NCBI GenBank assembly: GCA_004296775.1
Contig: RHGE01000019.1
Span: 1 to 64,000 of the forward strand
DNA from: Marinilabiliaceae bacterium JC017
GTDB lineage: Bacteria; Bacteroidota; Bacteroidia; Bacteroidales; Marinilabiliaceae
Direction of reading: 5' to 3'
Length of the DNA stretch: 64,000 bases
Shown here: one piece after another, positions 1 to 64,000 of the stretch
How the letters are laid out: each line of letters starts with the position of its first letter
Numbering within the stretch: position 1 is the stretch's first letter
Notes under the pieces: model-generated
What the model was told of the DNA's origin: nothing
The model's input: the letters and a program-made list of their open reading frames with translations, nothing else
Database searches by the model: none
Program-made: the position numbers and the translations under genes

Positions 1-603
1 CCGTGACACAGTATCCTACCAAAAAAAATTAAAATCCTCAAGAAACATAGCATCTTTAATATTATTCATGAAATATAGTGTTAAGTAGCAATTGCTCAAT
101 TCCAAAAAAACGGTAATTTTCTTATAGGCACTAAATAAAACGGTGTGTCATCATGTTGGTAAGGTAAATGATGTGGTTTCCTTTCTTTTCTGTGTAAAAA
201 GTTTTCAACCAAAAAATAATTAGTAGACCAAAGGCGGTTTAGCTAATTCTCTATAAAGCTTAACTGGTGATTTGTCTTTTATAAATCACTGTTGGGATGT
301 CTTTGAGGAGTGGAAAATGTTAATAGATGTGAAATGGAATTCTGTCGTGTGTGGAGTGTGATGGATGTAAGTAATTGATAAAGTGTTGAAAAGTTTTCGG
401 ACAAAAGCGCTGTGGATATTTGTGAGGCTAGAAAATTTAACAAATATTTAAAGTAATATAAACCGACAGGTTGGTCTAGAATGTGAATTTTGTCCTGTCG
501 AAAAATAACTCAGAGGATCCGTGTTATTATTAAAAGCCTGGCTTCAGGCGAAATGATGAAATGGAAAACAATTTGATACATACCTGAACTTAACATTTGA
601 ATC
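1..603. other. Intergenic region upstream of the TonB-dependent receptor
   Basis: No convincing coding frame or RNA gene is visible in this AT-rich stretch. It contains one short inverted repeat, 464-470 with 494-500 (CGACAGG/CCTGTCG, 23-nt spacer), which could be a weak hairpin or an operator. No clear TAnnTTTG box lies at a useful distance from the ATG at 604. It probably carries the promoter and 5' leader of the receptor gene. Confidence 0.5.
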
Positions 604-3600
604 ATGAAAAAGATTGCTTTTGCAGTGTTTTGCTGCATTATTACATTGATTGGAGTTATGCCGGTTAATGCTCAAATTACCACATCGGGATTAAAGGGGC
701 GTGTCTCTTCCAATGGAGAGAGTTTACCCGGGGCCACGGTGGTGATTGTGCATGAACCTACCGGTGCACAGTATGGAACCATCACGAATGAATCGGGGAT
801 GTATAATTTGCCAAACCTGAATCCCGGGGGACCATATACCATTACCTCCAGTTTTGTGGGATACCATGATTACGTAGAAAAAGACCTCAATTTAATATTG
901 GGACAAACCTTACAATTAAATATTGAACTCACTGAATCAACCACCGATCTCGCTGAGGTGGAGGTGGTGGCCATTGCCAGCGGGGTATTTGACGGTAACA
1001 CCACCGGCTCGAAAACCACCGTATCCAACGAGCGCCTTGAAACATTGCCCTCTGTTGGCAGGGGAATCAGTGATTTCGCCCGATTAACGCCGCAGGCTAA
1101 AATCAACAGCAATGGCGGCCTGGAAATAGCCGGACAAAACAGCCGCTACAATTCCTTTACCATTGACGGGGCGGTGCAAAACGATGTGTTTGGTTTGGCC
1201 AGCAACGGAACCAATGGCGGACAAATTGGAATTAATCCCATGAGCATGGATATAATTGACCAGCTTACTATCTCATTGTCACCATACGATGTGACGCAGA
1301 GTGGTTTTGCCGGAGCAGGTATCAATGCCGTTACTAAAAGTGGTACCAACAGATTCAACGGGTCGGTATACGGATTTTATCGTAACCAGGACATGGCCGG
1401 TAAAACGCCAACCGATGATCCGGAAATAGAAAGGAAAAAACTGGATGAATTTACTTCCAAGACTTATGGTGTTACGGCGGGAGGACCTGTTATTAAGAAT
1501 AAACTCTTTTTCTTTACCAATTTAGAGATACAGCGGGATAATACCCCAAAACCTTTCGACTTTAGAGACTATAATGGTAAGGCAACCAGGGCTCAGGTTC
1601 ATGCTTTGTCACATAAGATGAAGAATGACTATGGTTATGATGCCGGTACCTATGAAAGCACCGAGTCTACATTAGATGCAGAGAAGTTCTTTTTAAAGTT
1701 AGACTGGAATATTAACAAGATTCACAAATTCTCAATCCGGCATCAGTATTCTAAAGGACATAGTATTAGTCCTAAGGTGTCGAGTCCGTCCACTATTAAT
1801 TTTTCCAATTCGGGTATCGACTTTACTTCAGTTACCAATGCCACTACTGCAGAGTTAAAAAGTATTTTCGGAAGTAAATTGGCCAACCAGTTGCGCATCG
1901 GATATACGCATGTGGACGATAACCGGGATCCCATGGGCGATCGTTTCCCTTATATTGCCATCAGAGATGAGCGCATTAACTTGGGGAGTGATCAATATTC
2001 AACAGCCAATAGATTAAAGCAACAGATCATTTCCTTTACAGATAATCTCAATATTTATGCCGGCCGGCATAATATAACTGTTGGTATGCATCATGAATTC
2101 TATGACATGTTCAACGTATTTATTCGTCAGAATTACGGATTATATACTTATCAGAAAGTAGATAGTTTCCTGGTAAATAAGCCTGCCATTCAGTACGATC
2201 GCAGCTTCTCCAAGGTGGATGACGTGACGGGTGATAACACCAAAGCTGCTGCCGAGTTCAATGTATTGCAACTGGGGTTCTATGCCCAGGATGATTATCA
2301 GATCAATGATGAGTTTAAGTTGACTTTCGGGATTCGGATGGATCTTCCCATGTATTTAGATGATCCCGCTGTGAATAAGGATTTCAATGAAAATGTTATT
2401 CCTTACCTGGAACGCCGGGGAATAGATTTGCATGGAGCCAAAACAGGGCAAATGCCAAACACTTCTCCTTTGATTTCACCGCGTGTGGGTTTTAACTGGG
2501 ACGTATATGGCGATAAATCGATGCAATTGCGGGGAGGTGCCGGCTTATTCACCAGTCGTATTCCCTATGTGTGGCCGGGCGGATCTTATAATAATAATGG
2601 TATGACGGTTGGAGGCATGCGCGTGAAAACAGCTGGGGCACCCGAGTTGGTATTTAATCCCCAATGGGACGAACAACCCAGCATTGCCCAGGGACCTTCG
2701 GGACAAGTTGATCTGTTTGTGAAAGATTTTAAAATGCCGCAGGTGTTCCGGGCTAATGTGGCCATGGATAAACGGTTGCCCTGGGGAATTCAGGGAACGT
2801 TTGATGTGACCTATACCAAGAATGTAAATAATGTGACCTACCAGAATTTATTCGCCTATGACGGGGGTGAAAAGATGACAGGAACGGGCGACGACCGTAT
2901 TATCTGGGATAACATTCGCAATGATGTGAATGATAATGCTGAAGGAAATTATACCGGAATCTTTCTGGGGTCCAATACCAGTAAGGGGTATTCTTTCAAC
3001 TTTATGGCTCAGTTGAGTAAAACCTGGTATAATAACTTGTTTGCCAGTGTTGCCTACAATTATGGAGTGGCCAGGTCTATCAATGACGGGCAGTCGTCAC
3101 AAAATTCATCGCAATGGCGGGTACCTAACCGCAATGGTCGGAATAACCTGGATTTGGGCTATTCGGTTTATGACCTGGGACATCGTATTATTGCCAATGT
3201 TTCATACAAATGGGAGTATAGTGATTTTGCCAATACTACTTTTTCCTTGTTCTATAATGGTCAATCGGGAAGCCGTTTCTCTTATGGCTATGATAATGGC
3301 GTTTCGTCCTATGCAGGACCGGCCGGCGATAATCTGGATGGAAAAGACCTGACCCTGCTGTATGTTCCCAAAGATCGAAATGATATTTTGTTGGTTGATG
3401 ACGGTGATTATACAGCCGATCAGCAATGGGAAGACTTGAATATGTTTATTGAGAACAATAAATACTTGAGTGATCACCGCGGAGAACGAGTGGAGCGGCA
3501 TGCACAGCGGATGCCCTTCGAACACATTGTGGATTTAAAGTTGATGCAGGAATTCAAGTTCAAGGTATCCGCAAATAGGGAGAATAAGATTCAACTTACT

Positions 3601-3834
3601 TTCGATATTTTTAATTTTACCAATATGCTCAACAAAGATTGGGGCCGGATGCATTATTCATTGGGTGATTATGGAACATATCGCGTGTTGAAGTTTATTG
3701 GTTATAAAGAAGGAACAAATACCCCCACTTACCAATATATTAATGAAGAGGGTGACAATACATGGGGAATCGACGACAGGGGGTTGCAGAGTTCAAGGTG
3801 GCAGGCTCAAATCGGTGTTCGGTATATTTTCTAG
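604..3834 (+). CDS. TonB-dependent receptor, Oar-like, with carboxypeptidase regulatory-like N-terminal domain
   Basis: This is a 1076-residue outer-membrane receptor that should import an unknown ligand using TonB/ExbBD energy. Residues 1-24 form a signal peptide ending in VNAQ. Residues about 28-115 are a carboxypeptidase regulatory-like beta-sandwich (GLKGRVSS...GESLPGATV). A plug domain follows at about 120-250, with the segment RYNSFTIDGA and an Asn/Gly-rich loop. The remaining roughly 800 residues have the alternating aromatic pattern of a beta-barrel and end in RYIF, a typical outer-membrane protein C-terminus. The length and the divergent barrel resemble the Oar/OmpA-related subgroup rather than SusC. 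No SusD-like gene lies next to it, so a glycan role is not supported. It appears monocistronic, with a terminator directly downstream. Confidence 0.9.
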   Translation: MKKIAFAVFCCIITLIGVMPVNAQITTSGLKGRVSSNGESLPGATVVIVHEPTGAQYGTITNESGMYNLPNLNPGGPYTITSSFVGYHDYVEKDLNLILGQTLQLNIELTESTTDLAEVEVVAIASGVFDGNTTGSKTTVSNERLETLPSVGRGISDFARLTPQAKINSNGGLEIAGQNSRYNSFTIDGAVQNDVFGLASNGTNGGQIGINPMSMDIIDQLTISLSPYDVTQSGFAGAGINAVTKSGTNRFNGSVYGFYRNQDMAGKTPTDDPEIERKKLDEFTSKTYGVTAGGPVIKNKLFFFTNLEIQRDNTPKPFDFRDYNGKATRAQVHALSHKMKNDYGYDAGTYESTESTLDAEKFFLKLDWNINKIHKFSIRHQYSKGHSISPKVSSPSTINFSNSGIDFTSVTNATTAELKSIFGSKLANQLRIGYTHVDDNRDPMGDRFPYIAIRDERINLGSDQYSTANRLKQQIISFTDNLNIYAGRHNITVGMHHEFYDMFNVFIRQNYGLYTYQKVDSFLVNKPAIQYDRSFSKVDDVTGDNTKAAAEFNVLQLGFYAQDDYQINDEFKLTFGIRMDLPMYLDDPAVNKDFNENVIPYLERRGIDLHGAKTGQMPNTSPLISPRVGFNWDVYGDKSMQLRGGAGLFTSRIPYVWPGGSYNNNGMTVGGMRVKTAGAPELVFNPQWDEQPSIAQGPSGQVDLFVKDFKMPQVFRANVAMDKRLPWGIQGTFDVTYTKNVNNVTYQNLFAYDGGEKMTGTGDDRIIWDNIRNDVNDNAEGNYTGIFLGSNTSKGYSFNFMAQLSKTWYNNLFASVAYNYGVARSINDGQSSQNSSQWRVPNRNGRNNLDLGYSVYDLGHRIIANVSYKWEYSDFANTTFSLFYNGQSGSRFSYGYDNGVSSYAGPAGDNLDGKDLTLLYVPKDRNDILLVDDGDYTADQQWEDLNMFIENNKYLSDHRGERVERHAQRMPFEHIVDLKLMQEFKFKVSANRENKIQLTFDIFNFTNMLNKDWGRMHYSLGDYGTYRVLKFIGYKEGTNTPTYQYINEEGDNTWGIDDRGLQSSRWQAQIGVRYIF

Positions 3835-3897
3835 ATCTCGCCGATACATGTAGGGCTTTGCATGGGAGTTGATATATGACATAGTTGAGTGGATTTA

Positions 3898-3935
3898 AAA
3901 GGGAGGGGGCGCTAAAAAGGCTCCCTCTCTTTTTT
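3898..3935 (+). terminator. Rho-independent terminator after the TonB-dependent receptor gene
   Basis: A G-rich arm (about 3898-3910) pairs with a C/T-rich arm (about 3920-3932), closing a short loop. The 3' arm runs into a T tract (TCTTTTTTG). Confidence 0.8.
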
Positions 3936-4168
3936 GTATTAGTTTGTTATAATTTTATAAAAGCTTAGTATATCCACTGATATTAAATGTTTGCCGGAGC
4001 TGTTTTTTTGGTGTAAATAAGTGGATTACTGCCAGGTTTGCGATTTATGATTTACTGTTTTTTTGTGTCAGATTATCTATAAATAGGGATAAAATTATCG
4101 TTTTAGGCATTAATCTATTTTGTTTTTTTGTCAGGAATGATTAAAATTGTGCCGTTAAAAAGAGAAAA

Positions 4169-4231
4169 ATGATAACTATACTATTCCATACTTATTGGTG
4201 GCAAACTTCATCTCGAATACAGGTGGAATAG
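4169..4231 (+). CDS. trp leader peptide (20 residues, tandem Trp codons)
   Basis: The frame ATG(4169)...TAG(4229-4231) encodes MITILFHTYWWQTSSRIQVE. Two consecutive TGG codons occupy 4196-4201. Such a short Trp-Trp peptide directly upstream of trpB, followed by an intrinsic terminator, is the hallmark of transcription attenuation by ribosome stalling. The peptide itself should have no function beyond its translation. Upstream DNA is purine-rich (AAAAAGAGAAAA) without a classic Shine-Dalgarno sequence, as usual in Bacteroidetes. It is too short to stand statistically on its own; the call rests on its fit with the RNA pairings of the surrounding attenuator. Confidence 0.85.
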   Translation: MITILFHTYWWQTSSRIQVE

Positions 4232-4259
4232 TAGCGTTATATCAAAAAAATATAGAAAG

Positions 4260-4288
4260 CCGCAGGTACTCCACCTGCGGCTTTTTTT
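4260..4288 (+). terminator. Attenuator terminator ahead of trpB
   Basis: A perfect 9-bp stem GCCGCAGGT/ACCTGCGGC (4260-4268 with 4273-4281) closes a 4-nt loop and is followed by seven T (4282-4288). It lies 42 nt upstream of the trpB start and overlaps the antiterminator pairing. Confidence 0.9.
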
Positions 4289-4329
4289 ATGGAATTAAAC
4301 GGAATCGTTAAACGGAAATTATTATTAAG

Positions 4330-5571
4330 ATGGAATCAAAGGTAAATCTAAAAGAACAGCTAAGAGTAGAAAATATGCCTACCAAAGAAGGTTATTTCGG
4401 GGAATATGGTGGTAAATTTTTGCCAGCAGCACTGGAGTCGGTGATTGGTGAAATTGCTGAGGCTTATGATAGAATTAAGGATGATCCTTCATTCAAGGAG
4501 GAGTTGATGTATTTGCATCAGCATTACACCGGCCGTCCTTCGCCTGTGTTTCACGCGAAAAATCTGTCTGATGAACTGGGAGGTGCGCAAATTTATTTGA
4601 AGCGCGAAGACCTTAACCATACCGGTGCTCATAAGATTAACCACTGCCTGGGGGAAGCCTTGTTGGCCAAGCGTATGGGTAAAACCAAACTGATTGCCGA
4701 AACAGGTGCCGGACAGCATGGGGTGGCATTGGCGACGGCTGCGGCTTTGCTTGGGTTAGAATGTGATATTTACATGGGCGAGGTGGATATTAAAAAGGAA
4801 TATCCCAATGTGGTGCGCATGCGTATCTTAGGGGCTAAAGTGATACCAGCTACGCATGGGTTGAAAACACTTAAGGAAGCTGTGGATGCGGCTTTTGAAG
4901 CTTATCTGAAAGATCCGGTTACCCAGTTTTATGCCATTGGTTCGGTGGTAGGACCGCACCCGTTTCCCATGATGGTACGCGATTTTCAATCGATCATAGG
5001 CATTGAGGCCAAAGCCCAGTTTCGTGAAATGACCGGTAAATTGCCCGATAACCTGGTAGCCTGCGTGGGTGGGGGATCTAATTCCATCGGACTATTTTCG
5101 GCTTTCTTGCATGATGAATCGGTGAATATTTTTGGTGTGGAGCCTGCCGGTACCAGTTTCAAAACCGGGGATCATGCGGCTACTCTTTCATTTGGAAAAC
5201 CGGGCATGATTCATGGGTTTAAATGTTACCTGTTACAGGATGAAGAAGGACAACCGGCACCGGTGAATACCATTGCCAGTGGATTGGATTATCCGGGTGT
5301 GGGACCGCAACACAGTTATCTGAAGGATATAAATCGGGTAAACTATGATACCATTAACGACCAGGAGGCTATTGATGCCTTTATTAAACTGGCGCGTTTG
5401 GAAGGAATTATTCCCGCCCTGGAAAGTGCACATGCAGTGGCTTATGCCATGAAGATGGCAGCCGGTATGCCTAAGGATCAAACCATTTTAGTGAATTTGT
5501 CGGGACGTGGCGATAAAGATATCGATTACGTGGTAGAACGTTTTGGTAAGGAATTCAATATCTCAGAATGA
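4330..5571 (+). CDS. trpB: Tryptophan synthase beta subunit
   Basis: TrpB condenses indole with L-serine to make tryptophan, using PLP, in the cytoplasm. The 413-residue protein has the family hallmarks: [10 protein letters not shown] near the N-terminus, [20 protein letters not shown] with the PLP lysine at K102, the [11 protein letters not shown] loop, and the phosphate-binding GGGSNSIG. Length and motifs fit a TrpB1-type enzyme. The gene stands alone: no trpA or other trp gene is adjacent, so the alpha subunit must be encoded elsewhere. The upstream leader peptide and attenuator imply control by charged tRNA-Trp. A hairpin with a poor T run lies after the gene at about 5584-5622. Confidence 0.97.
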
Positions 5572-5941
5572 AATAATATGGATTTTCCCCGGGGATGATC
5601 GAACAAATCCTTCGGGGAATTCCTTTGTTTGGCGGATTATCTTATTTTTGCGATACAACAAAATAATAGGTCGTTAGATTATTAGATAATAGACTTTAGG
5701 CCAGGTTTTCATCGATCTTATTGGTGGTAAAAAGGAGTTTTGATCGGGGTTTGTTTGTGAGTTGTTTGTAAAAGGTTAACGAGCTATTGATTATAGAGAT
5801 TTAGGAAGAACGTTTTCCTGAACATTAAGAACTAAACATTTTGATATGAAATGAGCGATGAGGTTTTTTTTTTGAACGCAATTAAAACCTGTCCATCTCT
5901 CTTGTGTCTCAATTTTCATCTCAATACTTAAATAATAACTT
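5572..5941. other. Intergenic region between trpB and mgsA
   Basis: An imperfect GC-rich hairpin at about 5584-5622 (TCCCCGGGGAT against ATCCTTCGGGGA) may end trpB transcription, though it has little T tract. A TAnnTTTG-type box (TATTTTTG) sits at 5643-5650. If it is the only promoter, mgsA has a leader of about 285 nt. No coding frame is seen in that leader. Confidence 0.45.
5643..5650 (+). promoter_or_regulatory. Putative Bacteroidetes -7 box
   Basis: TATTTTTG matches TAnnTTTG, and the context TTATTTTTGCGATACAAC is typical of Bacteroidetes promoters. No well-spaced -33 TTTG is evident; the nearest, at 5624-5627, is somewhat close. Confidence 0.4.
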
Positions 5942-6313
5942 ATGAAATTAGCAGTGATCGCCCATGATGGGAAAAAAGCTGAAATGGTATCGTTTCTGAA
6001 TAAGCATCTCGAATTTCTACATTCGGCCAATATTTCAATTATCGCAACGGGTACCACCGGAAAACATGCCCAGGATGCCGGGTTAAAAGTAGAGCGCATG
6101 TTGTCAGGACCGCAGGGGGGAGATGCACAAATTGCATCGCAAGTGGCAGAAGGAAAACTTGAAGGTGTCTTTTTCTTTCGGGATCCATTGGATAAGCATC
6201 CGCACGAACCAGACATTAACATGCTAATGCGTATTTGTGATGTGCATAATGTGCCGTTGGCAACGAATCCGGCCACAGCCGAATTGGTGCTGAAAGGATT
6301 AGCTGCACAATAA
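5942..6313 (+). CDS. mgsA: Methylglyoxal synthase
   Basis: The enzyme converts dihydroxyacetone phosphate to methylglyoxal and phosphate, a bypass that relieves phosphosugar stress and is common in fermenters. The 123-residue protein has the full motif set: AHDGKK (7-12), the phosphate-binding ATGTTG, SGPQGGDAQI containing the catalytic aspartate D61 (Asp71 in E. coli), and FFRDPLDKHPHEPD carrying D81, H88 and D91. It lacks the C-terminal extension of the 152-residue E. coli enzyme, as other short bacterial homologues do. It is monocistronic, with its own terminator at 6347-6371. Confidence 0.96.
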   Translation: MKLAVIAHDGKKAEMVSFLNKHLEFLHSANISIIATGTTGKHAQDAGLKVERMLSGPQGGDAQIASQVAEGKLEGVFFFRDPLDKHPHEPDINMLMRICDVHNVPLATNPATAELVLKGLAAQ

Positions 6314-6346
6314 GAAGCAGACTCTTATGGATTAATAAAGAGTTAG

Positions 6347-6371
6347 AATAGCCGGTAAGGCTATTTTTTTT
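6347..6371 (+). terminator. Rho-independent terminator after mgsA
   Basis: A 7-bp stem AATAGCC/GGCTATT (6347-6353 with 6359-6365) with a 5-nt loop is followed by an eight-T tract. Confidence 0.85.
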
Positions 6372-6551
6372 GTCTTATAGGTAAAAAATAGATCGGACCT
6401 GGTGAAGAGAGATAAAGGGTGAGATCAAGCAAATTACAGTAATAGGATATTATACCTCGAATCTGCCGGACTCTCCAATAGGACTGACGAATAATGTGGC
6501 GGGAGTCAGCGCATAAACCAGCAACCTTATAAATGAGGTTTACAACGTCTC

Positions 6552-7013
6552 GCAAAAGATCAGAGTATATAAGTCTTAGAAGAGAGAAGGCAGGCGATTG
6601 CATAGAAACAATATGCAAAAGACGCGAGACACCAGACAAAAGATTAGCGACATCTGGCAAAAGAAGAGTGGCAGAAGTCATCGGAAGCGAGTCAAAGTGC
6701 ATTAGAAGAGAATCGAACAACGTAAGAAGCCAGCCAACTAACAAAAGAAGAGGGACGATAGTCATCGGAAGTGCGTCAATGAGCATAAGTAGCGCGTCAA
6801 ACAACGTATGATGACAATCACCTGACAAAAGAACAGAGGAGACTGACAAAAGATTAGTGACGATAGCCATCAGATGAGAGTCAATACGGGTTTGATGAAT
6901 GACAGCGAACATGAGCTGCAGATCGCCGGGTATTAGATCACATAGAAATGAGTAGAGAGCTGGTTCATCTCTGGTGAGATGAGAGTAAGGAGGCGTTAGA
7001 AGCAAATTGATGG
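6552..7013. repeat. Degenerate 21-nt tandem repeat array (about 22 units)
   Basis: From 6552 the plus strand parses without gaps into 21-nt steps of consensus roughly GCAaaAGAaGAGaGaCaaaAG. Clear units start at 6552, 6573, 6615, 6636, 6657, 6678, 6699, 6720, 6741, 6762, 6783, 6846 and 6993, with more decayed units between. A higher-order repeat is also visible: units at 6678-6761 closely match those at 6762-6845, a period of 84 nt. The strand is strongly purine-rich. Because 21 is a multiple of three, long open frames survive on both strands (214 codons on minus, 92 on plus), but neither resembles a known protein. Confidence 0.75.
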
Positions 7014-7368
7014 CTCTTCTTTGTTGGTATTATTGTCTGTACTTGTTTTCAATGCCAATGCATAATCGGTAGTTCCCGGCCTGATAGACTGATTGTAACA
7101 TCATAGGATTTTTACCCGATGTCTATTGATGTGGGATATTTCACACCTGCAGGGAAGTTAGTGTTGTATTCCAGGGATAGGCCTTTCTATTTGTAAGTGC
7201 TTCGATAGGAGCCAGAAAAATCAGGGATATAGCCGTCGTGAACTAATTTTATTGATTTCGGCAAATTAAGTATGTCTGATGGTTGCAAACTTTAAAAGCG
7301 ACTGATAGCCTGTGGTATATCGTACTTGTGATGGATAATCATATAACCTTGCTTTAACCATGCAAATA

Positions 7369-7388
7369 ATGTGTTGCAGGCAACACAT
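7369..7388. promoter_or_regulatory. Perfect 9-bp palindrome of unknown role
   Basis: The inverted repeat ATGTGTTGC/GCAACACAT has a 2-nt centre. Its two-fold symmetry suits a dimeric regulator or a small cruciform. Nothing in the sequence identifies the protein or the gene it would control. Confidence 0.3.
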
Positions 7389-7766
7389 CGGGGTGTGATC
7401 TTCTGGTTCATTCTAATCTGCAAAAGTGAAAGGTTAAGGGGAGGTCTTTTCGTTGGCTGGTAATGTTATTTGTTTTTCTTTTCGAGTGTGATTATGATAA
7501 TAATTTGAATCGGCGGATACTGGTGTGCTGTGTAAGTACTAGGGAATTAGGTAATAGTAGTAGTTTGATTGGGGTGTTGAGTCTCTGGAAATAAGTATAC
7601 CAAAATGGCAAAATAAATTGTGATTTATCTCATAGAAAAAAATGGTAAAAAATCATAAGTTCTTCATGTGTCATAATATCAGTGGGTTTTGGTGGGTGTT
7701 GATAAAAAAAACGAAAAACATGTTTTATAATATCATATTGAGTGCAGATATGAGCGATGGAGGATA

Positions 7767-7774
7767 TAAATTTG
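7767..7774 (+). promoter_or_regulatory. Putative -7 box of the cit operon
   Basis: TAAATTTG fits TAnnTTTG and lies 28 nt upstream of the citD ATG. The only nearby TTG, at 7738-7740, is spaced too far away to be a good -33 element. Confidence 0.35.
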
Positions 7775-7802
7775 CAGAAATATTTCTGTAATTCATTTGA
7801 AT

Positions 7803-8084
7803 ATGATTCTCAAAGAAAAAGCGCAAGCCGGAACTTTTGAATCGAGTGACATACTAATTATGGTAGAACCACTTGAGGCGGGAGCCGGGCGTAAAATCGA
7901 ACTAAAATCAATTGTGATGCAGCAGTATGGAGATGATATTCTTCAACAATTGCATCGTGAACTGGATGCCCTTGGGGTGCAGGATGTGCGGATAATCGCC
8001 AACGATAAAGGAGCTTTGGCTCTGACGATTTCCGCTCGTTTAGAAACAGCGATAAAACGTTCTGCCGGAATTAAAGCGTCCTAA
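7803..8084 (+). CDS. citD: Citrate lyase acyl carrier protein (gamma subunit)
   Basis: CitD carries the phosphoribosyl-dephospho-CoA prosthetic group that shuttles acetyl and citryl groups between the other lyase subunits. From the ATG at 7803 the protein is MILKEKAQAGTFESSD..., which places the modified serine at S14, the position known in Klebsiella CitD. A TTG two codons upstream (7797) is the alternative start, but it would shift this serine. The length of 93 residues is normal for the family. It is the first gene of a tight operon; citE starts 3 nt after its stop. Confidence 0.93.
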   Translation: MILKEKAQAGTFESSDILIMVEPLEAGAGRKIELKSIVMQQYGDDILQQLHRELDALGVQDVRIIANDKGALALTISARLETAIKRSAGIKAS

Positions 8085-8087
8085 AAA

Positions 8088-8990
8088 ATGGGAAATATGA
8101 GTCAGCACGAGAGAAAATTTAAAAGGCGCAGCATGCTTTATATACCTGGAAACAATCCTGGCATGTTGCAACAAGGCGCAGTATATGGAGCCGATGGTGT
8201 CCTTCTTGATCTGGAGGATGCGGTAGCCTTAAACCAAAAAGACGCAGCCCGGATTTTAGTGCGACATATGTTGCAGAACCTGGATTACTCCGGCTGTGAA
8301 GTCACAGTTCGGATTAATCATCTGGACACGCCATTTGGTCGAAAAGACCTGGAAGAGATGGTACCCTTGCAGCCCGATGCCTTACGCCTGCCAAAGGTGG
8401 AAACGGTAGAGAGTTTGCAGGAGACCTTGAAAATTATTGAGCAGATCGAAGATGAGCATGGTTTGCCGCATGATCAGATGAAAGTTCATGCCATGATCGA
8501 GACGGCTCTAGGGGTACAGAATGTTTATGAGATCGCCGGATGTTCGCCGCGTATTGATGCCATCTCCATTGGAGGGCAGGATTTAGCAGCAGACATGCAG
8601 TTGGTGAAATCGAATGATGGTATCGGGATTGATTATGCCCGGAAGCAGATTGTGATGGCTGCCAAAGCTCGTCGCATTGATGTGTTTGATACTGTTTATG
8701 TTGATGTGGACGATGAAGAGGGATTGCGGGATGTAACCGAATACATTAAGAAATTAGGTTTTACCGGAAAAGCAGTGATTAACCCTCGTCAGGTTGAAAT
8801 CGTTAATAGCGTATTTACGCCTACTGAGGCAGAGATACGTAAAGCAGTAAGGGTATACAAAGCATTTGAGCGGAATAAAAAAGAGGGTATCGGCGTGTTT
8901 GCTGTCGATGGTAAAATGGTCGATGCACCGGTGGTACAAAGAGCTATCCGGGTGCTTGAAATGGCCGATATCGAGCTGGATACCCTTTAA
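8088..8990 (+). CDS. citE: Citrate lyase beta subunit (citryl-ACP lyase)
   Basis: CitE cleaves citryl-S-ACP to oxaloacetate and acetyl-S-ACP with Mg2+. The 300-residue TIM-barrel protein begins with the family signature RSMLYIPGNNPGM. It also has GVLLDLEDAV (metal and acidic residues), VRIN, LRLPKVE and the MIETALGVQNVYEIA segment with the conserved Glu. Length and motifs are those of the true citrate lyase subunit rather than the shorter CitE-like proteins, and its place between citD and citF supports this. The ATG at 8088 was chosen because it follows citD by 3 nt; another ATG at 8097 is possible. Confidence 0.95.
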   Translation: MGNMSQHERKFKRRSMLYIPGNNPGMLQQGAVYGADGVLLDLEDAVALNQKDAARILVRHMLQNLDYSGCEVTVRINHLDTPFGRKDLEEMVPLQPDALRLPKVETVESLQETLKIIEQIEDEHGLPHDQMKVHAMIETALGVQNVYEIAGCSPRIDAISIGGQDLAADMQLVKSNDGIGIDYARKQIVMAAKARRIDVFDTVYVDVDDEEGLRDVTEYIKKLGFTGKAVINPRQVEIVNSVFTPTEAEIRKAVRVYKAFERNKKEGIGVFAVDGKMVDAPVVQRAIRVLEMADIELDTL

Positions 8991-9040
8991 TAATTGTATG
9001 GTGTGAGTGAAAACTCTTCAAACTCAAAAAATTATAAGTC

Positions 9041-10597
9041 GTGAAAAATGCATTGGGAATTGAAATCCCTGAATATATAGAAGGCATGGGAGCCCTGGAG
9101 CCCTATAAAGGAGCCTGGGAAAAGTTGCAAAAAGGTTGGATGGATGAAACGACAGTTCCTCCACCAAATAAAGCTAAGATGCCCCATGCCAGTAAAATGT
9201 GTGAGACATTAAAAGATGCTATTTTAAAGGCTGATCCGCATGATGGCATGACGGTATCGTTTCACCACCACCTGCGCTCGGGCGATGGTATTTTGGTGGA
9301 AGCCATTAAAATATTGGCCGAGTTAGGAATCAAAGACATTACTTTGGCTTCTTCCAGTTTAACCTCGGCACATGATCCGATCTTACCTTATTTGAAGGAT
9401 GGTACCATTACTGGTATCTGGTCTTCAGGTATTCGCGGAGAGCTGGGTAAAGCCATTGCAGAAGGAGTACTTCCAAAGCCGGTAGTGATCCATTCACATG
9501 GTGGAAGGGTTCGGGATGTTCATACCGGACGAATTCGTATTGACCTGGCTATATTAGCCGCTTCTGCTGCCGATTGCGAGGGAAATGCTACCGGTTCGCA
9601 CGGGCCATCAGCTTTCGGATCGATGGGTTATGCCGCCATTGACTCGTGGTATGCCAAACAAGTGGTGGTGGTAACCGATAACTTGGTGGATTACCCTTGT
9701 GTGCCACCTTCCATTCGTCAGAATTATGTGGATTATGTGGTGAAGGTTGATTCCATTGGTGATCCTACTAAAATTGCCAGTGGTACTACTCGTATCACCA
9801 AATCACCCATGGACCTTCAGATTGCAAGGTTAGCTGCCAAAGCAATCATTGCTTCTGATTCTTTTAAACAAGGTTTCAGCTTCCAGGTTGGAGCCGGTGG
9901 TGCTTCGCTGGCGGTTGCCAAGTTTATTCGTGAAGCCATGAAGGAAAAAGAGGTGAAAGGAAGCTTCTTGTTGGGTGGTGTAACGAGCTATTGCGTAGAC
10001 ATGCTGAATGAAGGTTTGTTTAACTCCATCTTTGATGTGCAATCCTTTGATGCGGCTGTGAGTTCATCACTTCTTAATAATGCCTATCACATTGAGATAC
10101 CGGCCGGGCTTTATGCCAACCCATTCAATTGTGGTTGTATGACTAACAAGCTGGATATTGTGGTGCTGGGTGCTTTGGAAGTGGATACAGATTTTAATGT
10201 GAACGTGATCACTGGTTCTGAAGGGGCCGTAAGAGGTGCTTCCGGCGGACACAGTGATACAGCTTCAGGCGCTAATTTGACAGTGGTTGTATGTCCTTCT
10301 TTCAGGGGGCGTATTCCTATTGTGAAAAAGCAAGTGCATACCGTGGTGACACCTGGAGAAACCATTGATGTGGTAGTTACCGAACGGGGTATTTGTGTGA
10401 ATCCGCGCCGTCCGGAATTAAGAAAATCCCTTGAGGAGGCCGGCTTACCGGTTAAAGATATCGAAGTGTTGGCTGAAGAGGTAGAGAAGATAACAGGGAA
10501 GTCCAAAGATATCGAGTGTGAGGATCGAATCGTGGGATTAGTTGAGTATCGGGACGGTACTATTATTGATGTAATCAGGCAAGTGAAGCAATTATGA
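9041..10597 (+). CDS. citF: Citrate lyase alpha subunit (citrate:acetyl-ACP transferase)
   Basis: CitF exchanges the acetyl group on CitD for citrate, forming citryl-ACP and acetate. The 518-residue product matches E. coli CitF along its length, including DGMTVSFHHHLRSGDG, LASSSL, IHSHGGRVRDV, GAGGASLAVAKF, DVQSFDAAVSSS, NVNVITGSEG and RGASGGHSDTA. The start is a GTG at 9041, 50 nt after citE; the first in-frame ATG falls inside the conserved region. The end overlaps the next gene by 4 nt (ATGA at 10594-10597), which implies translational coupling. Confidence 0.96.
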   Translation: MKNALGIEIPEYIEGMGALEPYKGAWEKLQKGWMDETTVPPPNKAKMPHASKMCETLKDAILKADPHDGMTVSFHHHLRSGDGILVEAIKILAELGIKDITLASSSLTSAHDPILPYLKDGTITGIWSSGIRGELGKAIAEGVLPKPVVIHSHGGRVRDVHTGRIRIDLAILAASAADCEGNATGSHGPSAFGSMGYAAIDSWYAKQVVVVTDNLVDYPCVPPSIRQNYVDYVVKVDSIGDPTKIASGTTRITKSPMDLQIARLAAKAIIASDSFKQGFSFQVGAGGASLAVAKFIREAMKEKEVKGSFLLGGVTSYCVDMLNEGLFNSIFDVQSFDAAVSSSLLNNAYHIEIPAGLYANPFNCGCMTNKLDIVVLGALEVDTDFNVNVITGSEGAVRGASGGHSDTASGANLTVVVCPSFRGRIPIVKKQVHTVVTPGETIDVVVTERGICVNPRRPELRKSLEEAGLPVKDIEVLAEEVEKITGKSKDIECEDRIVGLVEYRDGTIIDVIRQVKQL

Positions 10598-12003
10598 GCA
10601 TAGAAACCGACCAAATAACATTAGCAGCCATTATGGCTAAGTCCCGTGAGCGGCGGTGGCAGCAGAAACTGGAACTGGCTGGTCAGGGGAATCATGTAAT
10701 TTCGGTACAACTCAATGTGCCGGGATATCCTAAAGTGTTTGGTCGGTTAGATGAGTTTTTCAGTCTGATAAGCCAGGAGATTGCTGATTTTTTTAGGAGT
10801 TATTGCATTTTCCTGGATCTAAAAGAACAGGTGTGCGAATCAGACGACACCGGATCGATGACACTTTTTGGCGTGCCGGCAGATATTATTTCTGCCCGGC
10901 AGCTGAAGGTCATCTCGGAACAGTTCGAGGAGTCGCATCCTTTGGGCCGTTTCATTGATGTGGACATTCTGGATGTAACAGGGGAAGCTATTTCTTCTGG
11001 AAAATTAAAGCCTTGCTTTTATTGTCAGGCGGCTCCGGCTTTTATTTGCAGACGGGAAAATAAACACGATATAAATGTGTTGCGAGAGTTTATTGAGTCA
11101 AAGGTGAATCGTTTTTTAGCGAAACGTGCTACGGGGCAATTGGCCCATACGCTTTCTGCTTTTGCATGCCGGGCGTTATTGCATGAAGTGTCGTTGACAC
11201 CGAAACCTGGTCTGGTTACCAGAACGGATGCCGGGGCTCATACCGACATGGACTTTACAACCTTTTTGGATGCCATTGGTAGTTTTGCTCCATACTTTCA
11301 GGATATCGTGCGGTTGACAGATCAGATTGAAGACAAAGATAACTCTGCAGTCTTACCGGCTATACGTCGTATTGGCTTGCAAATGGAAGGTGCGATGAAC
11401 GGGGTAACCAACAGGGTGAATACCCATAAGGGAGCTATCTTCTTAATGGCGTTGGCTGTTTTTTGTGCCGCCAAAGTGATTCGAAAAAAAGGTATTTTTA
11501 AACTTGGAGCTTTTGTTTGTGAAGTTCAACGAATTTCTATAGGTTTGGTGCAGCGTGAGTTGTGTTTGAAAACCAATGGTAAATCAACCCATGGGCAGAA
11601 GTGTTTTGAGCAATATGGCTTAGAGGGATCCGGCGCACGGGGAGAGGTTGAACAAGGTTTTCCTTCGGTTGTTTACTATGGACTGCCTGTAATAAAAGAA
11701 GGATTAGAGAAGTTGGGGGTAACTCCTAAAGATGAAGATTTAAGAGTGGTGTTGGTAGAGGCGTTATTGAATATTATGACTGTGAATAATGATACAAACG
11801 TTTTGTTTCGTCACGGGTGGGAAGTGTTAGAAGAGATAAAACGTAAATCAGCAGATGCCCTGTTGGCCTGGAGAAAAGGTGACAATGCGCTTTATCTGCA
11901 AATGGTTGATGAGTGCCGGAAACGTCGGATATCACCGGGAGGTTCGGCCGATTTATTGTCGGTGTCAATGTTTGTTTGCTATTGTGATAATCAGTTTAGG
12001 TAG
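10594..12003 (+). CDS. citXG: Fused CitX-CitG: holo-citrate lyase synthase and triphosphoribosyl-dephospho-CoA synthase
   Basis: One 469-residue chain covers both steps of prosthetic-group assembly. Residues about 10-175 are CitX-like (SRERRWQQ, SVQLNVPG, HPLGRFIDVDILD, and a Cys pair in CFYCQAAPAFIC), which attaches the group to CitD S14. Residues about 183-469 are CitG-like (ALLHEVSLTPKPGLV, DAGAHTDMDF, GVTNRVNTHKGAIF), which makes the triphosphoribosyl-dephospho-CoA precursor. CitXG fusions are known, for example in Haemophilus; Klebsiella and E. coli keep the functions separate. It overlaps citF by 4 nt and is followed 3 nt later by citC. Confidence 0.92.
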   Translation: MSIETDQITLAAIMAKSRERRWQQKLELAGQGNHVISVQLNVPGYPKVFGRLDEFFSLISQEIADFFRSYCIFLDLKEQVCESDDTGSMTLFGVPADIISARQLKVISEQFEESHPLGRFIDVDILDVTGEAISSGKLKPCFYCQAAPAFICRRENKHDINVLREFIESKVNRFLAKRATGQLAHTLSAFACRALLHEVSLTPKPGLVTRTDAGAHTDMDFTTFLDAIGSFAPYFQDIVRLTDQIEDKDNSAVLPAIRRIGLQMEGAMNGVTNRVNTHKGAIFLMALAVFCAAKVIRKKGIFKLGAFVCEVQRISIGLVQRELCLKTNGKSTHGQKCFEQYGLEGSGARGEVEQGFPSVVYYGLPVIKEGLEKLGVTPKDEDLRVVLVEALLNIMTVNNDTNVLFRHGWEVLEEIKRKSADALLAWRKGDNALYLQMVDECRKRRISPGGSADLLSVSMFVCYCDNQFR

Positions 12004-12006
12004 TTT

Positions 12007-13080
12007 ATGATCGTAGAGAATACAGATTTTCGTATAGATGAACCCGATTTATCCAGTGGGTATGACGTTGCTTTGATAAAACGTTTTCTTATTCCCATGG
12101 GGCTCAATTTCCAACCGGGAGAGGTGGACTATACAGTTATTTTATATACCCTCAATGATGAGATTATAGCTACTGGGTCCTATCAGGGACGGACGCTCAA
12201 ATACGTAGCTGTGGCTCCCAATTACCGGGAGACAACTGCATTTGCCCTGGTGGTTACGCACTTGATTGAAAAAGTGATGGAGCACAACCAGCAGGTGTTT
12301 GTTTTTACACGTCCTGAAAATATCCCTTATTTTGAAGGGCTTGGTTTTTCTCACATTGCAACGGCAGCGCCGTTAATTTCCATATTGGAGTTTGGGTATA
12401 AAGGTTTATGTGATTATCAGACCTATCTTCGAACGTTGAAATGTCCGTCACAGCTGGGTGTTGTGTCATCTATTGTGATGAATGGTAATCCTTTTACCAA
12501 AGGGCATCAATACCTGGTAGAGAAAGCATCAGCCGAAAGCGGATTGGTGTATCTGTTCGTGGTTGAAGAGAACCGGTCAGTTTTTTCGTTTGATGTGCGC
12601 TGGGAGCTTATTGAACGAGGCACAGCCCATTTGCCTAATGTGATATTGGTGAAGGGCGGGTATTACATTGTCTCTTCCGCTACCTTTCCGGATTACTTTC
12701 TTAAAAGTGAAGAACCGGGGGTGATTACCCAAAAACAAACCGAATTGGATATTCGTGTTTTTGCTAATTGTATTGCGCCGGTGCTTGGTATTCAACGCCG
12801 ATATGTGGGTACAGAGGAGTATTGTGCCACAACAAAGCTCTACAATGAGACCATGAAAGATATTCTGCCGAAGGAGGGGGTTGAATTAGTTGAGGTTCCT
12901 CGAAAATTAGCTGAAGGAGACGGGGGATTAATCAGTGCTACCAAAGTCAGGGAGGCGATTAAAGATCACAAGGAAGAACACCTGGCCGATTACTTGCCGG
13001 CATCGACATTGGATTTTATCAAATCTGCCCGGTTTGAACCCTTTCGCGAAAAGATATTAGTGAGTGAGAAAAGACATTAA
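12007..13080 (+). CDS. citC: [Citrate (pro-3S)-lyase] ligase
   Basis: CitC acetylates the thiol of the CitD prosthetic group with acetate and ATP, activating the lyase. The 357-residue protein has an N-terminal GNAT-like region (residues about 15-130). The C-terminal nucleotidyltransferase domain begins at about 145, with the phosphate-binding segment VMNGNPFTKGHQYLV (a variant HxGH motif) and a late SATKVREAI (ISATKVRE-type) motif. It closes the operon, with a strong terminator immediately after it. In Klebsiella citC is the first gene, so the order is different here. Confidence 0.94.
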   Translation: MIVENTDFRIDEPDLSSGYDVALIKRFLIPMGLNFQPGEVDYTVILYTLNDEIIATGSYQGRTLKYVAVAPNYRETTAFALVVTHLIEKVMEHNQQVFVFTRPENIPYFEGLGFSHIATAAPLISILEFGYKGLCDYQTYLRTLKCPSQLGVVSSIVMNGNPFTKGHQYLVEKASAESGLVYLFVVEENRSVFSFDVRWELIERGTAHLPNVILVKGGYYIVSSATFPDYFLKSEEPGVITQKQTELDIRVFANCIAPVLGIQRRYVGTEEYCATTKLYNETMKDILPKEGVELVEVPRKLAEGDGGLISATKVREAIKDHKEEHLADYLPASTLDFIKSARFEPFREKILVSEKRH

Positions 13081-13084
13081 ACAA

Positions 13085-13118
13085 AAAACCGCCAATAATA
13101 AAAGGCGGTTTTTTATTT
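13085..13118 (+). terminator. Rho-independent terminator of the cit operon
   Basis: A 9-bp stem AAAACCGCC/GGCGGTTTT (13085-13093 with 13104-13112) is followed by a T-rich tail. Confidence 0.9.
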
Positions 13119-13130
13119 TATTCATTTGTC

Positions 13131-13457
13131 TTAGTTGCAGCACTCCAAGTCAGGAAGTATATCAAAGACCTGATCGAGTTTCATCAGGCATAAAAGGCTC
13201 ATTACTTCCTTTTGCACAGAACAAATCTTAAAAGTGCAATTATTTTCGCGAGAAGTTTTTAATGCGCTGATTAAGGTTCCAATTCCTGTGCTATCAATAA
13301 ATTTGATATTCTCAAGATTTAAAACAACATGAGAGCCTTTTACTTTAAGTAAGTCGGTCAAATCCTGCTTTATCTCCGGTGCAATGGTCGCATTTAACCT
13401 GTCAGTTCCGGCTATGGATCCTACTTTGCAATTGTTTACTTCTTTAATTTCAAGCAT
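13131..13457 (-). CDS. STAS-domain protein, anti-sigma factor antagonist type
   Basis: This 108-residue single-domain protein belongs to the SpoIIAA/RsbV family. The phosphorylatable serine lies in FIDSTGIGTL (D55, S56), flanked by the usual VVLNLENIKF strand. Family members are switched by a serine kinase and a PP2C phosphatase and then bind the kinase. No such partner is in the window, so the target is unknown. It is the second gene of a two-gene minus-strand operon with the Hpt protein, 11 nt apart. The C-terminus contains an extra DLECCN with two adjacent cysteines. Confidence 0.85.
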   Translation of the reverse strand: MLEIKEVNNCKVGSIAGTDRLNATIAPEIKQDLTDLLKVKGSHVVLNLENIKFIDSTGIGTLISALKTSRENNCTFKICSVQKEVMSLLCLMKLDQVFDILPDLECCN

Positions 13458-13468
13458 AGCTTTTGTAT

Positions 13469-13945
13469 TTAATTCCCCAGTACCTTTTGTAATTCCTTTA
13501 TTGCTTCTTTACAGATGAAATTAAACTTATCTATCAGGTTACGGATACTCTCTTCATTACAATTGTTTTTAACCCATTTCAGGCGTTCCTTGGGGTAACC
13601 TTCTAATGATTTAAGCAATTTGTCAATTTCATCCCTTTGTTCTCTACTTAATTCAGCTTTGCTTTTTAGAAAGTCTATGCGCATTGACTTGGAAACAAGT
13701 TCAAGGTTTTTCAAGTCGTTATTGCCAAGTTCTTCCATTCCCATGGAAATAACGGAAGATTTAGCCTTGTGAGCGATGGCAGCAATCTTAAGCCAATCTT
13801 TCTTGCTGTACCCATTGTCGAATCCTTCGACAAATTCTGGCATTTGCTCAATAAATATGGAGATGAGTTCTTTGATAAGTTCCTGGTCTCCTTCTGTGAT
13901 GCTTTCTAAATAGCTAAGGTTGATGTAATTGTTATGGTTTGGCAT
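13469..13945 (-). CDS. Hpt-domain phosphotransfer protein
   Basis: The 158-residue helical protein has a histidine phosphotransfer domain in its first half. The active histidine is H59 in IAAIAHKAKSS, followed by the typical helix SVISMGMEEL. The N-terminal ...SYLESITEGDQELIKELISIF matches the first Hpt helices. The second half (about 95-158) is helical and charged, with no recognised family. The start MPNHNNY at 13945 is preferred because residues encoded upstream do not match the family. It presumably relays phosphate from a hybrid kinase encoded elsewhere, and its pairing with a STAS protein suggests one output pathway. Confidence 0.8.
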   Translation of the reverse strand: MPNHNNYINLSYLESITEGDQELIKELISIFIEQMPEFVEGFDNGYSKKDWLKIAAIAHKAKSSVISMGMEELGNNDLKNLELVSKSMRIDFLKSKAELSREQRDEIDKLLKSLEGYPKERLKWVKNNCNEESIRNLIDKFNFICKEAIKELQKVLGN

Positions 13946-14079
13946 GGAAATGTTATTTTGTAATTCGATTGAATGTACAAATTTTTTCCTCAAAATTAAT
14001 GCTTTTCGATGAAAATAGGAACCATCATTCTGGCCAACACCTGATTTTTGTTAGCTGTTTTCAAGAATAATTATCATTT

Positions 14080-14108
14080 TTTGGCACTTGAATTATTTTT
14101 TACATTTG
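14080..14108 (+). promoter_or_regulatory. Putative gcvT promoter (-33 TTTG, -7 TACATTTG)
   Basis: TTTG at 14080-14083 and TACATTTG at 14101-14108 are 17 nt apart, close to the Bacteroidetes consensus TTTG/TAnnTTTG. Transcription would start near 14114. This excludes translation starts upstream of that point and gives gcvT a leader of about 97 nt. Confidence 0.6.
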
Positions 14109-14210
14109 TGGAGTGTCTGGATGAGCCAGCTCAATTTGGCAGAGATTGATCGGGTCAGTTGGGTTGCTTTGAAAGTAGGAATTAATATACACGATAAACG
14201 AGATTCAAAT

Positions 14211-15293
14211 ATGAAAAGAACAGCATTTTTTGAGATGCATAAAGCACGTGGAGCAAAGATGGTTCCGTTTGCTGGTTATGAAATGCCCGTTGAATATTTT
14301 GGTATCAACAAAGAACACCTGACAGTGCGCGATGGTGTGGGTGTCTTCGATGTGTCTCATATGGGGGAGTTTTGGGTGAAAGGACCTAAAGCATTAGAAT
14401 TTGTACAAAAAGTAACTTCTAATGATGCCAGTGTTCTGACAAAAGGTAAAGCTCAATACTCATGTTTCCCGAATGGAAAAGGCGGGATTGTTGATGACCT
14501 TTTAGTTTATCGTTACGACGAGGAGAAGTTTCTATTGGTGGTTAATGCTTCCAATATTGACAAAGACTGGGCTTGGTGTAATGAGCAAAATACCATGGGG
14601 GCGGAATTGGAAAATGCCAGTGATAATATTTCCCAGCTGGCTATTCAGGGACCGAAAGCCACAGAAGTATTGCAGAAGTTGACAGATATAAATTTGTCTG
14701 ATATTCCTTATTACACTTTTGTTGTTGGACCAATTGCCGGCGCTGAAGAGGTAATTATTTCAAATACTGGTTATACCGGTTCCGGTGGATTTGAGTTGTA
14801 TATGTACAATGCTGATGCCGAGAAAGTGTGGAATGCTATTTTTGAGGCCGGAGTAGAAGAGGGTATCCAGCCAATTGGTTTGGGTGCACGTGATACCCTT
14901 CGACTTGAAAAAGGATTCTGCTTATATGGTAATGATATCGATGATACTACTTCTCCAATTGAGGCTGGATTGGGCTGGATCACAAAATTTGTAGATCACA
15001 AGGATTTTATCAACAAGGATATTTTTCTTAAACAAAAAGAAGAGGGGGTAACCCGTCGTTTGCGTGGATTTGTGTTGGAGGATAAAGGTATTCCACGGCA
15101 TGATTATGAAATTATTAATGACCAGGATGAGGTTATTGGTCGGGTAACTTCCGGTACCATGTCTCCTATGTTAAAACAAGGAATTGGTATGGGATACATT
15201 AATAAAGGTTACACTAAGTTTGATACAGAAATATTTATCAAAGTACGTAACCGTAAACTTAAAGCTAAAGTTGTTAAAATTCCATTTGTATAA
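14211..15293 (+). CDS. gcvT: Aminomethyltransferase, glycine cleavage system T protein
   Basis: The T protein takes the aminomethyl group from lipoylated H protein, releasing ammonia and forming methylene-tetrahydrofolate. The 360-residue chain starts [20 protein letters not shown], has [11 protein letters not shown] near the N-terminus, the [11 protein letters not shown] segment, [13 protein letters not shown] and a C-terminal barrel domain. The open frame extends 41 codons upstream, but that part precedes the likely promoter and is unlike the family, so the ATG at 14211 is chosen. gcvP and gcvH are not adjacent. It sits beside the serine genes, consistent with serine/glycine one-carbon metabolism. 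Confidence 0.95.
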
Positions 15294-15465
15294 TTGTTTT
15301 CAGGGAGATAACAACTATTAGGGTAGCCAAAGGATAATATTAAGAATCTATGTGGGATTTATGTCTGTTTGGTAGAGTTTGAATGAGATATTTTCTAATT
15401 TTATCGACCCTAATTAAAGTTTGAAAAATAATAAGGTTAGAAAGGAAAAATTTAAACTATTTAAA

Positions 15466-16536
15466 ATGAAAAAACATAACTTTTATGCAGGCCCCTCAAT
15501 CCTGCCGGAGGACACAATTAAAAATACAGCTGATGCTGTTTTAAACTTTGCTGGTACAGGATTGTCTTTGCTTGAAGTTTCTCACCGCGGAAAAGAGTTT
15601 GTTGCCGTGATGGATCAGGCTCAGGCTCTTTTTAAAGAATTGCTTGATATTCCAGAGGGATATGAGGTGCTTTTTGTTGGTGGTGGTGCCAGTACGCAGT
15701 TTTGTATGGTTCCTTATAACCTGATGAACAAAAAGGCAGCCTACCTGAATACAGGAGCATGGGCTAATAAAGCATTAAAAGAAGCAAAAGGTTTTGGTGA
15801 AGTAGTAGAAGTAGCTACATCAAAAGATAAAAATTACTCATATATTCCAAAGAATTATGAAGTGCCTGTTGATGCTGAATACTTTCATATCACTACAAAT
15901 AATACCATCTACGGAACTGAGATCAAAAAGGATATTGAAGTAGGAGTGCCCTTGATTGCAGATATGTCTTCTGACATATTCTCCCGTCCGGTGGATGTTT
16001 CAAAGTATACCCTTATCTATGGTGGTGCTCAGAAAAACTTGGCACCTTCTGGTGTTACCTTTGTCATCGTAAAAAAAGATGCATTAGGCAAGATGGAGCG
16101 TCATATTCCTACTATGTTGGATTACCGTACGCACATTGAAAAAGGTTCTATGTTCAACACACCACCGGTATTGCCAGTGTTCTCAGCGTTGCAAACACTA
16201 AATTGGTTGAAAGAAAAAGGTGGACTGGTTGCAATGGAAAAAAGAAACATTGAGAAGGCTGGTATCCTTTATGATGAAATTGATCGGAACAGGTTATTTA
16301 AAGCAACTGTTAATGATTTGGAAGATCGTTCATTGATGAATATCTGCTTTGTGATGAATGACGAATACAAAGAGTTGGAGAAAGACTTCTTTGATTTCGC
16401 TACGGCACAAGGTATGGTTGGTATTAAGGGACACCGTTCAGTAGGTGGATTTAGAGCTTCTACATACAATGCTCTTCCAAAAGAGAGTGTGGAAGCATTG
16501 GTTGCTGCTATGAAAGAATTTGAAGTTAAGCATTAA
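15466..16536 (+). CDS. serC: Phosphoserine aminotransferase
   Basis: SerC transaminates 3-phosphohydroxypyruvate with glutamate to give O-phosphoserine, using PLP. The 356-residue protein begins [15 protein letters not shown], has [32 protein letters not shown], the [10 protein letters not shown] stretch and [13 protein letters not shown] with the PLP-binding lysine, and ends with [15 protein letters not shown]. The ATG at 15466 fits the family start; the frame is open another 15 codons upstream from a TTG. It leads a serC-serA-DUF1015 operon on the same strand. Confidence 0.96.
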
Positions 16537-16611
16537 TACGAATAGATTTATGAGGAGGAGCTCCTCTTTTGGGGCTTCTTTTTATTCATTACCCTTAAAT
16601 AAAAGCATATC

Positions 16612-17535
16612 ATGAAGAAAATATTGGTTGCTACTGAAAAACCATTTGCAAAAGCTGCGATTGATCAAATTCGACCTGTCGTGGAGGAAGCTGGTTTTGA
16701 ATTGGCCTTGTTGGAAAAGTACACTGATAAAGCCGAACTGTTAGAGGCAGTAAAGGATGTTAGTGCTATGATCGTTCGTTCTGATAAAGTAACACGTGAA
16801 GTGATTGAAGCAGCTCCGGAGCTAAAAATAGTAGTACGTGCTGGTGCTGGCTATGATAATCTTGATTTGGCAGCGTGTACAGAAAAAGGCATAGTAGCGA
16901 TGAATACACCAGGTCAAAATTCAAATGCAGTAGCAGAGTTGGCGCTGGGTATGATGGTATATTTGGCTCGTAATAGCTATAATGGTGCGGCTGGAACTGA
17001 ATTGAGAGGCAAAAAATTAGGGATTCATGCTTATGGTAATGTAGGTCACTATGTAGCTAAGATTGCTAAAGGATTTGGTATGGAGATTTTTGCGTTTGAT
17101 CCATTTGTGGCGAAAGAAACCATAGAGGCTGATGGTATCACGCCAGTTGGTAGTGTAGAAGAGCTTTATAAAACTTGTCACTACATTTCATTGCATATTC
17201 CGGCAAATGAGAAAACTAAGCAATCTATCAATTATGAGTTGCTTTCTCAAATGCCCAAAGGAGCTGTGTTGGTAAATACTGCTCGTAAGGAAGTGATTCA
17301 CGAAGAAGAAATATTGAAGTTGATGGCTGATCGTGCCGATTTTAAATATATTTCGGATATCGCTCCTGCTAATGCCGCCGAATTTGAAGCAAACTTTGCC
17401 GGTCGTTTCTTTTTTACACCTAAAAAGATGGGTGCTCAAACGGCCGAAGCAAATGTTAACGCCGGAGTTGCTGCAGCTAGTCAAATTGTGAAATTCTTCC
17501 AAAGTGGAGATGAAACTTTTCGTGTAAATAAATAA
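16612..17535 (+). CDS. serA: D-3-phosphoglycerate dehydrogenase, short lysine type
   Basis: This 307-residue D-2-hydroxyacid dehydrogenase family protein should oxidise 3-phosphoglycerate to 3-phosphohydroxypyruvate. It lacks the C-terminal ACT and ASB regulatory domains of E. coli SerA, so it should not be serine-inhibited in that way. The substrate loop RAGAGYDNLD and catalytic arginine (NTAR, R225) are present. The catalytic His of the usual TPH motif is replaced by lysine (TPKKMGA, K271), and the usual Glu of the DVFxxEP motif is not conserved (DIAPANA). The nucleotide-binding loop reads AYGNVG instead of GxGxxG. A lysine-type phosphoglycerate dehydrogenase is known from Bacteroidales and Entamoeba, so it is likely active. 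serC is 75 nt upstream. Confidence 0.88.
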   Translation: MKKILVATEKPFAKAAIDQIRPVVEEAGFELALLEKYTDKAELLEAVKDVSAMIVRSDKVTREVIEAAPELKIVVRAGAGYDNLDLAACTEKGIVAMNTPGQNSNAVAELALGMMVYLARNSYNGAAGTELRGKKLGIHAYGNVGHYVAKIAKGFGMEIFAFDPFVAKETIEADGITPVGSVEELYKTCHYISLHIPANEKTKQSINYELLSQMPKGAVLVNTARKEVIHEEEILKLMADRADFKYISDIAPANAAEFEANFAGRFFFTPKKMGAQTAEANVNAGVAAASQIVKFFQSGDETFRVNK

Positions 17536-17564
17536 GTGTTTAATTTTTAATCTTTATAGATAAA

Positions 17565-18818
17565 ATGGCAATAGTTAAACCGTTTATGGGTCTCAGACCC
17601 GCGAAAGAAGTTGCAAAAGATTTGGCTTGTCTTCCTTATGACGTAATGAATAGCCAGGAAGCTGCAAAAATGGCGGAAGGAAAAGAGTGTTCTTTGCTTC
17701 ACATTACAAGAGCTGAAATTGACTGTCCGGAAGGAACCGATATTCATTCTGAAATGGTATATGAAAAGTCGGTGGAAAATTTCAAATTATCTCAGGAAAA
17801 GGGCTGGTTAGTACAAGATGATCAGGCTAAGTTCTATATTTATGCCCAAACCATGGAAGGTCGTACTCAATACGGAATTGTGGGTGCTGCTTCATGTGAG
17901 GATTACAATAATGGTATCATTAAGAAGCATGAGTTGACTCGTCCAGATAAGGAAGAGGATCGGATGATCTTGACGCGTTATCTGAATGCTAATATTGAAC
18001 CGGTATTTTTCTCTTATAAAGCGGTTCCGGAGATTGATGAAATCGTTGAAAATATCGTGAAAAATCAGGCAGCTGATTATGATTTTGTCGCTGAAGAAGA
18101 CGGATTTGGACATCAGGTATGGGTTATTAATGAGCCTGAGACCAACAAGCGTTTAGAGGAGTTATTTGCAACAAAAGTACCTGCTACTTATGTGGCTGAC
18201 GGCCATCATAGAACGGCTGCTGCAGCTCGTATTGGTCTTGAGAAGAAGGGACAAAATCCTAATCATACTGGAGATGAAGAGTATAATTTCTTTATGGCTG
18301 TTCACTTTCCCGATAATCAGTTGAAGATTATTGACTATAATCGAGTAGTTAAAGATTTGAACGGATTAACTCCTGAACAATTGCTTGAACGTCTGAATGA
18401 AGTGTTTGAAGTTGAGTGCATGGGAGAAGCTATTTATTCTCCGGTCAAACTACATGAATTCAGTATGTATCTGGAAGGAAAATGGTACAAATTAAATGCT
18501 AAAGAAGGAATATATAATGATAATGATCCAATTGGTGTTTTAGATGTAACGATTCTTTCAGATCAAGTGTTGGATAAGATGTTAGGTATTGAAGATCTGC
18601 GTCGTTCAACACGAATTGATTTTGTTGGAGGAATCCGTGGTTTAGGTGAGTTGAAAAAGCGTGTTGATCGTGGTGATATGAAAGTGGCTTTTGCCCTTTA
18701 TCCGGTATCGATGCAACAATTAATTGATATTGCCGATACGGGTAATATCATGCCGCCAAAGACCACCTGGTTCGAACCAAAGTTGCGTTCAGGATTGGTT
18801 ATTCATAAGTTAGACTAA
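17565..18818 (+). CDS. DUF1015 family protein of the serine operon
   Basis: This 417-residue cytoplasmic protein is recognised by its N-terminal VKPFMGLRPAKEVAKDLACL-type segment and by YVADGHHRTAAAARIG near residue 215. The DGHHR core resembles the ParB/SerK-like fold motif DGxHR found in some serine and nucleotide kinases, so a kinase-type role on serine or a related metabolite is a reasonable guess, not established here. It starts 29 nt after serA and ends at a strong terminator, so it is co-transcribed with serC and serA. The N-terminal DVMNSQEA and central KKHELTRPDKEEDR are conserved-looking segments rich in charged residues. Confidence 0.8.
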   Translation: MAIVKPFMGLRPAKEVAKDLACLPYDVMNSQEAAKMAEGKECSLLHITRAEIDCPEGTDIHSEMVYEKSVENFKLSQEKGWLVQDDQAKFYIYAQTMEGRTQYGIVGAASCEDYNNGIIKKHELTRPDKEEDRMILTRYLNANIEPVFFSYKAVPEIDEIVENIVKNQAADYDFVAEEDGFGHQVWVINEPETNKRLEELFATKVPATYVADGHHRTAAAARIGLEKKGQNPNHTGDEEYNFFMAVHFPDNQLKIIDYNRVVKDLNGLTPEQLLERLNEVFEVECMGEAIYSPVKLHEFSMYLEGKWYKLNAKEGIYNDNDPIGVLDVTILSDQVLDKMLGIEDLRRSTRIDFVGGIRGLGELKKRVDRGDMKVAFALYPVSMQQLIDIADTGNIMPPKTTWFEPKLRSGLVIHKLD

Positions 18819-18841
18819 TCATGTTCTTTTAGTATAGAGGC

Positions 18842-18878
18842 ACTCCTTTTCTCTTTATGAGAAAAGGAGTTTTTTTGG
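18842..18878 (+). terminator. Rho-independent terminator of the serC-serA-DUF1015 operon
   Basis: A perfect 12-bp stem ACTCCTTTTCTC/GAGAAAAGGAGT (18842-18853 with 18859-18870) has a 5-nt loop and is followed by a run of seven T. Confidence 0.92.
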
Positions 18879-18943
18879 TTTATATGCAGATCTCATTTAC
18901 CTGCAAAACCCGGCATATTACTACTGGATTCTGCTTAAAAATG

Positions 18944-18951
18944 TAACTTTG
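18944..18951 (+). promoter_or_regulatory. Putative -7 box of the YggS-family gene
   Basis: TAACTTTG fits TAnnTTTG and lies 15 nt upstream of the ATG at 18967, after the preceding operon's terminator. No clear -33 TTG is visible. Confidence 0.45.
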
Positions 18952-18966
18952 ACAAAAAAATGAATA

Positions 18967-19644
18967 ATGGCTATTTCAGATACTATTAAACAGATAAAGG
19001 CAGAGATAGGAGAGGGTGCTCAATTAGTGGCAGTTTCGAAAACAAAACCTATTGAAGCGATAGAAGCGGCATACAAGGGTGGACAACGTATTTTTGGGGA
19101 GAATAAAGTTCAGGAGTTGGTTGATAAATACGAATCATTACCTAAAGACATTGAATGGCACATGATTGGTCATCTGCAAACAAATAAGGTCAAATTTATT
19201 GCTCCTTTTGTTAGTTTAATACATGGGGTTGATAGTTTTAAACTATTAAGAGTAATCAATAACGAAGGCATAAAGAATAACCGTGTTATTTCTTGCTTAT
19301 TGCAGGTTCATATTGCTGAAGAAGAATCAAAATTTGGTTTGAGTAAGGCTGAAATTGACGAACTATTGTCATGTGATGAGTTCAAAGAATTGACGAATAT
19401 TTCGATTAAAGGATTGATGGGGATGGCAACTTTTACTAGTGATATGGTTCGGGTGAGAAACGAATTTCGACAATTGGCAGATTTTTTTAAGGAGTTAAAA
19501 AGAGATTATTTCACGGAACAGTCAGACTTCAAGGAAATAAGCATGGGTATGTCAGGTGATTATAAGATTGCAGTAGAAGAAGGTAGTACACTTGTTAGAG
19601 TTGGAAGTTTAATTTTCGGAGAGCGCCAATATCTTAATGAATAA
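18967..19644 (+). CDS. YggS/PROSC family PLP-binding protein
   Basis: The 225-residue single-domain alanine racemase-fold protein belongs to the YggS (PLPBP) family, which buffers free PLP and affects amino-acid homeostasis without a known catalytic reaction. It shows LVAVSKTKP with the PLP lysine K25, FGENKVQEL, WHMIGHLQTNKVK, and the phosphate-binding end SMGMSGDYKIAVEEGSTLVRVG. It follows the serine operon but has its own promoter box, so it is probably independently transcribed. Confidence 0.93.
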   Translation: MAISDTIKQIKAEIGEGAQLVAVSKTKPIEAIEAAYKGGQRIFGENKVQELVDKYESLPKDIEWHMIGHLQTNKVKFIAPFVSLIHGVDSFKLLRVINNEGIKNNRVISCLLQVHIAEEESKFGLSKAEIDELLSCDEFKELTNISIKGLMGMATFTSDMVRVRNEFRQLADFFKELKRDYFTEQSDFKEISMGMSGDYKIAVEEGSTLVRVGSLIFGERQYLNE

Positions 19645-19679
19645 GTCGAGGTGTCACTTTTATAGTCATTTAGAATTAA

Positions 19680-19687
19680 TATATTTG
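19680..19687 (+). promoter_or_regulatory. Putative -7 box of the dihydroorotate dehydrogenase-like gene
   Basis: TATATTTG matches TAnnTTTG, 40 nt upstream of the ATG at 19728. The -33 element is not distinct. Confidence 0.4.
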
Positions 19688-19727
19688 TTGTCACTCGATA
19701 ATTATTTACGATTAAATCTTTTAACCA

Positions 19728-20714
19728 ATGGCAAACTTAGAAACCACTTATCTTGGCTTAAAATTAAAAAACCCAATTGTTGTTAGTAGTTCCGGACTTA
19801 CCAATAGTGTTGAGAAAATTGGTGAGTTGGCAGAGGCTGGAGCGGGAGCTGTTGTGCTAAAATCATTATTTGAAGAGCAAATAAACAACGAAGTCAATAA
19901 TATTATATATAAAGGCGAAGGGTTTGACTATCCGGAGGCTTTTGATTATGTGAAGGGGTATACGCGTGATCATTCGGTGACAGATTACCTGACGCTTATA
20001 TCTGAAACCAAATCGAAATATGATATTCCGGTCATTGCCAGTATTAATTGTTACTCCTCTGATGAATGGATTGGTTTTGCACAACAGATTGAGGCAGCCG
20101 GTGCTGATGCTTTGGAGTTGAATGTGTTTGTTGTTAATACAGATAAGAATAGTAATGCGGCAGATTATGAACAGGTATATTATGAAATTCTGGAGAATGT
20201 AAGTAAGGTGGTTAAGATACCTATTGCGATGAAATTAGGGTTGTATTTCTCTAATTTAGTGAGTGTGGTAAATAAACTATCCGTAACAGGTGCAAAAGGA
20301 GTGGTGCTCTTTAACCGTTTTTATGAGCCTGATATCGATGTGAAAAATCTTAAACTTACTTCGGCTGAAATTTTTAGTTCGCCAGCTGATATTCGTCGCT
20401 CATTGAGGTGGGTAGCGGTTGTTTCTGATAAAATAAAGAATATTGATGTGTCTGCTTCCACCGGTGTTCATGATGGTGAAGCTGTGATCAAACAATTATT
20501 AGCTGGTGCAGCTTCTGTTCAGGTATGTTCTGTGGTTTATAAAAATGGCCCCCAAGTAATAACCGGAATGCTTAAGGATCTTGAGAACTGGATGGAGGAA
20601 AAGGGATTTGACGCTATAAAGGAATTTAGAGGAATGATGAATTATGGGCAAATCGATAATCCCGTTTTGTATGAACGTTCGCAATTCATGAAGTATTTTT
20701 CTTCGATGGAATAA
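19728..20714 (+). CDS. Dihydroorotate dehydrogenase-like FMN protein
   Basis: This 328-residue TIM-barrel protein is related to class 1 dihydroorotate dehydrogenase and to the C-terminal part of dihydropyrimidine dehydrogenase (PreA). It begins LETTYLGLKLKNPIVVSSSGLTNSVEK in two such segments and has the FMN-phosphate loop STGVHDGEAVIKQLLAGA. The stretch that normally reads NxSCPN with the catalytic Cys or Ser reads LNVFVVNTDKN, so the catalytic base looks lost and pyrimidine synthesis is doubtful. It is a widespread Bacteroidetes family of unknown substrate. Monocistronic, with a terminator after it. Confidence 0.82.
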   Translation: MANLETTYLGLKLKNPIVVSSSGLTNSVEKIGELAEAGAGAVVLKSLFEEQINNEVNNIIYKGEGFDYPEAFDYVKGYTRDHSVTDYLTLISETKSKYDIPVIASINCYSSDEWIGFAQQIEAAGADALELNVFVVNTDKNSNAADYEQVYYEILENVSKVVKIPIAMKLGLYFSNLVSVVNKLSVTGAKGVVLFNRFYEPDIDVKNLKLTSAEIFSSPADIRRSLRWVAVVSDKIKNIDVSASTGVHDGEAVIKQLLAGAASVQVCSVVYKNGPQVITGMLKDLENWMEEKGFDAIKEFRGMMNYGQIDNPVLYERSQFMKYFSSME

Positions 20715-20734
20715 CAGATGTTTTTAGTTCTGTA

Positions 20735-20771
20735 ACCCTCAAAATGCTATCCTGCTTTGAGGGTTTTTTTA
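20735..20771 (+). terminator. Rho-independent terminator
   Basis: The stem ACCCTCAAA/TTTGAGGGT (20735-20743 with 20756-20764) has a 12-nt loop and is followed by a T run. Confidence 0.85.
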
Positions 20772-20860
20772 TGGAAAAGCGTATTGAATTATCGTAAAAA
20801 AGCATTTCAATTGCTGTTATTTAATAATTTTCTATTAATTTTCACAAACGTATGTTTGGG

Positions 20861-20868
20861 TAATTTTG
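20861..20868 (+). promoter_or_regulatory. Putative -7 box of the lipoprotein operon
   Basis: TAATTTTG fits TAnnTTTG, 36 nt before the ATG at 20904, in the intergenic gap after a terminator. Confidence 0.4.
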
Positions 20869-20903
20869 TTAGTTGAAAATCGATTGAAAATAAATATCTC
20901 ATT

Positions 20904-21833
20904 ATGAAAAAGTTGTTTTGTCAACCTTTGAGCTTTTTAGCATGTTTGATTTTTCTTGCATTCGGATTGTTGTCTTGTGGTACGGAAGGGAAGAAGAGTA
21001 AGAGTAATGAGGAACAGCAAATTGTTGAGTCGGTGAAAGTCGATGAGAAGTTTATGGATGAGTTTAATAAGTCAAAGCTAATTTTTTACTCCTTGCCATC
21101 ACCTCTTGAAACTGCCATGCTAATAAAAAGGGCGGGAGCCAATTATAATGAGGCGTTATTAAACCCTTTGGAGAGTCTTAATCGATATACAACTAATCGG
21201 CAAATGGCTTTAAATTTAGGTGTTTATTCTGCAGATTTAAGTTATACTAGTTTGTTTGATCAAACTCAAAGTTCTATCAAATATATGGGTAATGCTAAAA
21301 AGCTAGCGGCAAGTCTGGGAGTCATAGATGCCATTGAAGAATCTACTATTCGGAGGTTAGAAGAGAATATGAATAATCGGGATGTTGTATTGGATATTGT
21401 TTCAGAGACGTTTATGAATTCCAATGCATATCTTACTGAAAATAACAGGCCTGAGATTGCAGTAACGGTACTGGTTGGAGGATGGATTGAGGGATTATAT
21501 CTGGCCACTAAGCTGACTAATGGTTCCATGGAAAACAATAAGCGGTTAATTGAGCGAATCATTTATCAAAAACTGTCTTTGTATACTGTTATTAATTTAC
21601 TTGAAGAGTATAAAGGAAATGAGGATGCTGATTATCTTTTAGTCAAGATGAACGAGCTAAAGGTGATATTTGATCAGGTGAAAATTGTAAATACCTCCAA
21701 AGTGGAAGCTCACACGGATGCCGAAAAGCATCTTACAACAATAAAAGCTGATTCTGATACTTATATGTCTAAAGATGTATTCGAAAAATTACTAGAGAAA
21801 GTAGAGGAAATAAGAATGGAGTTTGTTTCTTAA
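20904..21833 (+). CDS. Predicted lipoprotein of unknown function
   Basis: This 309-residue protein starts with a lipoprotein signal (LACLIFLAFGLLSCGTEG, lipobox cysteine at C26). A lysine/serine-rich linker follows, then a mostly alpha-helical body. No catalytic motif is recognised. The helical pattern (SLNRYTTNRQMALNLGVYSADLSY in two pieces, then DQTQSSIKYMGNAKKLAASL) looks like a conserved Bacteroidetes family of exported helical proteins. It should be anchored in the periplasm or outer membrane. An exported 154-residue protein follows 11 nt later and is probably co-transcribed. Confidence 0.75.
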   Translation: MKKLFCQPLSFLACLIFLAFGLLSCGTEGKKSKSNEEQQIVESVKVDEKFMDEFNKSKLIFYSLPSPLETAMLIKRAGANYNEALLNPLESLNRYTTNRQMALNLGVYSADLSYTSLFDQTQSSIKYMGNAKKLAASLGVIDAIEESTIRRLEENMNNRDVVLDIVSETFMNSNAYLTENNRPEIAVTVLVGGWIEGLYLATKLTNGSMENNKRLIERIIYQKLSLYTVINLLEEYKGNEDADYLLVKMNELKVIFDQVKIVNTSKVEAHTDAEKHLTTIKADSDTYMSKDVFEKLLEKVEEIRMEFVS

Positions 21834-21844
21834 TTGAATTAATC

Positions 21845-22309
21845 ATGTTACAATACCAGCGATTCTTATTGGTGTCTTTATTTGTATTAGTTACTAATGT
21901 GTTTTTGAGTGATGGACAATGTATTAGTTTTGCAAAAAATGTATGTAAGTCTGAGTTGGGAAAGTTTGTTCATGATGGCAATTATAATGCAACTATTTTA
22001 TCAGAGGGAGAAACAGCTGAGGTGTATAAAACATTTTTTGATGGTCAAGCTTATCGAATTGCAGTGTGTAAAGTTGAAGGCCTGCCGCGTATTCTTTTTA
22101 AAGTAATAGATTCTGAAGGGGAAGTTCTGTTTGATAATAGTGAGCATGATTACACCACAACGTGGGATTTTGGAGTTGAAACAACTCAATTATTGACCAT
22201 TCAGCTAAATGTGTTGGAAAAAGATGAGGAGTCATTAGAAAAAGAAGCTGGATGTGTGGCTATATTGTTTGGGATTAGGGCCGAAAGTGAAAATCGAAAA
22301 AGAAGATAG
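21845..22309 (+). CDS. Exported protein of unknown function
   Basis: A 154-residue protein with a signal peptide (residues about 1-25, ...VLVTNVFLSDGQC). The mature part is beta-rich (YNATILSEGETAEVYKTF, GQAYRIAVCKVEG, RILFKVIDSEGEVLFDN) and holds four cysteines after the signal. It ends in a basic tail (SENRKRR). No family is recognised. The 11-nt gap to the preceding lipoprotein suggests that the two act together in the envelope. Confidence 0.7.
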   Translation: MLQYQRFLLVSLFVLVTNVFLSDGQCISFAKNVCKSELGKFVHDGNYNATILSEGETAEVYKTFFDGQAYRIAVCKVEGLPRILFKVIDSEGEVLFDNSEHDYTTTWDFGVETTQLLTIQLNVLEKDEESLEKEAGCVAILFGIRAESENRKRR

Positions 22310-22328
22310 AAAAAGACTATAAGAGAAA

Positions 22329-22362
22329 AACCCGGGATATTAATTCCCGGGTTTAATTTTTG
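22329..22362. terminator. Bidirectional terminator between the exported protein gene and uvrA
   Basis: The arms AACCCGGGA and TCCCGGGTT pair around a short AT loop. T-rich DNA follows on the plus strand, and A-rich DNA before it gives a T run on the minus strand, so it can serve both convergent genes. Confidence 0.8.
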
Positions 22363-22475
22363 TGATGGTTCGTTGAGCTTTTGTTGATACCTGAAAAAAG
22401 TTCAGCTTTAAAGAGTACTTAAAACTTCTTTCTTGTTGCAAAGAAACTAAATGCAACTAAGTTTTAGCTCTGGCA

Positions 22476-25286
22476 TTAAAATTCTAACGATCTTTTACCT
22501 ATTATATATGGTTTCAAATATTTTCCCGTATAAGAATTAGTGCAGTTGATTATTTCTTCTGGTGTTCCTTCAAAAACTAATTCTCCACCCTGGTCACCTC
22601 CTTCGGGACCTAAATCAATTATCCAATCAGCTGATTTTATGATTTCCATGTTGTGTTCTATAACTACAATGGAATGTCCTTTTTGAATTAAAGCATTAAA
22701 AGCCTTAAGTAGTTTCCTGATGTCATGAAAGTGAAGACCTGTAGTTGGTTCATCAAAAATGAATAGAGTTGGGGCACTTTTTTCATTAGCTAGATAGGAA
22801 GCCAGTTTTACTCGTTGACTCTCTCCTCCACTAAGAGTACTGGATGCCTGACCGAGTTTTACATAACCTAATCCAACGTCTGCAAGCGGTTGTAATCGAC
22901 TTATTATTCGTTTCTCAATTGTGTCGTTTGAAGTGCTGAAAAATTCTATAGCCTGGTTAATTGTCATTTCTAAAATGTCGTGAACATTTTTATCGTGATA
23001 TTTAACCTCCAGAACTTCATCTTTGAAGCGTTTTCCATGACAAGTTTCACAGGTGAGGACAATGTCGGCCATAAACTGCATTTCTACCTTGATGGTTCCT
23101 TCTCCCTGACATTCATCGCAACGGCCTCCGTCAATATTAAAGGAGAAATGTGAGGGTTTAAAACCGTTGTATTTGGCCAATTGTTGGTTGGTCATTAATT
23201 TGCGAATTTCATCATATGCTTTCAGATAGGTTGCAGGGTTTGACCGTGAACTTTTTCCGATAGGATTTTGGTCGACAAATTCAACTTCTGTTATCTTGTC
23301 CGGTTGGCCATCTAGTAAGTCAAAGGCTCCTGTTTTATCGGCGTATCCCCCCAGTCGTTTTTTAAGCGCCGGGTATAAAATTTTTGATACTAAAGTTGAT
23401 TTACCAGATCCACTAACCCCGGTTACGACCGATAAGGTGTTTAAAGGGAATCGAACTGAAATATTTTTCAGGTTATTTTCCCTGGCTCCGTTTATTCCTA
23501 TGAAATGATTCCATGAACGACGTTCTGCAGGAAGGGGAATACATTGTATGCCTTTTAAATATTGAGTGGTTAAACTTTCTGTAGATGTTTCCAATGCTCT
23601 GAAATCACCCTGGAAAACGACTTCTCCTCCTAATCTGCCGGCTCCCGGGCCGATATCGACAATCTCATCTGCAGCTCGTATAATGTCTTCATCGTGCTCA
23701 ACTACGATAACAGTGTTGCCTATTTTTTGTAGCTCTTTAAGTACTCTGATTAGTAGTTCTGTATCTCTTGAGTGTAGACCGATGCTTGGTTCGTCAAGAA
23801 TATATAGTGATCCCACAAGGCTGCTGCCTAATGATGTGGCAAGATTAATCCTTTGACTTTCACCGCCTGATAAGGAAGAAGATAGCCGATTGAGGGTAAG
23901 GTATCCTAAGCCTACATCGCATAAGAAACGTAATCGCGATTGAATTTCATGGAGCAACCGTCCGGCGACTTTTTGTTCATGGGAGGGGAGCTGAATTTGA
24001 GAGAAGAATGTGCTTAGTTCGTTGATGGGAAGAATAACTAATTCGTTAATTCCTTTTCCTGCAACTTTAACCCAAGAGGCTTCTTTTTTTAGTCTTGTTC
24101 CTTTGCAATCGGGACATACTGTTTTCCCTCTATACCTGGAGAGCATTACGCGATATTGTATTTTATATTGCTTTTCCTCAACATAATTAAAAAAAGCATT
24201 TAAGCCTTCAAAATACCGGTTTCCAGTCCAGAGTAATTCCTTTTCTTCTGAAGAAAGTTCATAATATGGCCTGTGAACGGGAAAATTGAAATGATGGGCA
24301 TTTTTGATAAGTTGATCCTTCCATTCTCCCATTTTTTCCCCTTTCCAGCAGGCAATAGCATTTTCGAAGATGGATAGGTTTTTGTTGGGGATAACCAAAT
24401 CTTCATCTATTCCAATGATGCTGCCAAATCCTTCACAGCGAGGACAGGCACCAACGGGATTATTAAATGTGAACATGTGTTCATCCGGTTCTTCGAATGA
24501 AATTCCATCTGCTTCAAATCGATTGGAAAATAGTTTGGTTTCTGTAGAGTCAGGCTTGTAAATCTTGATTGCACATTCGCCATTTCCTTCATAAAAAGCA
24601 GTTTGGACAGAATCGGCTATGCGGCTAAGAGTATCTTCGTCTTTACTTGCTGATAATCTGTCAACAACCAGATTGATGGCACTACAATCGTTTTTTAGGG
24701 TGTTTTTACTTAATACTTCATCAATACGATAAAATTCGCTTTTAATTTCAACCCGGCTAAAACCTTGTTTAAGTAAAATATCCAGATGTTGCTTACAGTC
24801 TCTGTCTTTAGTGGGAATGACTGATGCCATTATGGCTAGTTTTGTTCCTTCTGATAAATTAGAAACAAAATCAACGACATCGCTAACATGATGACGTTTA
24901 ACTTCGGTGCCTGATACTGGTGAAATTGTTTTTCCAATTCGGGCATATAATAATTTCAGATAATCATATACTTCAGTGCTGGTTCCGACGGTTGACCGCG
25001 GATTGCGTGTGTTTACTTTTTGTTCGATGGCTATAGCAGGAGGAATTCCTTTGATAAAATCCACTTCTGGCTTGTCCAAACGTCCCAGGAACTGACGAGC
25101 ATAGGCACTAAGACTCTCTACATACCTTCGTTGACCCTCTGCATATAGGGTGTCAAATGCGAGAGAGGATTTGCCTGAGCCAGACACTCCCGTAATAACG
25201 ATGAATCGATTACCGGGAAGGTTAATGTCTATATTTTTAAGATTATGAACTCGTGCTCCTTTAATTTGGATCTGATGCTCCTGCAT
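22476..25286 (-). CDS. uvrA: Excinuclease ABC subunit A
   Basis: UvrA recognises DNA lesions and loads UvrB in nucleotide excision repair. The 936-residue protein contains two ABC ATPase modules, with Walker A at GVSGSGKSSL near residue 35 and GVSGSGKSTL in the second half. The two signatures are LSGGESQRINLA and LSGGESQRVKLA, and the Walker B motifs are YILDEPSIGLH and FIFDEPTTGLH. Zinc-finger Cys pairs include CPRCEG, CPDCKG, CDECQG and CETCHG. It is a full-length UvrA; Bacteroidetes often carry a second copy, so it need not be the only one. Nothing in the local context suggests an operon. Confidence 0.97.
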   Translation of the reverse strand: MQEHQIQIKGARVHNLKNIDINLPGNRFIVITGVSGSGKSSLAFDTLYAEGQRRYVESLSAYARQFLGRLDKPEVDFIKGIPPAIAIEQKVNTRNPRSTVGTSTEVYDYLKLLYARIGKTISPVSGTEVKRHHVSDVVDFVSNLSEGTKLAIMASVIPTKDRDCKQHLDILLKQGFSRVEIKSEFYRIDEVLSKNTLKNDCSAINLVVDRLSASKDEDTLSRIADSVQTAFYEGNGECAIKIYKPDSTETKLFSNRFEADGISFEEPDEHMFTFNNPVGACPRCEGFGSIIGIDEDLVIPNKNLSIFENAIACWKGEKMGEWKDQLIKNAHHFNFPVHRPYYELSSEEKELLWTGNRYFEGLNAFFNYVEEKQYKIQYRVMLSRYRGKTVCPDCKGTRLKKEASWVKVAGKGINELVILPINELSTFFSQIQLPSHEQKVAGRLLHEIQSRLRFLCDVGLGYLTLNRLSSSLSGGESQRINLATSLGSSLVGSLYILDEPSIGLHSRDTELLIRVLKELQKIGNTVIVVEHDEDIIRAADEIVDIGPGAGRLGGEVVFQGDFRALETSTESLTTQYLKGIQCIPLPAERRSWNHFIGINGARENNLKNISVRFPLNTLSVVTGVSGSGKSTLVSKILYPALKKRLGGYADKTGAFDLLDGQPDKITEVEFVDQNPIGKSSRSNPATYLKAYDEIRKLMTNQQLAKYNGFKPSHFSFNIDGGRCDECQGEGTIKVEMQFMADIVLTCETCHGKRFKDEVLEVKYHDKNVHDILEMTINQAIEFFSTSNDTIEKRIISRLQPLADVGLGYVKLGQASSTLSGGESQRVKLASYLANEKSAPTLFIFDEPTTGLHFHDIRKLLKAFNALIQKGHSIVVIEHNMEIIKSADWIIDLGPEGGDQGGELVFEGTPEEIINCTNSYTGKYLKPYIIGKRSLEF

Positions 25287-25659
25287 AACAAATTGTCTTT
25301 TGCGAAATTTTAATCAGGCAAAGATACCTATTCTTGTTTCATTGTTGAAACCGTGAAATCTCTTTTAATTATTCTTTCGATCTTACGATGTTTTCTATTT
25401 TTATATTGTTAATGAGGCTGGTATCCCATTGTGGCTCTGTTTCTGAAGTTACATTAATATATTTCCAAGTGAACCACAGATAGCTCTTACAATGCATTCA
25501 TCTTATCGTTGAAACAAAATAATTTGATAATCGTATTTGTTCATAGATGTTAAAAAAATTTGGAGGTTTCAAGAAATTTTGGTTTTTTCACATTCCATTA
25601 CAAACATTAAAACTTATTGCCTATCGGAACACTTTTACAAGAACATTAAACCAGACGTA
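25287..25659. other. Divergent intergenic region between uvrA and a sigma factor gene
   Basis: On the minus strand a TATCTTTG box (25319-25326 on the plus map) precedes uvrA by 33 nt. On the plus side there is an AT-rich leader with no clean TAnnTTTG match before the sigma factor ATG at 25660. No other structure is seen. Confidence 0.45.
25319..25326 (-). promoter_or_regulatory. Putative -7 box of uvrA
   Basis: Reading on the minus strand, TATCTTTG matches TAnnTTTG and lies 33 nt upstream of the uvrA ATG. No -33 TTG is clear. Confidence 0.5.
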
Positions 25660-26253
25660 ATGAAAAGATACAGTGTTTTCACTGATGATGAGCTTGTAAA
25701 GGGGTTTGTTGCAGGAGATTCAAAATGCATTGACGCATTAATTGATAGGCATTCCAATAAAATATTTACATACATTGTTGTGTGTGTAAAGCATCAGGCG
25801 CTTGCCGAGGATATTTTTCAGGATGCAATTATTCGTGTTATTAAAACATTAAAAGCAGGAAAGTATCAGGATAATGGACGATTCTCATCTTGGGTGATGC
25901 GGATTGCGCATAACTTGATCATTGACCATTATCGAAAGCAGAAGCATTTGGCTACTGTTTCAAACGATGATTATGACTATGATTTGTTTAATAATCTGGG
26001 GCATTCCGACCAAAGTGTTGAGACGAAAATTGTTTATGAACAGATTTTAAGTGATGTTGATTATTTGGTTTCTATGTTGCCGGATGCGCAGCGGGAAGTT
26101 ATTGAAATGAGACACTACAAAGGGTTGAGTTTTAAGGAAATAGCGGATGAAACCAATGTGAGCATTAATACCGCATTAGGGCGTATGCGATATGCGCTTA
26201 TCAACTTGAGGAAGTTAATGGAGGAGAAAAATATTTCACTAGCAATGTTTTGA
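25660..26253 (+). CDS. RNA polymerase sigma-70 family factor (ECF type)
   Basis: A 197-residue sigma factor with regions 2 and 4 only. Region 2 includes DDELVKGFVAGD, ALAEDIFQDAIIRVIKTLK and FSSWVMRIAHNLIIDHYRK. Region 4 (about 135-190) has LPDAQREVIEMRHYKGLSF and the helix-turn-helix KEIADETNVSINTALGRMRY. The frame is open 41 codons further upstream, but the family match begins at MKRYSVFTDDEL, so the ATG at 25660 is used. No anti-sigma gene is beside it; the next gene encodes a 68-residue protein on the same strand. Its regulon cannot be inferred from sequence. Confidence 0.9.
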   Translation: MKRYSVFTDDELVKGFVAGDSKCIDALIDRHSNKIFTYIVVCVKHQALAEDIFQDAIIRVIKTLKAGKYQDNGRFSSWVMRIAHNLIIDHYRKQKHLATVSNDDYDYDLFNNLGHSDQSVETKIVYEQILSDVDYLVSMLPDAQREVIEMRHYKGLSFKEIADETNVSINTALGRMRYALINLRKLMEEKNISLAMF

Positions 26254-26307
26254 TGAGCAATATTTCTTTCATAAGTACGTTTTTTTAAGACAAAAAAAGA
26301 AACGCCT

Positions 26308-26514
26308 ATGACTAGAAGTATTACCCAACCATTTTATGATTTTTCAGAGGATGAAGCCAATGCCTGGCTTGAAATATTTATGCAGTTACCAGATGAAATG
26401 TTTATGGACGTACGATTGGTACCATCTAAGGGGATAGTGGACACAATAAAACGTTTTGCCCGATCGTATGTTAGTGTTGAGCAATTGCCAAATGATGGCT
26501 ATGTAATAAATTAG
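26308..26514 (+). CDS. Small protein of unknown function downstream of the sigma factor
   Basis: The 68-residue acidic protein MTRSITQPFYDFSEDEANAW... contains no signal peptide or membrane segment. It begins 54 nt after the sigma factor and ends 8 nt before the convergent glycosyltransferase gene. A frame of this quality with a consistent amphipathic pattern (EDEANAWLEIFMQLPDEM) suggests a real gene, possibly a modulator of the sigma factor; that role is a guess from position only. Confidence 0.6.
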   Translation: MTRSITQPFYDFSEDEANAWLEIFMQLPDEMFMDVRLVPSKGIVDTIKRFARSYVSVEQLPNDGYVIN

Positions 26515-26522
26515 GTATGAGG

Positions 26523-27521
26523 TTAGTCGTAAAAGGATTCCATAAAGTTGTGGAACATTCCTTTACGCATTATTATTCTAATCCAAAAGGCTTTGATAAA
26601 TCCTGTGCCATATCCAAAGAGCTGAATTGTACTGGCAAATATACTAAGTACGGCTACTTGGAAAGAGTTCATTCTTTTCCATGCATCAATAAAAACGATA
26701 AAAGGGAATAGTAGGAATAATAGAAGTAATATAGGTTGAAATAAAAGACCTCCAATTAGTAGCAAAGGATAGAAAATGGTAAATAAAGCAGGAAGTGTGT
26801 GTACGGGTTTTAGGGTTCGTTTGTGTAGTAATGATAGGTGAATGCGTGCAACGCCTGAGTTAAATACTTGCTTGAAAAAAGCATAAAAATGAGAGCGTCG
26901 CTTGTGATAAACAAATGCGTACTCTATTAGTCCCACATTTAGACCTTTTTTTATTGCACGCATGCTGAAGTCCATATCTTCGCCAAATCGCATATCAGAA
27001 AAGCCGTTTAATAGATCGAATGCTTCTTTTTTTATTCCAAGATTGTAGCTTCTTGGATAAAAACGATCCATTTTTCTTTTTCCTCCTCTAATGCCTCCTG
27101 TTGTGATTGGTGAGGTCATTGCATAGGAAATGGCTTTTTGAATGGGAGTAAAGAAAGAGTGTTCTCGGTCCGGGCCGCCATAGCAGTCCAATGGAGTTTC
27201 GTTGAGATATTCTTCAATTCGGTTTAAGTAGTTTGATGGGATAATACAATCTGAGTCAAAAAATATTAAATACTTCCCTTTTGCATGTCGGGCTCCTTCA
27301 TTCCTGGCCAGACCAGGACCCTTATTTTCCTGGAAATAGTATTTTAAATTAAGTTGATTGTCATATGGTGTAATTGCTTTTTTGCAATTATTGGTTGAGC
27401 CATCTTCTATGACAATGACCTCCATTTTGTCTTTGAGCCCTTGCATTGTTAAACTTTCAAGTAGTTCAACAATTTCTTCAGGACGATTATAAACAGGAAT
27501 AATGACAGAATATTTTACCAT
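26523..27521 (-). CDS. Family 2 glycosyltransferase, membrane associated
   Basis: A 332-residue GT-A glycosyltransferase. The N-terminal domain has VIIPVYNRPEEIVELLES, the nucleotide-sugar segment EVIVIEDGSTN and a DxD-type motif in LIFFDSDCIIP, then GPGLARNEGA. The acceptor side shows FGEDMDFSMRA. The C-terminal quarter has two hydrophobic helices (PALFTIFYPLLLIGGLLF and PILLLLFLLFPFIVFIDAW), which anchor it to the inner membrane. The substrate cannot be told. It is alone on the minus strand with its own -7 box, so it is not part of a visible polysaccharide cluster. Confidence 0.88.
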   Translation of the reverse strand: MVKYSVIIPVYNRPEEIVELLESLTMQGLKDKMEVIVIEDGSTNNCKKAITPYDNQLNLKYYFQENKGPGLARNEGARHAKGKYLIFFDSDCIIPSNYLNRIEEYLNETPLDCYGGPDREHSFFTPIQKAISYAMTSPITTGGIRGGKRKMDRFYPRSYNLGIKKEAFDLLNGFSDMRFGEDMDFSMRAIKKGLNVGLIEYAFVYHKRRSHFYAFFKQVFNSGVARIHLSLLHKRTLKPVHTLPALFTIFYPLLLIGGLLFQPILLLLFLLFPFIVFIDAWKRMNSFQVAVLSIFASTIQLFGYGTGFIKAFWIRIIMRKGMFHNFMESFYD

Positions 27522-27537
27522 AAAGAGAAATTTGAAT

Positions 27538-27545
27538 CAAAGATA
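27538..27545 (-). promoter_or_regulatory. Putative -7 box of the glycosyltransferase gene
   Basis: On the minus strand TATCTTTG matches TAnnTTTG, 17 nt upstream of the ATG at 27521. Confidence 0.45.
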
Positions 27546-27588
27546 ATAAGATTCTGCTGGCTATAAATGTTAAATAGATTTAACGTAG

Positions 27589-27622
27589 TCAAAAAATATC
27601 CCCGTGAAGTCTTTACGGGGAT
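27589..27622 (-). terminator. Terminator of the minus-strand phosphofructokinase gene
   Basis: An 8-bp stem ATCCCCGT/ACGGGGAT (27598-27605 with 27615-27622) is followed, in the minus direction, by a T run (plus-strand AAAAAATA). Confidence 0.8.
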
Positions 27623-27645
27623 GAAATTGGTTGGAGGATATGTTG

Positions 27646-28851
27646 TTAGTCGCTTGTTAAAATCATTATTGGATCCCCAAGGATGTTGGCATAAATAGGA
27701 CGGTAACGATTGGTGTCATAAAATTTAGACACATTGACACGTTTGATGCTTTCTCCTTTGCTATCTTTTTTTACTGTTTCAATTGATACATAATTGTATT
27801 TTCCATCTTTAATGCATACCATTTGTCCATAGTGGCCTTGAATGATTAGATCCAATGCCAGGTTGGCATAGGCAGTCGGTACAATGGAGTCTAAAGCATC
27901 TGGCTCGCCCGATCGAACCAGGTAACCGAGTTTTTGGTTCACGACATTTATTTCTACACCATTGTTGTATTTTGGCGATAGTAGTTTGAGTTGTTGTCCT
28001 ATTGTTTCTCCTATTCCACCCAGTTTTTTGTGTCCAAACATATCAGTAGAGTTATCTGTATAGATGATATCTCCACCATTAAAACTGGCTCCTTCAGAGA
28101 CGAGAACTACAGAATATTTGCTAGGATTATTATTGCGATCTTCTACCATTAATTCAGTCAGGTGTTCTATGTCAATTGGGTATTCAGGAATGACACATCT
28201 GTCTGCAGCACCTCCAACTGTTGGTAGAAGGGCTGAAAAACCTGCGTTTCGGCCAAAAACTTCCAGAATTAAAAAACGTTCGTGAGAACCGGCACATGTG
28301 CGCAAAGCATGTGTCAATTCAATAGTTCTAGTAACGCAGGTGCTAAAGCCAATGCAGTATTCTGTACCTGGTACGTCTCCATCCATGGTTTTGGGGATTG
28401 CTATTATTTTAATGCCTTCGTGATGCAATCGTACAGCATAACTTAAGGTATCGTCTCCGCCAATGGGAATCAGATAATCAATTCCTAAAAAATCCAGGTT
28501 TTTTATGGCTTCAGGTGTTAAGTCGTTGTATTCGTCTTTATACTTTGATTTTAAATGTTCAGGTAAGGCTTTGCAGGGTACTTTATTCGCTTTTGTGCGG
28601 CTGGAATGTAAAAAAGTTCCTCCTGTTCTCCCTATGCGATTAACGATTTGTTCATTTAATTCAATGCAATATTCCTGGTCGCCAATCGATAGATCCGGAT
28701 TGATAGAGATAACTCCTTTCCAGCCGTTTTTTATTCCAATTACTTTGTAACCTTCTTTAATGGCTCTGAGAGTGACAGCTCTTATGGCAGGATTTAAACC
28801 AGGAACGTCTCCTCCGCCAGTAAGTATACCAATTGTTTTTTGATGAGTCAT
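27646..28851 (-). CDS. 6-phosphofructokinase, PPi-type active site (short form)
   Basis: The 401-residue enzyme phosphorylates fructose 6-phosphate in glycolysis. It carries GILTGGGDVPGLN, PIGGDDTLSYA and IPKTMDGDVPGTE. In this superfamily the second Asp of GGDD and the Lys of PKT point to pyrophosphate rather than ATP as phosphoryl donor; ATP enzymes usually have GGDGS and PGT. The donor is therefore inferred, and ATP use is not excluded. Other family segments are EVFGRNAGF and VNQKLGYLVRSGEPDALD. A second, long phosphofructokinase is encoded divergently 334 nt away. Its terminator lies at 27589-27622. Confidence 0.88.
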   Translation of the reverse strand: MTHQKTIGILTGGGDVPGLNPAIRAVTLRAIKEGYKVIGIKNGWKGVISINPDLSIGDQEYCIELNEQIVNRIGRTGGTFLHSSRTKANKVPCKALPEHLKSKYKDEYNDLTPEAIKNLDFLGIDYLIPIGGDDTLSYAVRLHHEGIKIIAIPKTMDGDVPGTEYCIGFSTCVTRTIELTHALRTCAGSHERFLILEVFGRNAGFSALLPTVGGAADRCVIPEYPIDIEHLTELMVEDRNNNPSKYSVVLVSEGASFNGGDIIYTDNSTDMFGHKKLGGIGETIGQQLKLLSPKYNNGVEINVVNQKLGYLVRSGEPDALDSIVPTAYANLALDLIIQGHYGQMVCIKDGKYNYVSIETVKKDSKGESIKRVNVSKFYDTNRYRPIYANILGDPIMILTSD

Positions 28852-29185
28852 AGTGGTATGTTTTAGTTAAGATTAAAAGTGATGATATGTCTTTTTGTTT
28901 TATGTCAAAAGAATTAGGATGTTATCAAATTTAGTAATTTTTTGAAAATGAAAAATAACCAAGGGAAGCTTTGTTTGGAGGAAGTGAAAAGTTAAATAGA
29001 TATAAGATGATTTAATTCTTATAATGAATTAATGAGGTTTTATTAGTAATTGTAAATTCTAAGGGGGAATTTTTTTTAGTTTGAAAAAATATCTGCAAAT
29101 TTGCATATCCTTTTTGTAGGTTCAAACAAAACAAAGAGAAAGCCTTTTCTAAGTTTGAAATTAAAATATCAAATAATTGACAACA
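28852..29185. other. Divergent promoter region between two phosphofructokinase genes
   Basis: On the minus strand a CAAATTTA sequence (28926-28933) reads as TAAATTTG, a -7 box 75 nt upstream of the short phosphofructokinase. Near the long form there is a perfect 12-bp palindrome TGCAAATTTGCA at 29094-29105. It lies inside a wider GTTTGAA...TTCAAAC inverted pair and could be an operator. No gene is seen. Confidence 0.45.
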
Positions 29186-30832
29186 ATGATTAAGAGTCCA
29201 CTACAAATTGCCAGAGAGAGCTATGTTCCTAAATTGCCTAAGTCGCTAAAGGGAGCTGTACGAATGGTAGAAGGCAAAAATACAGAGTCTGTTGCAGATC
29301 AGGCTGAGATTAAAGAAATGTTTCCCAATACCTATGGGATGCCAATACTTACACTTGAAGCTGGTGAAGAAAAGTCTACTTCTAGCGTTAACGTAGGAGT
29401 GATTCTTTCCGGCGGACAAGCTCCTGGGGGGCATAATGTTATTTCCGGATTGTATGATGGATTAAAAAAAATCAATCCAGAAAACAAATTGATAGGTTTT
29501 CTTGGAGGACCTAGTGGTTTGGTTGAAAAGCAGTATGTTGAGCTAACTAGTGGTTTAATTGATAATTATCGAAACACAGGTGGTTTTGATATCATCGGTT
29601 CCGGGCGTACTAAACTCGAAGAGGTTGAACAGTTCGATAAAGCAATTGAGAATTGTAAGGAATTGGGTGTTACTGCTATAGTTATTATTGGCGGAGATGA
29701 CTCCAATACCAATGCTTGTGTGTTGGCTGAGTATTTTTATCAAAAAGGCGCAGGGATTCAAGTGATTGGGGTACCAAAAACTATTGATGGTGACTTGAAG
29801 AACGAAATGATTGAAACATCGTTTGGTTTTGATACTGCTTGTAAAGTATATAGTGAGTTGATTGGTAATATTCAGAGAGACGCCAATTCAGCTAAAAAAT
29901 ATTGGCACTTCATTAAGCTTATGGGGCGTTCTGCTTCTCATATTGGTCTTGAGTGTGCGTTACAGACACAACCAAATGTTACCATTATCTCTGAAGAGGT
30001 GGAAGCTAAGCAACAAACTTTGGATGATGTTGTAAGTTATATTGCAGGTATTGTTGTAAAGAGAGCTCAGAACGGGGATAACTTTGGAACTGTTCTTATT
30101 CCTGAAGGATTGGTTGAGTTTATTCCGGCAATGAAAAAACTTATTTCGGAATTAAATGAAATGTTGGCTCACCATGAAGAAGAGATCAATAAGTTTGATA
30201 GTAATAAGGAGAAGCGAGAATTTGTTGCCACAAAACTTTCAGCAGAGTTAGCTGAAGTGTTTAAATCGTTACCTAATTCATTTGCTAATCAGTTAATGCT
30301 TGATCGTGATCCACATGGTAACGTACAAGTATCATTAATTGAGACTGAAAAACTGCTTATTGACATGGTGAAAGCCAAAGTCAAGAAAATGAAAAAAGCA
30401 GGTGAATTTAAAGGTAAATTTAAAGGACAGCCTCATTTCTTTGGATATGAAGGACGTTGTGCTTCTCCTGGTAACTTTGATTCGGACTATTGCTATTCTT
30501 TAGGTTATACTGCTTCTGTTTTAATTAGAGACGGTAAAACCGGATATATGGCTTCTGTTCGTAATCTGACTGCACCTGCAGAAGAGTGGATTGCTGGTGG
30601 AGTACCTGTGACTATGATGATGAATATGGAACGTCGTCATGGAAAAATGAAACCGGTGATTCAAAAAGCACTGGTTAAATTGGATGGAAAACCATTTAAG
30701 AAATTTGCAGAAATGCGTGAGGAATGGGCATTGAATACTCAATATGTATATCCTGGACCAATACAGTATTTCGGACCAGCAGAAGTGTGTGATAATACCA
30801 CTAAAACATTATTGCTGGAGCAAACTAAATAA
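29186..30832 (+). CDS. Pyrophosphate--fructose 6-phosphate 1-phosphotransferase (long form)
   Basis: A 548-residue PPi-dependent phosphofructokinase of the long clade typical of plants, spirochaetes and Bacteroidetes. It catalyses the reversible PPi-linked step of glycolysis. Diagnostic residues are [25 protein letters not shown] with the second Asp, [11 protein letters not shown] with the Lys, and the substrate segments [13 protein letters not shown] and [16 protein letters not shown]. The ATG at 29186 is used; a TTG three codons upstream is an alternative. It ends in a strong terminator. Confidence 0.95.
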
Positions 30833-30850
30833 AACTATTGCCATTTTAGG

Positions 30851-30881
30851 CCCGTTTCCCTTGTGGAAACGGGTTTTTTTT
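30851..30881 (+). terminator. Rho-independent terminator of the long phosphofructokinase gene
   Basis: A perfect 9-bp stem CCCGTTTCC/GGAAACGGG (30851-30859 with 30865-30873) and 5-nt loop precede eight T. Confidence 0.92.
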
Positions 30882-30934
30882 GTCTTTTATTTTATTTCTA
30901 TATTTGGGTATTCAATTTCTTATTACGCGGAATT

Positions 30935-31333
30935 ATGTCGAAAATTGTTACTTTGTCGGAGGCAGCGTCTATTGCGTTGCATAGTATGGTGTTAATTGCT
31001 CGGTCGGAAGAGAAGCTTAATGTTGGGAAGATTTCTGAATTTATAGGTAGTTCACGCCATCATGTCGCAAAAGTAATGCAACGTTTGGCGAAAGATAATT
31101 TTGTCGCTTCAAACCGAGGACCTAGCGGGGGGTTTGTATTAAAGCAGGAGCCGCAGGAGATTTCTTTATTGGATATTTATGAAGCCATTGAAGGGAAAAT
31201 TGCCATTCAGAATTGTCCGGGTGATAAGCTTACTTGTCCTTTTGGAACTTGCCTACTCGGTGATTTGTCTCATAAAATGACGAAAGAGTTTCGCGAATAC
31301 ATGCAATCCCATACCCTTGCTCAATACCTTTAA
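30935..31333 (+). CDS. Rrf2 family transcriptional regulator
   Basis: A 132-residue winged-helix protein. The N-terminal part MSKIVTLSEAASIALHSM and KISEFIGSSRHHVAKVMQRL form the helix-turn-helix, and NRGPSGGFVL is the wing typical of Rrf2 proteins (IscR, NsrR). Three cysteines near residue 95-110 (NCPGDKLTCPFGTC) match the expected Fe-S cluster ligands, so it may sense iron-sulfur status, nitric oxide or redox. The ATG at 30935 gives the family start; upstream codons overlap the preceding terminator. Its targets are not evident from neighbours. Confidence 0.9.
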   Translation: MSKIVTLSEAASIALHSMVLIARSEEKLNVGKISEFIGSSRHHVAKVMQRLAKDNFVASNRGPSGGFVLKQEPQEISLLDIYEAIEGKIAIQNCPGDKLTCPFGTCLLGDLSHKMTKEFREYMQSHTLAQYL

Positions 31334-31373
31334 TGTTAACTCTGATCTTGTGTTGTTAAGTGAAATGGGTATA

Positions 31374-32678
31374 TCAAATTGATTTTACCCATTTATTATT
31401 CAGTTTTAGTAGGACTCCTTTATGCATGAGTTCTTTTTTTAGGGAGAACATAGATTGAGCGGAGCAATAAAGTGGGGTGGAGATTTCTTTCAATATCTCC
31501 TTGTCGTAGTATATGACTTCAAGTTCCTGGTGGGTTAGCATTTGATTGATGTTGATAAATAGAATGTTTTTGAGATGGATGCTTTGAATATCCAGGTACT
31601 TTAGCTTGTGAAATATTAGATGATGGGGAGTGATTAATGCCCAGATAGCTTTAGTATATACTTGTGTTGCTAAAATTAGTGATAGGGCTGAAATGAAAAC
31701 GGGTAATGATAGTGGGTATGTTTTGATTGAAAATAAAATTACAGGAACAAATAAGAAAATTAGTGCCAGAGGGTTAAAGAGGGAACTGATAATAGAGAAA
31801 GTAATATTTGTTTTAATTTTTGAAATAGACGATTCAACTTTTTGTTGTGAGTATTGGTTGGAGGGGCGTTGAGCCGGATCCATTTTATAACCTCTGTTTA
31901 TTTTATTGGCAGGATCTTGATTTAAAAGCAGGCATAGTTCATTATACAACTCCGGCAGAGCTATTCTAAACTCCTCAGGAGCTTCAAAAAAATGTTCTAC
32001 GGCTACCGAAAAGAATTCTCTCATATTGGTGCCGCCGTATTCTCTTAAGAAACTCGGTTGTTTATGTTTTAAACGAATATATTCTTGAAAAGCCTTATTC
32101 TGGAAATGTTCCATGAGTCGTCTCAAGTAGTATTTTCTTCCTTGGGATAGAAAAAGGGCTAAATCCAATGCATGGGCCAATTCGTGCAGACCCAGGTTTA
32201 ATTTGTCGTTTGGATAGGCATAACCTTCTTGGAAATATTTCCATGACAAAACGATAAGTCCGTTGTTGTTGACTTCTCCTTTATGGTAGGCATTTGTCAT
32301 TTTATTATAATAGGCATCCTTGAAGATAGCAATGGTTTTGAAGGGGCCAAAATTGACTTTGGGAATCCCAAAGGTCAGCTGAATAGCCGAAGCAGAAATG
32401 AGTGTTTTCATTTCTGTAGTAATGGTTGTGTGATCTGGTGAAATCCATTTAATCTGTTTCTTAAAGCGGAGACACCGATAAATAAATTCCTTCTGATGGG
32501 ATGGCGATAATTGGTTGAAATAGTTAAAGCTGTTGGTTAAGATGGTCTTAGCTTTTTTCCATTCAATTGGTTTTATATAAACATTAGGAATTTCACTGTC
32601 CTTTTTCTTAAACAGGTTTTTATAAATTACATAACCAAATAGCGACAAGGGAAGCAACAAGATCCAGGTAAAAGGCAT
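31374..32678 (-). CDS. MtfA-like (M90) zinc metallopeptidase with membrane segments
   Basis: A 434-residue protein with an N-terminal membrane anchor (residues about 4-22) and an MtfA/M90-like peptidase domain at about 35-260. The zinc motif is HELAH (H165, E166, H169) in LGLHELAHALDL, with a probable third ligand Glu at about 221 in NMREFFSVAVEHFF. Unlike E. coli MtfA (about 265 residues) it continues with two hydrophobic helices (about 294-317 and 322-345) and a further 90-residue domain of unknown type. It is placed 3 nt after rsmE and so is co-transcribed with it. The substrate is unknown. Confidence 0.82.
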   Translation of the reverse strand: MPFTWILLLPLSLFGYVIYKNLFKKKDSEIPNVYIKPIEWKKAKTILTNSFNYFNQLSPSHQKEFIYRCLRFKKQIKWISPDHTTITTEMKTLISASAIQLTFGIPKVNFGPFKTIAIFKDAYYNKMTNAYHKGEVNNNGLIVLSWKYFQEGYAYPNDKLNLGLHELAHALDLALFLSQGRKYYLRRLMEHFQNKAFQEYIRLKHKQPSFLREYGGTNMREFFSVAVEHFFEAPEEFRIALPELYNELCLLLNQDPANKINRGYKMDPAQRPSNQYSQQKVESSISKIKTNITFSIISSLFNPLALIFLFVPVILFSIKTYPLSLPVFISALSLILATQVYTKAIWALITPHHLIFHKLKYLDIQSIHLKNILFININQMLTHQELEVIYYDKEILKEISTPLYCSAQSMFSLKKELMHKGVLLKLNNKWVKSI

Positions 32679-32681
32679 TAA

Positions 32682-33374
32682 TTATTCGTTAAGAAGGTTA
32701 ATAATATGACAAGCCACAATGCCTGCTGTTTCTGTTCTTAGTCTGCTATTTCCAAGTGAAATGGGAGATAATCCCTTGCTTTGGGCTAACTCAACTTCTG
32801 CTTTTGAGAAGTCTCCTTCCGGACCAATCAATATGGTGGCTGATTGGTTTGATTGATAAAGGTCTTTCAGATGTGTTTTGGTTCCCGGGTAGCAGTGCGC
32901 AATAAAACCATTTGAAATAGGTTGGGTTATAAATTGCTTAAAAGGGGTTAGCTCATGGATAATTGGTTTGTAGGGGTGGAGTGATTGTTTGGTCGCGGCA
33001 ATTAGTACTTTTTCCATTCTGTCTAAACGTAATTTAGAGCGTTCGGAATGATCACAAAGAAGGGGTGTAATGGTTTCGATGCCAATTTCTGTTACTTTTT
33101 CTAAAAACCATTCAAATCGATCGATATTTTTTGTTGGAGCAATTGCGATGTGAATATTAAAATTTCTTTTATCGAAAGATTTTGTTTCTATTACTTCCAA
33201 TCCGCATCTCTTGGGATGGGGCTCAATAATGCGGCATGTGTAAAAGTGCCCTTGTCCATTGGCAACCGTAATAATATCGTCCTTTTTATGTCTTAATACA
33301 CTGATGCAATGTCGGCTTTCGTTTTCGGATAAGTTACCCGAAGCTTCAAATGTGGGATCAAAAAATAATTCCAT
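32682..33374 (-). CDS. rsmE: 16S rRNA m3U1498 methyltransferase
   Basis: RsmE methylates N3 of U1498 in 16S rRNA using S-adenosylmethionine. The 230-residue protein has the N-terminal PUA-like part (SENESRHCISVLRHKKDD) and a SPOUT trefoil-knot domain with ILIGPEGDFSKAEVE and ISLGNSRLRTETAGIVA, the SAM-binding signature of the family. A -7 box TATATTTG lies on the minus strand just upstream, at 33391-33398. Confidence 0.95.
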   Translation of the reverse strand: MELFFDPTFEASGNLSENESRHCISVLRHKKDDIITVANGQGHFYTCRIIEPHPKRCGLEVIETKSFDKRNFNIHIAIAPTKNIDRFEWFLEKVTEIGIETITPLLCDHSERSKLRLDRMEKVLIAATKQSLHPYKPIIHELTPFKQFITQPISNGFIAHCYPGTKTHLKDLYQSNQSATILIGPEGDFSKAEVELAQSKGLSPISLGNSRLRTETAGIVACHIINLLNE

Positions 33375-33390
33375 TTAAGTCAATTTTTTG

Positions 33391-33398
33391 CAAATATA
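33391..33398 (-). promoter_or_regulatory. Putative -7 box of rsmE
   Basis: TATATTTG on the minus strand, 17 nt upstream of the rsmE ATG, fits TAnnTTTG. Confidence 0.45.
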
Positions 33399-33578
33399 AA
33401 AAATCAATACACCTTCAGCGTAAAATGCGTTCAGGAAGGGATAAAAAGGAGTATTTTCTCTGGCAGGATATATGATCAAGGTCTCATAGGTAGAAGAGGA
33501 ATGGAAAGGCGTTAAATGATGTGGAGCTGCAAATTTGGTTGTGCTTCTACAGCGGGTTGTTTGTAATGGTGAGAAGGA

Positions 33579-33692
33579 GTGTTTTGTCAGTAATATTCGT
33601 GTGTTTTTTGCAGAAAATTACTTTTCTGGTTGTTTAAAGTCTTGATGCTTGAGACTCAAATCTAAGTACTTTTCTGGCTTGTCCAGGTTAGG
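33579..33692 (-). repeat. Dispersed 110-114-bp repeat, copy 1 (forms the 3' end of the sensor kinase gene)
   Basis: Read on the minus strand it begins CCTAACCTGGACAAGCCAG and ends near AAAACACT. It contains the last codons and stop of the kinase and then 39 nt of downstream DNA. Copies 2 (36121-36230) and 3 (40424-40534) align along the whole length; the first 27 nt are identical between copies 1 and 3. Confidence 0.8.
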
Positions 33693-35912
33693 GATATCAA
33701 ATGAAAATACGGCGCCTTTTTGAGGTTCGGATTCAACCCTGATTTCTCCTCCTAAAAGCTTTACAAGACTTTTAGTGATGGAAAGCCCCAGGCCTGTGCC
33801 TCCAAATTTTTTAATAGATATTTCATCTAGTTGTCTGAAGCGCTCGAAGATGATTTTTTGTTGTTCTGGTCGAATACCCGGACCGGTGTCTTTTACTGAG
33901 AATCTAATTAGATCGCCTGGGATAATTGCATATTTTAATTCAACGAATCCCTCATCGGTAAATTTGATTGCATTGGTGAGCAGATTCAATAAAATTTGTT
34001 GTAGACGGTAGGGGTCTGAGAAAATAAATAACTTTTTATGAGCTGGTGGCGCGATGATTGTGAATCTGATATCCTTGTTGAGATTAGTAATAAGTGTTTG
34101 GCAAATGTGGTTTGTGTTGTCAAGAAGCATGTGTAGATTAAACTTCTCATTGCGAATTTTAAGCTCTCCTGATTCTATCTTTGAGATGTCAATAATGTCA
34201 TTGATCAAATTCAATAAGTTTTCACCGCTATTACGGATTAAATCCAAATAGTGTGCTGTTTCCGCATCAGACAAGTCACCAGCGAGCAATATGTCGGTGA
34301 AGCCTAGTATGGCGTTCATCGGTGTCCTGATTTCATGGGACATATTGGCCAGGAAAGAAGATTTTAGGCGGTCACTTTGTTCAGCTTTATTTTTTGCTAT
34401 TCGTAATTGTTGTTCGAATTCTTTTTGGGCGGAAATATCCATCATAACACCGGTTAGTCGCATGGGGATTTGATCTTTGCTCTCGGTGATTTTTCCATGA
34501 ATGGCAAACCAGGCCAGGTTACCTTCTTTTTTAATCATTCGTGTTTCGCACTGGAAAACCGGTGTTTTCCCTGTTTGATGTAATTGGAATGCTTCTTTTA
34601 ATTGATCGATGTCGTCACTAAAAACTAATGTTGTCCAATTATCGGTTGTAAGATTTAGGTCGTGGGTATTTTGATACCCCAATAGCTGGGCAAACTGATC
34701 ATTGAAATAAATCGTATTGGTTTTAAAATGTATATCCCAAAGTCCTTCACCTGCACCCTCCATCGCTAGTTCAAGGCGCTTTTCACTTTCCAGAAGTTCC
34801 AATTCGATGCGTTTGCGTTTAATAATATTAGAAACGAGCAGGATGTTTATAACCAATAGAATGATGGCAACGGATAGGAAAATAATCAATTGTAATTTGT
34901 ATTCTTCCAGCCAATGGATGGGCCTGTATAACACGATGGCATCCGGCGGTAGCGTGCGTTCATTAATTTTAAAGGCTCTCAGTTTATTGAAGTCAAATAA
35001 CCAGTAATGGGGAACGGTTTGTTGAGTGGACTGGTTTAAAGATCTGTCCATTAGTTTGTCATCCATCATGCGGGCAGCTAAGTTTCCCTGGTCGTACCCT
35101 TTGATGATGCGGCCTCCAATAATTAAGTCATCCAATAGAAAATCCCAGTTGCTGTATATGGGAATAGTCGTGTTTTTAAGGAATTGATGAGCTGTGGAAA
35201 TCATTTCATCCGGAATACCATAGCGGGAAGAGTATAAACTGAGCAGATAGATGGCTGTTTCAGTTGCAGGATACTCGCTCAATGTCTGATTAATGTGCTC
35301 AATAGAGTCTGAGTTGAAATAGATGGAATGGGCTTGGGGAAAGACTTTTTTAATGGCCTTTTGATATTGGTTGGTGAAGATGTGACCCGAAAGTGTGTTG
35401 TCTGAAATAACAATTAGATTTTTTAATTGAGGATTGATGTTCTTTGCAAGTTTAATGGTTGATGCGATATCAATTTTTTCCTCTATTCCGTTAATGTTTA
35501 ATGTGTCAATTCTAGTATTAAAATTGTCAATGAGATTTATCCCACAATAAATAACAGGAATGTCTCCCCAAATTTCTATTCCATATTTCAGGTAAAACTC
35601 CAATGCGTGATTGTCACTGCAAATAATTCCATCAATGGTACTATTCTGGTATTTATTTTTATAAAGTTGATGTAAATGCTCGAAATGTGCATTGGAGGCA
35701 AAGCGTTTTGCATCCATGAATTCGATGTACAGCTGCATTGACTCGTCGCCCTTATAATAATCTTGTACTGCCTTGGTGATGTCGGAAGACCATATAAATC
35801 CAGGGTGATAGGAGTTGAGGAGGATGATTTCTTTTGATCTTTCCAAATTCTCGGTTTGTCCTTTAAAGCAGGATCCGGCAAGTAAAAGAAAAATCAATAG
35901 ATACTTCTGCAT
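33618..35912 (-). CDS. Sensor histidine kinase with periplasmic substrate-binding domain
   Basis: A 764-residue membrane sensor. The N-terminus has a lipoprotein-like signal (LLLAGSCFKG). Residues about 25-320 resemble the ABC-transporter substrate-binding family PF04392 (IILLNSYHPGFIWSSD, DGIICSDNHALEF), a ligand-sensing part. A transmembrane helix follows at about 340-360, then a PAS domain (about 375-495), the HisKA dimerisation helix NMSHEIRTP with H526, and HATPase motifs (DPYRLQQILLNLLTNAIKF, DTGPGIRPEQQ, GGTGLGLSITKSL). It has no receiver domain, and no response regulator is adjacent. The final 25 residues, PNLDKPEKY..., are encoded by a dispersed repeat. Confidence 0.9.
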   Translation of the reverse strand: MQKYLLIFLLLAGSCFKGQTENLERSKEIILLNSYHPGFIWSSDITKAVQDYYKGDESMQLYIEFMDAKRFASNAHFEHLHQLYKNKYQNSTIDGIICSDNHALEFYLKYGIEIWGDIPVIYCGINLIDNFNTRIDTLNINGIEEKIDIASTIKLAKNINPQLKNLIVISDNTLSGHIFTNQYQKAIKKVFPQAHSIYFNSDSIEHINQTLSEYPATETAIYLLSLYSSRYGIPDEMISTAHQFLKNTTIPIYSNWDFLLDDLIIGGRIIKGYDQGNLAARMMDDKLMDRSLNQSTQQTVPHYWLFDFNKLRAFKINERTLPPDAIVLYRPIHWLEEYKLQLIIFLSVAIILLVINILLVSNIIKRKRIELELLESEKRLELAMEGAGEGLWDIHFKTNTIYFNDQFAQLLGYQNTHDLNLTTDNWTTLVFSDDIDQLKEAFQLHQTGKTPVFQCETRMIKKEGNLAWFAIHGKITESKDQIPMRLTGVMMDISAQKEFEQQLRIAKNKAEQSDRLKSSFLANMSHEIRTPMNAILGFTDILLAGDLSDAETAHYLDLIRNSGENLLNLINDIIDISKIESGELKIRNEKFNLHMLLDNTNHICQTLITNLNKDIRFTIIAPPAHKKLFIFSDPYRLQQILLNLLTNAIKFTDEGFVELKYAIIPGDLIRFSVKDTGPGIRPEQQKIIFERFRQLDEISIKKFGGTGLGLSITKSLVKLLGGEIRVESEPQKGAVFSFDIPNLDKPEKYLDLSLKHQDFKQPEK

Positions 35913-36120
35913 TTGTAAGGAGTTTTTAGGATTGTATCAATTAGGCTGTCAACTAAATTAATAAAAAAATGCAATAACTCTGTTTTACGACATGGAACAT
36001 CCCTTCGGCCCTGATGGATTAGAGGTCATGATTTTGGGAAATTAGGTTTTGGGATATAGGTTTTTTTCAAATTGTCAGTTTTTTGCTGTCGGTTAAAAAT
36101 AACCCGCCCTTAACAGAATC

Positions 36121-36230
36121 CCTAATCTTGACGAACCAGAAAAGTATTAAGGCATAAGTATCAAAACTTAGGCATGGCCTGGATTATAATATTCTGCCAA
36201 AAAGAACACGAATATTACGGATAAGATGCT
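36121..36230 (+). repeat. Dispersed 110-114-bp repeat, copy 2
   Basis: The copy runs CCTAATCTTGACGAACCAG... to ...ATAAGATGCT. Its first codons could read PNLDEPEKY then stop, like the kinase tail, but nothing upstream is coding. The most conserved portion is the end, CTGCCAAAAA..ACACGAATATTAC. Confidence 0.75.
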
Positions 36231-36324
36231 TAAACAAATCTGAAGGGCTTTTAGAAATTGAATCCTAAAAAAATATTAACAGGTAAAACGTCCGAGACAC
36301 AGAATAATGAATATACACCGAGGA

Positions 36325-36745
36325 CTCTCTCAGTGACTCGTTTTTATCCGCGCGTGTTTCAAAATGGTATTCCCAGTTAATTGGAATGCACCCACAAATT
36401 GTGTGCGGGCCATTTTAGTGACTCATTCTTACCCGTGCGTATTTCAAAATAGTATTCCTGGTCGCCATGAATGGTCCAACCAAAAGTGCGCGGACCCTCT
36501 CAGTGACTCGTTTTTATTCGTGCGTATTTCAAAATAGTATTCCTGGTCTCTATGAATGGTCCAACCAAAAGTGCACGGACCCTCTCAGTGACTCGTTTTT
36601 ATACGTGCGTATTTCAAAATAGTATTCCTGGTCTCTATGAATGGTCCAACTAAAAGTGCGCGGGCCCTCTCAGTGACTCGTTTTTATCCGCGCGTATTTC
36701 AAAATAGTATTCCCGGTTACTATGAATGGGCCAACTTGCGAGTAT
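36325..36745. repeat. 85-bp tandem repeat array, about five units
   Basis: The anchor CAGTGACTCG, or close variants, recurs at 36331, 36416, 36501, 36586 and 36671, exactly 85 bp apart. Inner units are nearly identical; the first two and the last are more diverged. Each unit holds a possible hairpin GGTCC...GGACC, preserved as GGTCC...GGGCC in one junction by G-U pairing. The period is not a multiple of three, which argues against coding. Confidence 0.9.
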
Positions 36746-36818
36746 CATGGAAGAATGTAAGTGAAAGCATCAAACTTTATAGAATGAAAAAAAGAATGAA
36801 TTGTGAGAAGAAAAATAA

Positions 36819-36845
36819 AGATCTCATTTTAATGAGATCTTTTTG
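36819..36845 (+). terminator. Rho-independent terminator upstream of the ECF sigma gene
   Basis: A perfect 10-bp stem AGATCTCATT/AATGAGATCT with a TT loop (36819-36840) is followed by TTTTTG. No coding gene precedes it on this strand, so it may end a transcript of the repeat array or insulate the sigma gene. Confidence 0.75.
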
Positions 36846-36893
36846 TGCAGGTTTTTTTTAAAATTGGCGTCATATATTACAGAGCCTGCTAAA

Positions 36894-37475
36894 ATGAGCA
36901 AAGATCTGGAGTTAGTTAATAAGGTAAAGTCTGGTAATACAGCTATGTTTTATGATTTGGTTAATATCTATCAAAAACAGGTTGTTAATACCTGCTACTC
37001 TTTTGTAAATCATAAAGAGGATGCAGAAGATGTAGCGCAGGAGGTTTTTGTGGAAGTATACCGGTCGATAAATAAATTCAGGGAAGAGTCTTCTTTTTCA
37101 ACCTGGTTATATCGGTTATCGGTAAATAAATCATTGGATTTTATAAGGGCCAGAAATCGTCAAAAGCGAGGTAGTGGTTTACTTAGTTTTTGGAGCGGTG
37201 GCGAATTGGAACGGTTAAATGTTGTTTCACTTGACCAACCGGGAGAAGTTTTAGAGTCTGAAGAGCGAAGGACTATTCTATTGGCTGCGATTAATAAGTT
37301 GCCGGAACGCCAAAAGGTGGCGATTACCTTATCGAAATTGGAGGAATTATCACAGGAAGAAGTTGCTGAAGTGATGCAGACTTCAGTCTCTTCTGTTGAA
37401 TCGTTGCTGGTGCGGGCAAAGAAGCGATTAAGAATTTTATTATACGGGTTTTTTAGTGAAAAATACGAGAGATAG
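36894..37475 (+). CDS. ECF RNA polymerase sigma factor
   Basis: A 193-residue sigma factor with region 2 (LVNIYQKQVVNTCYSF, DAEDVAQEVFVEVYRSI, FSTWLYRLSVNKSLDFIRA) and region 4 (INKLPERQKVAITLSKLEEL, then the helix-turn-helix SQEEVAEVMQTSVSSVESLL). The ATG at 36894 is preferred over an upstream TTG, since the family match begins at KMSKDLELVNKVKSG. Downstream genes encode a one-pass membrane protein and two small metal-resistance or Spy-like proteins, the layout of an envelope-stress sigma with its anti-sigma and target proteins, as in Cnr-type systems. Confidence 0.92.
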   Translation: MSKDLELVNKVKSGNTAMFYDLVNIYQKQVVNTCYSFVNHKEDAEDVAQEVFVEVYRSINKFREESSFSTWLYRLSVNKSLDFIRARNRQKRGSGLLSFWSGGELERLNVVSLDQPGEVLESEERRTILLAAINKLPERQKVAITLSKLEELSQEEVAEVMQTSVSSVESLLVRAKKRLRILLYGFFSEKYER

Positions 37476-37604
37476 AGCAGGGATTATTATTAGATAACGT
37501 CTTAGTATTTATAAGGGTAGTATTAAAAAAGAATGGAGTAGGGACAAGATTTTACAGGCCTTTACGCATGTTTGGAGCAATGAGATGTTAAAATAGTTAC
37601 TGAA

Positions 37605-37988
37605 ATGAAAAATGCAAATGATCAACATATAAGAGAAAAAGTAGATGATCTGATTAATGGTAAGATTTCAGGACAGTCTATTGATCCGGGTAAGGATTTT
37701 ATTTTACGCCTTAAGCGCCGGATTGCGCAAGAGGAGCAGGAGGGAAGCAGTAGTAAAAAAAGGATTTATCCTTATGTGCAACTTGCCGCAGCTTTTATAG
37801 GCGTATTGCTCGTTGTCAATGCGTTTATTTTGCTTTCAAGTATAAAGCAACAGCAGTCAAATCAGGAATTGCTCAATAGTTTTACAGAGCAATACACTGA
37901 AACGCTTGATAGAGAGTGGTGGGAATTATTGGCTTCCGGAGAGTTATACGAGGTGGCTTATGAAAAAGAAAAAAATGAGAATGATTAA
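37605..37988 (+). CDS. Single-pass membrane protein, putative anti-sigma factor
   Basis: A 127-residue protein with a charged cytoplasmic N-terminus (1-55), one transmembrane helix (about 58-80, YVQLAAAFIGVLLVVNAFIL) and a short periplasmic acidic tail. This topology, and the position directly after an ECF sigma gene, fit an anti-sigma factor. It lacks a recognisable zinc-binding HxxxCxxC motif, so the assignment rests on context. It ends 12 nt before the next gene. Confidence 0.65.
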   Translation: MKNANDQHIREKVDDLINGKISGQSIDPGKDFILRLKRRIAQEEQEGSSSKKRIYPYVQLAAAFIGVLLVVNAFILLSSIKQQQSNQELLNSFTEQYTETLDREWWELLASGELYEVAYEKEKNEND

Positions 37989-38000
37989 AATGTTACTCCA

Positions 38001-38513
38001 ATGAATAAAGGATGTCAAATATGTTGGTGGGTTTTAGGTGTCTTTTTAATCGCTAATATTGGTTTTCTTGGGATTTGGTTTTCTAAGAATGCCGATGAGT
38101 TGAGAGGTTCCCGGCAGGATACGGAAACAAGTATTAAAAAGAAAAACGCTCGTCATTGTAAAATTATGGAGAAATTGGATCTGGATGAAGGACAGAAAAA
38201 AGCGTTTGTTCAGGAAAAAAGTTCATTTGGAAAAACGATTGGCGCGTTGCATCAGGAGATGGATAGTTTAAAATATGAGTTGGGCGGATTAATCTTTTCT
38301 GATTTCACTGACTCTGTTAAGCCAAATGAATTAATCGATCAGATTGTCTCCAAACAGAGAGCCATGGAGCTGCTCAGTTATCAACACTTTAAAACACTCA
38401 GAACTATTTGCAGGCCCGAGCAGCAGGCTGAGTTTGACAAGATGTTTAAAAAAGTGATGCGTCGGATGCGTCATCATGGCCATAGAGCGAAAAGCGTCAA
38501 AGGAAATCATTAA
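38001..38513 (+). CDS. Periplasmic heavy-metal-resistance/sensor-like protein (Metal_resist type)
   Basis: A 170-residue protein with an N-terminal membrane anchor (residues about 8-27) and a helical periplasmic domain. The segment KLDLDEGQKKAF corresponds to the first helix of CnrX/ZraP/Spy-like proteins, and RPEQQAEFDKMFKKVM to the last. The C-terminus is rich in His, Lys and Arg (RRMRHHGHRAK), a possible metal-binding tail. It probably senses metal or protein stress and acts with the preceding membrane protein on the ECF sigma factor. Confidence 0.7.
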   Translation: MNKGCQICWWVLGVFLIANIGFLGIWFSKNADELRGSRQDTETSIKKKNARHCKIMEKLDLDEGQKKAFVQEKSSFGKTIGALHQEMDSLKYELGGLIFSDFTDSVKPNELIDQIVSKQRAMELLSYQHFKTLRTICRPEQQAEFDKMFKKVMRRMRHHGHRAKSVKGNH

Positions 38514-38596
38514 AGTATTTATCAGTTTTTTATAAAGAAGTTATTGGACTGTAACTTCTAATGGGTGAATTGTATCTAATCGTAAATGGAAATGTT

Positions 38597-39499
38597 ATGA
38601 AACGAAGAGTGAAAATTCAGAATCTTGTGTTGGTGATGCTTATTTTGGCATTGCCGGGAACGATGATTGTGCAGGCAAAAAAACAAATGGGAGAACGGCC
38701 TGGTAAGCCTGTGGCCTGTATGCCGGTTGAACGAGCACATGGCGAAAGGATGGCTGATATGAATTTGACAGATATTCAAAAAGAGCAAATTCAGCAGTTG
38801 AAAATAGATTACTATAAACAGGTGTTACCTTTTAAGAATGAATTAAATGAAAAAAAAGCCCGTTTAAAGACGCTTGCAAGTGCAGAGTCGGTCAATTTTA
38901 AGTCAATAGAGAAAGTGTTGAAGGAAGAGAGCGGGTTACATGAAAAAATACAGAAAGCTAAAATCAGACATCTCCGGGAGGTAAGGTCAGTGCTTAATGA
39001 AGAGCAGCGTGTTTTATTTGATACCAGGGGCCATGAAATGAGGAAGGGAAAAATGCAAGATGCGCATTCAATGAAAATGCATGGTAACCGGGATAGAAAG
39101 CATGTGCAGGGAAAAAGGATGAAAAAGCACCAAGGTAGAGAGCAGCATAAGCATAAACACCCAATGGGGTTTGAAGATTTACAATTAACCGATGAACAAC
39201 AGGCGCAGGTGAAACAAGAACATCTGAAATTGATGAAAGAGGTTGCGTTACTGACTAATCAGGTGGCTGAGAAAAGAGCACGGCTAAGGACGCTTTCTGC
39301 ACGTGATAATGCTGACTTGCAGGCAATGGATAAAGTGGTTGATGAGATGGGACAGTTTCAGTTTGATATTGCTTTGTTGAAAGCTAAAAGCAGACAGCAT
39401 ATCCGATCCATCCTTACAGATGACCAACGGGTGTTATATGATATGAGGAAAGGTAAAAAAGATGGGCGTTGGCACTGCCCCAAATATTTAGGCGCTTAG
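38597..39499 (+). CDS. Spy/LTxxQ-like periplasmic protein with two repeats
   Basis: A 300-residue exported protein with a signal peptide (1-27, ending IVQA). It carries two copies of a helical Spy-like unit: MNLTDIQKEQIQQLKIDYYK (about 55-130) and LQLTDEQQAQVKQEHLKLMK (about 195-275). Each is followed by KxARLxTLxA and a helix ending in the similar RSVLNEEQRVLFD and RSILTDDQRVLYD. The linker between them (about 150-190) is rich in His, Met and Lys (HKHKHPMG), suggesting metal binding. Spy-family proteins are single-unit chaperones, so the tandem form is unusual. The ATG at 38597 is chosen because it directly starts the signal peptide. Confidence 0.8.
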   Translation: MKRRVKIQNLVLVMLILALPGTMIVQAKKQMGERPGKPVACMPVERAHGERMADMNLTDIQKEQIQQLKIDYYKQVLPFKNELNEKKARLKTLASAESVNFKSIEKVLKEESGLHEKIQKAKIRHLREVRSVLNEEQRVLFDTRGHEMRKGKMQDAHSMKMHGNRDRKHVQGKRMKKHQGREQHKHKHPMGFEDLQLTDEQQAQVKQEHLKLMKEVALLTNQVAEKRARLRTLSARDNADLQAMDKVVDEMGQFQFDIALLKAKSRQHIRSILTDDQRVLYDMRKGKKDGRWHCPKYLGA

Positions 39500-39765
39500 G
39501 GATCAATTTTTACTAATATGTTGTTCAATTTGGTTGGAAATACTTGAAGACAGGTTGAAACAGATGGAAACACTTAGAGATACATTGAAACAGATAGAAA
39601 TATTTTGAAGCAATCTGTACTTACCATTGTCAACCTCAAAGAACGATCTCAACTCCCAATTTATGAAAAATCTCTGCGTCTCAGCGCCTCCGCGGTATAT
39701 AATGAATCTTGTTTGTCCTGTCAAAGCTAACAACTAAAGGTAACACCCCTCGAAGAGGCTTTTTT
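39490..39765 (+). repeat. Dispersed 270-310-bp repeat, copy A
   Basis: The copy starts at the stop codon of the Spy-like gene (GCGCTTAGGGATCAATTTTT). It has a core of short units like GATGGAAACACTTAGAGATA, then CATTGTCAACCTCAAAGAAC, the sequence CTCTGCGTCTCAGCGCCTCC, and the end GTTTGTCCTGTCAAAG. Copy B follows at 40158 in direct orientation and copy C at 63502-63808 in inverse orientation. It has no open frame, transposase or terminal inverted repeats. Confidence 0.8.
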
Positions 39766-39851
39766 CTAGATACTTCTAAAAAAACATAGATACTAGAGAG
39801 GTTAATGGATGAGAGTGTTTGATAGCTGGACACATCCCGAACCGGTATAAC

Positions 39852-40125
39852 GGCGGATACGCTTTGCCCGGCAGTTTACAAACCTGCAAATTGCCGGATA
39901 TGCTTTGCGCAGCAATTTGCAGACTTGCAAACTGCCGGATATGCTCTGCTCAGCAATTTACAAACTTGCAAACTGCTGGATATGCTTTGCTCAGCAATTT
40001 GCAGACTTGCAAAACGCCGGATACGCTTTGCGCAGCAGTTTGCAAACTTGCAAAATGCCGGATACGCTTTGCGCAGTATTTTGCAGACCTGCAAACTGCC
40101 GGATATGCTTTGCGCAGCAGTTTAT
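39852..40125. repeat. 41-bp tandem repeat array, about seven units
   Basis: The anchor GCCGGATA or close variants recurs at 39893, 39934, 39975, 40016, 40057 and 40098, exactly 41 bp apart, with one more diverged unit before. Each unit contains a hairpin TTTGCA-AACT-TGCAAA. Because 41 is not a multiple of three, all three plus frames are open with the same rotating peptide; these are artefacts of the repeat. The array sits between direct copies A and B of the dispersed repeat. Confidence 0.9.
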
Positions 40126-40155
40126 TACCAACACACATATAAAAACAGATCATTA

Positions 40156-40395
40156 GACGCTTAGGGAGCAATTTTTTACCAACATGTTGTTCAAATTGGA
40201 TGGAAACACTTAGAGATACATTGAAACAGATAGCAATATTTTGAAACAATCTGTATTTACCATTGTCAACCTCAAAGAACGATCTCAACTCCCAATTGAT
40301 GAAAAGTCTCTGCGTCTCAGTGCCTCCGCGGTATATAATGAATCTTGTTTGTCCTGTCAAAACAACAAACCAAAGGTAACACCCCTCGAAGAAGC
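40156..40395 (+). repeat. Dispersed 270-310-bp repeat, copy B
   Basis: The copy starts GACGCTTAGGGAGCAATTTT and closely matches copy A through CCATTGTCAACCTCAAAGAA, CTCAGTGCCTCCGCGGTATA, TAATGAATCTTGTTTGTCCTG and the following AACACCCCTCGAAGA. It has fewer internal short units than A or C, so the element differs in length by unit number. Confidence 0.8.
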
Positions 40396-40423
40396 TTTTT
40401 TCAGGCTACTCCTGAAAAAACAT

Positions 40424-40534
40424 AGTGTCTTAGCAGTAATGTTTGTGTATTTTTTTGGCAGGATATTGCAATTCCAGTCATGCAAAAATCTTGATACTCA
40501 TATCTGTGTACTTTTCTGGCTTGTCCAGGTTAGG
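40424..40534 (-). repeat. Dispersed 110-114-bp repeat, copy 3
   Basis: On the minus strand it starts CCTAACCTGGACAAGCCAG, identical to the sensor kinase tail for 27 nt, and could encode PNLDKPEKYTDMSIKIFA then stop. A TAA directly precedes it in frame and nothing upstream is coding. It therefore looks like a repeat copy rather than a kinase pseudogene. Confidence 0.75.
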
Positions 40535-40544
40535 TTAAACGGGA

Positions 40545-40587
40545 AAGCCCCTAAAGAAACAGAAAACATTTCTTTAGGGCTTTTTTG
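40545..40587 (+). terminator. Rho-independent terminator or leader hairpin upstream of the export cluster
   Basis: A long stem AAGCCC(C)TAAAGAAA/TTTCTTTAGGGCTT, with one bulged C and a 9-nt loop, is followed by TTTTTT. No plus-strand gene lies just before it, so it may stop read-through from the repeats. Confidence 0.75.
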
Positions 40588-40625
40588 TAGGAAATGTCTC
40601 AAAAAAAGGTAGTTTTATATGTTGA

Positions 40626-40676
40626 ATTTAAGTGTACGATAATGATACTGATCTGTTTGTTTTCGTACACTTAAAT
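40626..40676. promoter_or_regulatory. 14-bp inverted repeat upstream of the export cluster
   Basis: A perfect arm pair ATTTAAGTGTACGA (40626-40639) and TCGTACACTTAAAT (40663-40676) surrounds 23 nt. No T tract follows, so a regulator-binding site or a leader hairpin is more likely than a terminator. It is about 100 nt upstream of the first ABC gene. Confidence 0.5.
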
Positions 40677-40730
40677 ATGTGGGTGTTTTGAAGTATCAGG
40701 TAGTTTTATAGATGGTTGAGGGATATGGTA

Positions 40731-40738
40731 TAGTTTTG
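40731..40738 (+). promoter_or_regulatory. Putative -7 box of the export cluster
   Basis: TAGTTTTG matches TAnnTTTG, 34 nt upstream of the TTG start of the ABC ATPase. The -33 element is weak. Confidence 0.4.
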
Positions 40739-40772
40739 GATGAGTAAGACGTTTTAAAGAAAATAATACACT

Positions 40773-41663
40773 TTGGAAATAAAAATCGAAAATCTCGGAA
40801 AGGTTTACAATAACAATTTTAAAGCCCTTCAGAACATAAATTTAAGCATTGAGAATGGCATGTTTGGACTATTGGGTCCCAATGGCGCCGGAAAGTCAAC
40901 TTTGATGCGCATCTTGGTCACCCTGTTGAAACCGTCGTGTGGTGATGTATGGGTGAACGGTAAAAAGATGTCGGAAAACCGGAAAGAAGTGAGGGAATAT
41001 CTTGGTTATTTGCCTCAGGATTTTCGCTTTTTTTCAAAACTTAAAACATGGGAATTTCTTGATTATGCCGGGGCTTTAGCCGGGCTTAAAAAGCGTCGGG
41101 AAAGATTAAATGCGGTTGATGAGTTGCTGGAAAAGGTAGGGCTGTTTGATGTGCGCAACCGATATGCCAATAAACTTTCAGGGGGGATGAAGCGGCGGTT
41201 AGGGATAGCACAGGCCCTGATTGGGGATCCGAAAATTATCATCGTTGATGAACCAACGACTGGTTTGGATCCGGAGGAGCGGATCCGGTTCAGGAATATC
41301 CTGTCGGATCTCAGTCAAAAGGAGGTTATCATTATTTTATCTACCCACATTGTTGGCGATATTTCTTCTACCTGTGGGAATATGGCCCTTTTGAATAATG
41401 GTCAGGTGCATTTTCAGGGGGCTCCGCAGGATTTTATCGGGTTGGCCCGTGGAAAGGTGTGGAAAACAAGTGTGGCATTCGATCAGATAAAGGCGATTAA
41501 TGATGCTTATCCGGTGATTTCAACTATCCCCAGTGAAACCGGGTATGAGTTGGAACTGGTGGCGCCATCTCTTCAGGGAATAGAAGGAGAGAACATAGAA
41601 CCTAACCTGGAGCATGCCTATGTTTATTTTATGGAATTCGTTGCCAATACTCAATTGCCTTAA
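40773..41663 (+). CDS. ABC transporter ATP-binding protein
   Basis: A 296-residue ABC-2 type ATPase. It has the A-loop strand IKIENLGKVY (Y12), Walker A LLGPNGAGKST (from G35), a Q-loop LPQDFRFF, the signature LSGGMKRRLGIA, Walker B IIIVDEPTTGLDPEE and H-loop LSTHIVGD. The C-terminal about 75 residues (ARGKVWKTSVAFDQI...) form an extra domain shared with the ATPase fused to the RND protein downstream. The start is a TTG: a stop lies three codons upstream and the first internal ATG is inside the ATPase core. The permease gene follows after 6 nt, so it is the likely partner. Confidence 0.93.
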   Translation: MEIKIENLGKVYNNNFKALQNINLSIENGMFGLLGPNGAGKSTLMRILVTLLKPSCGDVWVNGKKMSENRKEVREYLGYLPQDFRFFSKLKTWEFLDYAGALAGLKKRRERLNAVDELLEKVGLFDVRNRYANKLSGGMKRRLGIAQALIGDPKIIIVDEPTTGLDPEERIRFRNILSDLSQKEVIIILSTHIVGDISSTCGNMALLNNGQVHFQGAPQDFIGLARGKVWKTSVAFDQIKAINDAYPVISTIPSETGYELELVAPSLQGIEGENIEPNLEHAYVYFMEFVANTQLP

Positions 41664-41669
41664 GTTATC

Positions 41670-44600
41670 ATGATATCACTTTTTCAAGTCAGAACCGTTG
41701 CTCAATTCGAATCTAAGACACTTTTACGAAGTTGGTTTTTTAGAATTTTCTCCGGTATAGCTGTTTTATTCATCTTTTTTTTCAATCTCTTTGGGATGAC
41801 ATCGCTGGGAGATGGGGCCTGGCCAGGTCGCTTGTTGCCTGCTTCTTGTCCTTACGTGAATCTCTTTTTCCTTAATGTAGCACAGGCTATTATTGCTGTT
41901 TTTCTCTCGGCTGATTTTTTGGGAAGAGATAAAAAACTGGATACCACCGAGGCTTTTTATATCAGGAGCATTTCAAATTCAGCCTATGTGTGGGGAAAGG
42001 CATTTGGCATTCTCAAAGTTTTCCTTGGATTAAACTTGTTAGTATTGGCTATTGGAGCTGTTTTTTCACTCATTCAAGGAGAGATGGCATTTAATCTCCC
42101 GGCTTATCTCATTTATCCGCTTTTAATTTCTTTGCCTACGTTGATTTTTATTTTAGGACTCTCCTTTTTTACCATGAGTCTGGTGCGTAATCAGGCAGTT
42201 ACGTTCGTGTTGTTGCTTGGCTATATAGCCGTTTCATTATTCTTTCTGAAGAGTAAGTTATATGGTGTGTGGGATGTTATTGGCTTTTTTACGCCGATGT
42301 TATTTTCCGATTTTACCGGTTTTTTTGATATCGCGCAATTGGTAGTGTTACGAATGGGGTACCTGGTTATGGGAGTGGCTCTTATTGCTGCCACCATATG
42401 GAAGTTACCTCGTTTGCCCCAAAAAAGGTTTTTTTCTATTCGAATGTCACTGGGAGTAATCCTTTTCTTGGTTATTGGAGCCGGGCTGTTTTCCCGTTAT
42501 TTATTTGTTCACCGTGATAAACTAAGGGTCAGGGAAGAAATAGCTTTGTTGAATGCTGATTTGGATGAAAGTGATGCCGGGATTCTTTCTTATGACATTG
42601 ATTTAGTACATCGAAGGAATGAAATTGAGTGTCATGCTCAACTGCAGGTAGCGGTAAATGATAGTTCAAGTATCCCTCTTGTATTTGTCTTAAATCCGGG
42701 TTTAAAAGTTAAATCTATTCACCTTGGCGTAAAAGCCGCTTCCTTTTCTCAGAATCATCATCTCTTAAAAATTAAAGATGAGACAAAGCATTGCAAAGGT
42801 GATACATTGGATGTTCAAATAAGATACGCCGGCAGCATCGATGAGAATGTGATGTTTATGGATATTAGTGAAGAGGTTCGCGGGGAAATAAACCGATTAG
42901 ATCCGGTTGTTGCCGGTAAAAACCATGCATATATAACACCTGATTATCTATTATTAACACGGGAGGCTGCCTGGTATCCGGTCATTGCCAGGAATCGCTA
43001 TTGGACTCAATATGCTTTTTCGCAGTTTAAATTAACGGTAACCACCAGGCCTGATTTAGTGGCTATATCGCAAGGGGTTGCTAATCATAAACAACCTGGT
43101 AACTGGGAATTTAAACCAGAGCAAAAGTTAAATGCGCTGAGTTTAGTAATTGGCGCCTATAGTAAGAAAGAATTAACTGTTGATTCTGTCGACTTACAAC
43201 TATATACTCATAAAAGTCATCAGACGTTGATTGAAAATTTTGATTTGCTTGAAGATACGATTCCTGAGTTGTTAAAATCCATTAAAAATGATTATGAGCG
43301 TAAAATAGGTTTTAGGTATCCCTTTAATCGTTTTATGGTGGTTGAGACGCCAATTCATTATTATGGATATATCAGGATGTGGTCCCTTGCCACCGAGCAT
43401 TTGATGCCGGAGATGGTGCTGTTTCCTGAAAATGGGGGAGGTACCTGGGAGAATGACTTTGTTTCCCAAGCAAAGCGGCAAAAAAGAAGAGCCAGGAGAA
43501 ATAATGAAGAACTAACTGACAGAGGCATCCAGGAACGGGTATTTCGTGGTTTGATCGGAAATAACTTTATCCATCCGCGGCGTTTTTTCTTTGGTGGAAG
43601 AGAGGCTGAACAACGGAATCTTGAAAACTGGGGTAAATTCATGGTTTTCCCGATGTTTTTTAATTATGCCAATAATATTGATCAGGCTGGTTTTCCAATG
43701 TTTAATATCTCGGTTGAGAATTACCTGTTTAATCGTCAGCAGGAACAGACAGGACATTTCTTTGGCGGATTGAATACCAATGATGAAGTGGTGATACGAA
43801 TGGCTGGCAAGAGTCTTTCGCAATTGATTGAAGAGGAAAATGAAAATACCCTTGGCGATGTTTTTGCCGCCAAGGGAAATCAACTTTTTAACAGCATGAA
43901 AGTGAGTCTGACAGGTAACGAATTTGACCGGTTTATCGATTCCCTTATTCAAGCGTATCAGTTCACTAACCTTGATGAGGTCCAGTTTATCAATGAAATC
44001 TCGGCCAGAACAAAAATTGATCTGAAGAGGACTTTCGATTATTGGTTGAATGAGCAATGTCTGCCGGCCTTTCTTTTAGGTGAGATAAAAGTGTGGGAGA
44101 TAAATGAAGGCAACCGGATACGTTATTTCATGAAGGTACCGGTTACCAATCAGGGACAAGTAGATGGAGTAATCAACTTTGTGGTGCGGGAAGGAATGGC
44201 TGGTAATCGGCGTGGCCGTTTCAGAAGACAGATGGGAGGTGGAAATAATGATCCTGATAGCCAGCAGAGTTTCCCGATTAAATCAGGTGAAACCGTAGAT
44301 ATTGGTTTTTTACTCGATCAGGAGCCGCGCGAAGTGGTTGTGAATACACTTCTTGCTGCAAATATTCCTTCTTCCCAAAGACTTGAAACCGGCAAGGTTA
44401 TTAAGGATCATCGGTTTAATGATTATTTTGAAGGTGTGCGGCAATCAACAAAGAAATTGCGTTATAAAGAAGTTTATGAAGTGATTGTCGATAATGAGGA
44501 TGAAGGGTGTGAGGTGATAAATACCGGAGAAAGCAGTACCGTAAAAGATTGGTGGGCAAACAGGCAGGAAGGGGGTACCAGTGTTGGTGACAAGAAATAT

Positions 44601-45008
44601 GGTAACCTGCGCTTATGGAATCCACCGGTAAAGTGGGAGTTGGTAGTAAATGGGAGTTATTTTGGGGAGTATATCAAATCGGCTTATTATAAACGCCGTG
44701 GAACCGGAGTTGGTCGAATACGATGGACTTGTCAAATTCCTGAAAGTGGAAATTATGGGGTATATGCTTATTTACCTGGTTCACGTCATCATTTCAGACG
44801 ACGTCGACATACCGGAGATGGCAGTTATTATTATACTGTTTTTCATGATGATGGGGATGTTGTAAGGCAAGTAAAATCAGCTGAAAGCGGTGATTGGCAG
44901 TACCTGGGAGAGTATTATTTTTCTGCGGGAGAGGGTGTGGTTGAGCTTTCAGATAAGACCGAAAATGACATAGTGGTGGGGGATGCCATCAAATGGGTCA
45001 GACGATAA
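41670..45008 (+). CDS. ABC-2 type permease fused to an M1-peptidase-like region and a golvesin-like domain
   Basis: A 1112-residue protein. Residues about 1-275 form an ABC-2 type membrane domain with six or seven helices, and another helix at about 265-285 leads outward. Residues about 300-800 resemble the M1 aminopeptidase fold seen in ABC permease/M1 fusions of Bacteroidetes. The zinc motif HExxH is missing: the matching segment reads VFRGLIGNNF (near residue 622). The region ends with DYWLNEQCLPAF, like the M1 C-terminus. Residues about 960-1112 (DWWANRQEGG..., IRWTCQIPESGNYGVYAYL, WQYLGEYYFSAGEGVVELSD) match a golvesin/xanthan-lyase-like beta domain. It is probably an extracytoplasmic binding device on the permease rather than an active protease. 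Confidence 0.8.
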   Translation: MISLFQVRTVAQFESKTLLRSWFFRIFSGIAVLFIFFFNLFGMTSLGDGAWPGRLLPASCPYVNLFFLNVAQAIIAVFLSADFLGRDKKLDTTEAFYIRSISNSAYVWGKAFGILKVFLGLNLLVLAIGAVFSLIQGEMAFNLPAYLIYPLLISLPTLIFILGLSFFTMSLVRNQAVTFVLLLGYIAVSLFFLKSKLYGVWDVIGFFTPMLFSDFTGFFDIAQLVVLRMGYLVMGVALIAATIWKLPRLPQKRFFSIRMSLGVILFLVIGAGLFSRYLFVHRDKLRVREEIALLNADLDESDAGILSYDIDLVHRRNEIECHAQLQVAVNDSSSIPLVFVLNPGLKVKSIHLGVKAASFSQNHHLLKIKDETKHCKGDTLDVQIRYAGSIDENVMFMDISEEVRGEINRLDPVVAGKNHAYITPDYLLLTREAAWYPVIARNRYWTQYAFSQFKLTVTTRPDLVAISQGVANHKQPGNWEFKPEQKLNALSLVIGAYSKKELTVDSVDLQLYTHKSHQTLIENFDLLEDTIPELLKSIKNDYERKIGFRYPFNRFMVVETPIHYYGYIRMWSLATEHLMPEMVLFPENGGGTWENDFVSQAKRQKRRARRNNEELTDRGIQERVFRGLIGNNFIHPRRFFFGGREAEQRNLENWGKFMVFPMFFNYANNIDQAGFPMFNISVENYLFNRQQEQTGHFFGGLNTNDEVVIRMAGKSLSQLIEEENENTLGDVFAAKGNQLFNSMKVSLTGNEFDRFIDSLIQAYQFTNLDEVQFINEISARTKIDLKRTFDYWLNEQCLPAFLLGEIKVWEINEGNRIRYFMKVPVTNQGQVDGVINFVVREGMAGNRRGRFRRQMGGGNNDPDSQQSFPIKSGETVDIGFLLDQEPREVVVNTLLAANIPSSQRLETGKVIKDHRFNDYFEGVRQSTKKLRYKEVYEVIVDNEDEGCEVINTGESSTVKDWWANRQEGGTSVGDKKYGNLRLWNPPVKWELVVNGSYFGEYIKSAYYKRRGTGVGRIRWTCQIPESGNYGVYAYLPGSRHHFRRRRHTGDGSYYYTVFHDDGDVVRQVKSAESGDWQYLGEYYFSAGEGVVELSDKTENDIVVGDAIKWVRR

Positions 45009-45038
45009 AAATCATAACAATATTTTAATAATTAAGAA

Positions 45039-46520
45039 ATGAATCAGCTAATTCGAGGCTTTCTGTTTTTATTTTTAGTATTTATCCCGTGGCAGAAGTT
45101 GTTTGCTCAACGGTTACTTACGCTGCAACAATCGGTAAGTGAAGCACTGGAAAAGAGTCCGGAAATAAGGCAGGCCAAGGCAAATTTAATCTACAACAGG
45201 GAGAATTTGACCGCTCAACGTGCTTCACTTAAGTCAAAATTTAAGCTTAGTGTTACGCCCTATAAATATTCCAATAGTCGCAATTATGATGATTTTAATC
45301 AAGCCTGGTATAATGCTGAAAAAACATCAAGCTTTGGCACTTTGAGTGTGAATCAACCAATTGTATGGACCGATGGGGAATTGTCTCTGGTGAATCGGTT
45401 TGGTTGGGAAGACAATTACAGTTCTTCATCGGTTAATCAGCCATTCAAGGGATTCAGTAATAGTCTGGATTTGCGATTGAATCAGCCTGTTTTTACTTAC
45501 AACAGGCGTAAACTCGAATTGCGGGAGTTGGAACTTGCCTTTGAAAATGCGCAGTTAAGTTACGCTCTCAAAGAATTGAATATTGAAAAGCGGGTCACCG
45601 ATTATTTTTATCAGTTATATCAAACTCAAATGAATGTTTTGACTTACCGGGAAGAATATGCAAACCGGAAAAAAAGTTATGACATTATTAAAAACAAGGT
45701 GGAAGCTGGTTTAACAGCAAAGGAAGAGTTGCTTCAGGCCGAATTGGATTTGATGTCGAGTTCATCGACTCTCCAGAATAGTGAAGTTAACCTTGAAAAT
45801 GTGAAAGATAATTTCAAGCAGATGCTTGGTATTCCTTTGGAAGAGGAGATCATGGTGATTGCCGAAGTGAGCATTTTACCCGTTGATATAGATCTGGCAC
45901 AAGCTATTTCTTATGGTCTGAAGAATCGCATGGAAATTCGTCAGCGTGAAATAGAGATTGAGAAAGGTCAATTTGATATTATCAGAACCAATGCGTTAAA
46001 TGAGTTCAAGGGGAACGTTGGTTTATCTGTTGGCCTTTTTGGAAACGATGAACGGTTTCAGGATATATATGCGACGCCTAATGATAATCAGGATGTCTCG
46101 GTTAGTTTTGAAATACCCTTGTGGGATTGGGGAGAAAAGAAAGCTCGTTTGCGTGCCGCAGAAGCTAATTTGCAAGCCCAAGAGTTTAGATTGGAAGATG
46201 AGCAGATTGGTATCAAATTGTCCGTTCGTCAAATTCACCGCACCTTAAAAAATCTCTTGACTCAGATAAATATTGCCCGTAAAAATGAAGAAAATGCTAA
46301 GCTGACCTATGAAATAAATCTTGAAAAATATAAAAATGGAGATCTGACCAGTATGGATTTGAATTTGGTACAGAATCAGCTGACTCAAAAGAAGAATGAT
46401 TTAACCAGTGCACTGATAAATTACAAGCTTGAACTGCTGAATATGAAACTCCAGACATTGTATGATTTCGAAAATAAAGTGCCCGTGATACCGGAAGTAC
46501 TTAACCCCGAAAAAAGATAA
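45039..46520 (+). CDS. TolC family outer-membrane efflux protein
   Basis: A 493-residue outer-membrane channel protein with a signal peptide (1-24, ending KLFAQ). Two long coiled-coil repeats of TolC type are visible (LQQSVSEALEKSPEIRQAKA at the start, IAQAISYGL-like second repeat at about 285, and the long helices AEANLQAQEFRLEDEQIGIK). It supplies the exit duct for the transporters of this cluster. It lies 30 nt after the fused permease and before the adaptor lipoprotein, the usual tripartite export order. Confidence 0.92.
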   Translation: MNQLIRGFLFLFLVFIPWQKLFAQRLLTLQQSVSEALEKSPEIRQAKANLIYNRENLTAQRASLKSKFKLSVTPYKYSNSRNYDDFNQAWYNAEKTSSFGTLSVNQPIVWTDGELSLVNRFGWEDNYSSSSVNQPFKGFSNSLDLRLNQPVFTYNRRKLELRELELAFENAQLSYALKELNIEKRVTDYFYQLYQTQMNVLTYREEYANRKKSYDIIKNKVEAGLTAKEELLQAELDLMSSSSTLQNSEVNLENVKDNFKQMLGIPLEEEIMVIAEVSILPVDIDLAQAISYGLKNRMEIRQREIEIEKGQFDIIRTNALNEFKGNVGLSVGLFGNDERFQDIYATPNDNQDVSVSFEIPLWDWGEKKARLRAAEANLQAQEFRLEDEQIGIKLSVRQIHRTLKNLLTQINIARKNEENAKLTYEINLEKYKNGDLTSMDLNLVQNQLTQKKNDLTSALINYKLELLNMKLQTLYDFENKVPVIPEVLNPEKR

Positions 46521-46649
46521 TGAATCATGAAACAAAATCTGACTACGTTCTTCTTACATTTTGTCAAGAGGGGTTTTACCCAAATCCTAATCCCCATGAT
46601 TAAATTTGGTGAATACGCTCTGCCAATTGAAAAATCAAATAATAGATCA

Positions 46650-47702
46650 ATGAAAAATCCAATAATTCTTTGTCTGACTAATGTTCTTCTTTTTGTAGCC
46701 TGTAACAATCAGTCTTCCGATTTTAGTACGGATGTGGCAGTTAATGTCTCTGTTGAAGAGGTAGAATATAATCCCATTGAACAAACACTGATGGCAACCG
46801 GTACGATTAAACCTGTTATGGCTGTTATCATTAAAAATGAAATGGCAGGGAATTATTACCTCCAAAAGAATCCTCGTACCAGAAGCCCTTTTAAGATGGG
46901 AGATGAAGTGCAAAAAGGAGATCGGATAATAAGATTGGAAGATAAAGAGTATGAAAATAGAGCGAATATAGAAGGTGCACGATTAGATCTTGAAATTTCT
47001 GAAATGGAGTATAAGAAACAACAAGCGTTGTATGAGAAAGGGGGTGTTACATTGCGGGAGCTGGTTAACTCGGAGAAGACATTGGTTTCTGCACGTCAAA
47101 GCCATGAAAATGCCCAAATCAGTTTGGATAAGATGCAAATAGTGGCCCCTTTTTCGGGGGTTATTACCAATTTACCTTATTATTCTCAGGGTGTTAGGTT
47201 GGAGACTGGTCAGGAAGTGTTGAGCCTGATGAATTATTCTACCATGTTGATGGATTTACAGATGCCTGAGAATTTGATGGGAGAGGTAAAGATGAATCAG
47301 CTGGTTAATATTATGAATTATACTTTGCCTGATGATACGTTGAGAGGAAAAATTTCAGAATTGTCCCCGGCGATTGATGAAGCTACCCGCTCCTTTAAAG
47401 GCAGGGTTATCATTGAGAATGAATCCATGATGCTGAGACCTGGTATGTTTGTTAAGGCTGAAGTGGTGGTGGCTGCTAAAGACAGTGCTTTGGTTATCCC
47501 CAAAGATGTGGTTTTAGTTGAAGGTAACCGTAAAGTAGTATTTGTAGCCGCTAATGAAACAGCAGAGAAAAGATTTATAAAAACGGGGATTGAGAACAAT
47601 GGACAGTTGGAGGTGCTCGATGGCCTGAAGAAAGATGAGCGTGTGATCGTGAAAGGCTTTGAGACCTTGAAAGACCGGTCTAAAATTAATGTGGTAAAAT
47701 AG
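46650..47702 (+). CDS. RND periplasmic adaptor (HlyD/MFP family) lipoprotein
   Basis: A 350-residue membrane-fusion protein. The start MKNPIILCLTNVLLFVACNN at 46650 gives a clean lipoprotein signal (lipobox FVAC, C18); the frame is open 41 codons further upstream but that part has no family match. The order is lipoyl half, helical hairpin (ENRANIEGARLDLEISEMEY ... TLVSARQSHENAQISLDKM), second lipoyl half (IVAPFSGVITNLPYYSQG), beta-barrel and membrane-proximal domains. It links the inner-membrane pump to the TolC-type channel. It is 147 nt upstream of the first RND gene, with the same orientation. Confidence 0.92.
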   Translation: MKNPIILCLTNVLLFVACNNQSSDFSTDVAVNVSVEEVEYNPIEQTLMATGTIKPVMAVIIKNEMAGNYYLQKNPRTRSPFKMGDEVQKGDRIIRLEDKEYENRANIEGARLDLEISEMEYKKQQALYEKGGVTLRELVNSEKTLVSARQSHENAQISLDKMQIVAPFSGVITNLPYYSQGVRLETGQEVLSLMNYSTMLMDLQMPENLMGEVKMNQLVNIMNYTLPDDTLRGKISELSPAIDEATRSFKGRVIIENESMMLRPGMFVKAEVVVAAKDSALVIPKDVVLVEGNRKVVFVAANETAEKRFIKTGIENNGQLEVLDGLKKDERVIVKGFETLKDRSKINVVK

Positions 47703-47852
47703 CCATTTAATCAAGAAAAGAGATGAAATGTTCATACGAATTCAATTTCTACACAGAAGGATGATTAATAAAGAAAAACCCTGCGTCACAGTGTCTCTGT
47801 GTTCGCAATCTATTATCTCATATCTATCAGTCTTTTGTCTAATTTTAAATAT

Positions 47853-50800
47853 ATGAAAGTAATTGCCAGGTTTTCGGTTAACTATCCGGTTACTGTATTT
47901 ATGATAGTGCTTGGAGTGGTATTGCTGGGAGCCATATCCTTATCGCGTTTGGGAACGGATTTGTTTCCCGATTTGCAGAACCCGCGTTTATATGTGGAAA
48001 TAAAATCCGGCGAGCGTCCTCCTGAAGAGATAGAAACACGTTTTGTTGAAGCTATAGAAGCTTTAGCCATCCGACAAAGTGGTGTGATGAATGTGTCTTC
48101 TGTGAGTCAGGTAGGGGCCGGTCAGGTAACGGTTGATTATACCTGGAGCAAGGATATGGATGAAGCTTACTTGGATCTGCAAAAAGCTTTAGCAACGATT
48201 TCCCAGGATCCGGATATGGAAGCGTTCAATATTACCCGTTTTGATCCGAATTCTTCGCCAGTTATTCATGCTGCTTTGAGCCATGAAGAAATAAAAGATA
48301 TGAATGTGTTGCGCATGGTAGCTGACAATTATTTGCGTAATGAATTGATACGCATTGAAGGAATTGCTGATGTGCGGGTGTCGGGGGAAGAGATTGCCGA
48401 AGTGATGGTGGAAACGGATCCTGCCTCCTTAGAAGCGAATAATGTGACCTCTTCAGAAATTATTAATGCCATCTGGAATTTTAACAAGAATGTGTCGGGT
48501 GGTAACATTGAAGAGATGGGGCAAAAGTACATTATTAAAGGATTAAGTGCTTTGGTTTCGGTAAGTGATCTTGAGAATTTAGTAGTGAAGACAAAAACCA
48601 CTCCCTTAAGTAGTGTTACCTCAGTAGATCAGAAAGCGACTTCTGTTCCCTTGTTATTAAAGGAAGTAGCTATGGTTTCAGTAAAGAATCAAAAGCCGGA
48701 AACCATTGTACGTCTGAATGGGGAACGATGTCTGGGGATCTCAATCTATAAAGAGATGCGTTTTAATACGGTGGAGGCCGTTGAGAAAGTGCAACAGGCT
48801 TTTAGGAAAATTAAAAAACGGTTGCCGGGATATGAGTTGAAAGTAATTAAAAATCAAGGGGTATTTATACAAAGTGCCATAGGAGAAGTTGAGGAGAGTG
48901 CTTTAATTGGTATTGTTTTCGCGGTGTTTGTGTTGTTTCTTTTTCTTCGTCGGTTTGGTGTAACACTTATTGTGAGTGTTGCCATTCCTATTTCTGTGAT
49001 TGCTACATTTAATCTGATGTATTTTAATGGGCTTACGCTTAATGTTATGACACTTGGTGGATTAGCCTTGGGCGCCGGAATGTTGGTTGATAATGCCATT
49101 GTGGTAGTGGAAAATATCTATCGGAAGTTGGAAGAGGGCCTGTCTTTAAAGCAGGCCGCCATTGAGGGGGCTGCCGGTGTAGGAGGTGCGCTGACTGCAT
49201 CAACACTCACCACCATCGTGGTTTTTCTTCCTATTGTATACCTGCATGGGGCATCTGGTGAGTTGTTTAAAGATCAGGCCTGGACAGTAGCCTTTTCTTT
49301 GTTCTCTTCATTGGTAGTGGCTTTGATATTGATTCCCCTGTTGAGTAATCTTTTCCTGGGTGAACGGAAACCGAATGCCCGGCAACAGGAAGGTATAAGG
49401 TTGACATGGTATGGGCATTTGCTTGGCCGAATTCTCGAACACAGAAAACTCGTCATTTTGGCAGCTATTCTATTATGCTTGTTAAGCGGGCTATTGATTC
49501 CCCAAATTGGCAGTGAATTTATGCCGGAAACACAGTCGCGTCAGGTCACTATCCAAACTACCTTGCCGGCAGGGACTGCCCTGGAAAAATGTGATCGTAC
49601 TTTGGAACAAATGGAAGAGATGGTTTACGGATTGCTCGACGATAAAATCGACTGGACCTTCATTCATGCCGGACCGGAAACTGCGCAAGCATCATCAGTA
49701 CAATCGCTTCAGGGAGAAAACACAGGGTATTTGAAGTTGGCATTAAAACCAGATGTGGAGATTAATTATTCTGAATTGATGGCTGCCTTAGATCATCTCT
49801 TTACCGGGATTAGCGGTTTGGATGTACAATTTAAGCAGGATGAGTCGGTGTTACAAAATATTTTAGGTAGTGATGAGGCGCCGTTGTTGACCGAAGTGAG
49901 TGGGGATGACCTGGAAGTGCTGGAACAAGTCACGGAGGCGTTTGTTGGTATAATGCGATCTCAAGGAAATGTATATAATGTTAAAAGCACATTTGAAAAT
50001 GGTGCTCCCGAAGTAAATATTAAGATCGACCGTTTGAAAGCCGGGATCTATAATCTGGAGGTTTCGGCTATAATGGATCAAATAAAAAGCTTTCTTTCCG
50101 GTAAAGATGGCGGTCGCATGGAATTGAAGGGGGAGATTACTGATATATCCCTTAAAATGCCGGAGGTACAACTCAATGAACTGAAAAACTTGAAAATAAA
50201 AAGTGGGGATAAAAATTATTTATTGTCTGAATTGGCCCAAATCAACATTGGCCGGTCCCCTCGGGAGATTAGAAGAAATAATCAAAAGCGGGTAGCGCAA
50301 ATCAGTGCAATGGTGACAGAGGATAAGCCTTTTGATCATGTGGTAAAGGAACTGGAGCAGCAGATTGGAGCAGTAGTTTTACCTGCCGGGGTAAATGTAA
50401 AGGTATTGGGTGCCGAACAAAAGAGAAAGGAAGCTTTTGGGAGCCTTAGTTTTGCCCTGATCTTATCAATTGTCTTGGTGTATATGGTGATGGCCTCTCA
50501 ATTTGAATCATTGATTCATCCATTTACTATTTTGCTAACAATTCCATTGGCTGGGGTAGGCGCCATACTTGCGTTTTTCTTTTTAGGAAAGACTTTTAAT
50601 ATCATGGCTTTCATAGGTATCGTAATGCTTGCAGGAATTGCTGTGAATGATTCCATAATATTGGTGGATGCGATAAATCAGTTAAAAAGGAGGGGAAGGT
50701 CATTAACAGACGCTATTGTTGAAGCAGGCGAGCAACGCATCAGACCGATTCTAATGACCAGTGCCACTACTATTCTGGCTTTATTGCCGTTGACATTTGG

Positions 50801-50954
50801 ATTTGGGGACAGTGCGGCCTTGAGAGCACCAATGGCAATTGCGGTAATAGGTGGTTTAATCACTTCCACCTTATTGTCGCTTGTGGTTATTCCATGTGTT
50901 TATTATGTGTTTGACAGTGTGGTTGTCAGGTTTTCAGACAGGCATTCGAAATAA
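47853..50954 (+). CDS. RND efflux permease (first of two)
   Basis: A 1033-residue AcrB/HAE1-type inner-membrane pump with twelve predicted helices and two large periplasmic loops. The ATG at 47853 (MKVIARFSVNYPVTVFM) is used. Key sites differ from AcrB: the TM4 pair D407-D408 is D413-N414 (MLVDNAIVVVENI), and the TM10 lysine K940 is V931 (AGIAVNDSIILVD). Such substitutions occur in other Bacteroidetes RND proteins, so they do not prove loss of transport, but the canonical proton relay is incomplete. It forms a pair with the next gene, reminiscent of heteromeric MdtBC-type pumps. Confidence 0.93.
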   Translation: MKVIARFSVNYPVTVFMIVLGVVLLGAISLSRLGTDLFPDLQNPRLYVEIKSGERPPEEIETRFVEAIEALAIRQSGVMNVSSVSQVGAGQVTVDYTWSKDMDEAYLDLQKALATISQDPDMEAFNITRFDPNSSPVIHAALSHEEIKDMNVLRMVADNYLRNELIRIEGIADVRVSGEEIAEVMVETDPASLEANNVTSSEIINAIWNFNKNVSGGNIEEMGQKYIIKGLSALVSVSDLENLVVKTKTTPLSSVTSVDQKATSVPLLLKEVAMVSVKNQKPETIVRLNGERCLGISIYKEMRFNTVEAVEKVQQAFRKIKKRLPGYELKVIKNQGVFIQSAIGEVEESALIGIVFAVFVLFLFLRRFGVTLIVSVAIPISVIATFNLMYFNGLTLNVMTLGGLALGAGMLVDNAIVVVENIYRKLEEGLSLKQAAIEGAAGVGGALTASTLTTIVVFLPIVYLHGASGELFKDQAWTVAFSLFSSLVVALILIPLLSNLFLGERKPNARQQEGIRLTWYGHLLGRILEHRKLVILAAILLCLLSGLLIPQIGSEFMPETQSRQVTIQTTLPAGTALEKCDRTLEQMEEMVYGLLDDKIDWTFIHAGPETAQASSVQSLQGENTGYLKLALKPDVEINYSELMAALDHLFTGISGLDVQFKQDESVLQNILGSDEAPLLTEVSGDDLEVLEQVTEAFVGIMRSQGNVYNVKSTFENGAPEVNIKIDRLKAGIYNLEVSAIMDQIKSFLSGKDGGRMELKGEITDISLKMPEVQLNELKNLKIKSGDKNYLLSELAQINIGRSPREIRRNNQKRVAQISAMVTEDKPFDHVVKELEQQIGAVVLPAGVNVKVLGAEQKRKEAFGSLSFALILSIVLVYMVMASQFESLIHPFTILLTIPLAGVGAILAFFFLGKTFNIMAFIGIVMLAGIAVNDSIILVDAINQLKRRGRSLTDAIVEAGEQRIRPILMTSATTILALLPLTFGFGDSAALRAPMAIAVIGGLITSTLLSLVVIPCVYYVFDSVVVRFSDRHSK

Positions 50955-50984
50955 TAGTTTTAACAGGAAAAAGAACGTCCAATA

Positions 50985-53900
50985 ATGAATATCCTTATTG
51001 AAAGGAAAGTGCTGGTAAGTATGTTTTTTATTGCCCTGACCATGTTGGGGGTAATCTCATACAGGCAGTTGTCATTTGAATTATTACCCAATACGGAATA
51101 TCCCATGCTTTTTGTACAGGTGCTCAGTTCAACAGAAACTGATCCGGCCTATGTAGAAAAAGAAGCCATTGTTCCCATGGAAGGAGTTGTGGCCGGATTA
51201 GAGGGTGTTGAGAAGATAGAGAGTCGTGTTAACCCGGGGAGGGGCATGATAATGGTCTATCTGAACAAAAATGTAAGTGTGAAATATAGTTACCTCAAGC
51301 TGGTTGAGAAAGTAGAAAGTGCAAGAAATTTGTTGCCAGAAGACTTCAGAGCAGAGGTGATGAGAGTCGATATGGAGCAGTTTACTAACAAATTCATTCA
51401 ATTACAGGTTAGGGGTGAAGGAGGTGTAGACCGGGTGCGAAATATCGTGGATCAGGAGATTAAAGGTAAGTTGGAAAGTATCGATGGAATCGCTGGTGTT
51501 GAGGTGTTTGGTGGTCGTCAGAAATCTGTTGAGATAACCATTGATGAAAATGTCCTGAAGAGTCACAACCTCACTTTGGGTGGAATCAGGCAGAAGATAA
51601 CCAGTGGTCAAAATGCCAGGGTGTTTGCAGGGGAGGTCATTGATGGAACAACGCGCTATTATGTGGCTGCTGAAGCCGATTATAACAATATCAGAGACAT
51701 TGGCAATATTGTTGTGAAGCCTGAAGGTCCGGTGTTGTTAAATGATATTGCGGTCATCCGGTTTGGGGTGAAAGAGGACGAATCGTATAGCCGGGTCAAT
51801 GGGAAAGAATCGGTAACGCTTACCCTTGCAAAAGAGGCACAAGTGAATATGATTGACCTGTCTCGCAAGGTACTTAAAGAGATTGATCGGTTAAATGCCT
51901 CGTATCAAGATAAGGGTGTTGAGTTGGTGGTTGAGACCAATGAAGCAGAGACCATGGAAACGAATTTGGATCAGATTATTTTTCTGGCATTGGTCGGAGG
52001 AGCGTTGGCGATCTTCATTTTGTGGATCTTTCTAAAGAATGTGCCATTGGTTACGATAGTGATGTTGTCCTTACCTATTTCTGTTTATGGGGCCTTCAAC
52101 TTCTTTTATAGTGCAGGAATATCCATAAATGTATTAACACTTGTTGGCCTGGCCTTGGCAATTGGTATGTTGATTGATAACAGCGTGGTGGTGCTGGAGA
52201 ATATTTACCAGGTTGCCTCATCAGGAAGGTTCAGCTCCAGGGAGAGTGTGGTGAAAGGGACCAAAGAAGTCTGGCGTTCTGTCATTGCAGCAACTTTAAC
52301 TACTGTATCGATTTTTGTTCCTTTTGTTTTTTCCTCTAATGTGTTTTTTCGGGAGATGGCGCGTCATATCAGTGTTTCTATTGTATCTACACTGATTGTT
52401 TCCCTGGTCGTGGCATTAATTCTTATTCCCATGTTGACGCATCTGTTTTTGAGTCGTGTGATTAAAGATCGAATTCATGCGTTGGAGAAATTGTCATTGC
52501 ATAACCGGTTGGTACAAGGTTATATATTATTATTGAAAACAACACTTAGAAGGCCGGCTCAAACCATTCTTATTGCTTTGGTTCTCTTTTTTAGTGTGCT
52601 GCTTATTAGTGCCGGACTTAATATCGCCGGACAACAAGAGACAGAAACAACAGAGTTTATGCTCAGTCTGGAAATGCCTTCGGGTTCTACGCTATCTACC
52701 ACCGATAAGGTGGTTAGGGAAATAGAAAAACGATTAGCTGATTTGGCAGAGAAAAAGGATGTTATCAGCCAGGTGTATGAACAGGAGGCTAATATAACGG
52801 TTCGGTTGGACAAGAATTATAAGCAGATTGATGGTCGTTCCATTCCTGAAATCAAGCAAGATATCCAAGGGCGTATCGCCAATATTGAAGGAGGTGAAAT
52901 CAATCTTTCTCAGAGTAGCACGACAGATAATGATGGTGGTTTCGGAACAAATCCTGGTTTGGGAATGATGGGTTTTTTGGGTGTTGGTCAACAGAATGAA
53001 AAGGTGGTTATTACAGGAGAAAACTATGATCAGATGTTGTTGGTAGCTAATGATATCAAATATTATCTGGAAAACAATATTGAAAACCTGCAGCGTGTCT
53101 CTATCTCTACGGCCATGCCACGTCCGGAAGTACATCTTGATATGGACGCCTATTTGATGGGAATGCATGGCATTAATCCGGCCACGGTGGCTTCGGAACT
53201 GTTTACCTTTCGGCCTGAGGTGAGTTCGGGAGGGAAACTCAAAGTTAACAATGAGGAGTATGATATTTTACTGAAAACAAATACAGCAAGCGAAGCTATT
53301 AATACATCAAAAACCATGGATGACCTGGAAAAGTTACAGGTGAGGGGTGCTCAAAATGCATTGTTTCCGTTGAAAGATTTTTCAGAGATAAATTATGCCA
53401 GGGGAAGGTCAGAAATTCAACGTGTGAATCAACAGAAACAGATTGAAGTCATTTATCGGTTTTCAGAGGAGGTGAAAAGTGATGGAACTTTGTTAGAGGA
53501 ATCCCGGCAGGCTGTTGATGATTTGGTGGCATCCGTTCCATTGACGGCAGATGTAGCTGTTAAAGTTATTCATCAGGAGGATATTTATGAAGAGTATAAA
53601 TTTCTGGCCTTGGTAGGACTCGTCCTTATTTTTATGATTCTGGCATCGGTATTTGAATCGCTGGCTGCTCCGGTAGTAATGATGTTTTCCATCCCTCTGG
53701 CTGCTATTGGTTCCTTGCTGGCCCTTGTGTTTACAGGTAATTCGTTGCTTAATCCCAACACATTTATAGGCTATCTGATACTTCTGGGGGTAGTGGTGAA
53801 TAATGGCATCTTGCTAATAGATTATTCACGACAATTGAGAAAGCAGGGATATAATCATATCAGGGCATTAGTAGAAGCGGGGATATCCAGGATCAGGCCG

Positions 53901-55721
53901 GTATTGATTACAGCGACAACAACCATTGTGGCGATGGTGCCGTTAGCTATGGGAAAATCCGAATTCGTTGGGTCGTTAGGGGCCCCGTTTGCCATAACTG
54001 TAATTGGTGGTTTGAGCTTTTGTACATTGTTGACATTGGTGTTTATCCCGACCTTTGGATTTGGTTTTGAGCGAGCACTGGATTGGATACGTGCCTTACC
54101 ATTGAAGCTGAAGTTACTTGTTTTTTCAGGCTGGGGTATTGGTTATACCTGGCTTTATTTCTATTCCAATAGTGGGTTTATATGGCAAATGCTTTTAGTA
54201 GTATTAATCACAGTTGGTGTTCCTGCTGTTCTCTATTTTGTTTTGACCAGTCTTAAGATGGCCCAAAGCAAGCTCATTGCCCCCGATGAACTTATCACTA
54301 TAAATATTCGAAATCTGGTAAAAGTATATGGTCGGGATACCCGGTTTGTACGAGAATGGAAGAGTCGGGAGAAAATGGCCGGGAGGAGAGAAAATGTTAA
54401 CGCCGGGAATAAAAAGCAGTTTGTGGAGGGATTGATTTGGCAGCTGCCTTTATTAGGTTTTGTTATCTATTTTACCTGGTGGTATCTCGATAACGATTTC
54501 TGGTTGTTAATCTTTACAGTGATAAACTATTTTATATTCCAGTCATTTTTAGGCCATCTCTTTCCGAATAGGGGTGGTGAAACTGTTATAAAAAAGACAG
54601 AGGCGAAGGTGACCTGGTATAACAGAATCAGGGGAGGTGTCTATTGGGGTTATCCATTGATTGGAATGACATTTATTCTTTTAAGATGGGATTCAAAGAT
54701 TGGAGGAGTCATTATTACCCTGCTGTGGTATTTGGTACTTTTATTGATAGAGTCAGGGAAAAAGCTGAAAAGAGAAGGGGTTAATATTGAGCGTATAACC
54801 GGGCGTTTCACCAGCTTGAGAAAGCCTTATTACCGCTTACTTCAACAGCTCCCCTTTATTGGGAAAGAGAAGCAGCCCTTCAAGGCGCTTAAAGGGGTGT
54901 CGTTGCAAATTAATACCGGAATGATTGGATTGCTGGGGCCCAACGGAGCCGGTAAAACCACTTTAATGCGGATTATCTGTGGTATTCTCGATCAAAGCTA
55001 TGGTAAAGTCTTTATAAATGGCTTTGATACGACTGAAAAACGAGAGGAATTGCAGGGTCTCATAGGTTATCTGCCTCAGGAGTTTGGGACCTATGAAAAT
55101 ATGTCTGCCTATGAGTTTCTGGATTACCAGGCTATTTTGAGGCATATAACGGATACTGAAGTTCGGCAGGGTCGGGTTAAGTATGTGCTGGAAGCCGTGA
55201 ATATGTGGGAGAAGAAGGATAATAAAATAGGCTCCTTTTCCGGGGGGATGAAACAGCGGATCGGTATTGCCATGATATTACTCCATTTGCCCAAAATACT
55301 TGTAGTGGATGAACCCACAGCCGGTCTGGATCCAAGGGAACGTATCCGGTTCCGGAATCTGTTGGTGGAATTAAGCAGGGAGCGTATCGTATTATTCTCT
55401 ACCCATATCATTGAAGATATTTCCAGTTCATGTAACCAGGTGGCGGTCCTTAATCGGGGAGAGTTGAAATATTGGGGGAAACCGGGTGAAATGGTGAATA
55501 TTGCCCGTAATAAGGTTTGGCAATTTGATGTGGGTATCGATGAATTCGCAAGTCTTAATGGGCGGCTGAAAGTAGTGCACCACATGCGTGATGGTAATAA
55601 AATAAGAGTCAGGTGTCTTTCCAGGGAGCAGCCCGTAGAAAATGCCAGATTGGTCATGCCGGTATTGGAAGATGCCTATATCTGGTTATTAGGAAAAGCG
55701 GTAATTGATGAAACGGTTTAA
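50985..55721 (+). CDS. RND efflux permease fused to an ABC ATPase through a membrane insert
   Basis: A 1578-residue single chain. Residues 1-about 1035 are a complete RND permease (TM4 MLIDNSVVVLENI with D398-N399; TM10 LLGVVVNNGILLID with V938 where AcrB has Lys). Two more helices follow (about 1041-1089). Next comes an ABC A-loop strand, INIRNLVKVYG (Y1115), then about 180 inserted residues with four predicted helices (about 1149-1168, 1172-1194, 1218-1235, 1239-1257). The ATPase then resumes with Walker A LLGPNGAGKTT (G1318), Q-loop LPQEFGTYE, signature FSGGMKQRIGIA (1418-), Walker B VVDEPTAGLD (D1442, E1443) and H-loop STHIIED (H1474). All ATPase motifs are intact. No stop or frameshift interrupts the joins. 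Confidence 0.9.
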   Translation: MNILIERKVLVSMFFIALTMLGVISYRQLSFELLPNTEYPMLFVQVLSSTETDPAYVEKEAIVPMEGVVAGLEGVEKIESRVNPGRGMIMVYLNKNVSVKYSYLKLVEKVESARNLLPEDFRAEVMRVDMEQFTNKFIQLQVRGEGGVDRVRNIVDQEIKGKLESIDGIAGVEVFGGRQKSVEITIDENVLKSHNLTLGGIRQKITSGQNARVFAGEVIDGTTRYYVAAEADYNNIRDIGNIVVKPEGPVLLNDIAVIRFGVKEDESYSRVNGKESVTLTLAKEAQVNMIDLSRKVLKEIDRLNASYQDKGVELVVETNEAETMETNLDQIIFLALVGGALAIFILWIFLKNVPLVTIVMLSLPISVYGAFNFFYSAGISINVLTLVGLALAIGMLIDNSVVVLENIYQVASSGRFSSRESVVKGTKEVWRSVIAATLTTVSIFVPFVFSSNVFFREMARHISVSIVSTLIVSLVVALILIPMLTHLFLSRVIKDRIHALEKLSLHNRLVQGYILLLKTTLRRPAQTILIALVLFFSVLLISAGLNIAGQQETETTEFMLSLEMPSGSTLSTTDKVVREIEKRLADLAEKKDVISQVYEQEANITVRLDKNYKQIDGRSIPEIKQDIQGRIANIEGGEINLSQSSTTDNDGGFGTNPGLGMMGFLGVGQQNEKVVITGENYDQMLLVANDIKYYLENNIENLQRVSISTAMPRPEVHLDMDAYLMGMHGINPATVASELFTFRPEVSSGGKLKVNNEEYDILLKTNTASEAINTSKTMDDLEKLQVRGAQNALFPLKDFSEINYARGRSEIQRVNQQKQIEVIYRFSEEVKSDGTLLEESRQAVDDLVASVPLTADVAVKVIHQEDIYEEYKFLALVGLVLIFMILASVFESLAAPVVMMFSIPLAAIGSLLALVFTGNSLLNPNTFIGYLILLGVVVNNGILLIDYSRQLRKQGYNHIRALVEAGISRIRPVLITATTTIVAMVPLAMGKSEFVGSLGAPFAITVIGGLSFCTLLTLVFIPTFGFGFERALDWIRALPLKLKLLVFSGWGIGYTWLYFYSNSGFIWQMLLVVLITVGVPAVLYFVLTSLKMAQSKLIAPDELITINIRNLVKVYGRDTRFVREWKSREKMAGRRENVNAGNKKQFVEGLIWQLPLLGFVIYFTWWYLDNDFWLLIFTVINYFIFQSFLGHLFPNRGGETVIKKTEAKVTWYNRIRGGVYWGYPLIGMTFILLRWDSKIGGVIITLLWYLVLLLIESGKKLKREGVNIERITGRFTSLRKPYYRLLQQLPFIGKEKQPFKALKGVSLQINTGMIGLLGPNGAGKTTLMRIICGILDQSYGKVFINGFDTTEKREELQGLIGYLPQEFGTYENMSAYEFLDYQAILRHITDTEVRQGRVKYVLEAVNMWEKKDNKIGSFSGGMKQRIGIAMILLHLPKILVVDEPTAGLDPRERIRFRNLLVELSRERIVLFSTHIIEDISSSCNQVAVLNRGELKYWGKPGEMVNIARNKVWQFDVGIDEFASLNGRLKVVHHMRDGNKIRVRCLSREQPVENARLVMPVLEDAYIWLLGKAVIDETV

Positions 55722-55794
55722 TAACGTTTTTGGGATATAGTGGATTGATTGGTTATACCGTCTTCAAGAAATAGCATTAAAAAAAATAATGGAT

Positions 55795-55935
55795 TGAAGC
55801 GTTAAGAAAGAAAATATGTTGGAGCGAAGCGAGTTATTTTCTTTCCGCGAAAAGGAGTTAAATTTTAGCTATTTAGTGTGAGTGACGGCCTTTTTTGTAT
55901 ACTTTTTTGGCTGTAGCAAAAAAGTATAAGCCCGC
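55795..55935. repeat. Pair of inverted repeats in the gap before the last ABC permease gene
   Basis: Two imperfect-loop hairpins can form: GAAAGAAAATA/TATTTTCTTTC (about 55808-55850) and ATACTTTTTTG/CAAAAAAGTAT (about 55899-55927). The composition is typical of short dispersed intergenic elements of Bacteroidetes. They separate the RND-ABC gene from the ABC-2 permease by 267 nt, where the rest of the cluster is tight. Confidence 0.5.
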
Positions 55936-55988
55936 GCGGTTTGAGCGCAATAGAGATTATAATTTATTTTGGACAATATTCAATTGAA

Positions 55989-56693
55989 ATGAAAAAAGCT
56001 ATAGTAACCGTCATTAATATGATGAAATATAATCTGAAGGTGGTTTTCGGGAATAAGTTTATTTATTTTCTTGGTGCTTCCCTGATCTTCTATTTTCTAA
56101 TTGCTTTGATTAATCTGTTTTCAGAAGAATCGGTGACGGTGGAGGGTGTTTATTTTCAGTTAATGTTTCCGGCTTTTTTATTGGTTTTCTTTCCCACCAC
56201 CTATAGTATCCAGAATGACGAAGATTCGCGTATCCTGGAGATAATATTTGGTATTCCAAATTACCGTTACAAGGTCTGGCTTATCCGTTTGGTGATGACC
56301 TTGGTGATGGTCTTTAGCTTTCTGATGTTGATGGCTTTTATGAGCAGCGTTTTATTAATTCATGTACCACTATGGCAGATGACGTTGCGGTTAATGGTAC
56401 CGGTGACATTTTTAGGGATGTTAGGTTTTTTCTTTTCTACGATTATCAAAAATGGGAATGGGACTGCTGTAGTTATGGTGGTTATAGGTCTTGTTATCTG
56501 GATTACTTCTGAGTTTATACCAAACAGCAAATGGAATGTTTTTCTTAATCCTTTTGACTTACCACGTAATATGAGTGAAGCGGTATGGACAAGTGTAGTA
56601 TTGGCGAATCAGCGTATTTTGCTTATTTCTTCGTTTGTCGCTGTGTTATGGGGATTACTTAATCTGCAAAAACGTGAGAAATTCATTCGGTAA
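55989..56693 (+). CDS. ABC-2 type permease subunit
   Basis: A 234-residue integral membrane protein with six predicted helices (for example FIYFLGASLIFYFLIALINL, LMFPAFLLVFFPTTYSI, LVMTLVMVFSFLMLMAFMSS). The charged segment FPTTYSIQNDEDSRILEIIF resembles the coupling region of ABC-2 permeases. The ATG at 55989 is used. It has no ATPase gene of its own; the ATPase fused to the preceding RND protein is the obvious candidate partner. This is an inference from position. Confidence 0.85.
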   Translation: MKKAIVTVINMMKYNLKVVFGNKFIYFLGASLIFYFLIALINLFSEESVTVEGVYFQLMFPAFLLVFFPTTYSIQNDEDSRILEIIFGIPNYRYKVWLIRLVMTLVMVFSFLMLMAFMSSVLLIHVPLWQMTLRLMVPVTFLGMLGFFFSTIIKNGNGTAVVMVVIGLVIWITSEFIPNSKWNVFLNPFDLPRNMSEAVWTSVVLANQRILLISSFVAVLWGLLNLQKREKFIR

Positions 56694-56710
56694 TAGGCAT
56701 GTTTCAGGCG

Positions 56711-56742
56711 AAAAAAACCTCCTTTCAATCAGAAAGGAGGTT
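56711..56742 (-). terminator. Terminator between the ABC permease and a convergent small gene
   Basis: An 11-bp stem AACCTCCTTTC/GAAAGGAGGTT (56716-56726 with 56732-56742) with a 5-nt loop. The A run at 56711-56717 gives a T tract on the minus strand, so it mainly serves the small minus-strand gene. Confidence 0.85.
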
Positions 56743-56768
56743 GTGTGTCTTATTTAATTCCTAATGCG

Positions 56769-57038
56769 TTAACTTTTGTAATGAATCTCTCGTTTTCCCT
56801 CAATTATTTCTCTGGCCATTTCCAGAATCGTTGTGTCATCCAGTTCAACAATACCCCCATCTGGGCCTTGTTCCACGTGAATACCTACACACTTGCCTCG
56901 ATCGTAGTTCGACCCGCCAAAATAGTTTCTCACTGTTTCTACGTCGAGGCTTAATTCCTCAGCGATGGTTCGAATGCTCCCTTCGGGCAAGTTGTCTTTA
57001 AGCTTTCGCAGCTGATTAAATGTGATTGTAGTACTCAT
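56769..57038 (-). CDS. Small putative DNA-binding protein
   Basis: An 89-residue protein. The N-terminal half (FNQLRKLKDNLPEGSIRTIAEELSLDVETVRNYFGG) has a clear helix-turn-helix pattern. The C-terminal half holds GIHVEQGPDGGIVELDDTTI, a short beta segment, and ends in a helix (EMAREIIEGKR). The family is common in Bacteroidetes but unnamed, and its targets are unknown. It is convergent with the export cluster and separated from it by a terminator, so regulation of that cluster is possible but not supported. Confidence 0.75.
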   Translation of the reverse strand: MSTTITFNQLRKLKDNLPEGSIRTIAEELSLDVETVRNYFGGSNYDRGKCVGIHVEQGPDGGIVELDDTTILEMAREIIEGKREIHYKS

Positions 57039-57597
57039 ACTAAAAAAGGTTTAAAGGTTACATATTTAAGTATTCCCAAAATAGTCATTCTTTTCTGAAT
57101 TTAAAACAGAATTAACAACGGAGTTGCAGATTTTAACAAATCTTAGTGGAAAAATGATGACCAGGTAACTCCTGATAAATGATACTAACAATAGTGAGTA
57201 TAAGAAGCGGGTTAATATGGTATACAGGAGCTAATCGTTGTCTCTATTCTTATTGTTGAATGAATTAGAATAGAGCTTACTCACTTAATATGAGCATAAC
57301 CATCCGGTTTGCAGAATACCTCACCTTGGAAAAGGCTGGGGTTAATTATATCTATTCATTCTGTTGTGCGAAAATGAAGAGTTTTATTTGGTGTAATTTC
57401 CAAAAGTGAAGAATGTGATTGTTTGTTTAATGTAATCAACTTGTTTTAATGTATTGAAAAGCATGATTGTATGTGTTATGGCATAACTGTTGGGAGTTAG
57501 TAGTTGAAACGATCAGGTTGTTAGTTGAAATATCAATGCGTTACTAATTAGTTTAATCTGGGAGTATTTAATGATCCAAACGATAAAATTTGCAGTT
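57039..57597. other. Intergenic region upstream of the LruC lipoprotein
   Basis: AT-rich DNA with no supported gene, tandem repeat or strong hairpin. The sequence ATAAAATTTG just before the ATG resembles a -7 box but is one base off the TAnnTTTG spacing. Confidence 0.4.
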
Positions 57598-59595
57598 ATG
57601 ATACACAAAACTCTTCTACCCGTTTTATTGGCATTACTTATTTTTGGAAGTTGTTCAAAAGATGATGTCGCTGATGAGGTTCCGCGAAAAGAACCAACCT
57701 CTATGGTTGAATTAACTGTGCCGGATGATTTTAATTTTGAAACATCCAAAGAGGTGCAGGTTAATTTTAATAACCTGAGTGTTCAATCTGCCGGTCAGAT
57801 TAAATTGGAAATATTCCTTACAGGCTCTGATTTTTCGAAGCAAAAAGTAACGGTTATCAGGGAAGATGGTCAGGCATCAGAGGAAGTTGTTTACAGGGAA
57901 AATACAGCAGAGAATAAGGTTGCCGGCATCATCGCAAAGACAAATGATTTTAATATTCAGTTGAAAGTCCCTGCGTTTTGCGATTCCTTATTAATTGTAA
58001 GAAATGAGTTAGGTAAATTCAGTAAGTCGGTGGTTGAAATTATTGGAAATAGTGCCACCTATAGTGAATTGAAAAGTACTAATCTTAAATCCGCTTCCAG
58101 TGCTGATGTGGATATGTTGTATGGAGTTAATAGTATAGGCGATTTATTTACCATTGATGTCTCAACTGGTGAGCTTACCATTATCAGTGAATTGCCAAGA
58201 CGTGATGGTAGTTGGGCCTGTGCGATCGATGCGGAAAACGAAAAGTTATACACGATTGGTATAAAATCGCCCAATAAATTATATGCCTATGATATTGCGC
58301 TTAATTCCTGGGAGACTATTGGCAATGTGAAGATTTCAGGACCCCGGTTGGGATTTAATAAAAGTGATGGGATGCTTTATTTTTCCACGTCTAATTATGT
58401 GCATGTTATTGATCCGGCAGATGCCTCTATTGTGAAAACGTATAATATCAACGGCTTGCTTCGAACATCAGGGGGTGATTTAACTTTTGATGCTGATGGT
58501 AACATGTATGTTTCCAGTGTTTCAGGATTGTTTAGTTGTGAAATTGTAAATGATAACAGTATCACTGCCACTTATATTAGTTCGGATAACTTACCTAACT
58601 ATCCCAACTCGTTGGTGTTTGATTCCAATGACGAGTTGTGGTGGGCCTCCAATGTTAATTATAAAGGACGGGTGTTTATCATGGATAAGGTTACAGGAGG
58701 GTGGGAAGATCGTTTTTCTCCATACACTACTTATATACATGATTTGGCTTTGTTACCCTACGATGAAAATGCCATTTCACAAGATGATTCAGATGGGGAT
58801 GGGGTGATTGATTATTACGATGAATATCCCGATGATCCGGATAAAGTTTCAGTGACCTATACACCCTCTGCTTATGGGTGGGGGACCTATGGCTTTGAGG
58901 ACTTATGGCCTTCTAAAGGGGATTACGATTTTAATGACCTGGTGGTTAATTATCGCTATGCCAATATTGTCAATGCCGATGGGTTATTAGTGGAAACTGT
59001 TATGAATTTTGTGATTAAGAATGTTGGCGGATCGTTCAAGAATGGTTTTGGTATTGAGATCGACATGGCTGAAAGTTTGATTGAGCAGGTGACAGGCTTT
59101 AATCTGACAGAAGATATGATTTCTTTAAACGGAAAAGGATTGGAGGTCAGCCAAAACAAGCCGGTGATAATTGCTTTTGATAATGCCTGGGCCAATTATC
59201 CCGATAATGCTCAATTTGAACTGACGATACAGTATACTAGCCCGATTGAACAAATTCAACTTGGAACCTTTAATCCGTTCATTTTTGTAAATCAGGAGCG
59301 GGGGCGGGAGGTTCATCTGAAAAATATGACCCCGACAGATTTGGCCGATGCTAATTATTTCGGAACAGGTGACGACAATAGTAATATATCATCGCAGGTC
59401 TATTATAAGGATGATTTGAGTTTGCCATGGGCGATGGATATTATCCATGATTTTGTGCCGCCAAAGGAGAAAAATGCGATTATTCTGGGATATAGCCATT
59501 TTGCGCGGTGGGCCGAATCGGGAGGCCTTGAATATCCCGATTGGTATAAAGATAAACCGGGGTATCGCATTGAGAATTATTTATACGCCTATTAG
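57598..59595 (+). CDS. LruC domain-containing lipoprotein
   Basis: A 665-residue exported protein. The ATG at 57598 gives MIHKTLLPVLLALLIFGSCS, with the lipobox Cys at C19; an ATG nine codons upstream is possible. Residues about 150-390 look like a beta-propeller-type segment (YGVNSIGDLFTIDVSTGELT, YFSTSNYVHVIDPADASIV). A calcium-type DSDGDGVIDYYDEYPDDPD stretch follows at about 400. The C-terminal LruC domain has AYGWGTYGFEDLWPSKGDYD, FNDLVVNYRY and a long beta region. LruC proteins are surface lipoproteins in Bacteroidetes and spirochaetes; the function here is unknown. It is monocistronic. Confidence 0.88.
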   Translation: MIHKTLLPVLLALLIFGSCSKDDVADEVPRKEPTSMVELTVPDDFNFETSKEVQVNFNNLSVQSAGQIKLEIFLTGSDFSKQKVTVIREDGQASEEVVYRENTAENKVAGIIAKTNDFNIQLKVPAFCDSLLIVRNELGKFSKSVVEIIGNSATYSELKSTNLKSASSADVDMLYGVNSIGDLFTIDVSTGELTIISELPRRDGSWACAIDAENEKLYTIGIKSPNKLYAYDIALNSWETIGNVKISGPRLGFNKSDGMLYFSTSNYVHVIDPADASIVKTYNINGLLRTSGGDLTFDADGNMYVSSVSGLFSCEIVNDNSITATYISSDNLPNYPNSLVFDSNDELWWASNVNYKGRVFIMDKVTGGWEDRFSPYTTYIHDLALLPYDENAISQDDSDGDGVIDYYDEYPDDPDKVSVTYTPSAYGWGTYGFEDLWPSKGDYDFNDLVVNYRYANIVNADGLLVETVMNFVIKNVGGSFKNGFGIEIDMAESLIEQVTGFNLTEDMISLNGKGLEVSQNKPVIIAFDNAWANYPDNAQFELTIQYTSPIEQIQLGTFNPFIFVNQERGREVHLKNMTPTDLADANYFGTGDDNSNISSQVYYKDDLSLPWAMDIIHDFVPPKEKNAIILGYSHFARWAESGGLEYPDWYKDKPGYRIENYLYAY

Positions 59596-59699
59596 ACGTA
59601 TGACGCATGAATAGTGAATTGGAAAATGGGGCTTCCTTTAAGTTTGGGAATTAATGTAATATGGAAGGGAAGGTGCGGATTTGTACAGCCTGTAATGAA

Positions 59700-59731
59700 A
59701 CAGCCGATGCTCTGGGGCGAGCATCGGCTGT
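59700..59731. terminator. Hairpin between convergent LruC and PAP2 genes
   Basis: A perfect 13-bp stem ACAGCCGATGCTC/GAGCATCGGCTGT (59700-59712 with 59719-59731). The T tract is poor on both sides, so termination would rely on the strong stem. Confidence 0.65.
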
Positions 59732-59754
59732 TGTATCTTGGTTAACCGTGGGTT

Positions 59755-60465
59755 TTACATGAGTTTAAGTGTTAATTGGGCAGATAAAAAGATAGTGGCA
59801 AACATGATAATCAAGGTAAAGACAAGTATGTTGGGTGATTGTTTGTTGAAACTATTAGCTAACCCTGAAATATAGGTCCGTTTGTTATGGTGTGAGATAA
59901 CCATAAAGCGGGGCAATACCCTGAGGTATATTTCATAAACGACTTTTCCTAGCAAGAGACCTAATAGCAATCCACCGGTGATATCGCCGGGGAAATGAAG
60001 CCCCATGTAAATACGCGAATAGGAGTTAAGAGCAGCCCAGGCGAAAATAAAAAAGGTATACCACCCGCGTCGAAATATCAGGGCAGTGAACATGGCCAGT
60101 CCAAAGGAGTTGGTGGCATGGGAGGAGACAAATCCGTAATTACCGCCCCGTTTACCATTGATCAGGTGGATAATGTTTTTGATTTCGGGATTGTGTGAGG
60201 GACGGAATCGTTCAAACCCGTCCTTAAATATATTAGTGGATATTTGATCACAGAGTAGAATAAGTACACCAATGGCCACCAAAGCAACAAATCCGCGAAT
60301 GCCATGATTTCTGAAAATCACATAGGTCACGGCAGCATAAAAGGGAATCCAGATGGTGGTACTGGTAAATATCCAAAAGAAATTATCCCATAAGGGTGAA
60401 TGAAAACTGTTTAGGTAGAGTAAAAGGTCTTTGTCAAATTCCAGTAGCGTGTTGAGCAAACTCAT
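59755..60465 (-). CDS. PAP2-family membrane phosphatase
   Basis: A 236-residue integral membrane phosphatase of the PAP2 superfamily (undecaprenyl-diphosphate or phosphatidate phosphatases). It has the three motifs: KDGFERFRP (KxxxxxxRP), VSSHATNSFG (PSGH-like with the active-site His) and SRIYMGLHFPGDITGG (SRxxxxxHxxxD). Five or six membrane helices are predicted. The start MSLLNTLLEFDKDLL at 60465 is preferred; 39 upstream codons have no family likeness. A role in recycling the lipid carrier of cell-wall or LPS synthesis is plausible. Confidence 0.92.
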   Translation of the reverse strand: MSLLNTLLEFDKDLLLYLNSFHSPLWDNFFWIFTSTTIWIPFYAAVTYVIFRNHGIRGFVALVAIGVLILLCDQISTNIFKDGFERFRPSHNPEIKNIIHLINGKRGGNYGFVSSHATNSFGLAMFTALIFRRGWYTFFIFAWAALNSYSRIYMGLHFPGDITGGLLLGLLLGKVVYEIYLRVLPRFMVISHHNKRTYISGLANSFNKQSPNILVFTLIIMFATIFLSAQLTLKLM

Positions 60466-60924
60466 TTTTGTGTTTTTTTTTCGAAAATAAACTTTTTTCT
60501 TCAAGGGAGAGGAAGAAATGAGGGATAATGTGAATATCGGATGAGTTTTTAATATGTCCGGGATCTGTTTTGATAGGCTCATACCCGGTATTTGTCATTT
60601 CATTACTTTTTTGGGTTTATTAAGCTGGAATGTATTTATACTTGCTAATGAAAAAGGTCATTATATGAGAAAGCGCTCCGGTGATCTATATAGATACTTT
60701 TTGCCCTTCAGGAGTGCGTGAAAAATGGGAGATCTAATTAATCCTGGGTTACACTTTTGAGTGTTATTAGCTAAAAAATATCGAAGTAAAAGGATTAAAA
60801 TCCTGTTTGTTTATGTTTTTTAAGTTGATCTTTCAACTAACTTTAGTGGCTTTATGAATGCCAAGGGGTAAGGAGGAGGTGGTTAAAGAATCAATTTGGC
60901 ATTAGTACTGATTTTTTTGAAAAT
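60466..60924. other. Divergent intergenic region before the DUF5686 gene
   Basis: No gene supported. The stretch carries the 5' sides of a minus-strand PAP2 gene and a plus-strand DUF5686 gene. A GATACTTTTTGC sequence at about 60693 resembles a -7 box with one extra base. No hairpin or repeat is evident. Confidence 0.4.
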
Positions 60925-63429
60925 ATGTTTAACGCGAAGGTTGTTCGATATTACGTTTGGATTTGTTTATTAAGTTGTGTCATCACATTTGCTGCAAAGG
61001 CCCAGGAAACGATCGTAAAAGGGGTGGTGAAAGATGCAGACAATCTGCAAACCCTGCCTATGGTGAATGTTTACTTCAAGAATACCACCATTGGAACCAT
61101 CAGTGACTCCCTGGGGAATTTTCAACTTACTTCAAAAATAAAGGCAGATACCCTGGTGGTCTCTTTTCTGGGGTATCAGGAAAGAATAATAGCGGTCCGA
61201 ACAGGCTATTCTGAACTGCATGTGGTGTTGGAGCCCGATATGGTCGCCTTGGGAGAGGTAAAGGTTAAGCCCAGTGATGAACAAGTGCGTGCCTTACTCA
61301 AAGAGATGGTAAGGCATAAAAAACGTAATAATCCCGAGAAGCATGATCGTTATTCCTTTGAGCGGTATACCAAATGGGAGTATCGCTTGAATAATGTGAA
61401 GGATAAGATGATGAATTCCCGTGTTTTCAAAGATCACAAATCCTATTTTAAAACACGGAAGGATGGATCCCGTTATTTACCGGTCTATTTGTCGGAACAG
61501 TTGGTGCGCAATGAATTTCAACGTGATCCCCTAAAGCAGAAATCAACCATTTTAGCCGATAAAACATCCGGATTGGGGGTGTTAGGCGAATACGAAATAG
61601 GCGGCTACACAAGCGGATTGGATATCAGGGTCAATTTCTATAATAATTACATCAAGCTGTTAGATCAGAATTTTGTGAGTCCGGCAGCTGATAATGGTTG
61701 GTTTTATTATAGGTATTACCTGGAAGACAGTGTGCAGGTGGGCAACAATAAACACTACAAAGTATTGTTTGTGCCCCGGCGAAAAGGAGATAAGGTATTA
61801 CGCGGACATATGTATGTGGAAAATCAGCACTATTCGTTATTGGAGGTGGACGGCGTATTGGCTTCAACCAGTGGCATGAATTTCGTTAAATCGCTCCGGC
61901 TGTGTTGTCAATATCAGTTTGTGGGCGATAGTATCCCTTTTTATAAGCGCGATGAGGTAGAAGCCATCTTTGATTATCTGCCAATTGATGTCAGTACCGG
62001 GAAGGAGCGCCTGGAGTTGTATTACTCCCAGGTATCCTCTATTGATAAGGTGGATTTGACCACCGGTGCCGATGTGAAACTGAGTGCTAAAAGTATCTCT
62101 TATGAATCCATTAAACTCGATGGCGCCTACAATCGCGACACCGCCTACTGGAATAAAGTCAGGCACGAACCATTAAGCTCTAATGATAAGATGATCTATG
62201 CCACCATTGATTCCATCAATAATATCCCGGTGGTAAAGGTGGTGGATAACCTGGCCCGCATGACCATGACAGGGTATTATGATGTGGGTAAATTTGAACT
62301 CGGTCCTTACGTCGACTACATTCAGTATAACAAAATAGAAGGAGCACGTCTGTTTCTTGGCGGACGAACCAGTAAGGAGATCAGCAATCGCTGGATGGTT
62401 TGGGGAGGCGTGGGATACGGTACTCGCAATAGGAAATTCTCAGGCAGTTTGGGAGGCGGGTATAAATTCCCGGGGACCAAACGAAAAGTATTGAAGCTCT
62501 ACTACAACGATAAGTATGCCCGCATGGGAGAGAATGAAAATATTCTTTATCTCTATGAAAACATGCTTACGTCCTCCGAAAATAACCTGGTATCGGCCCT
62601 TTTTACCCGCGATGAGTTAGATGAATTGTACCGCCAAAAGAATGTCACCTTGTCCTACGAACACGAGTGGCGTACCGGGTTATCCACCAAATTTAAGAGT
62701 ACCTTCCTCAATCAATATTCACCCGAATATTATCCGTTCTACTACCAGGATAAACCGGTGAGCTCTATTTCTGCCGGTGAGCTTTCCCTCGATTTTCGTT
62801 TCTCATGGAAAGAAAAAGTGGTCGATGACGAGTTCATGCGTCTTTATGTTTCCTCCGATTACCCCATTATTCATTTTACCGTGGGCGGCGGAAGAGTTGA
62901 ATTTGCCGGAAAAGAAGAATATTACACTAAAATTCACAGCACCCTTAAACACAATGTATTCTTTGGACAAACCCAATTGAAATATGCCCTGGAAGGCGGA
63001 ATGATTTTTGGCCAGCTGCCTTATACCTTATTGAATATTCCGCGAGGCAACGAAACATGGGGGTACTACCGCTTCGATTTCAACATGCTTAATTACCTGG
63101 AATACGTGCATGATAAATACCTGCATGCCTACATGGAGTACCACCTCAATGGTTTTCTCTTTAACCGCATGCCCTTGTTCAAGCGACTGGGATTGCGCGA
63201 AGTGGTTTCGGCCAAAGGAATGATTGGAGATTTAAGCCAGAAACAATATGAATCCATTACCCTGCCTGCATCCGTCACCCCCCTGAATAATCCATATATG
63301 GAAGTTGGGGTTGGTTTGGAGAATTTATTTCGTTTCTTTCGGGTCGAAGGCATCTGGCGGGTTACCCCATCATCCATGGTAGGCGCACCCGAATTTGGGA
63401 TCCGTGCCAAATTTGAAATAAAGCTATAG
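60925..63429 (+). CDS. DUF5686 outer-membrane protein with carboxypeptidase regulatory-like domain
   Basis: An 834-residue protein with a signal peptide (1-26, ending AAKAQ). An N-terminal carboxypeptidase-like domain follows (about 30-110: KGVVKDADNLQTLPMVNVYF, GTISDSLGNFQL, VSFLGYQ). The DUF5686 body begins near DEQVRALLKEMVRHKKRNNPEK and contains YSFERYTKWEY, then an outer-membrane beta-barrel to the C-terminus (AKFEIKL). This conserved Bacteroidetes family has no known function and no TonB plug, so it is not a TonB-dependent receptor. It is monocistronic; a hairpin TACCAGGAA/TTCCTGGTA lies just after the stop. Confidence 0.88.
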   Translation: MFNAKVVRYYVWICLLSCVITFAAKAQETIVKGVVKDADNLQTLPMVNVYFKNTTIGTISDSLGNFQLTSKIKADTLVVSFLGYQERIIAVRTGYSELHVVLEPDMVALGEVKVKPSDEQVRALLKEMVRHKKRNNPEKHDRYSFERYTKWEYRLNNVKDKMMNSRVFKDHKSYFKTRKDGSRYLPVYLSEQLVRNEFQRDPLKQKSTILADKTSGLGVLGEYEIGGYTSGLDIRVNFYNNYIKLLDQNFVSPAADNGWFYYRYYLEDSVQVGNNKHYKVLFVPRRKGDKVLRGHMYVENQHYSLLEVDGVLASTSGMNFVKSLRLCCQYQFVGDSIPFYKRDEVEAIFDYLPIDVSTGKERLELYYSQVSSIDKVDLTTGADVKLSAKSISYESIKLDGAYNRDTAYWNKVRHEPLSSNDKMIYATIDSINNIPVVKVVDNLARMTMTGYYDVGKFELGPYVDYIQYNKIEGARLFLGGRTSKEISNRWMVWGGVGYGTRNRKFSGSLGGGYKFPGTKRKVLKLYYNDKYARMGENENILYLYENMLTSSENNLVSALFTRDELDELYRQKNVTLSYEHEWRTGLSTKFKSTFLNQYSPEYYPFYYQDKPVSSISAGELSLDFRFSWKEKVVDDEFMRLYVSSDYPIIHFTVGGGRVEFAGKEEYYTKIHSTLKHNVFFGQTQLKYALEGGMIFGQLPYTLLNIPRGNETWGYYRFDFNMLNYLEYVHDKYLHAYMEYHLNGFLFNRMPLFKRLGLREVVSAKGMIGDLSQKQYESITLPASVTPLNNPYMEVGVGLENLFRFFRVEGIWRVTPSSMVGAPEFGIRAKFEIKL

Positions 63430-63431
63430 CA

Positions 63432-63461
63432 TACCAGGAATAACAGTGCCATTTCCTGGTA
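63432..63461 (+). terminator. Hairpin after the DUF5686 gene
   Basis: A 9-bp stem TACCAGGAA/TTCCTGGTA (63432-63440 with 63453-63461) starts 2 nt after the stop codon. There is no T run after it, so it is a weak terminator or an mRNA-protecting end. Confidence 0.5.
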
Positions 63462-63501
63462 CCTTATCCTGTAAATCCTGTCATACACTGCCTTTAAAGG
63501 G

Positions 63502-63808
63502 CAACCTCTTTAGTTGTTTGTTTTGACAGGACAATCAAAATTCATTATATACCGCGTAGTCACTAAGACGCCGCTGTTTTTCATCAATCAGAAGGAGAGA
63601 TGGTTCTTTGAGGTTGATAATTGTAAGTACATCTCCATTTATTTCTAAATGTTTCCATCTGTTTCAAAGTATTTCCATCTATTTCAATCCCCATTTATCT
63701 CCAAGTATTTCCATCTATTTCAATATATCTCCATTTATTTCCACCTGTTTCCACCTGCCTTCAAGTATTTCCATCCGATTTGAACCATATGTTGGTAAAA
63801 GTTCCTAA
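63502..63808 (-). repeat. Dispersed 270-310-bp repeat, copy C (inverted)
   Basis: On the minus strand it runs TTTTACCAACATATGGTTCA..., then a longer run of short units like GATGGAAATACTTGGAGATA, ATCAACCTCAAAGAACCATC, and ends CGCGGTATATAATGAATTTT with TTGTCCTGTCAAAAC. It has the same ends as copies A and B but a clearly longer inner run. Confidence 0.8.
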
Positions 63809-63875
63809 TCCTGTCAAACAAATTTCGACCCCTCAACCTTAATGACAAAAGATTCGATTTCGCTATTCAAATTAT

Positions 63876-63883
63876 TACCTTTG
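63876..63883 (+). promoter_or_regulatory. Putative -7 box for a gene beyond the window
   Basis: TACCTTTG in the context ATTACCTTTGCGGGC fits TAnnTTTG. The DNA after it to 64000 shows no coding start, so the gene would lie past the right edge. Confidence 0.4.
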
Positions 63884-64000
63884 CGGGCGAATTAATTCCA
63901 GGACGCAATTATCCTAAATATTTATCATCTAAAGTAAGTCTTCGGATGGTTAATGGTGCATTGTGGAAATAGGGGATTCATTGGACATTCCGCTTTCAAG

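Follow-up and report, generated by a model that had tools for sequence, protein, structure and literature searches.

RND pumps are driven by proton motive force and ABC pumps by ATP; the two are treated as separate superfamilies and are normally separate proteins. The locus described here, in a stretch of 64,000 nucleotides from Marinilabiliaceae bacterium JC017 (the window), raises the question of whether one chain can carry both and, if so, what the ATPase does there. An earlier sequence-only reading had reported one uninterrupted frame of 1578 codons joining a complete RND permease to an intact ABC ATPase, with 203 residues between the A-loop and Walker A where the neighbouring ABC gene has 23. 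We confirmed the frame, its ATG start and both distances, and Pfam matches together with invariant motifs bear out the two complete domains. The coordinates of the fusion, its parts and its neighbours are collected in Table 1.

Table 1. Positions in the window of the RND::ABC fusion, its parts and the genes around it
Feature	Position	Strand	Remarks
ECF sigma factor, first gene of upstream cluster	36843..37475	+
Metal_resist/CpxP-like protein 1	38001..38513	+	below Pfam gathering score
Metal_resist/CpxP-like protein 2	38561..39499	+	upstream cluster
Free-standing ABC ATPase	40773..41663	+	unit gene
ABC-2-type membrane domain (6 helices + 1) + M1-peptidase-like part without HExxH + golvesin C-terminal domain	41670..45008	+
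TolC-type outer-membrane channel	45039..46520	+
Periplasmic adaptor (HlyD/RND_mfp)	46527..47702	+
First RND permease (RND1)	47799..50954	+	likely start ATG 47853
RND::ABC fusion protein	50985..55721	+	1578 aa, ATG start, single open frame
RND (HAE/AcrB-type) permease core	50985..54074	+	residues 1-1030
Two-helix membrane hairpin	54102..54266	+	residues 1040-1094 (model)
ABC ATPase strand 1, ending in A-loop Y1115	54300..54329	+	residues 1106-1115
Four-helix membrane insert inside ATPase	54411..54776	+	residues 1143-1264 (model)
Rest of ABC ATPase	54879..55499	+	residues 1299-1505: Walker A G1318, Q-loop Q1365, signature S1419, catalytic E1443, H1474
C-terminal extension of fused ATPase	55500..55718	+	residues 1506-1578
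Small ABC-2 type permease	55941..56693	+	6 predicted helices; likely start ATG 55989

Domains and occurrence of the RND::ABC frame

By Pfam, the fusion has a full-length RND permease domain of the HAE/AcrB type, with ACR_tran (PF00873) spanning residues 2-1024 at 528.9 bits against a cut-off of 28 (E 3e-158), and ABC_tran is matched at residues 1302-1446 (E 1.5e-28). Scores with the narrower NCBIfam models were below their cut-offs, both for the RND part (MdtB/MuxB, 261.5 bits with 1584 needed; MdtC, 231.1 with 1774 needed) and for the fused ATPase (DrrA, 169.1 with 312.45 needed; GldA, 175.7 with 402.6 needed). When the fusion was searched against PDB sequences, each of the best 60 of the 184 matches aligned best within the RND part, and the ATPase was reached by none of them.

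The sequence-only reading had named an assembly or frameshift error at the join as a way in which it could be wrong, and had proposed a search for homologues with the same join. The near-genome query consisted of the linker and insert only (residues 1036-1300). These were matched in 33 of the 100 near genomes (own included), 30 of which have them in one open frame of 1555-1591 amino acids; among the three carriers without a full frame, G081 and G070 start at a contig end and G042 is a broken copy. A scan of named genomes yielded at least 592 candidate stretches, at least 356 of them encoding relatives, and the best 80 of these relatives were retained for analysis. An insert-bearing ORF was found in all 80 loci, and in 68 it is closed and longer than 1500 amino acids, two of these (L083, which has an N-run, and L125) looking cut in the first part. 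Ten of the other 12 run into contig ends, and L123 and L133 are interrupted. A filter on length and completeness left out 14 of the 80 insert-bearing ORFs, and the remaining 66 complete relatives together with the window chain make up the set of 67 chains (1567-1589 amino acids) used below.

The window assembly is a draft of 500 contigs, so an artefact that joined two genes deserves mention; the same frame recurs, however, across many genomes, some of one or few contigs (G041, G031) and some from named strains, among them Prolixibacter denitrificans DSM 27267 (L116), and for this reason the artefact is rejected as vanishingly improbable. The proposed homologues thus exist, and the feared error did not occur. 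The evidence supports the RND::ABC join as real and contained in one chain, the ATPase being split but complete.

The fusion system is patchy in its occurrence, being missing from 67 of the 100 near genomes and from 389 of the 395 genomes of a whole-phylum sample, in which the linker and insert were matched in six (own included). Titles of the records that carry it include Carboxylicivirga, Labilibacter, Plebeiobacterium, Prolixibacter, Mangrovibacterium, Sunxiuqinia and Ancylomarina; many others are metagenome bins labelled as Prolixibacteraceae, Bacteroidales or Bacteroidota, and a few records bear the names Melioribacteraceae, Krumholzibacteriota or Deferribacteres. In four of these last (L139 and L152, Krumholzibacteriota; L117, Melioribacteraceae; L095, titled Deferribacteres) the fusion is present with neighbouring genes, and their ATPases nest among the Bacteroidota copies, which could reflect either horizontal transfer or misnamed bins.

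No insert-bearing ATPase without an RND part was seen among the loci examined; L098, L099 and L141 have insert and ABC parts without RND, but their ORFs are open at the contig start. The RND part also appears to stand apart from its unfused relatives among the matches listed. In a search of 198 phylum genomes, three other fused copies were listed at 44-51% identity (932-1064 bits), and the best unfused match among those listed reached at most 29% identity and at most 381 bits; the scoring covered no more than a few candidates in each genome.

Predicted fold and conservation of the split ATPase

The spacing between Y1115 and the Walker A residue G1318, 203 residues in the fusion, lies between 194 and 203 across the 67 complete chains; the same spacing is 19 or 23 in 23 orthologues of the operon's free ABC gene. 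An AlphaFold2 model of residues 1028-1578 (model 1: single chain, 67 rows; model residue + 1027 = chain residue) had a mean pLDDT of 81.5 and a pTM of 0.67. It places, in order, a hairpin of two helices (1040-1060 and 1065-1094), the strand 1106-1115, four long helices (1143-1167, 1171-1192, 1206-1234 and 1238-1264) and the remaining ATPase. A second model covering residues 379-1578 (single chain, 67 rows), and so without the first RND helices, showed the elements in the same order, with less confidence (pLDDT 73.2), and had low TM-scores with AcrB-type chains (0.29-0.32 by query length).

Comparison of model 1 with solved structures suggests that the pre-insert strand stands where solved ABC ATPases have their strand 1. 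In 42 of the 50 solved chains listed, the alignment starts at model residue 73-78, that is, at 1100-1105 of the chain (Z 21.5-24.0), and near-whole ATPases are covered by the model: 212 of 218 residues of FtsE and 221 of 226 of LptB (LptB residues 2..227). In the predicted model the nucleotide-binding-domain fold is therefore complete. Since the pre-insert strand completes the ATPase fold, the insert would form a loop of four membrane helices separating strand 1 from strand 2. The sequence-only reading had asked whether the A-loop strand could still pack on the ATPase despite the insert, and in the model it is placed there.

The extra helices and the four insert helices of that reading fared less evenly. 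The model has them all, but in the window protein one helix of the hairpin and one of the insert escape hydropathy at the chosen threshold, which picks up one of two and three of four, respectively; the full count therefore comes from the model. The predicted topology has 12 + 2 helices, strand 1 inside, the four helices, and then the ATPase inside. A topology with the ATPase outside the cytoplasm, which had been named as grounds for doubting the fusion, is thus not what is predicted. Charge counts agree with an inner strand 1 and ATPase, but this is a weak test, the outer turns being only 3-4 residues long.

The insert was also compared with known families and chains. Pfam gave five families, each in one of 31 insert members and with E values of 0.0046 to 0.08; a PDB search by sequence found no chain for the insert; and the structure-search lists for the fusion models were filled by matches to the ATPase or the RND part.

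The motifs expected of an ABC ATPase (Walker A and B, Q-loop, signature, catalytic glutamate, H-loop and A-loop aromatic) are all present in the fused domain. Y1115, the Walker A motif GPNGAGK (G1318, K1324), Q1365, the signature SGGMKQR (S1419-R1425), D1442, E1443 and H1474 are invariant in all 67 chains. Over the ATPase region 1296-1505, 82 of 210 positions are invariant, as are 128 of 1030 in the RND part, 7 of 175 in the insert and 4 of 60 in the hairpin region.

In AcrB the proton-relay residues are D407, D408, K940 and R971. The fusion chains keep the equivalents of D407 and R971 (D398 and R971) in 67 of 67 cases, have asparagine at the position of D408 (N399 in 66 of 67, with one cysteine), and have asparagine again at that of K940. 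The resulting D-N-N-N-R pattern is the same in four unfused relatives, a comparison that left out L005, L008, L166 and L167, which had been read in a wrong frame. Given the conserved ATPase residues and the retained RND pattern, neither of the two engines looks dead, as far as sequence can tell.

The seven-gene unit

The sequence-only reading did not describe the operon in which the fusion sits, with its second ABC ATPase, second ABC-2-type protein and second RND permease. Seven genes run in one direction: ABC ATPase, ABC-2/M1-like protein, TolC-type channel, adaptor, RND permease (RND1), RND::ABC fusion and small ABC-2 permease. By the listed starts, the gaps between them are 6, 30, 6, 96, 30 and 219 bases. 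The GTG start listed for RND1 is probably too far upstream, the later ATG giving the usual RND N-terminus. In all, the unit encodes two ABC ATPases, two ABC-2-type proteins and two RND permeases.

Neighbours were counted in the named loci and in a second, overlapping locus set, using only loci with enough flank. RND1 lies upstream of the fusion in 62 of 64 named loci and 26 of 27 of the second set; the misses are L083 and L056 (N-run; RND1 present further off) and L133, a broken copy. The adaptor (60 of 60 and 26 of 26) and the TolC-type channel (57 of 57 and 26 of 26) were found in every locus counted, and in the second set so was the M1-like protein (25 of 25), with the free ATPase in 22 of 23. 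The seven-gene unit is conserved.

The M1-like protein has six predicted helices plus one in the window copy. ABC2_membrane_2 is matched in 8 of 18 members, the window protein having no such match, and the golvesin C-terminal domain is found in all 18 scanned. The HExxH zinc site of M1 aminopeptidase is absent from the window protein and from 22 of 23 orthologues, the lone match being HETKH at 885 in L070; possibly, the M1-like part is a binding rather than a cleaving domain.

The small ABC-2 permease is directly downstream of the fusion in all 71 named loci and all 28 second-set loci with at least 1200 bases of flank. Searched on its own in the 100 near genomes, it was found in 32 of 33 carriers of the fusion and in 0 of 67 non-carriers (Fisher 2e-25, without correction for kinship, the genomes not being independent because the genes of the unit are inherited together). 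In the sole carrier without it, G050, the fusion lies within 150 bases of a contig end, and in G019, G044 and G056 the small permease is on another contig because the contig of the fusion ends.

Its assignment comes from its relatives: with Pfam matches accepted up to E 1, ABC2_membrane_3 is matched in 4 of 38 members (best E 3.3e-6), and Acyl_transf_3 is also matched weakly by 4 of 38 (best E 0.011). The window's own copy had no Pfam match, a PDB search by sequence found none for this protein, and its profile gave no alignment with the M1-like protein and no match to the fusion insert.

Regions upstream of the operon were examined in 23 relatives, 20 of them over 5.5 kb and the others over 4.1, 3.4 and 1.5 kb. 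An ECF sigma gene in the same direction, with Metal_resist-like genes, lies ahead of the operon in 11 of the 23, and none was seen in the other 12. The Metal_resist-like genes number two in ten of these loci, as in the window, and one in L221. CnrYXH/CnrCBA likewise has an ECF sigma factor and a periplasmic sensor of the Metal_resist fold beside an RND pump; the likeness is by Pfam and position only. The cluster points to control by metal or envelope stress, not to the identity of the substrate. Just downstream of the operon, window positions 57571-59595 encode a protein that has a DUF4842 domain and an N-terminus resembling that of a lipoprotein; no evidence links this gene to the pump.

Possible coupling of the two engines and relation to known systems

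On balance, we lean towards the fusion being the second subunit of a two-subunit RND pump that covalently carries the ATPase of an ABC-2 exporter. As adjacency and co-occurrence suggest, the fused ATPase would energise the small ABC-2 permease next to it, possibly as a partner of the free ATPase and the M1-like ABC-2 protein, and the small permease would move or flip the substrate across the inner membrane. The two RND subunits may form a mixed trimer, as the available text of PMC4338810 suggests for MdtBC, a B2C trimer. This trimer would pick up the substrate from the periplasm or outer leaflet and, with the adaptor and the TolC-type channel, send it out by the proton gradient. With the ATPase kept alongside the RND bundle by the hairpin and insert, the two steps would stay together. 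One guess is that the fusion occurs twice per trimer, which would give exactly two ATPases, enough for one ABC exporter.

The sequence-only reading had offered two guesses, that ATP hydrolysis is coupled to RND-type export or that the chain tethers an ATPase for the adjacent ABC-2 permease. Tethering is the better supported of the two, since the small permease both adjoins the fusion and co-occurs with it. We put forward more tentatively, at somewhat less than even confidence, a dual-energy trans-envelope exporter in which ATP hydrolysis by the split ATPase is mechanically coupled to the proton-driven RND cycle, the ABC-2 and RND-TolC steps forming one machine.

A reading that overlaps the preferred one, so that our confidences in the readings do not sum to one, is that both ATPases and both ABC-2-type proteins (the M1-like and the small one) assemble into a single heteromeric ABC exporter, with the fused ATPase docking it on the RND pump. 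The unit has the two ATPases and two ABC-2-type membrane proteins that such an exporter would use, and no other ABC protein of its genome matches the fusion as strongly as the free ATPase does (41% identity over 288 residues). In an enlarged tree, 19 further ATPases were added (from 21 loci, of which L185 and L190 gave no row), and 11 of 14 paralogues were omitted together with one identical row. There the fused ATPases make up a single clade (99/99 support) that groups weakly (85/75) with the added free ATPases and not with the operon's own, which tells against this reading. We regard a heteromeric exporter as a real possibility, but one that we do not quite expect. When only one genome's paralogues were included, the free and the fused ATPase of the unit came out as sisters (95/95); this relation was lost on adding the free ATPases, and we rejected it. 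One of the sequences in the enlarged tree, L183, belongs to a genome that itself has the fusion, and probably represents the operon's copy.

The ATPase could instead gate or drive the RND cycle itself, giving a true dual-energy RND pump with the small permease as an accessory. The covalent link, through a hairpin that in the model directly follows RND helix 12, would suit such a role, as would an ATPase far more conserved than the linker. Against it, the RND part retains the relay pattern of its four unfused relatives and shows no visible loss of its own proton path, and nothing would explain why the ABC-2 permease occurs together with the fusion; we think this reading unlikely. A role purely as regulator or as anchor for assembly, in which the fused ATPase, restrained perhaps by the membrane insert within it, does not power transport, is quite improbable, because the catalytic residues invariant in 67 chains would be needless in a non-hydrolysing domain.

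Several known systems resemble the preferred arrangement, an RND subunit carrying the ATPase of an ABC-2 exporter, in part. MdtABC also has two RND permeases with an adaptor and a TolC-type channel, and the RND part of the fusion is AcrB-like; the difference is that here the second permease bears a hairpin, a four-helix insert and an ABC ATPase, in a unit with extra ABC genes. The nearest precedent comes from mycobacteria, where the RND protein MmpL7 and the ABC-2 transporter DrrABC are both needed for one lipid, and MmpL7, which is without the canonical proton-relay residues, has been proposed as a scaffold for DrrABC, without direct evidence (available text of PMC11539658). This is likewise an RND and ABC-2 partnership, and the fused ATPase matches the DrrA model below its cut-off, but there the proteins are separate, whereas here they share one chain, D398 and R971 are kept, and adaptor and channel genes are present.

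MacAB-TolC resembles the unit in bringing together an ABC ATPase, an adaptor and a TolC-type channel for trans-envelope export. MacAB is not known to include an RND component. The MacB ATPase lies at the N-terminus of its own permease, and the available text of PMC8277102, the source for this, does not mention an RND::ABC fusion. The fused ATPase finds some of its best matches, by family and by fold, in GldA/NosF/DrrA/ABCA-like ATPases, and ABCA1/3/4/7 and NosDFY are among the Foldseek matches listed for its model. ATPases of this kind are known as separate subunits or parts of ABC chains, without RND. An extra segment inside an ATP-binding domain is familiar from CFTR, whose regulatory insertion lies between the first strands of NBD1. 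According to the available text of PMC7350234, that insertion has 32 residues and is unstructured in the crystal; it is short there, whereas four membrane helices are predicted here.

A search of the open-licence literature (titles and abstract openings) found no description of an RND::ABC chain or of a membrane insert in an ABC ATPase. Each domain is familiar; within that literature, nothing appears to have been written on the single chain, the split ATPase or the seven-gene unit. With a conserved chain that has invariant ATPase residues and the main RND aspartate, one can test directly whether cargo can pass from an ABC step to an RND pump, a question left open for MmpL7 and DrrABC in the available text of PMC11539658. 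The chain would also be an example of a membrane-spanning insert being tolerated between strands 1 and 2 of an ABC ATPase. Together, the conserved join and the constant partner genes suggest one machine using both energy sources.
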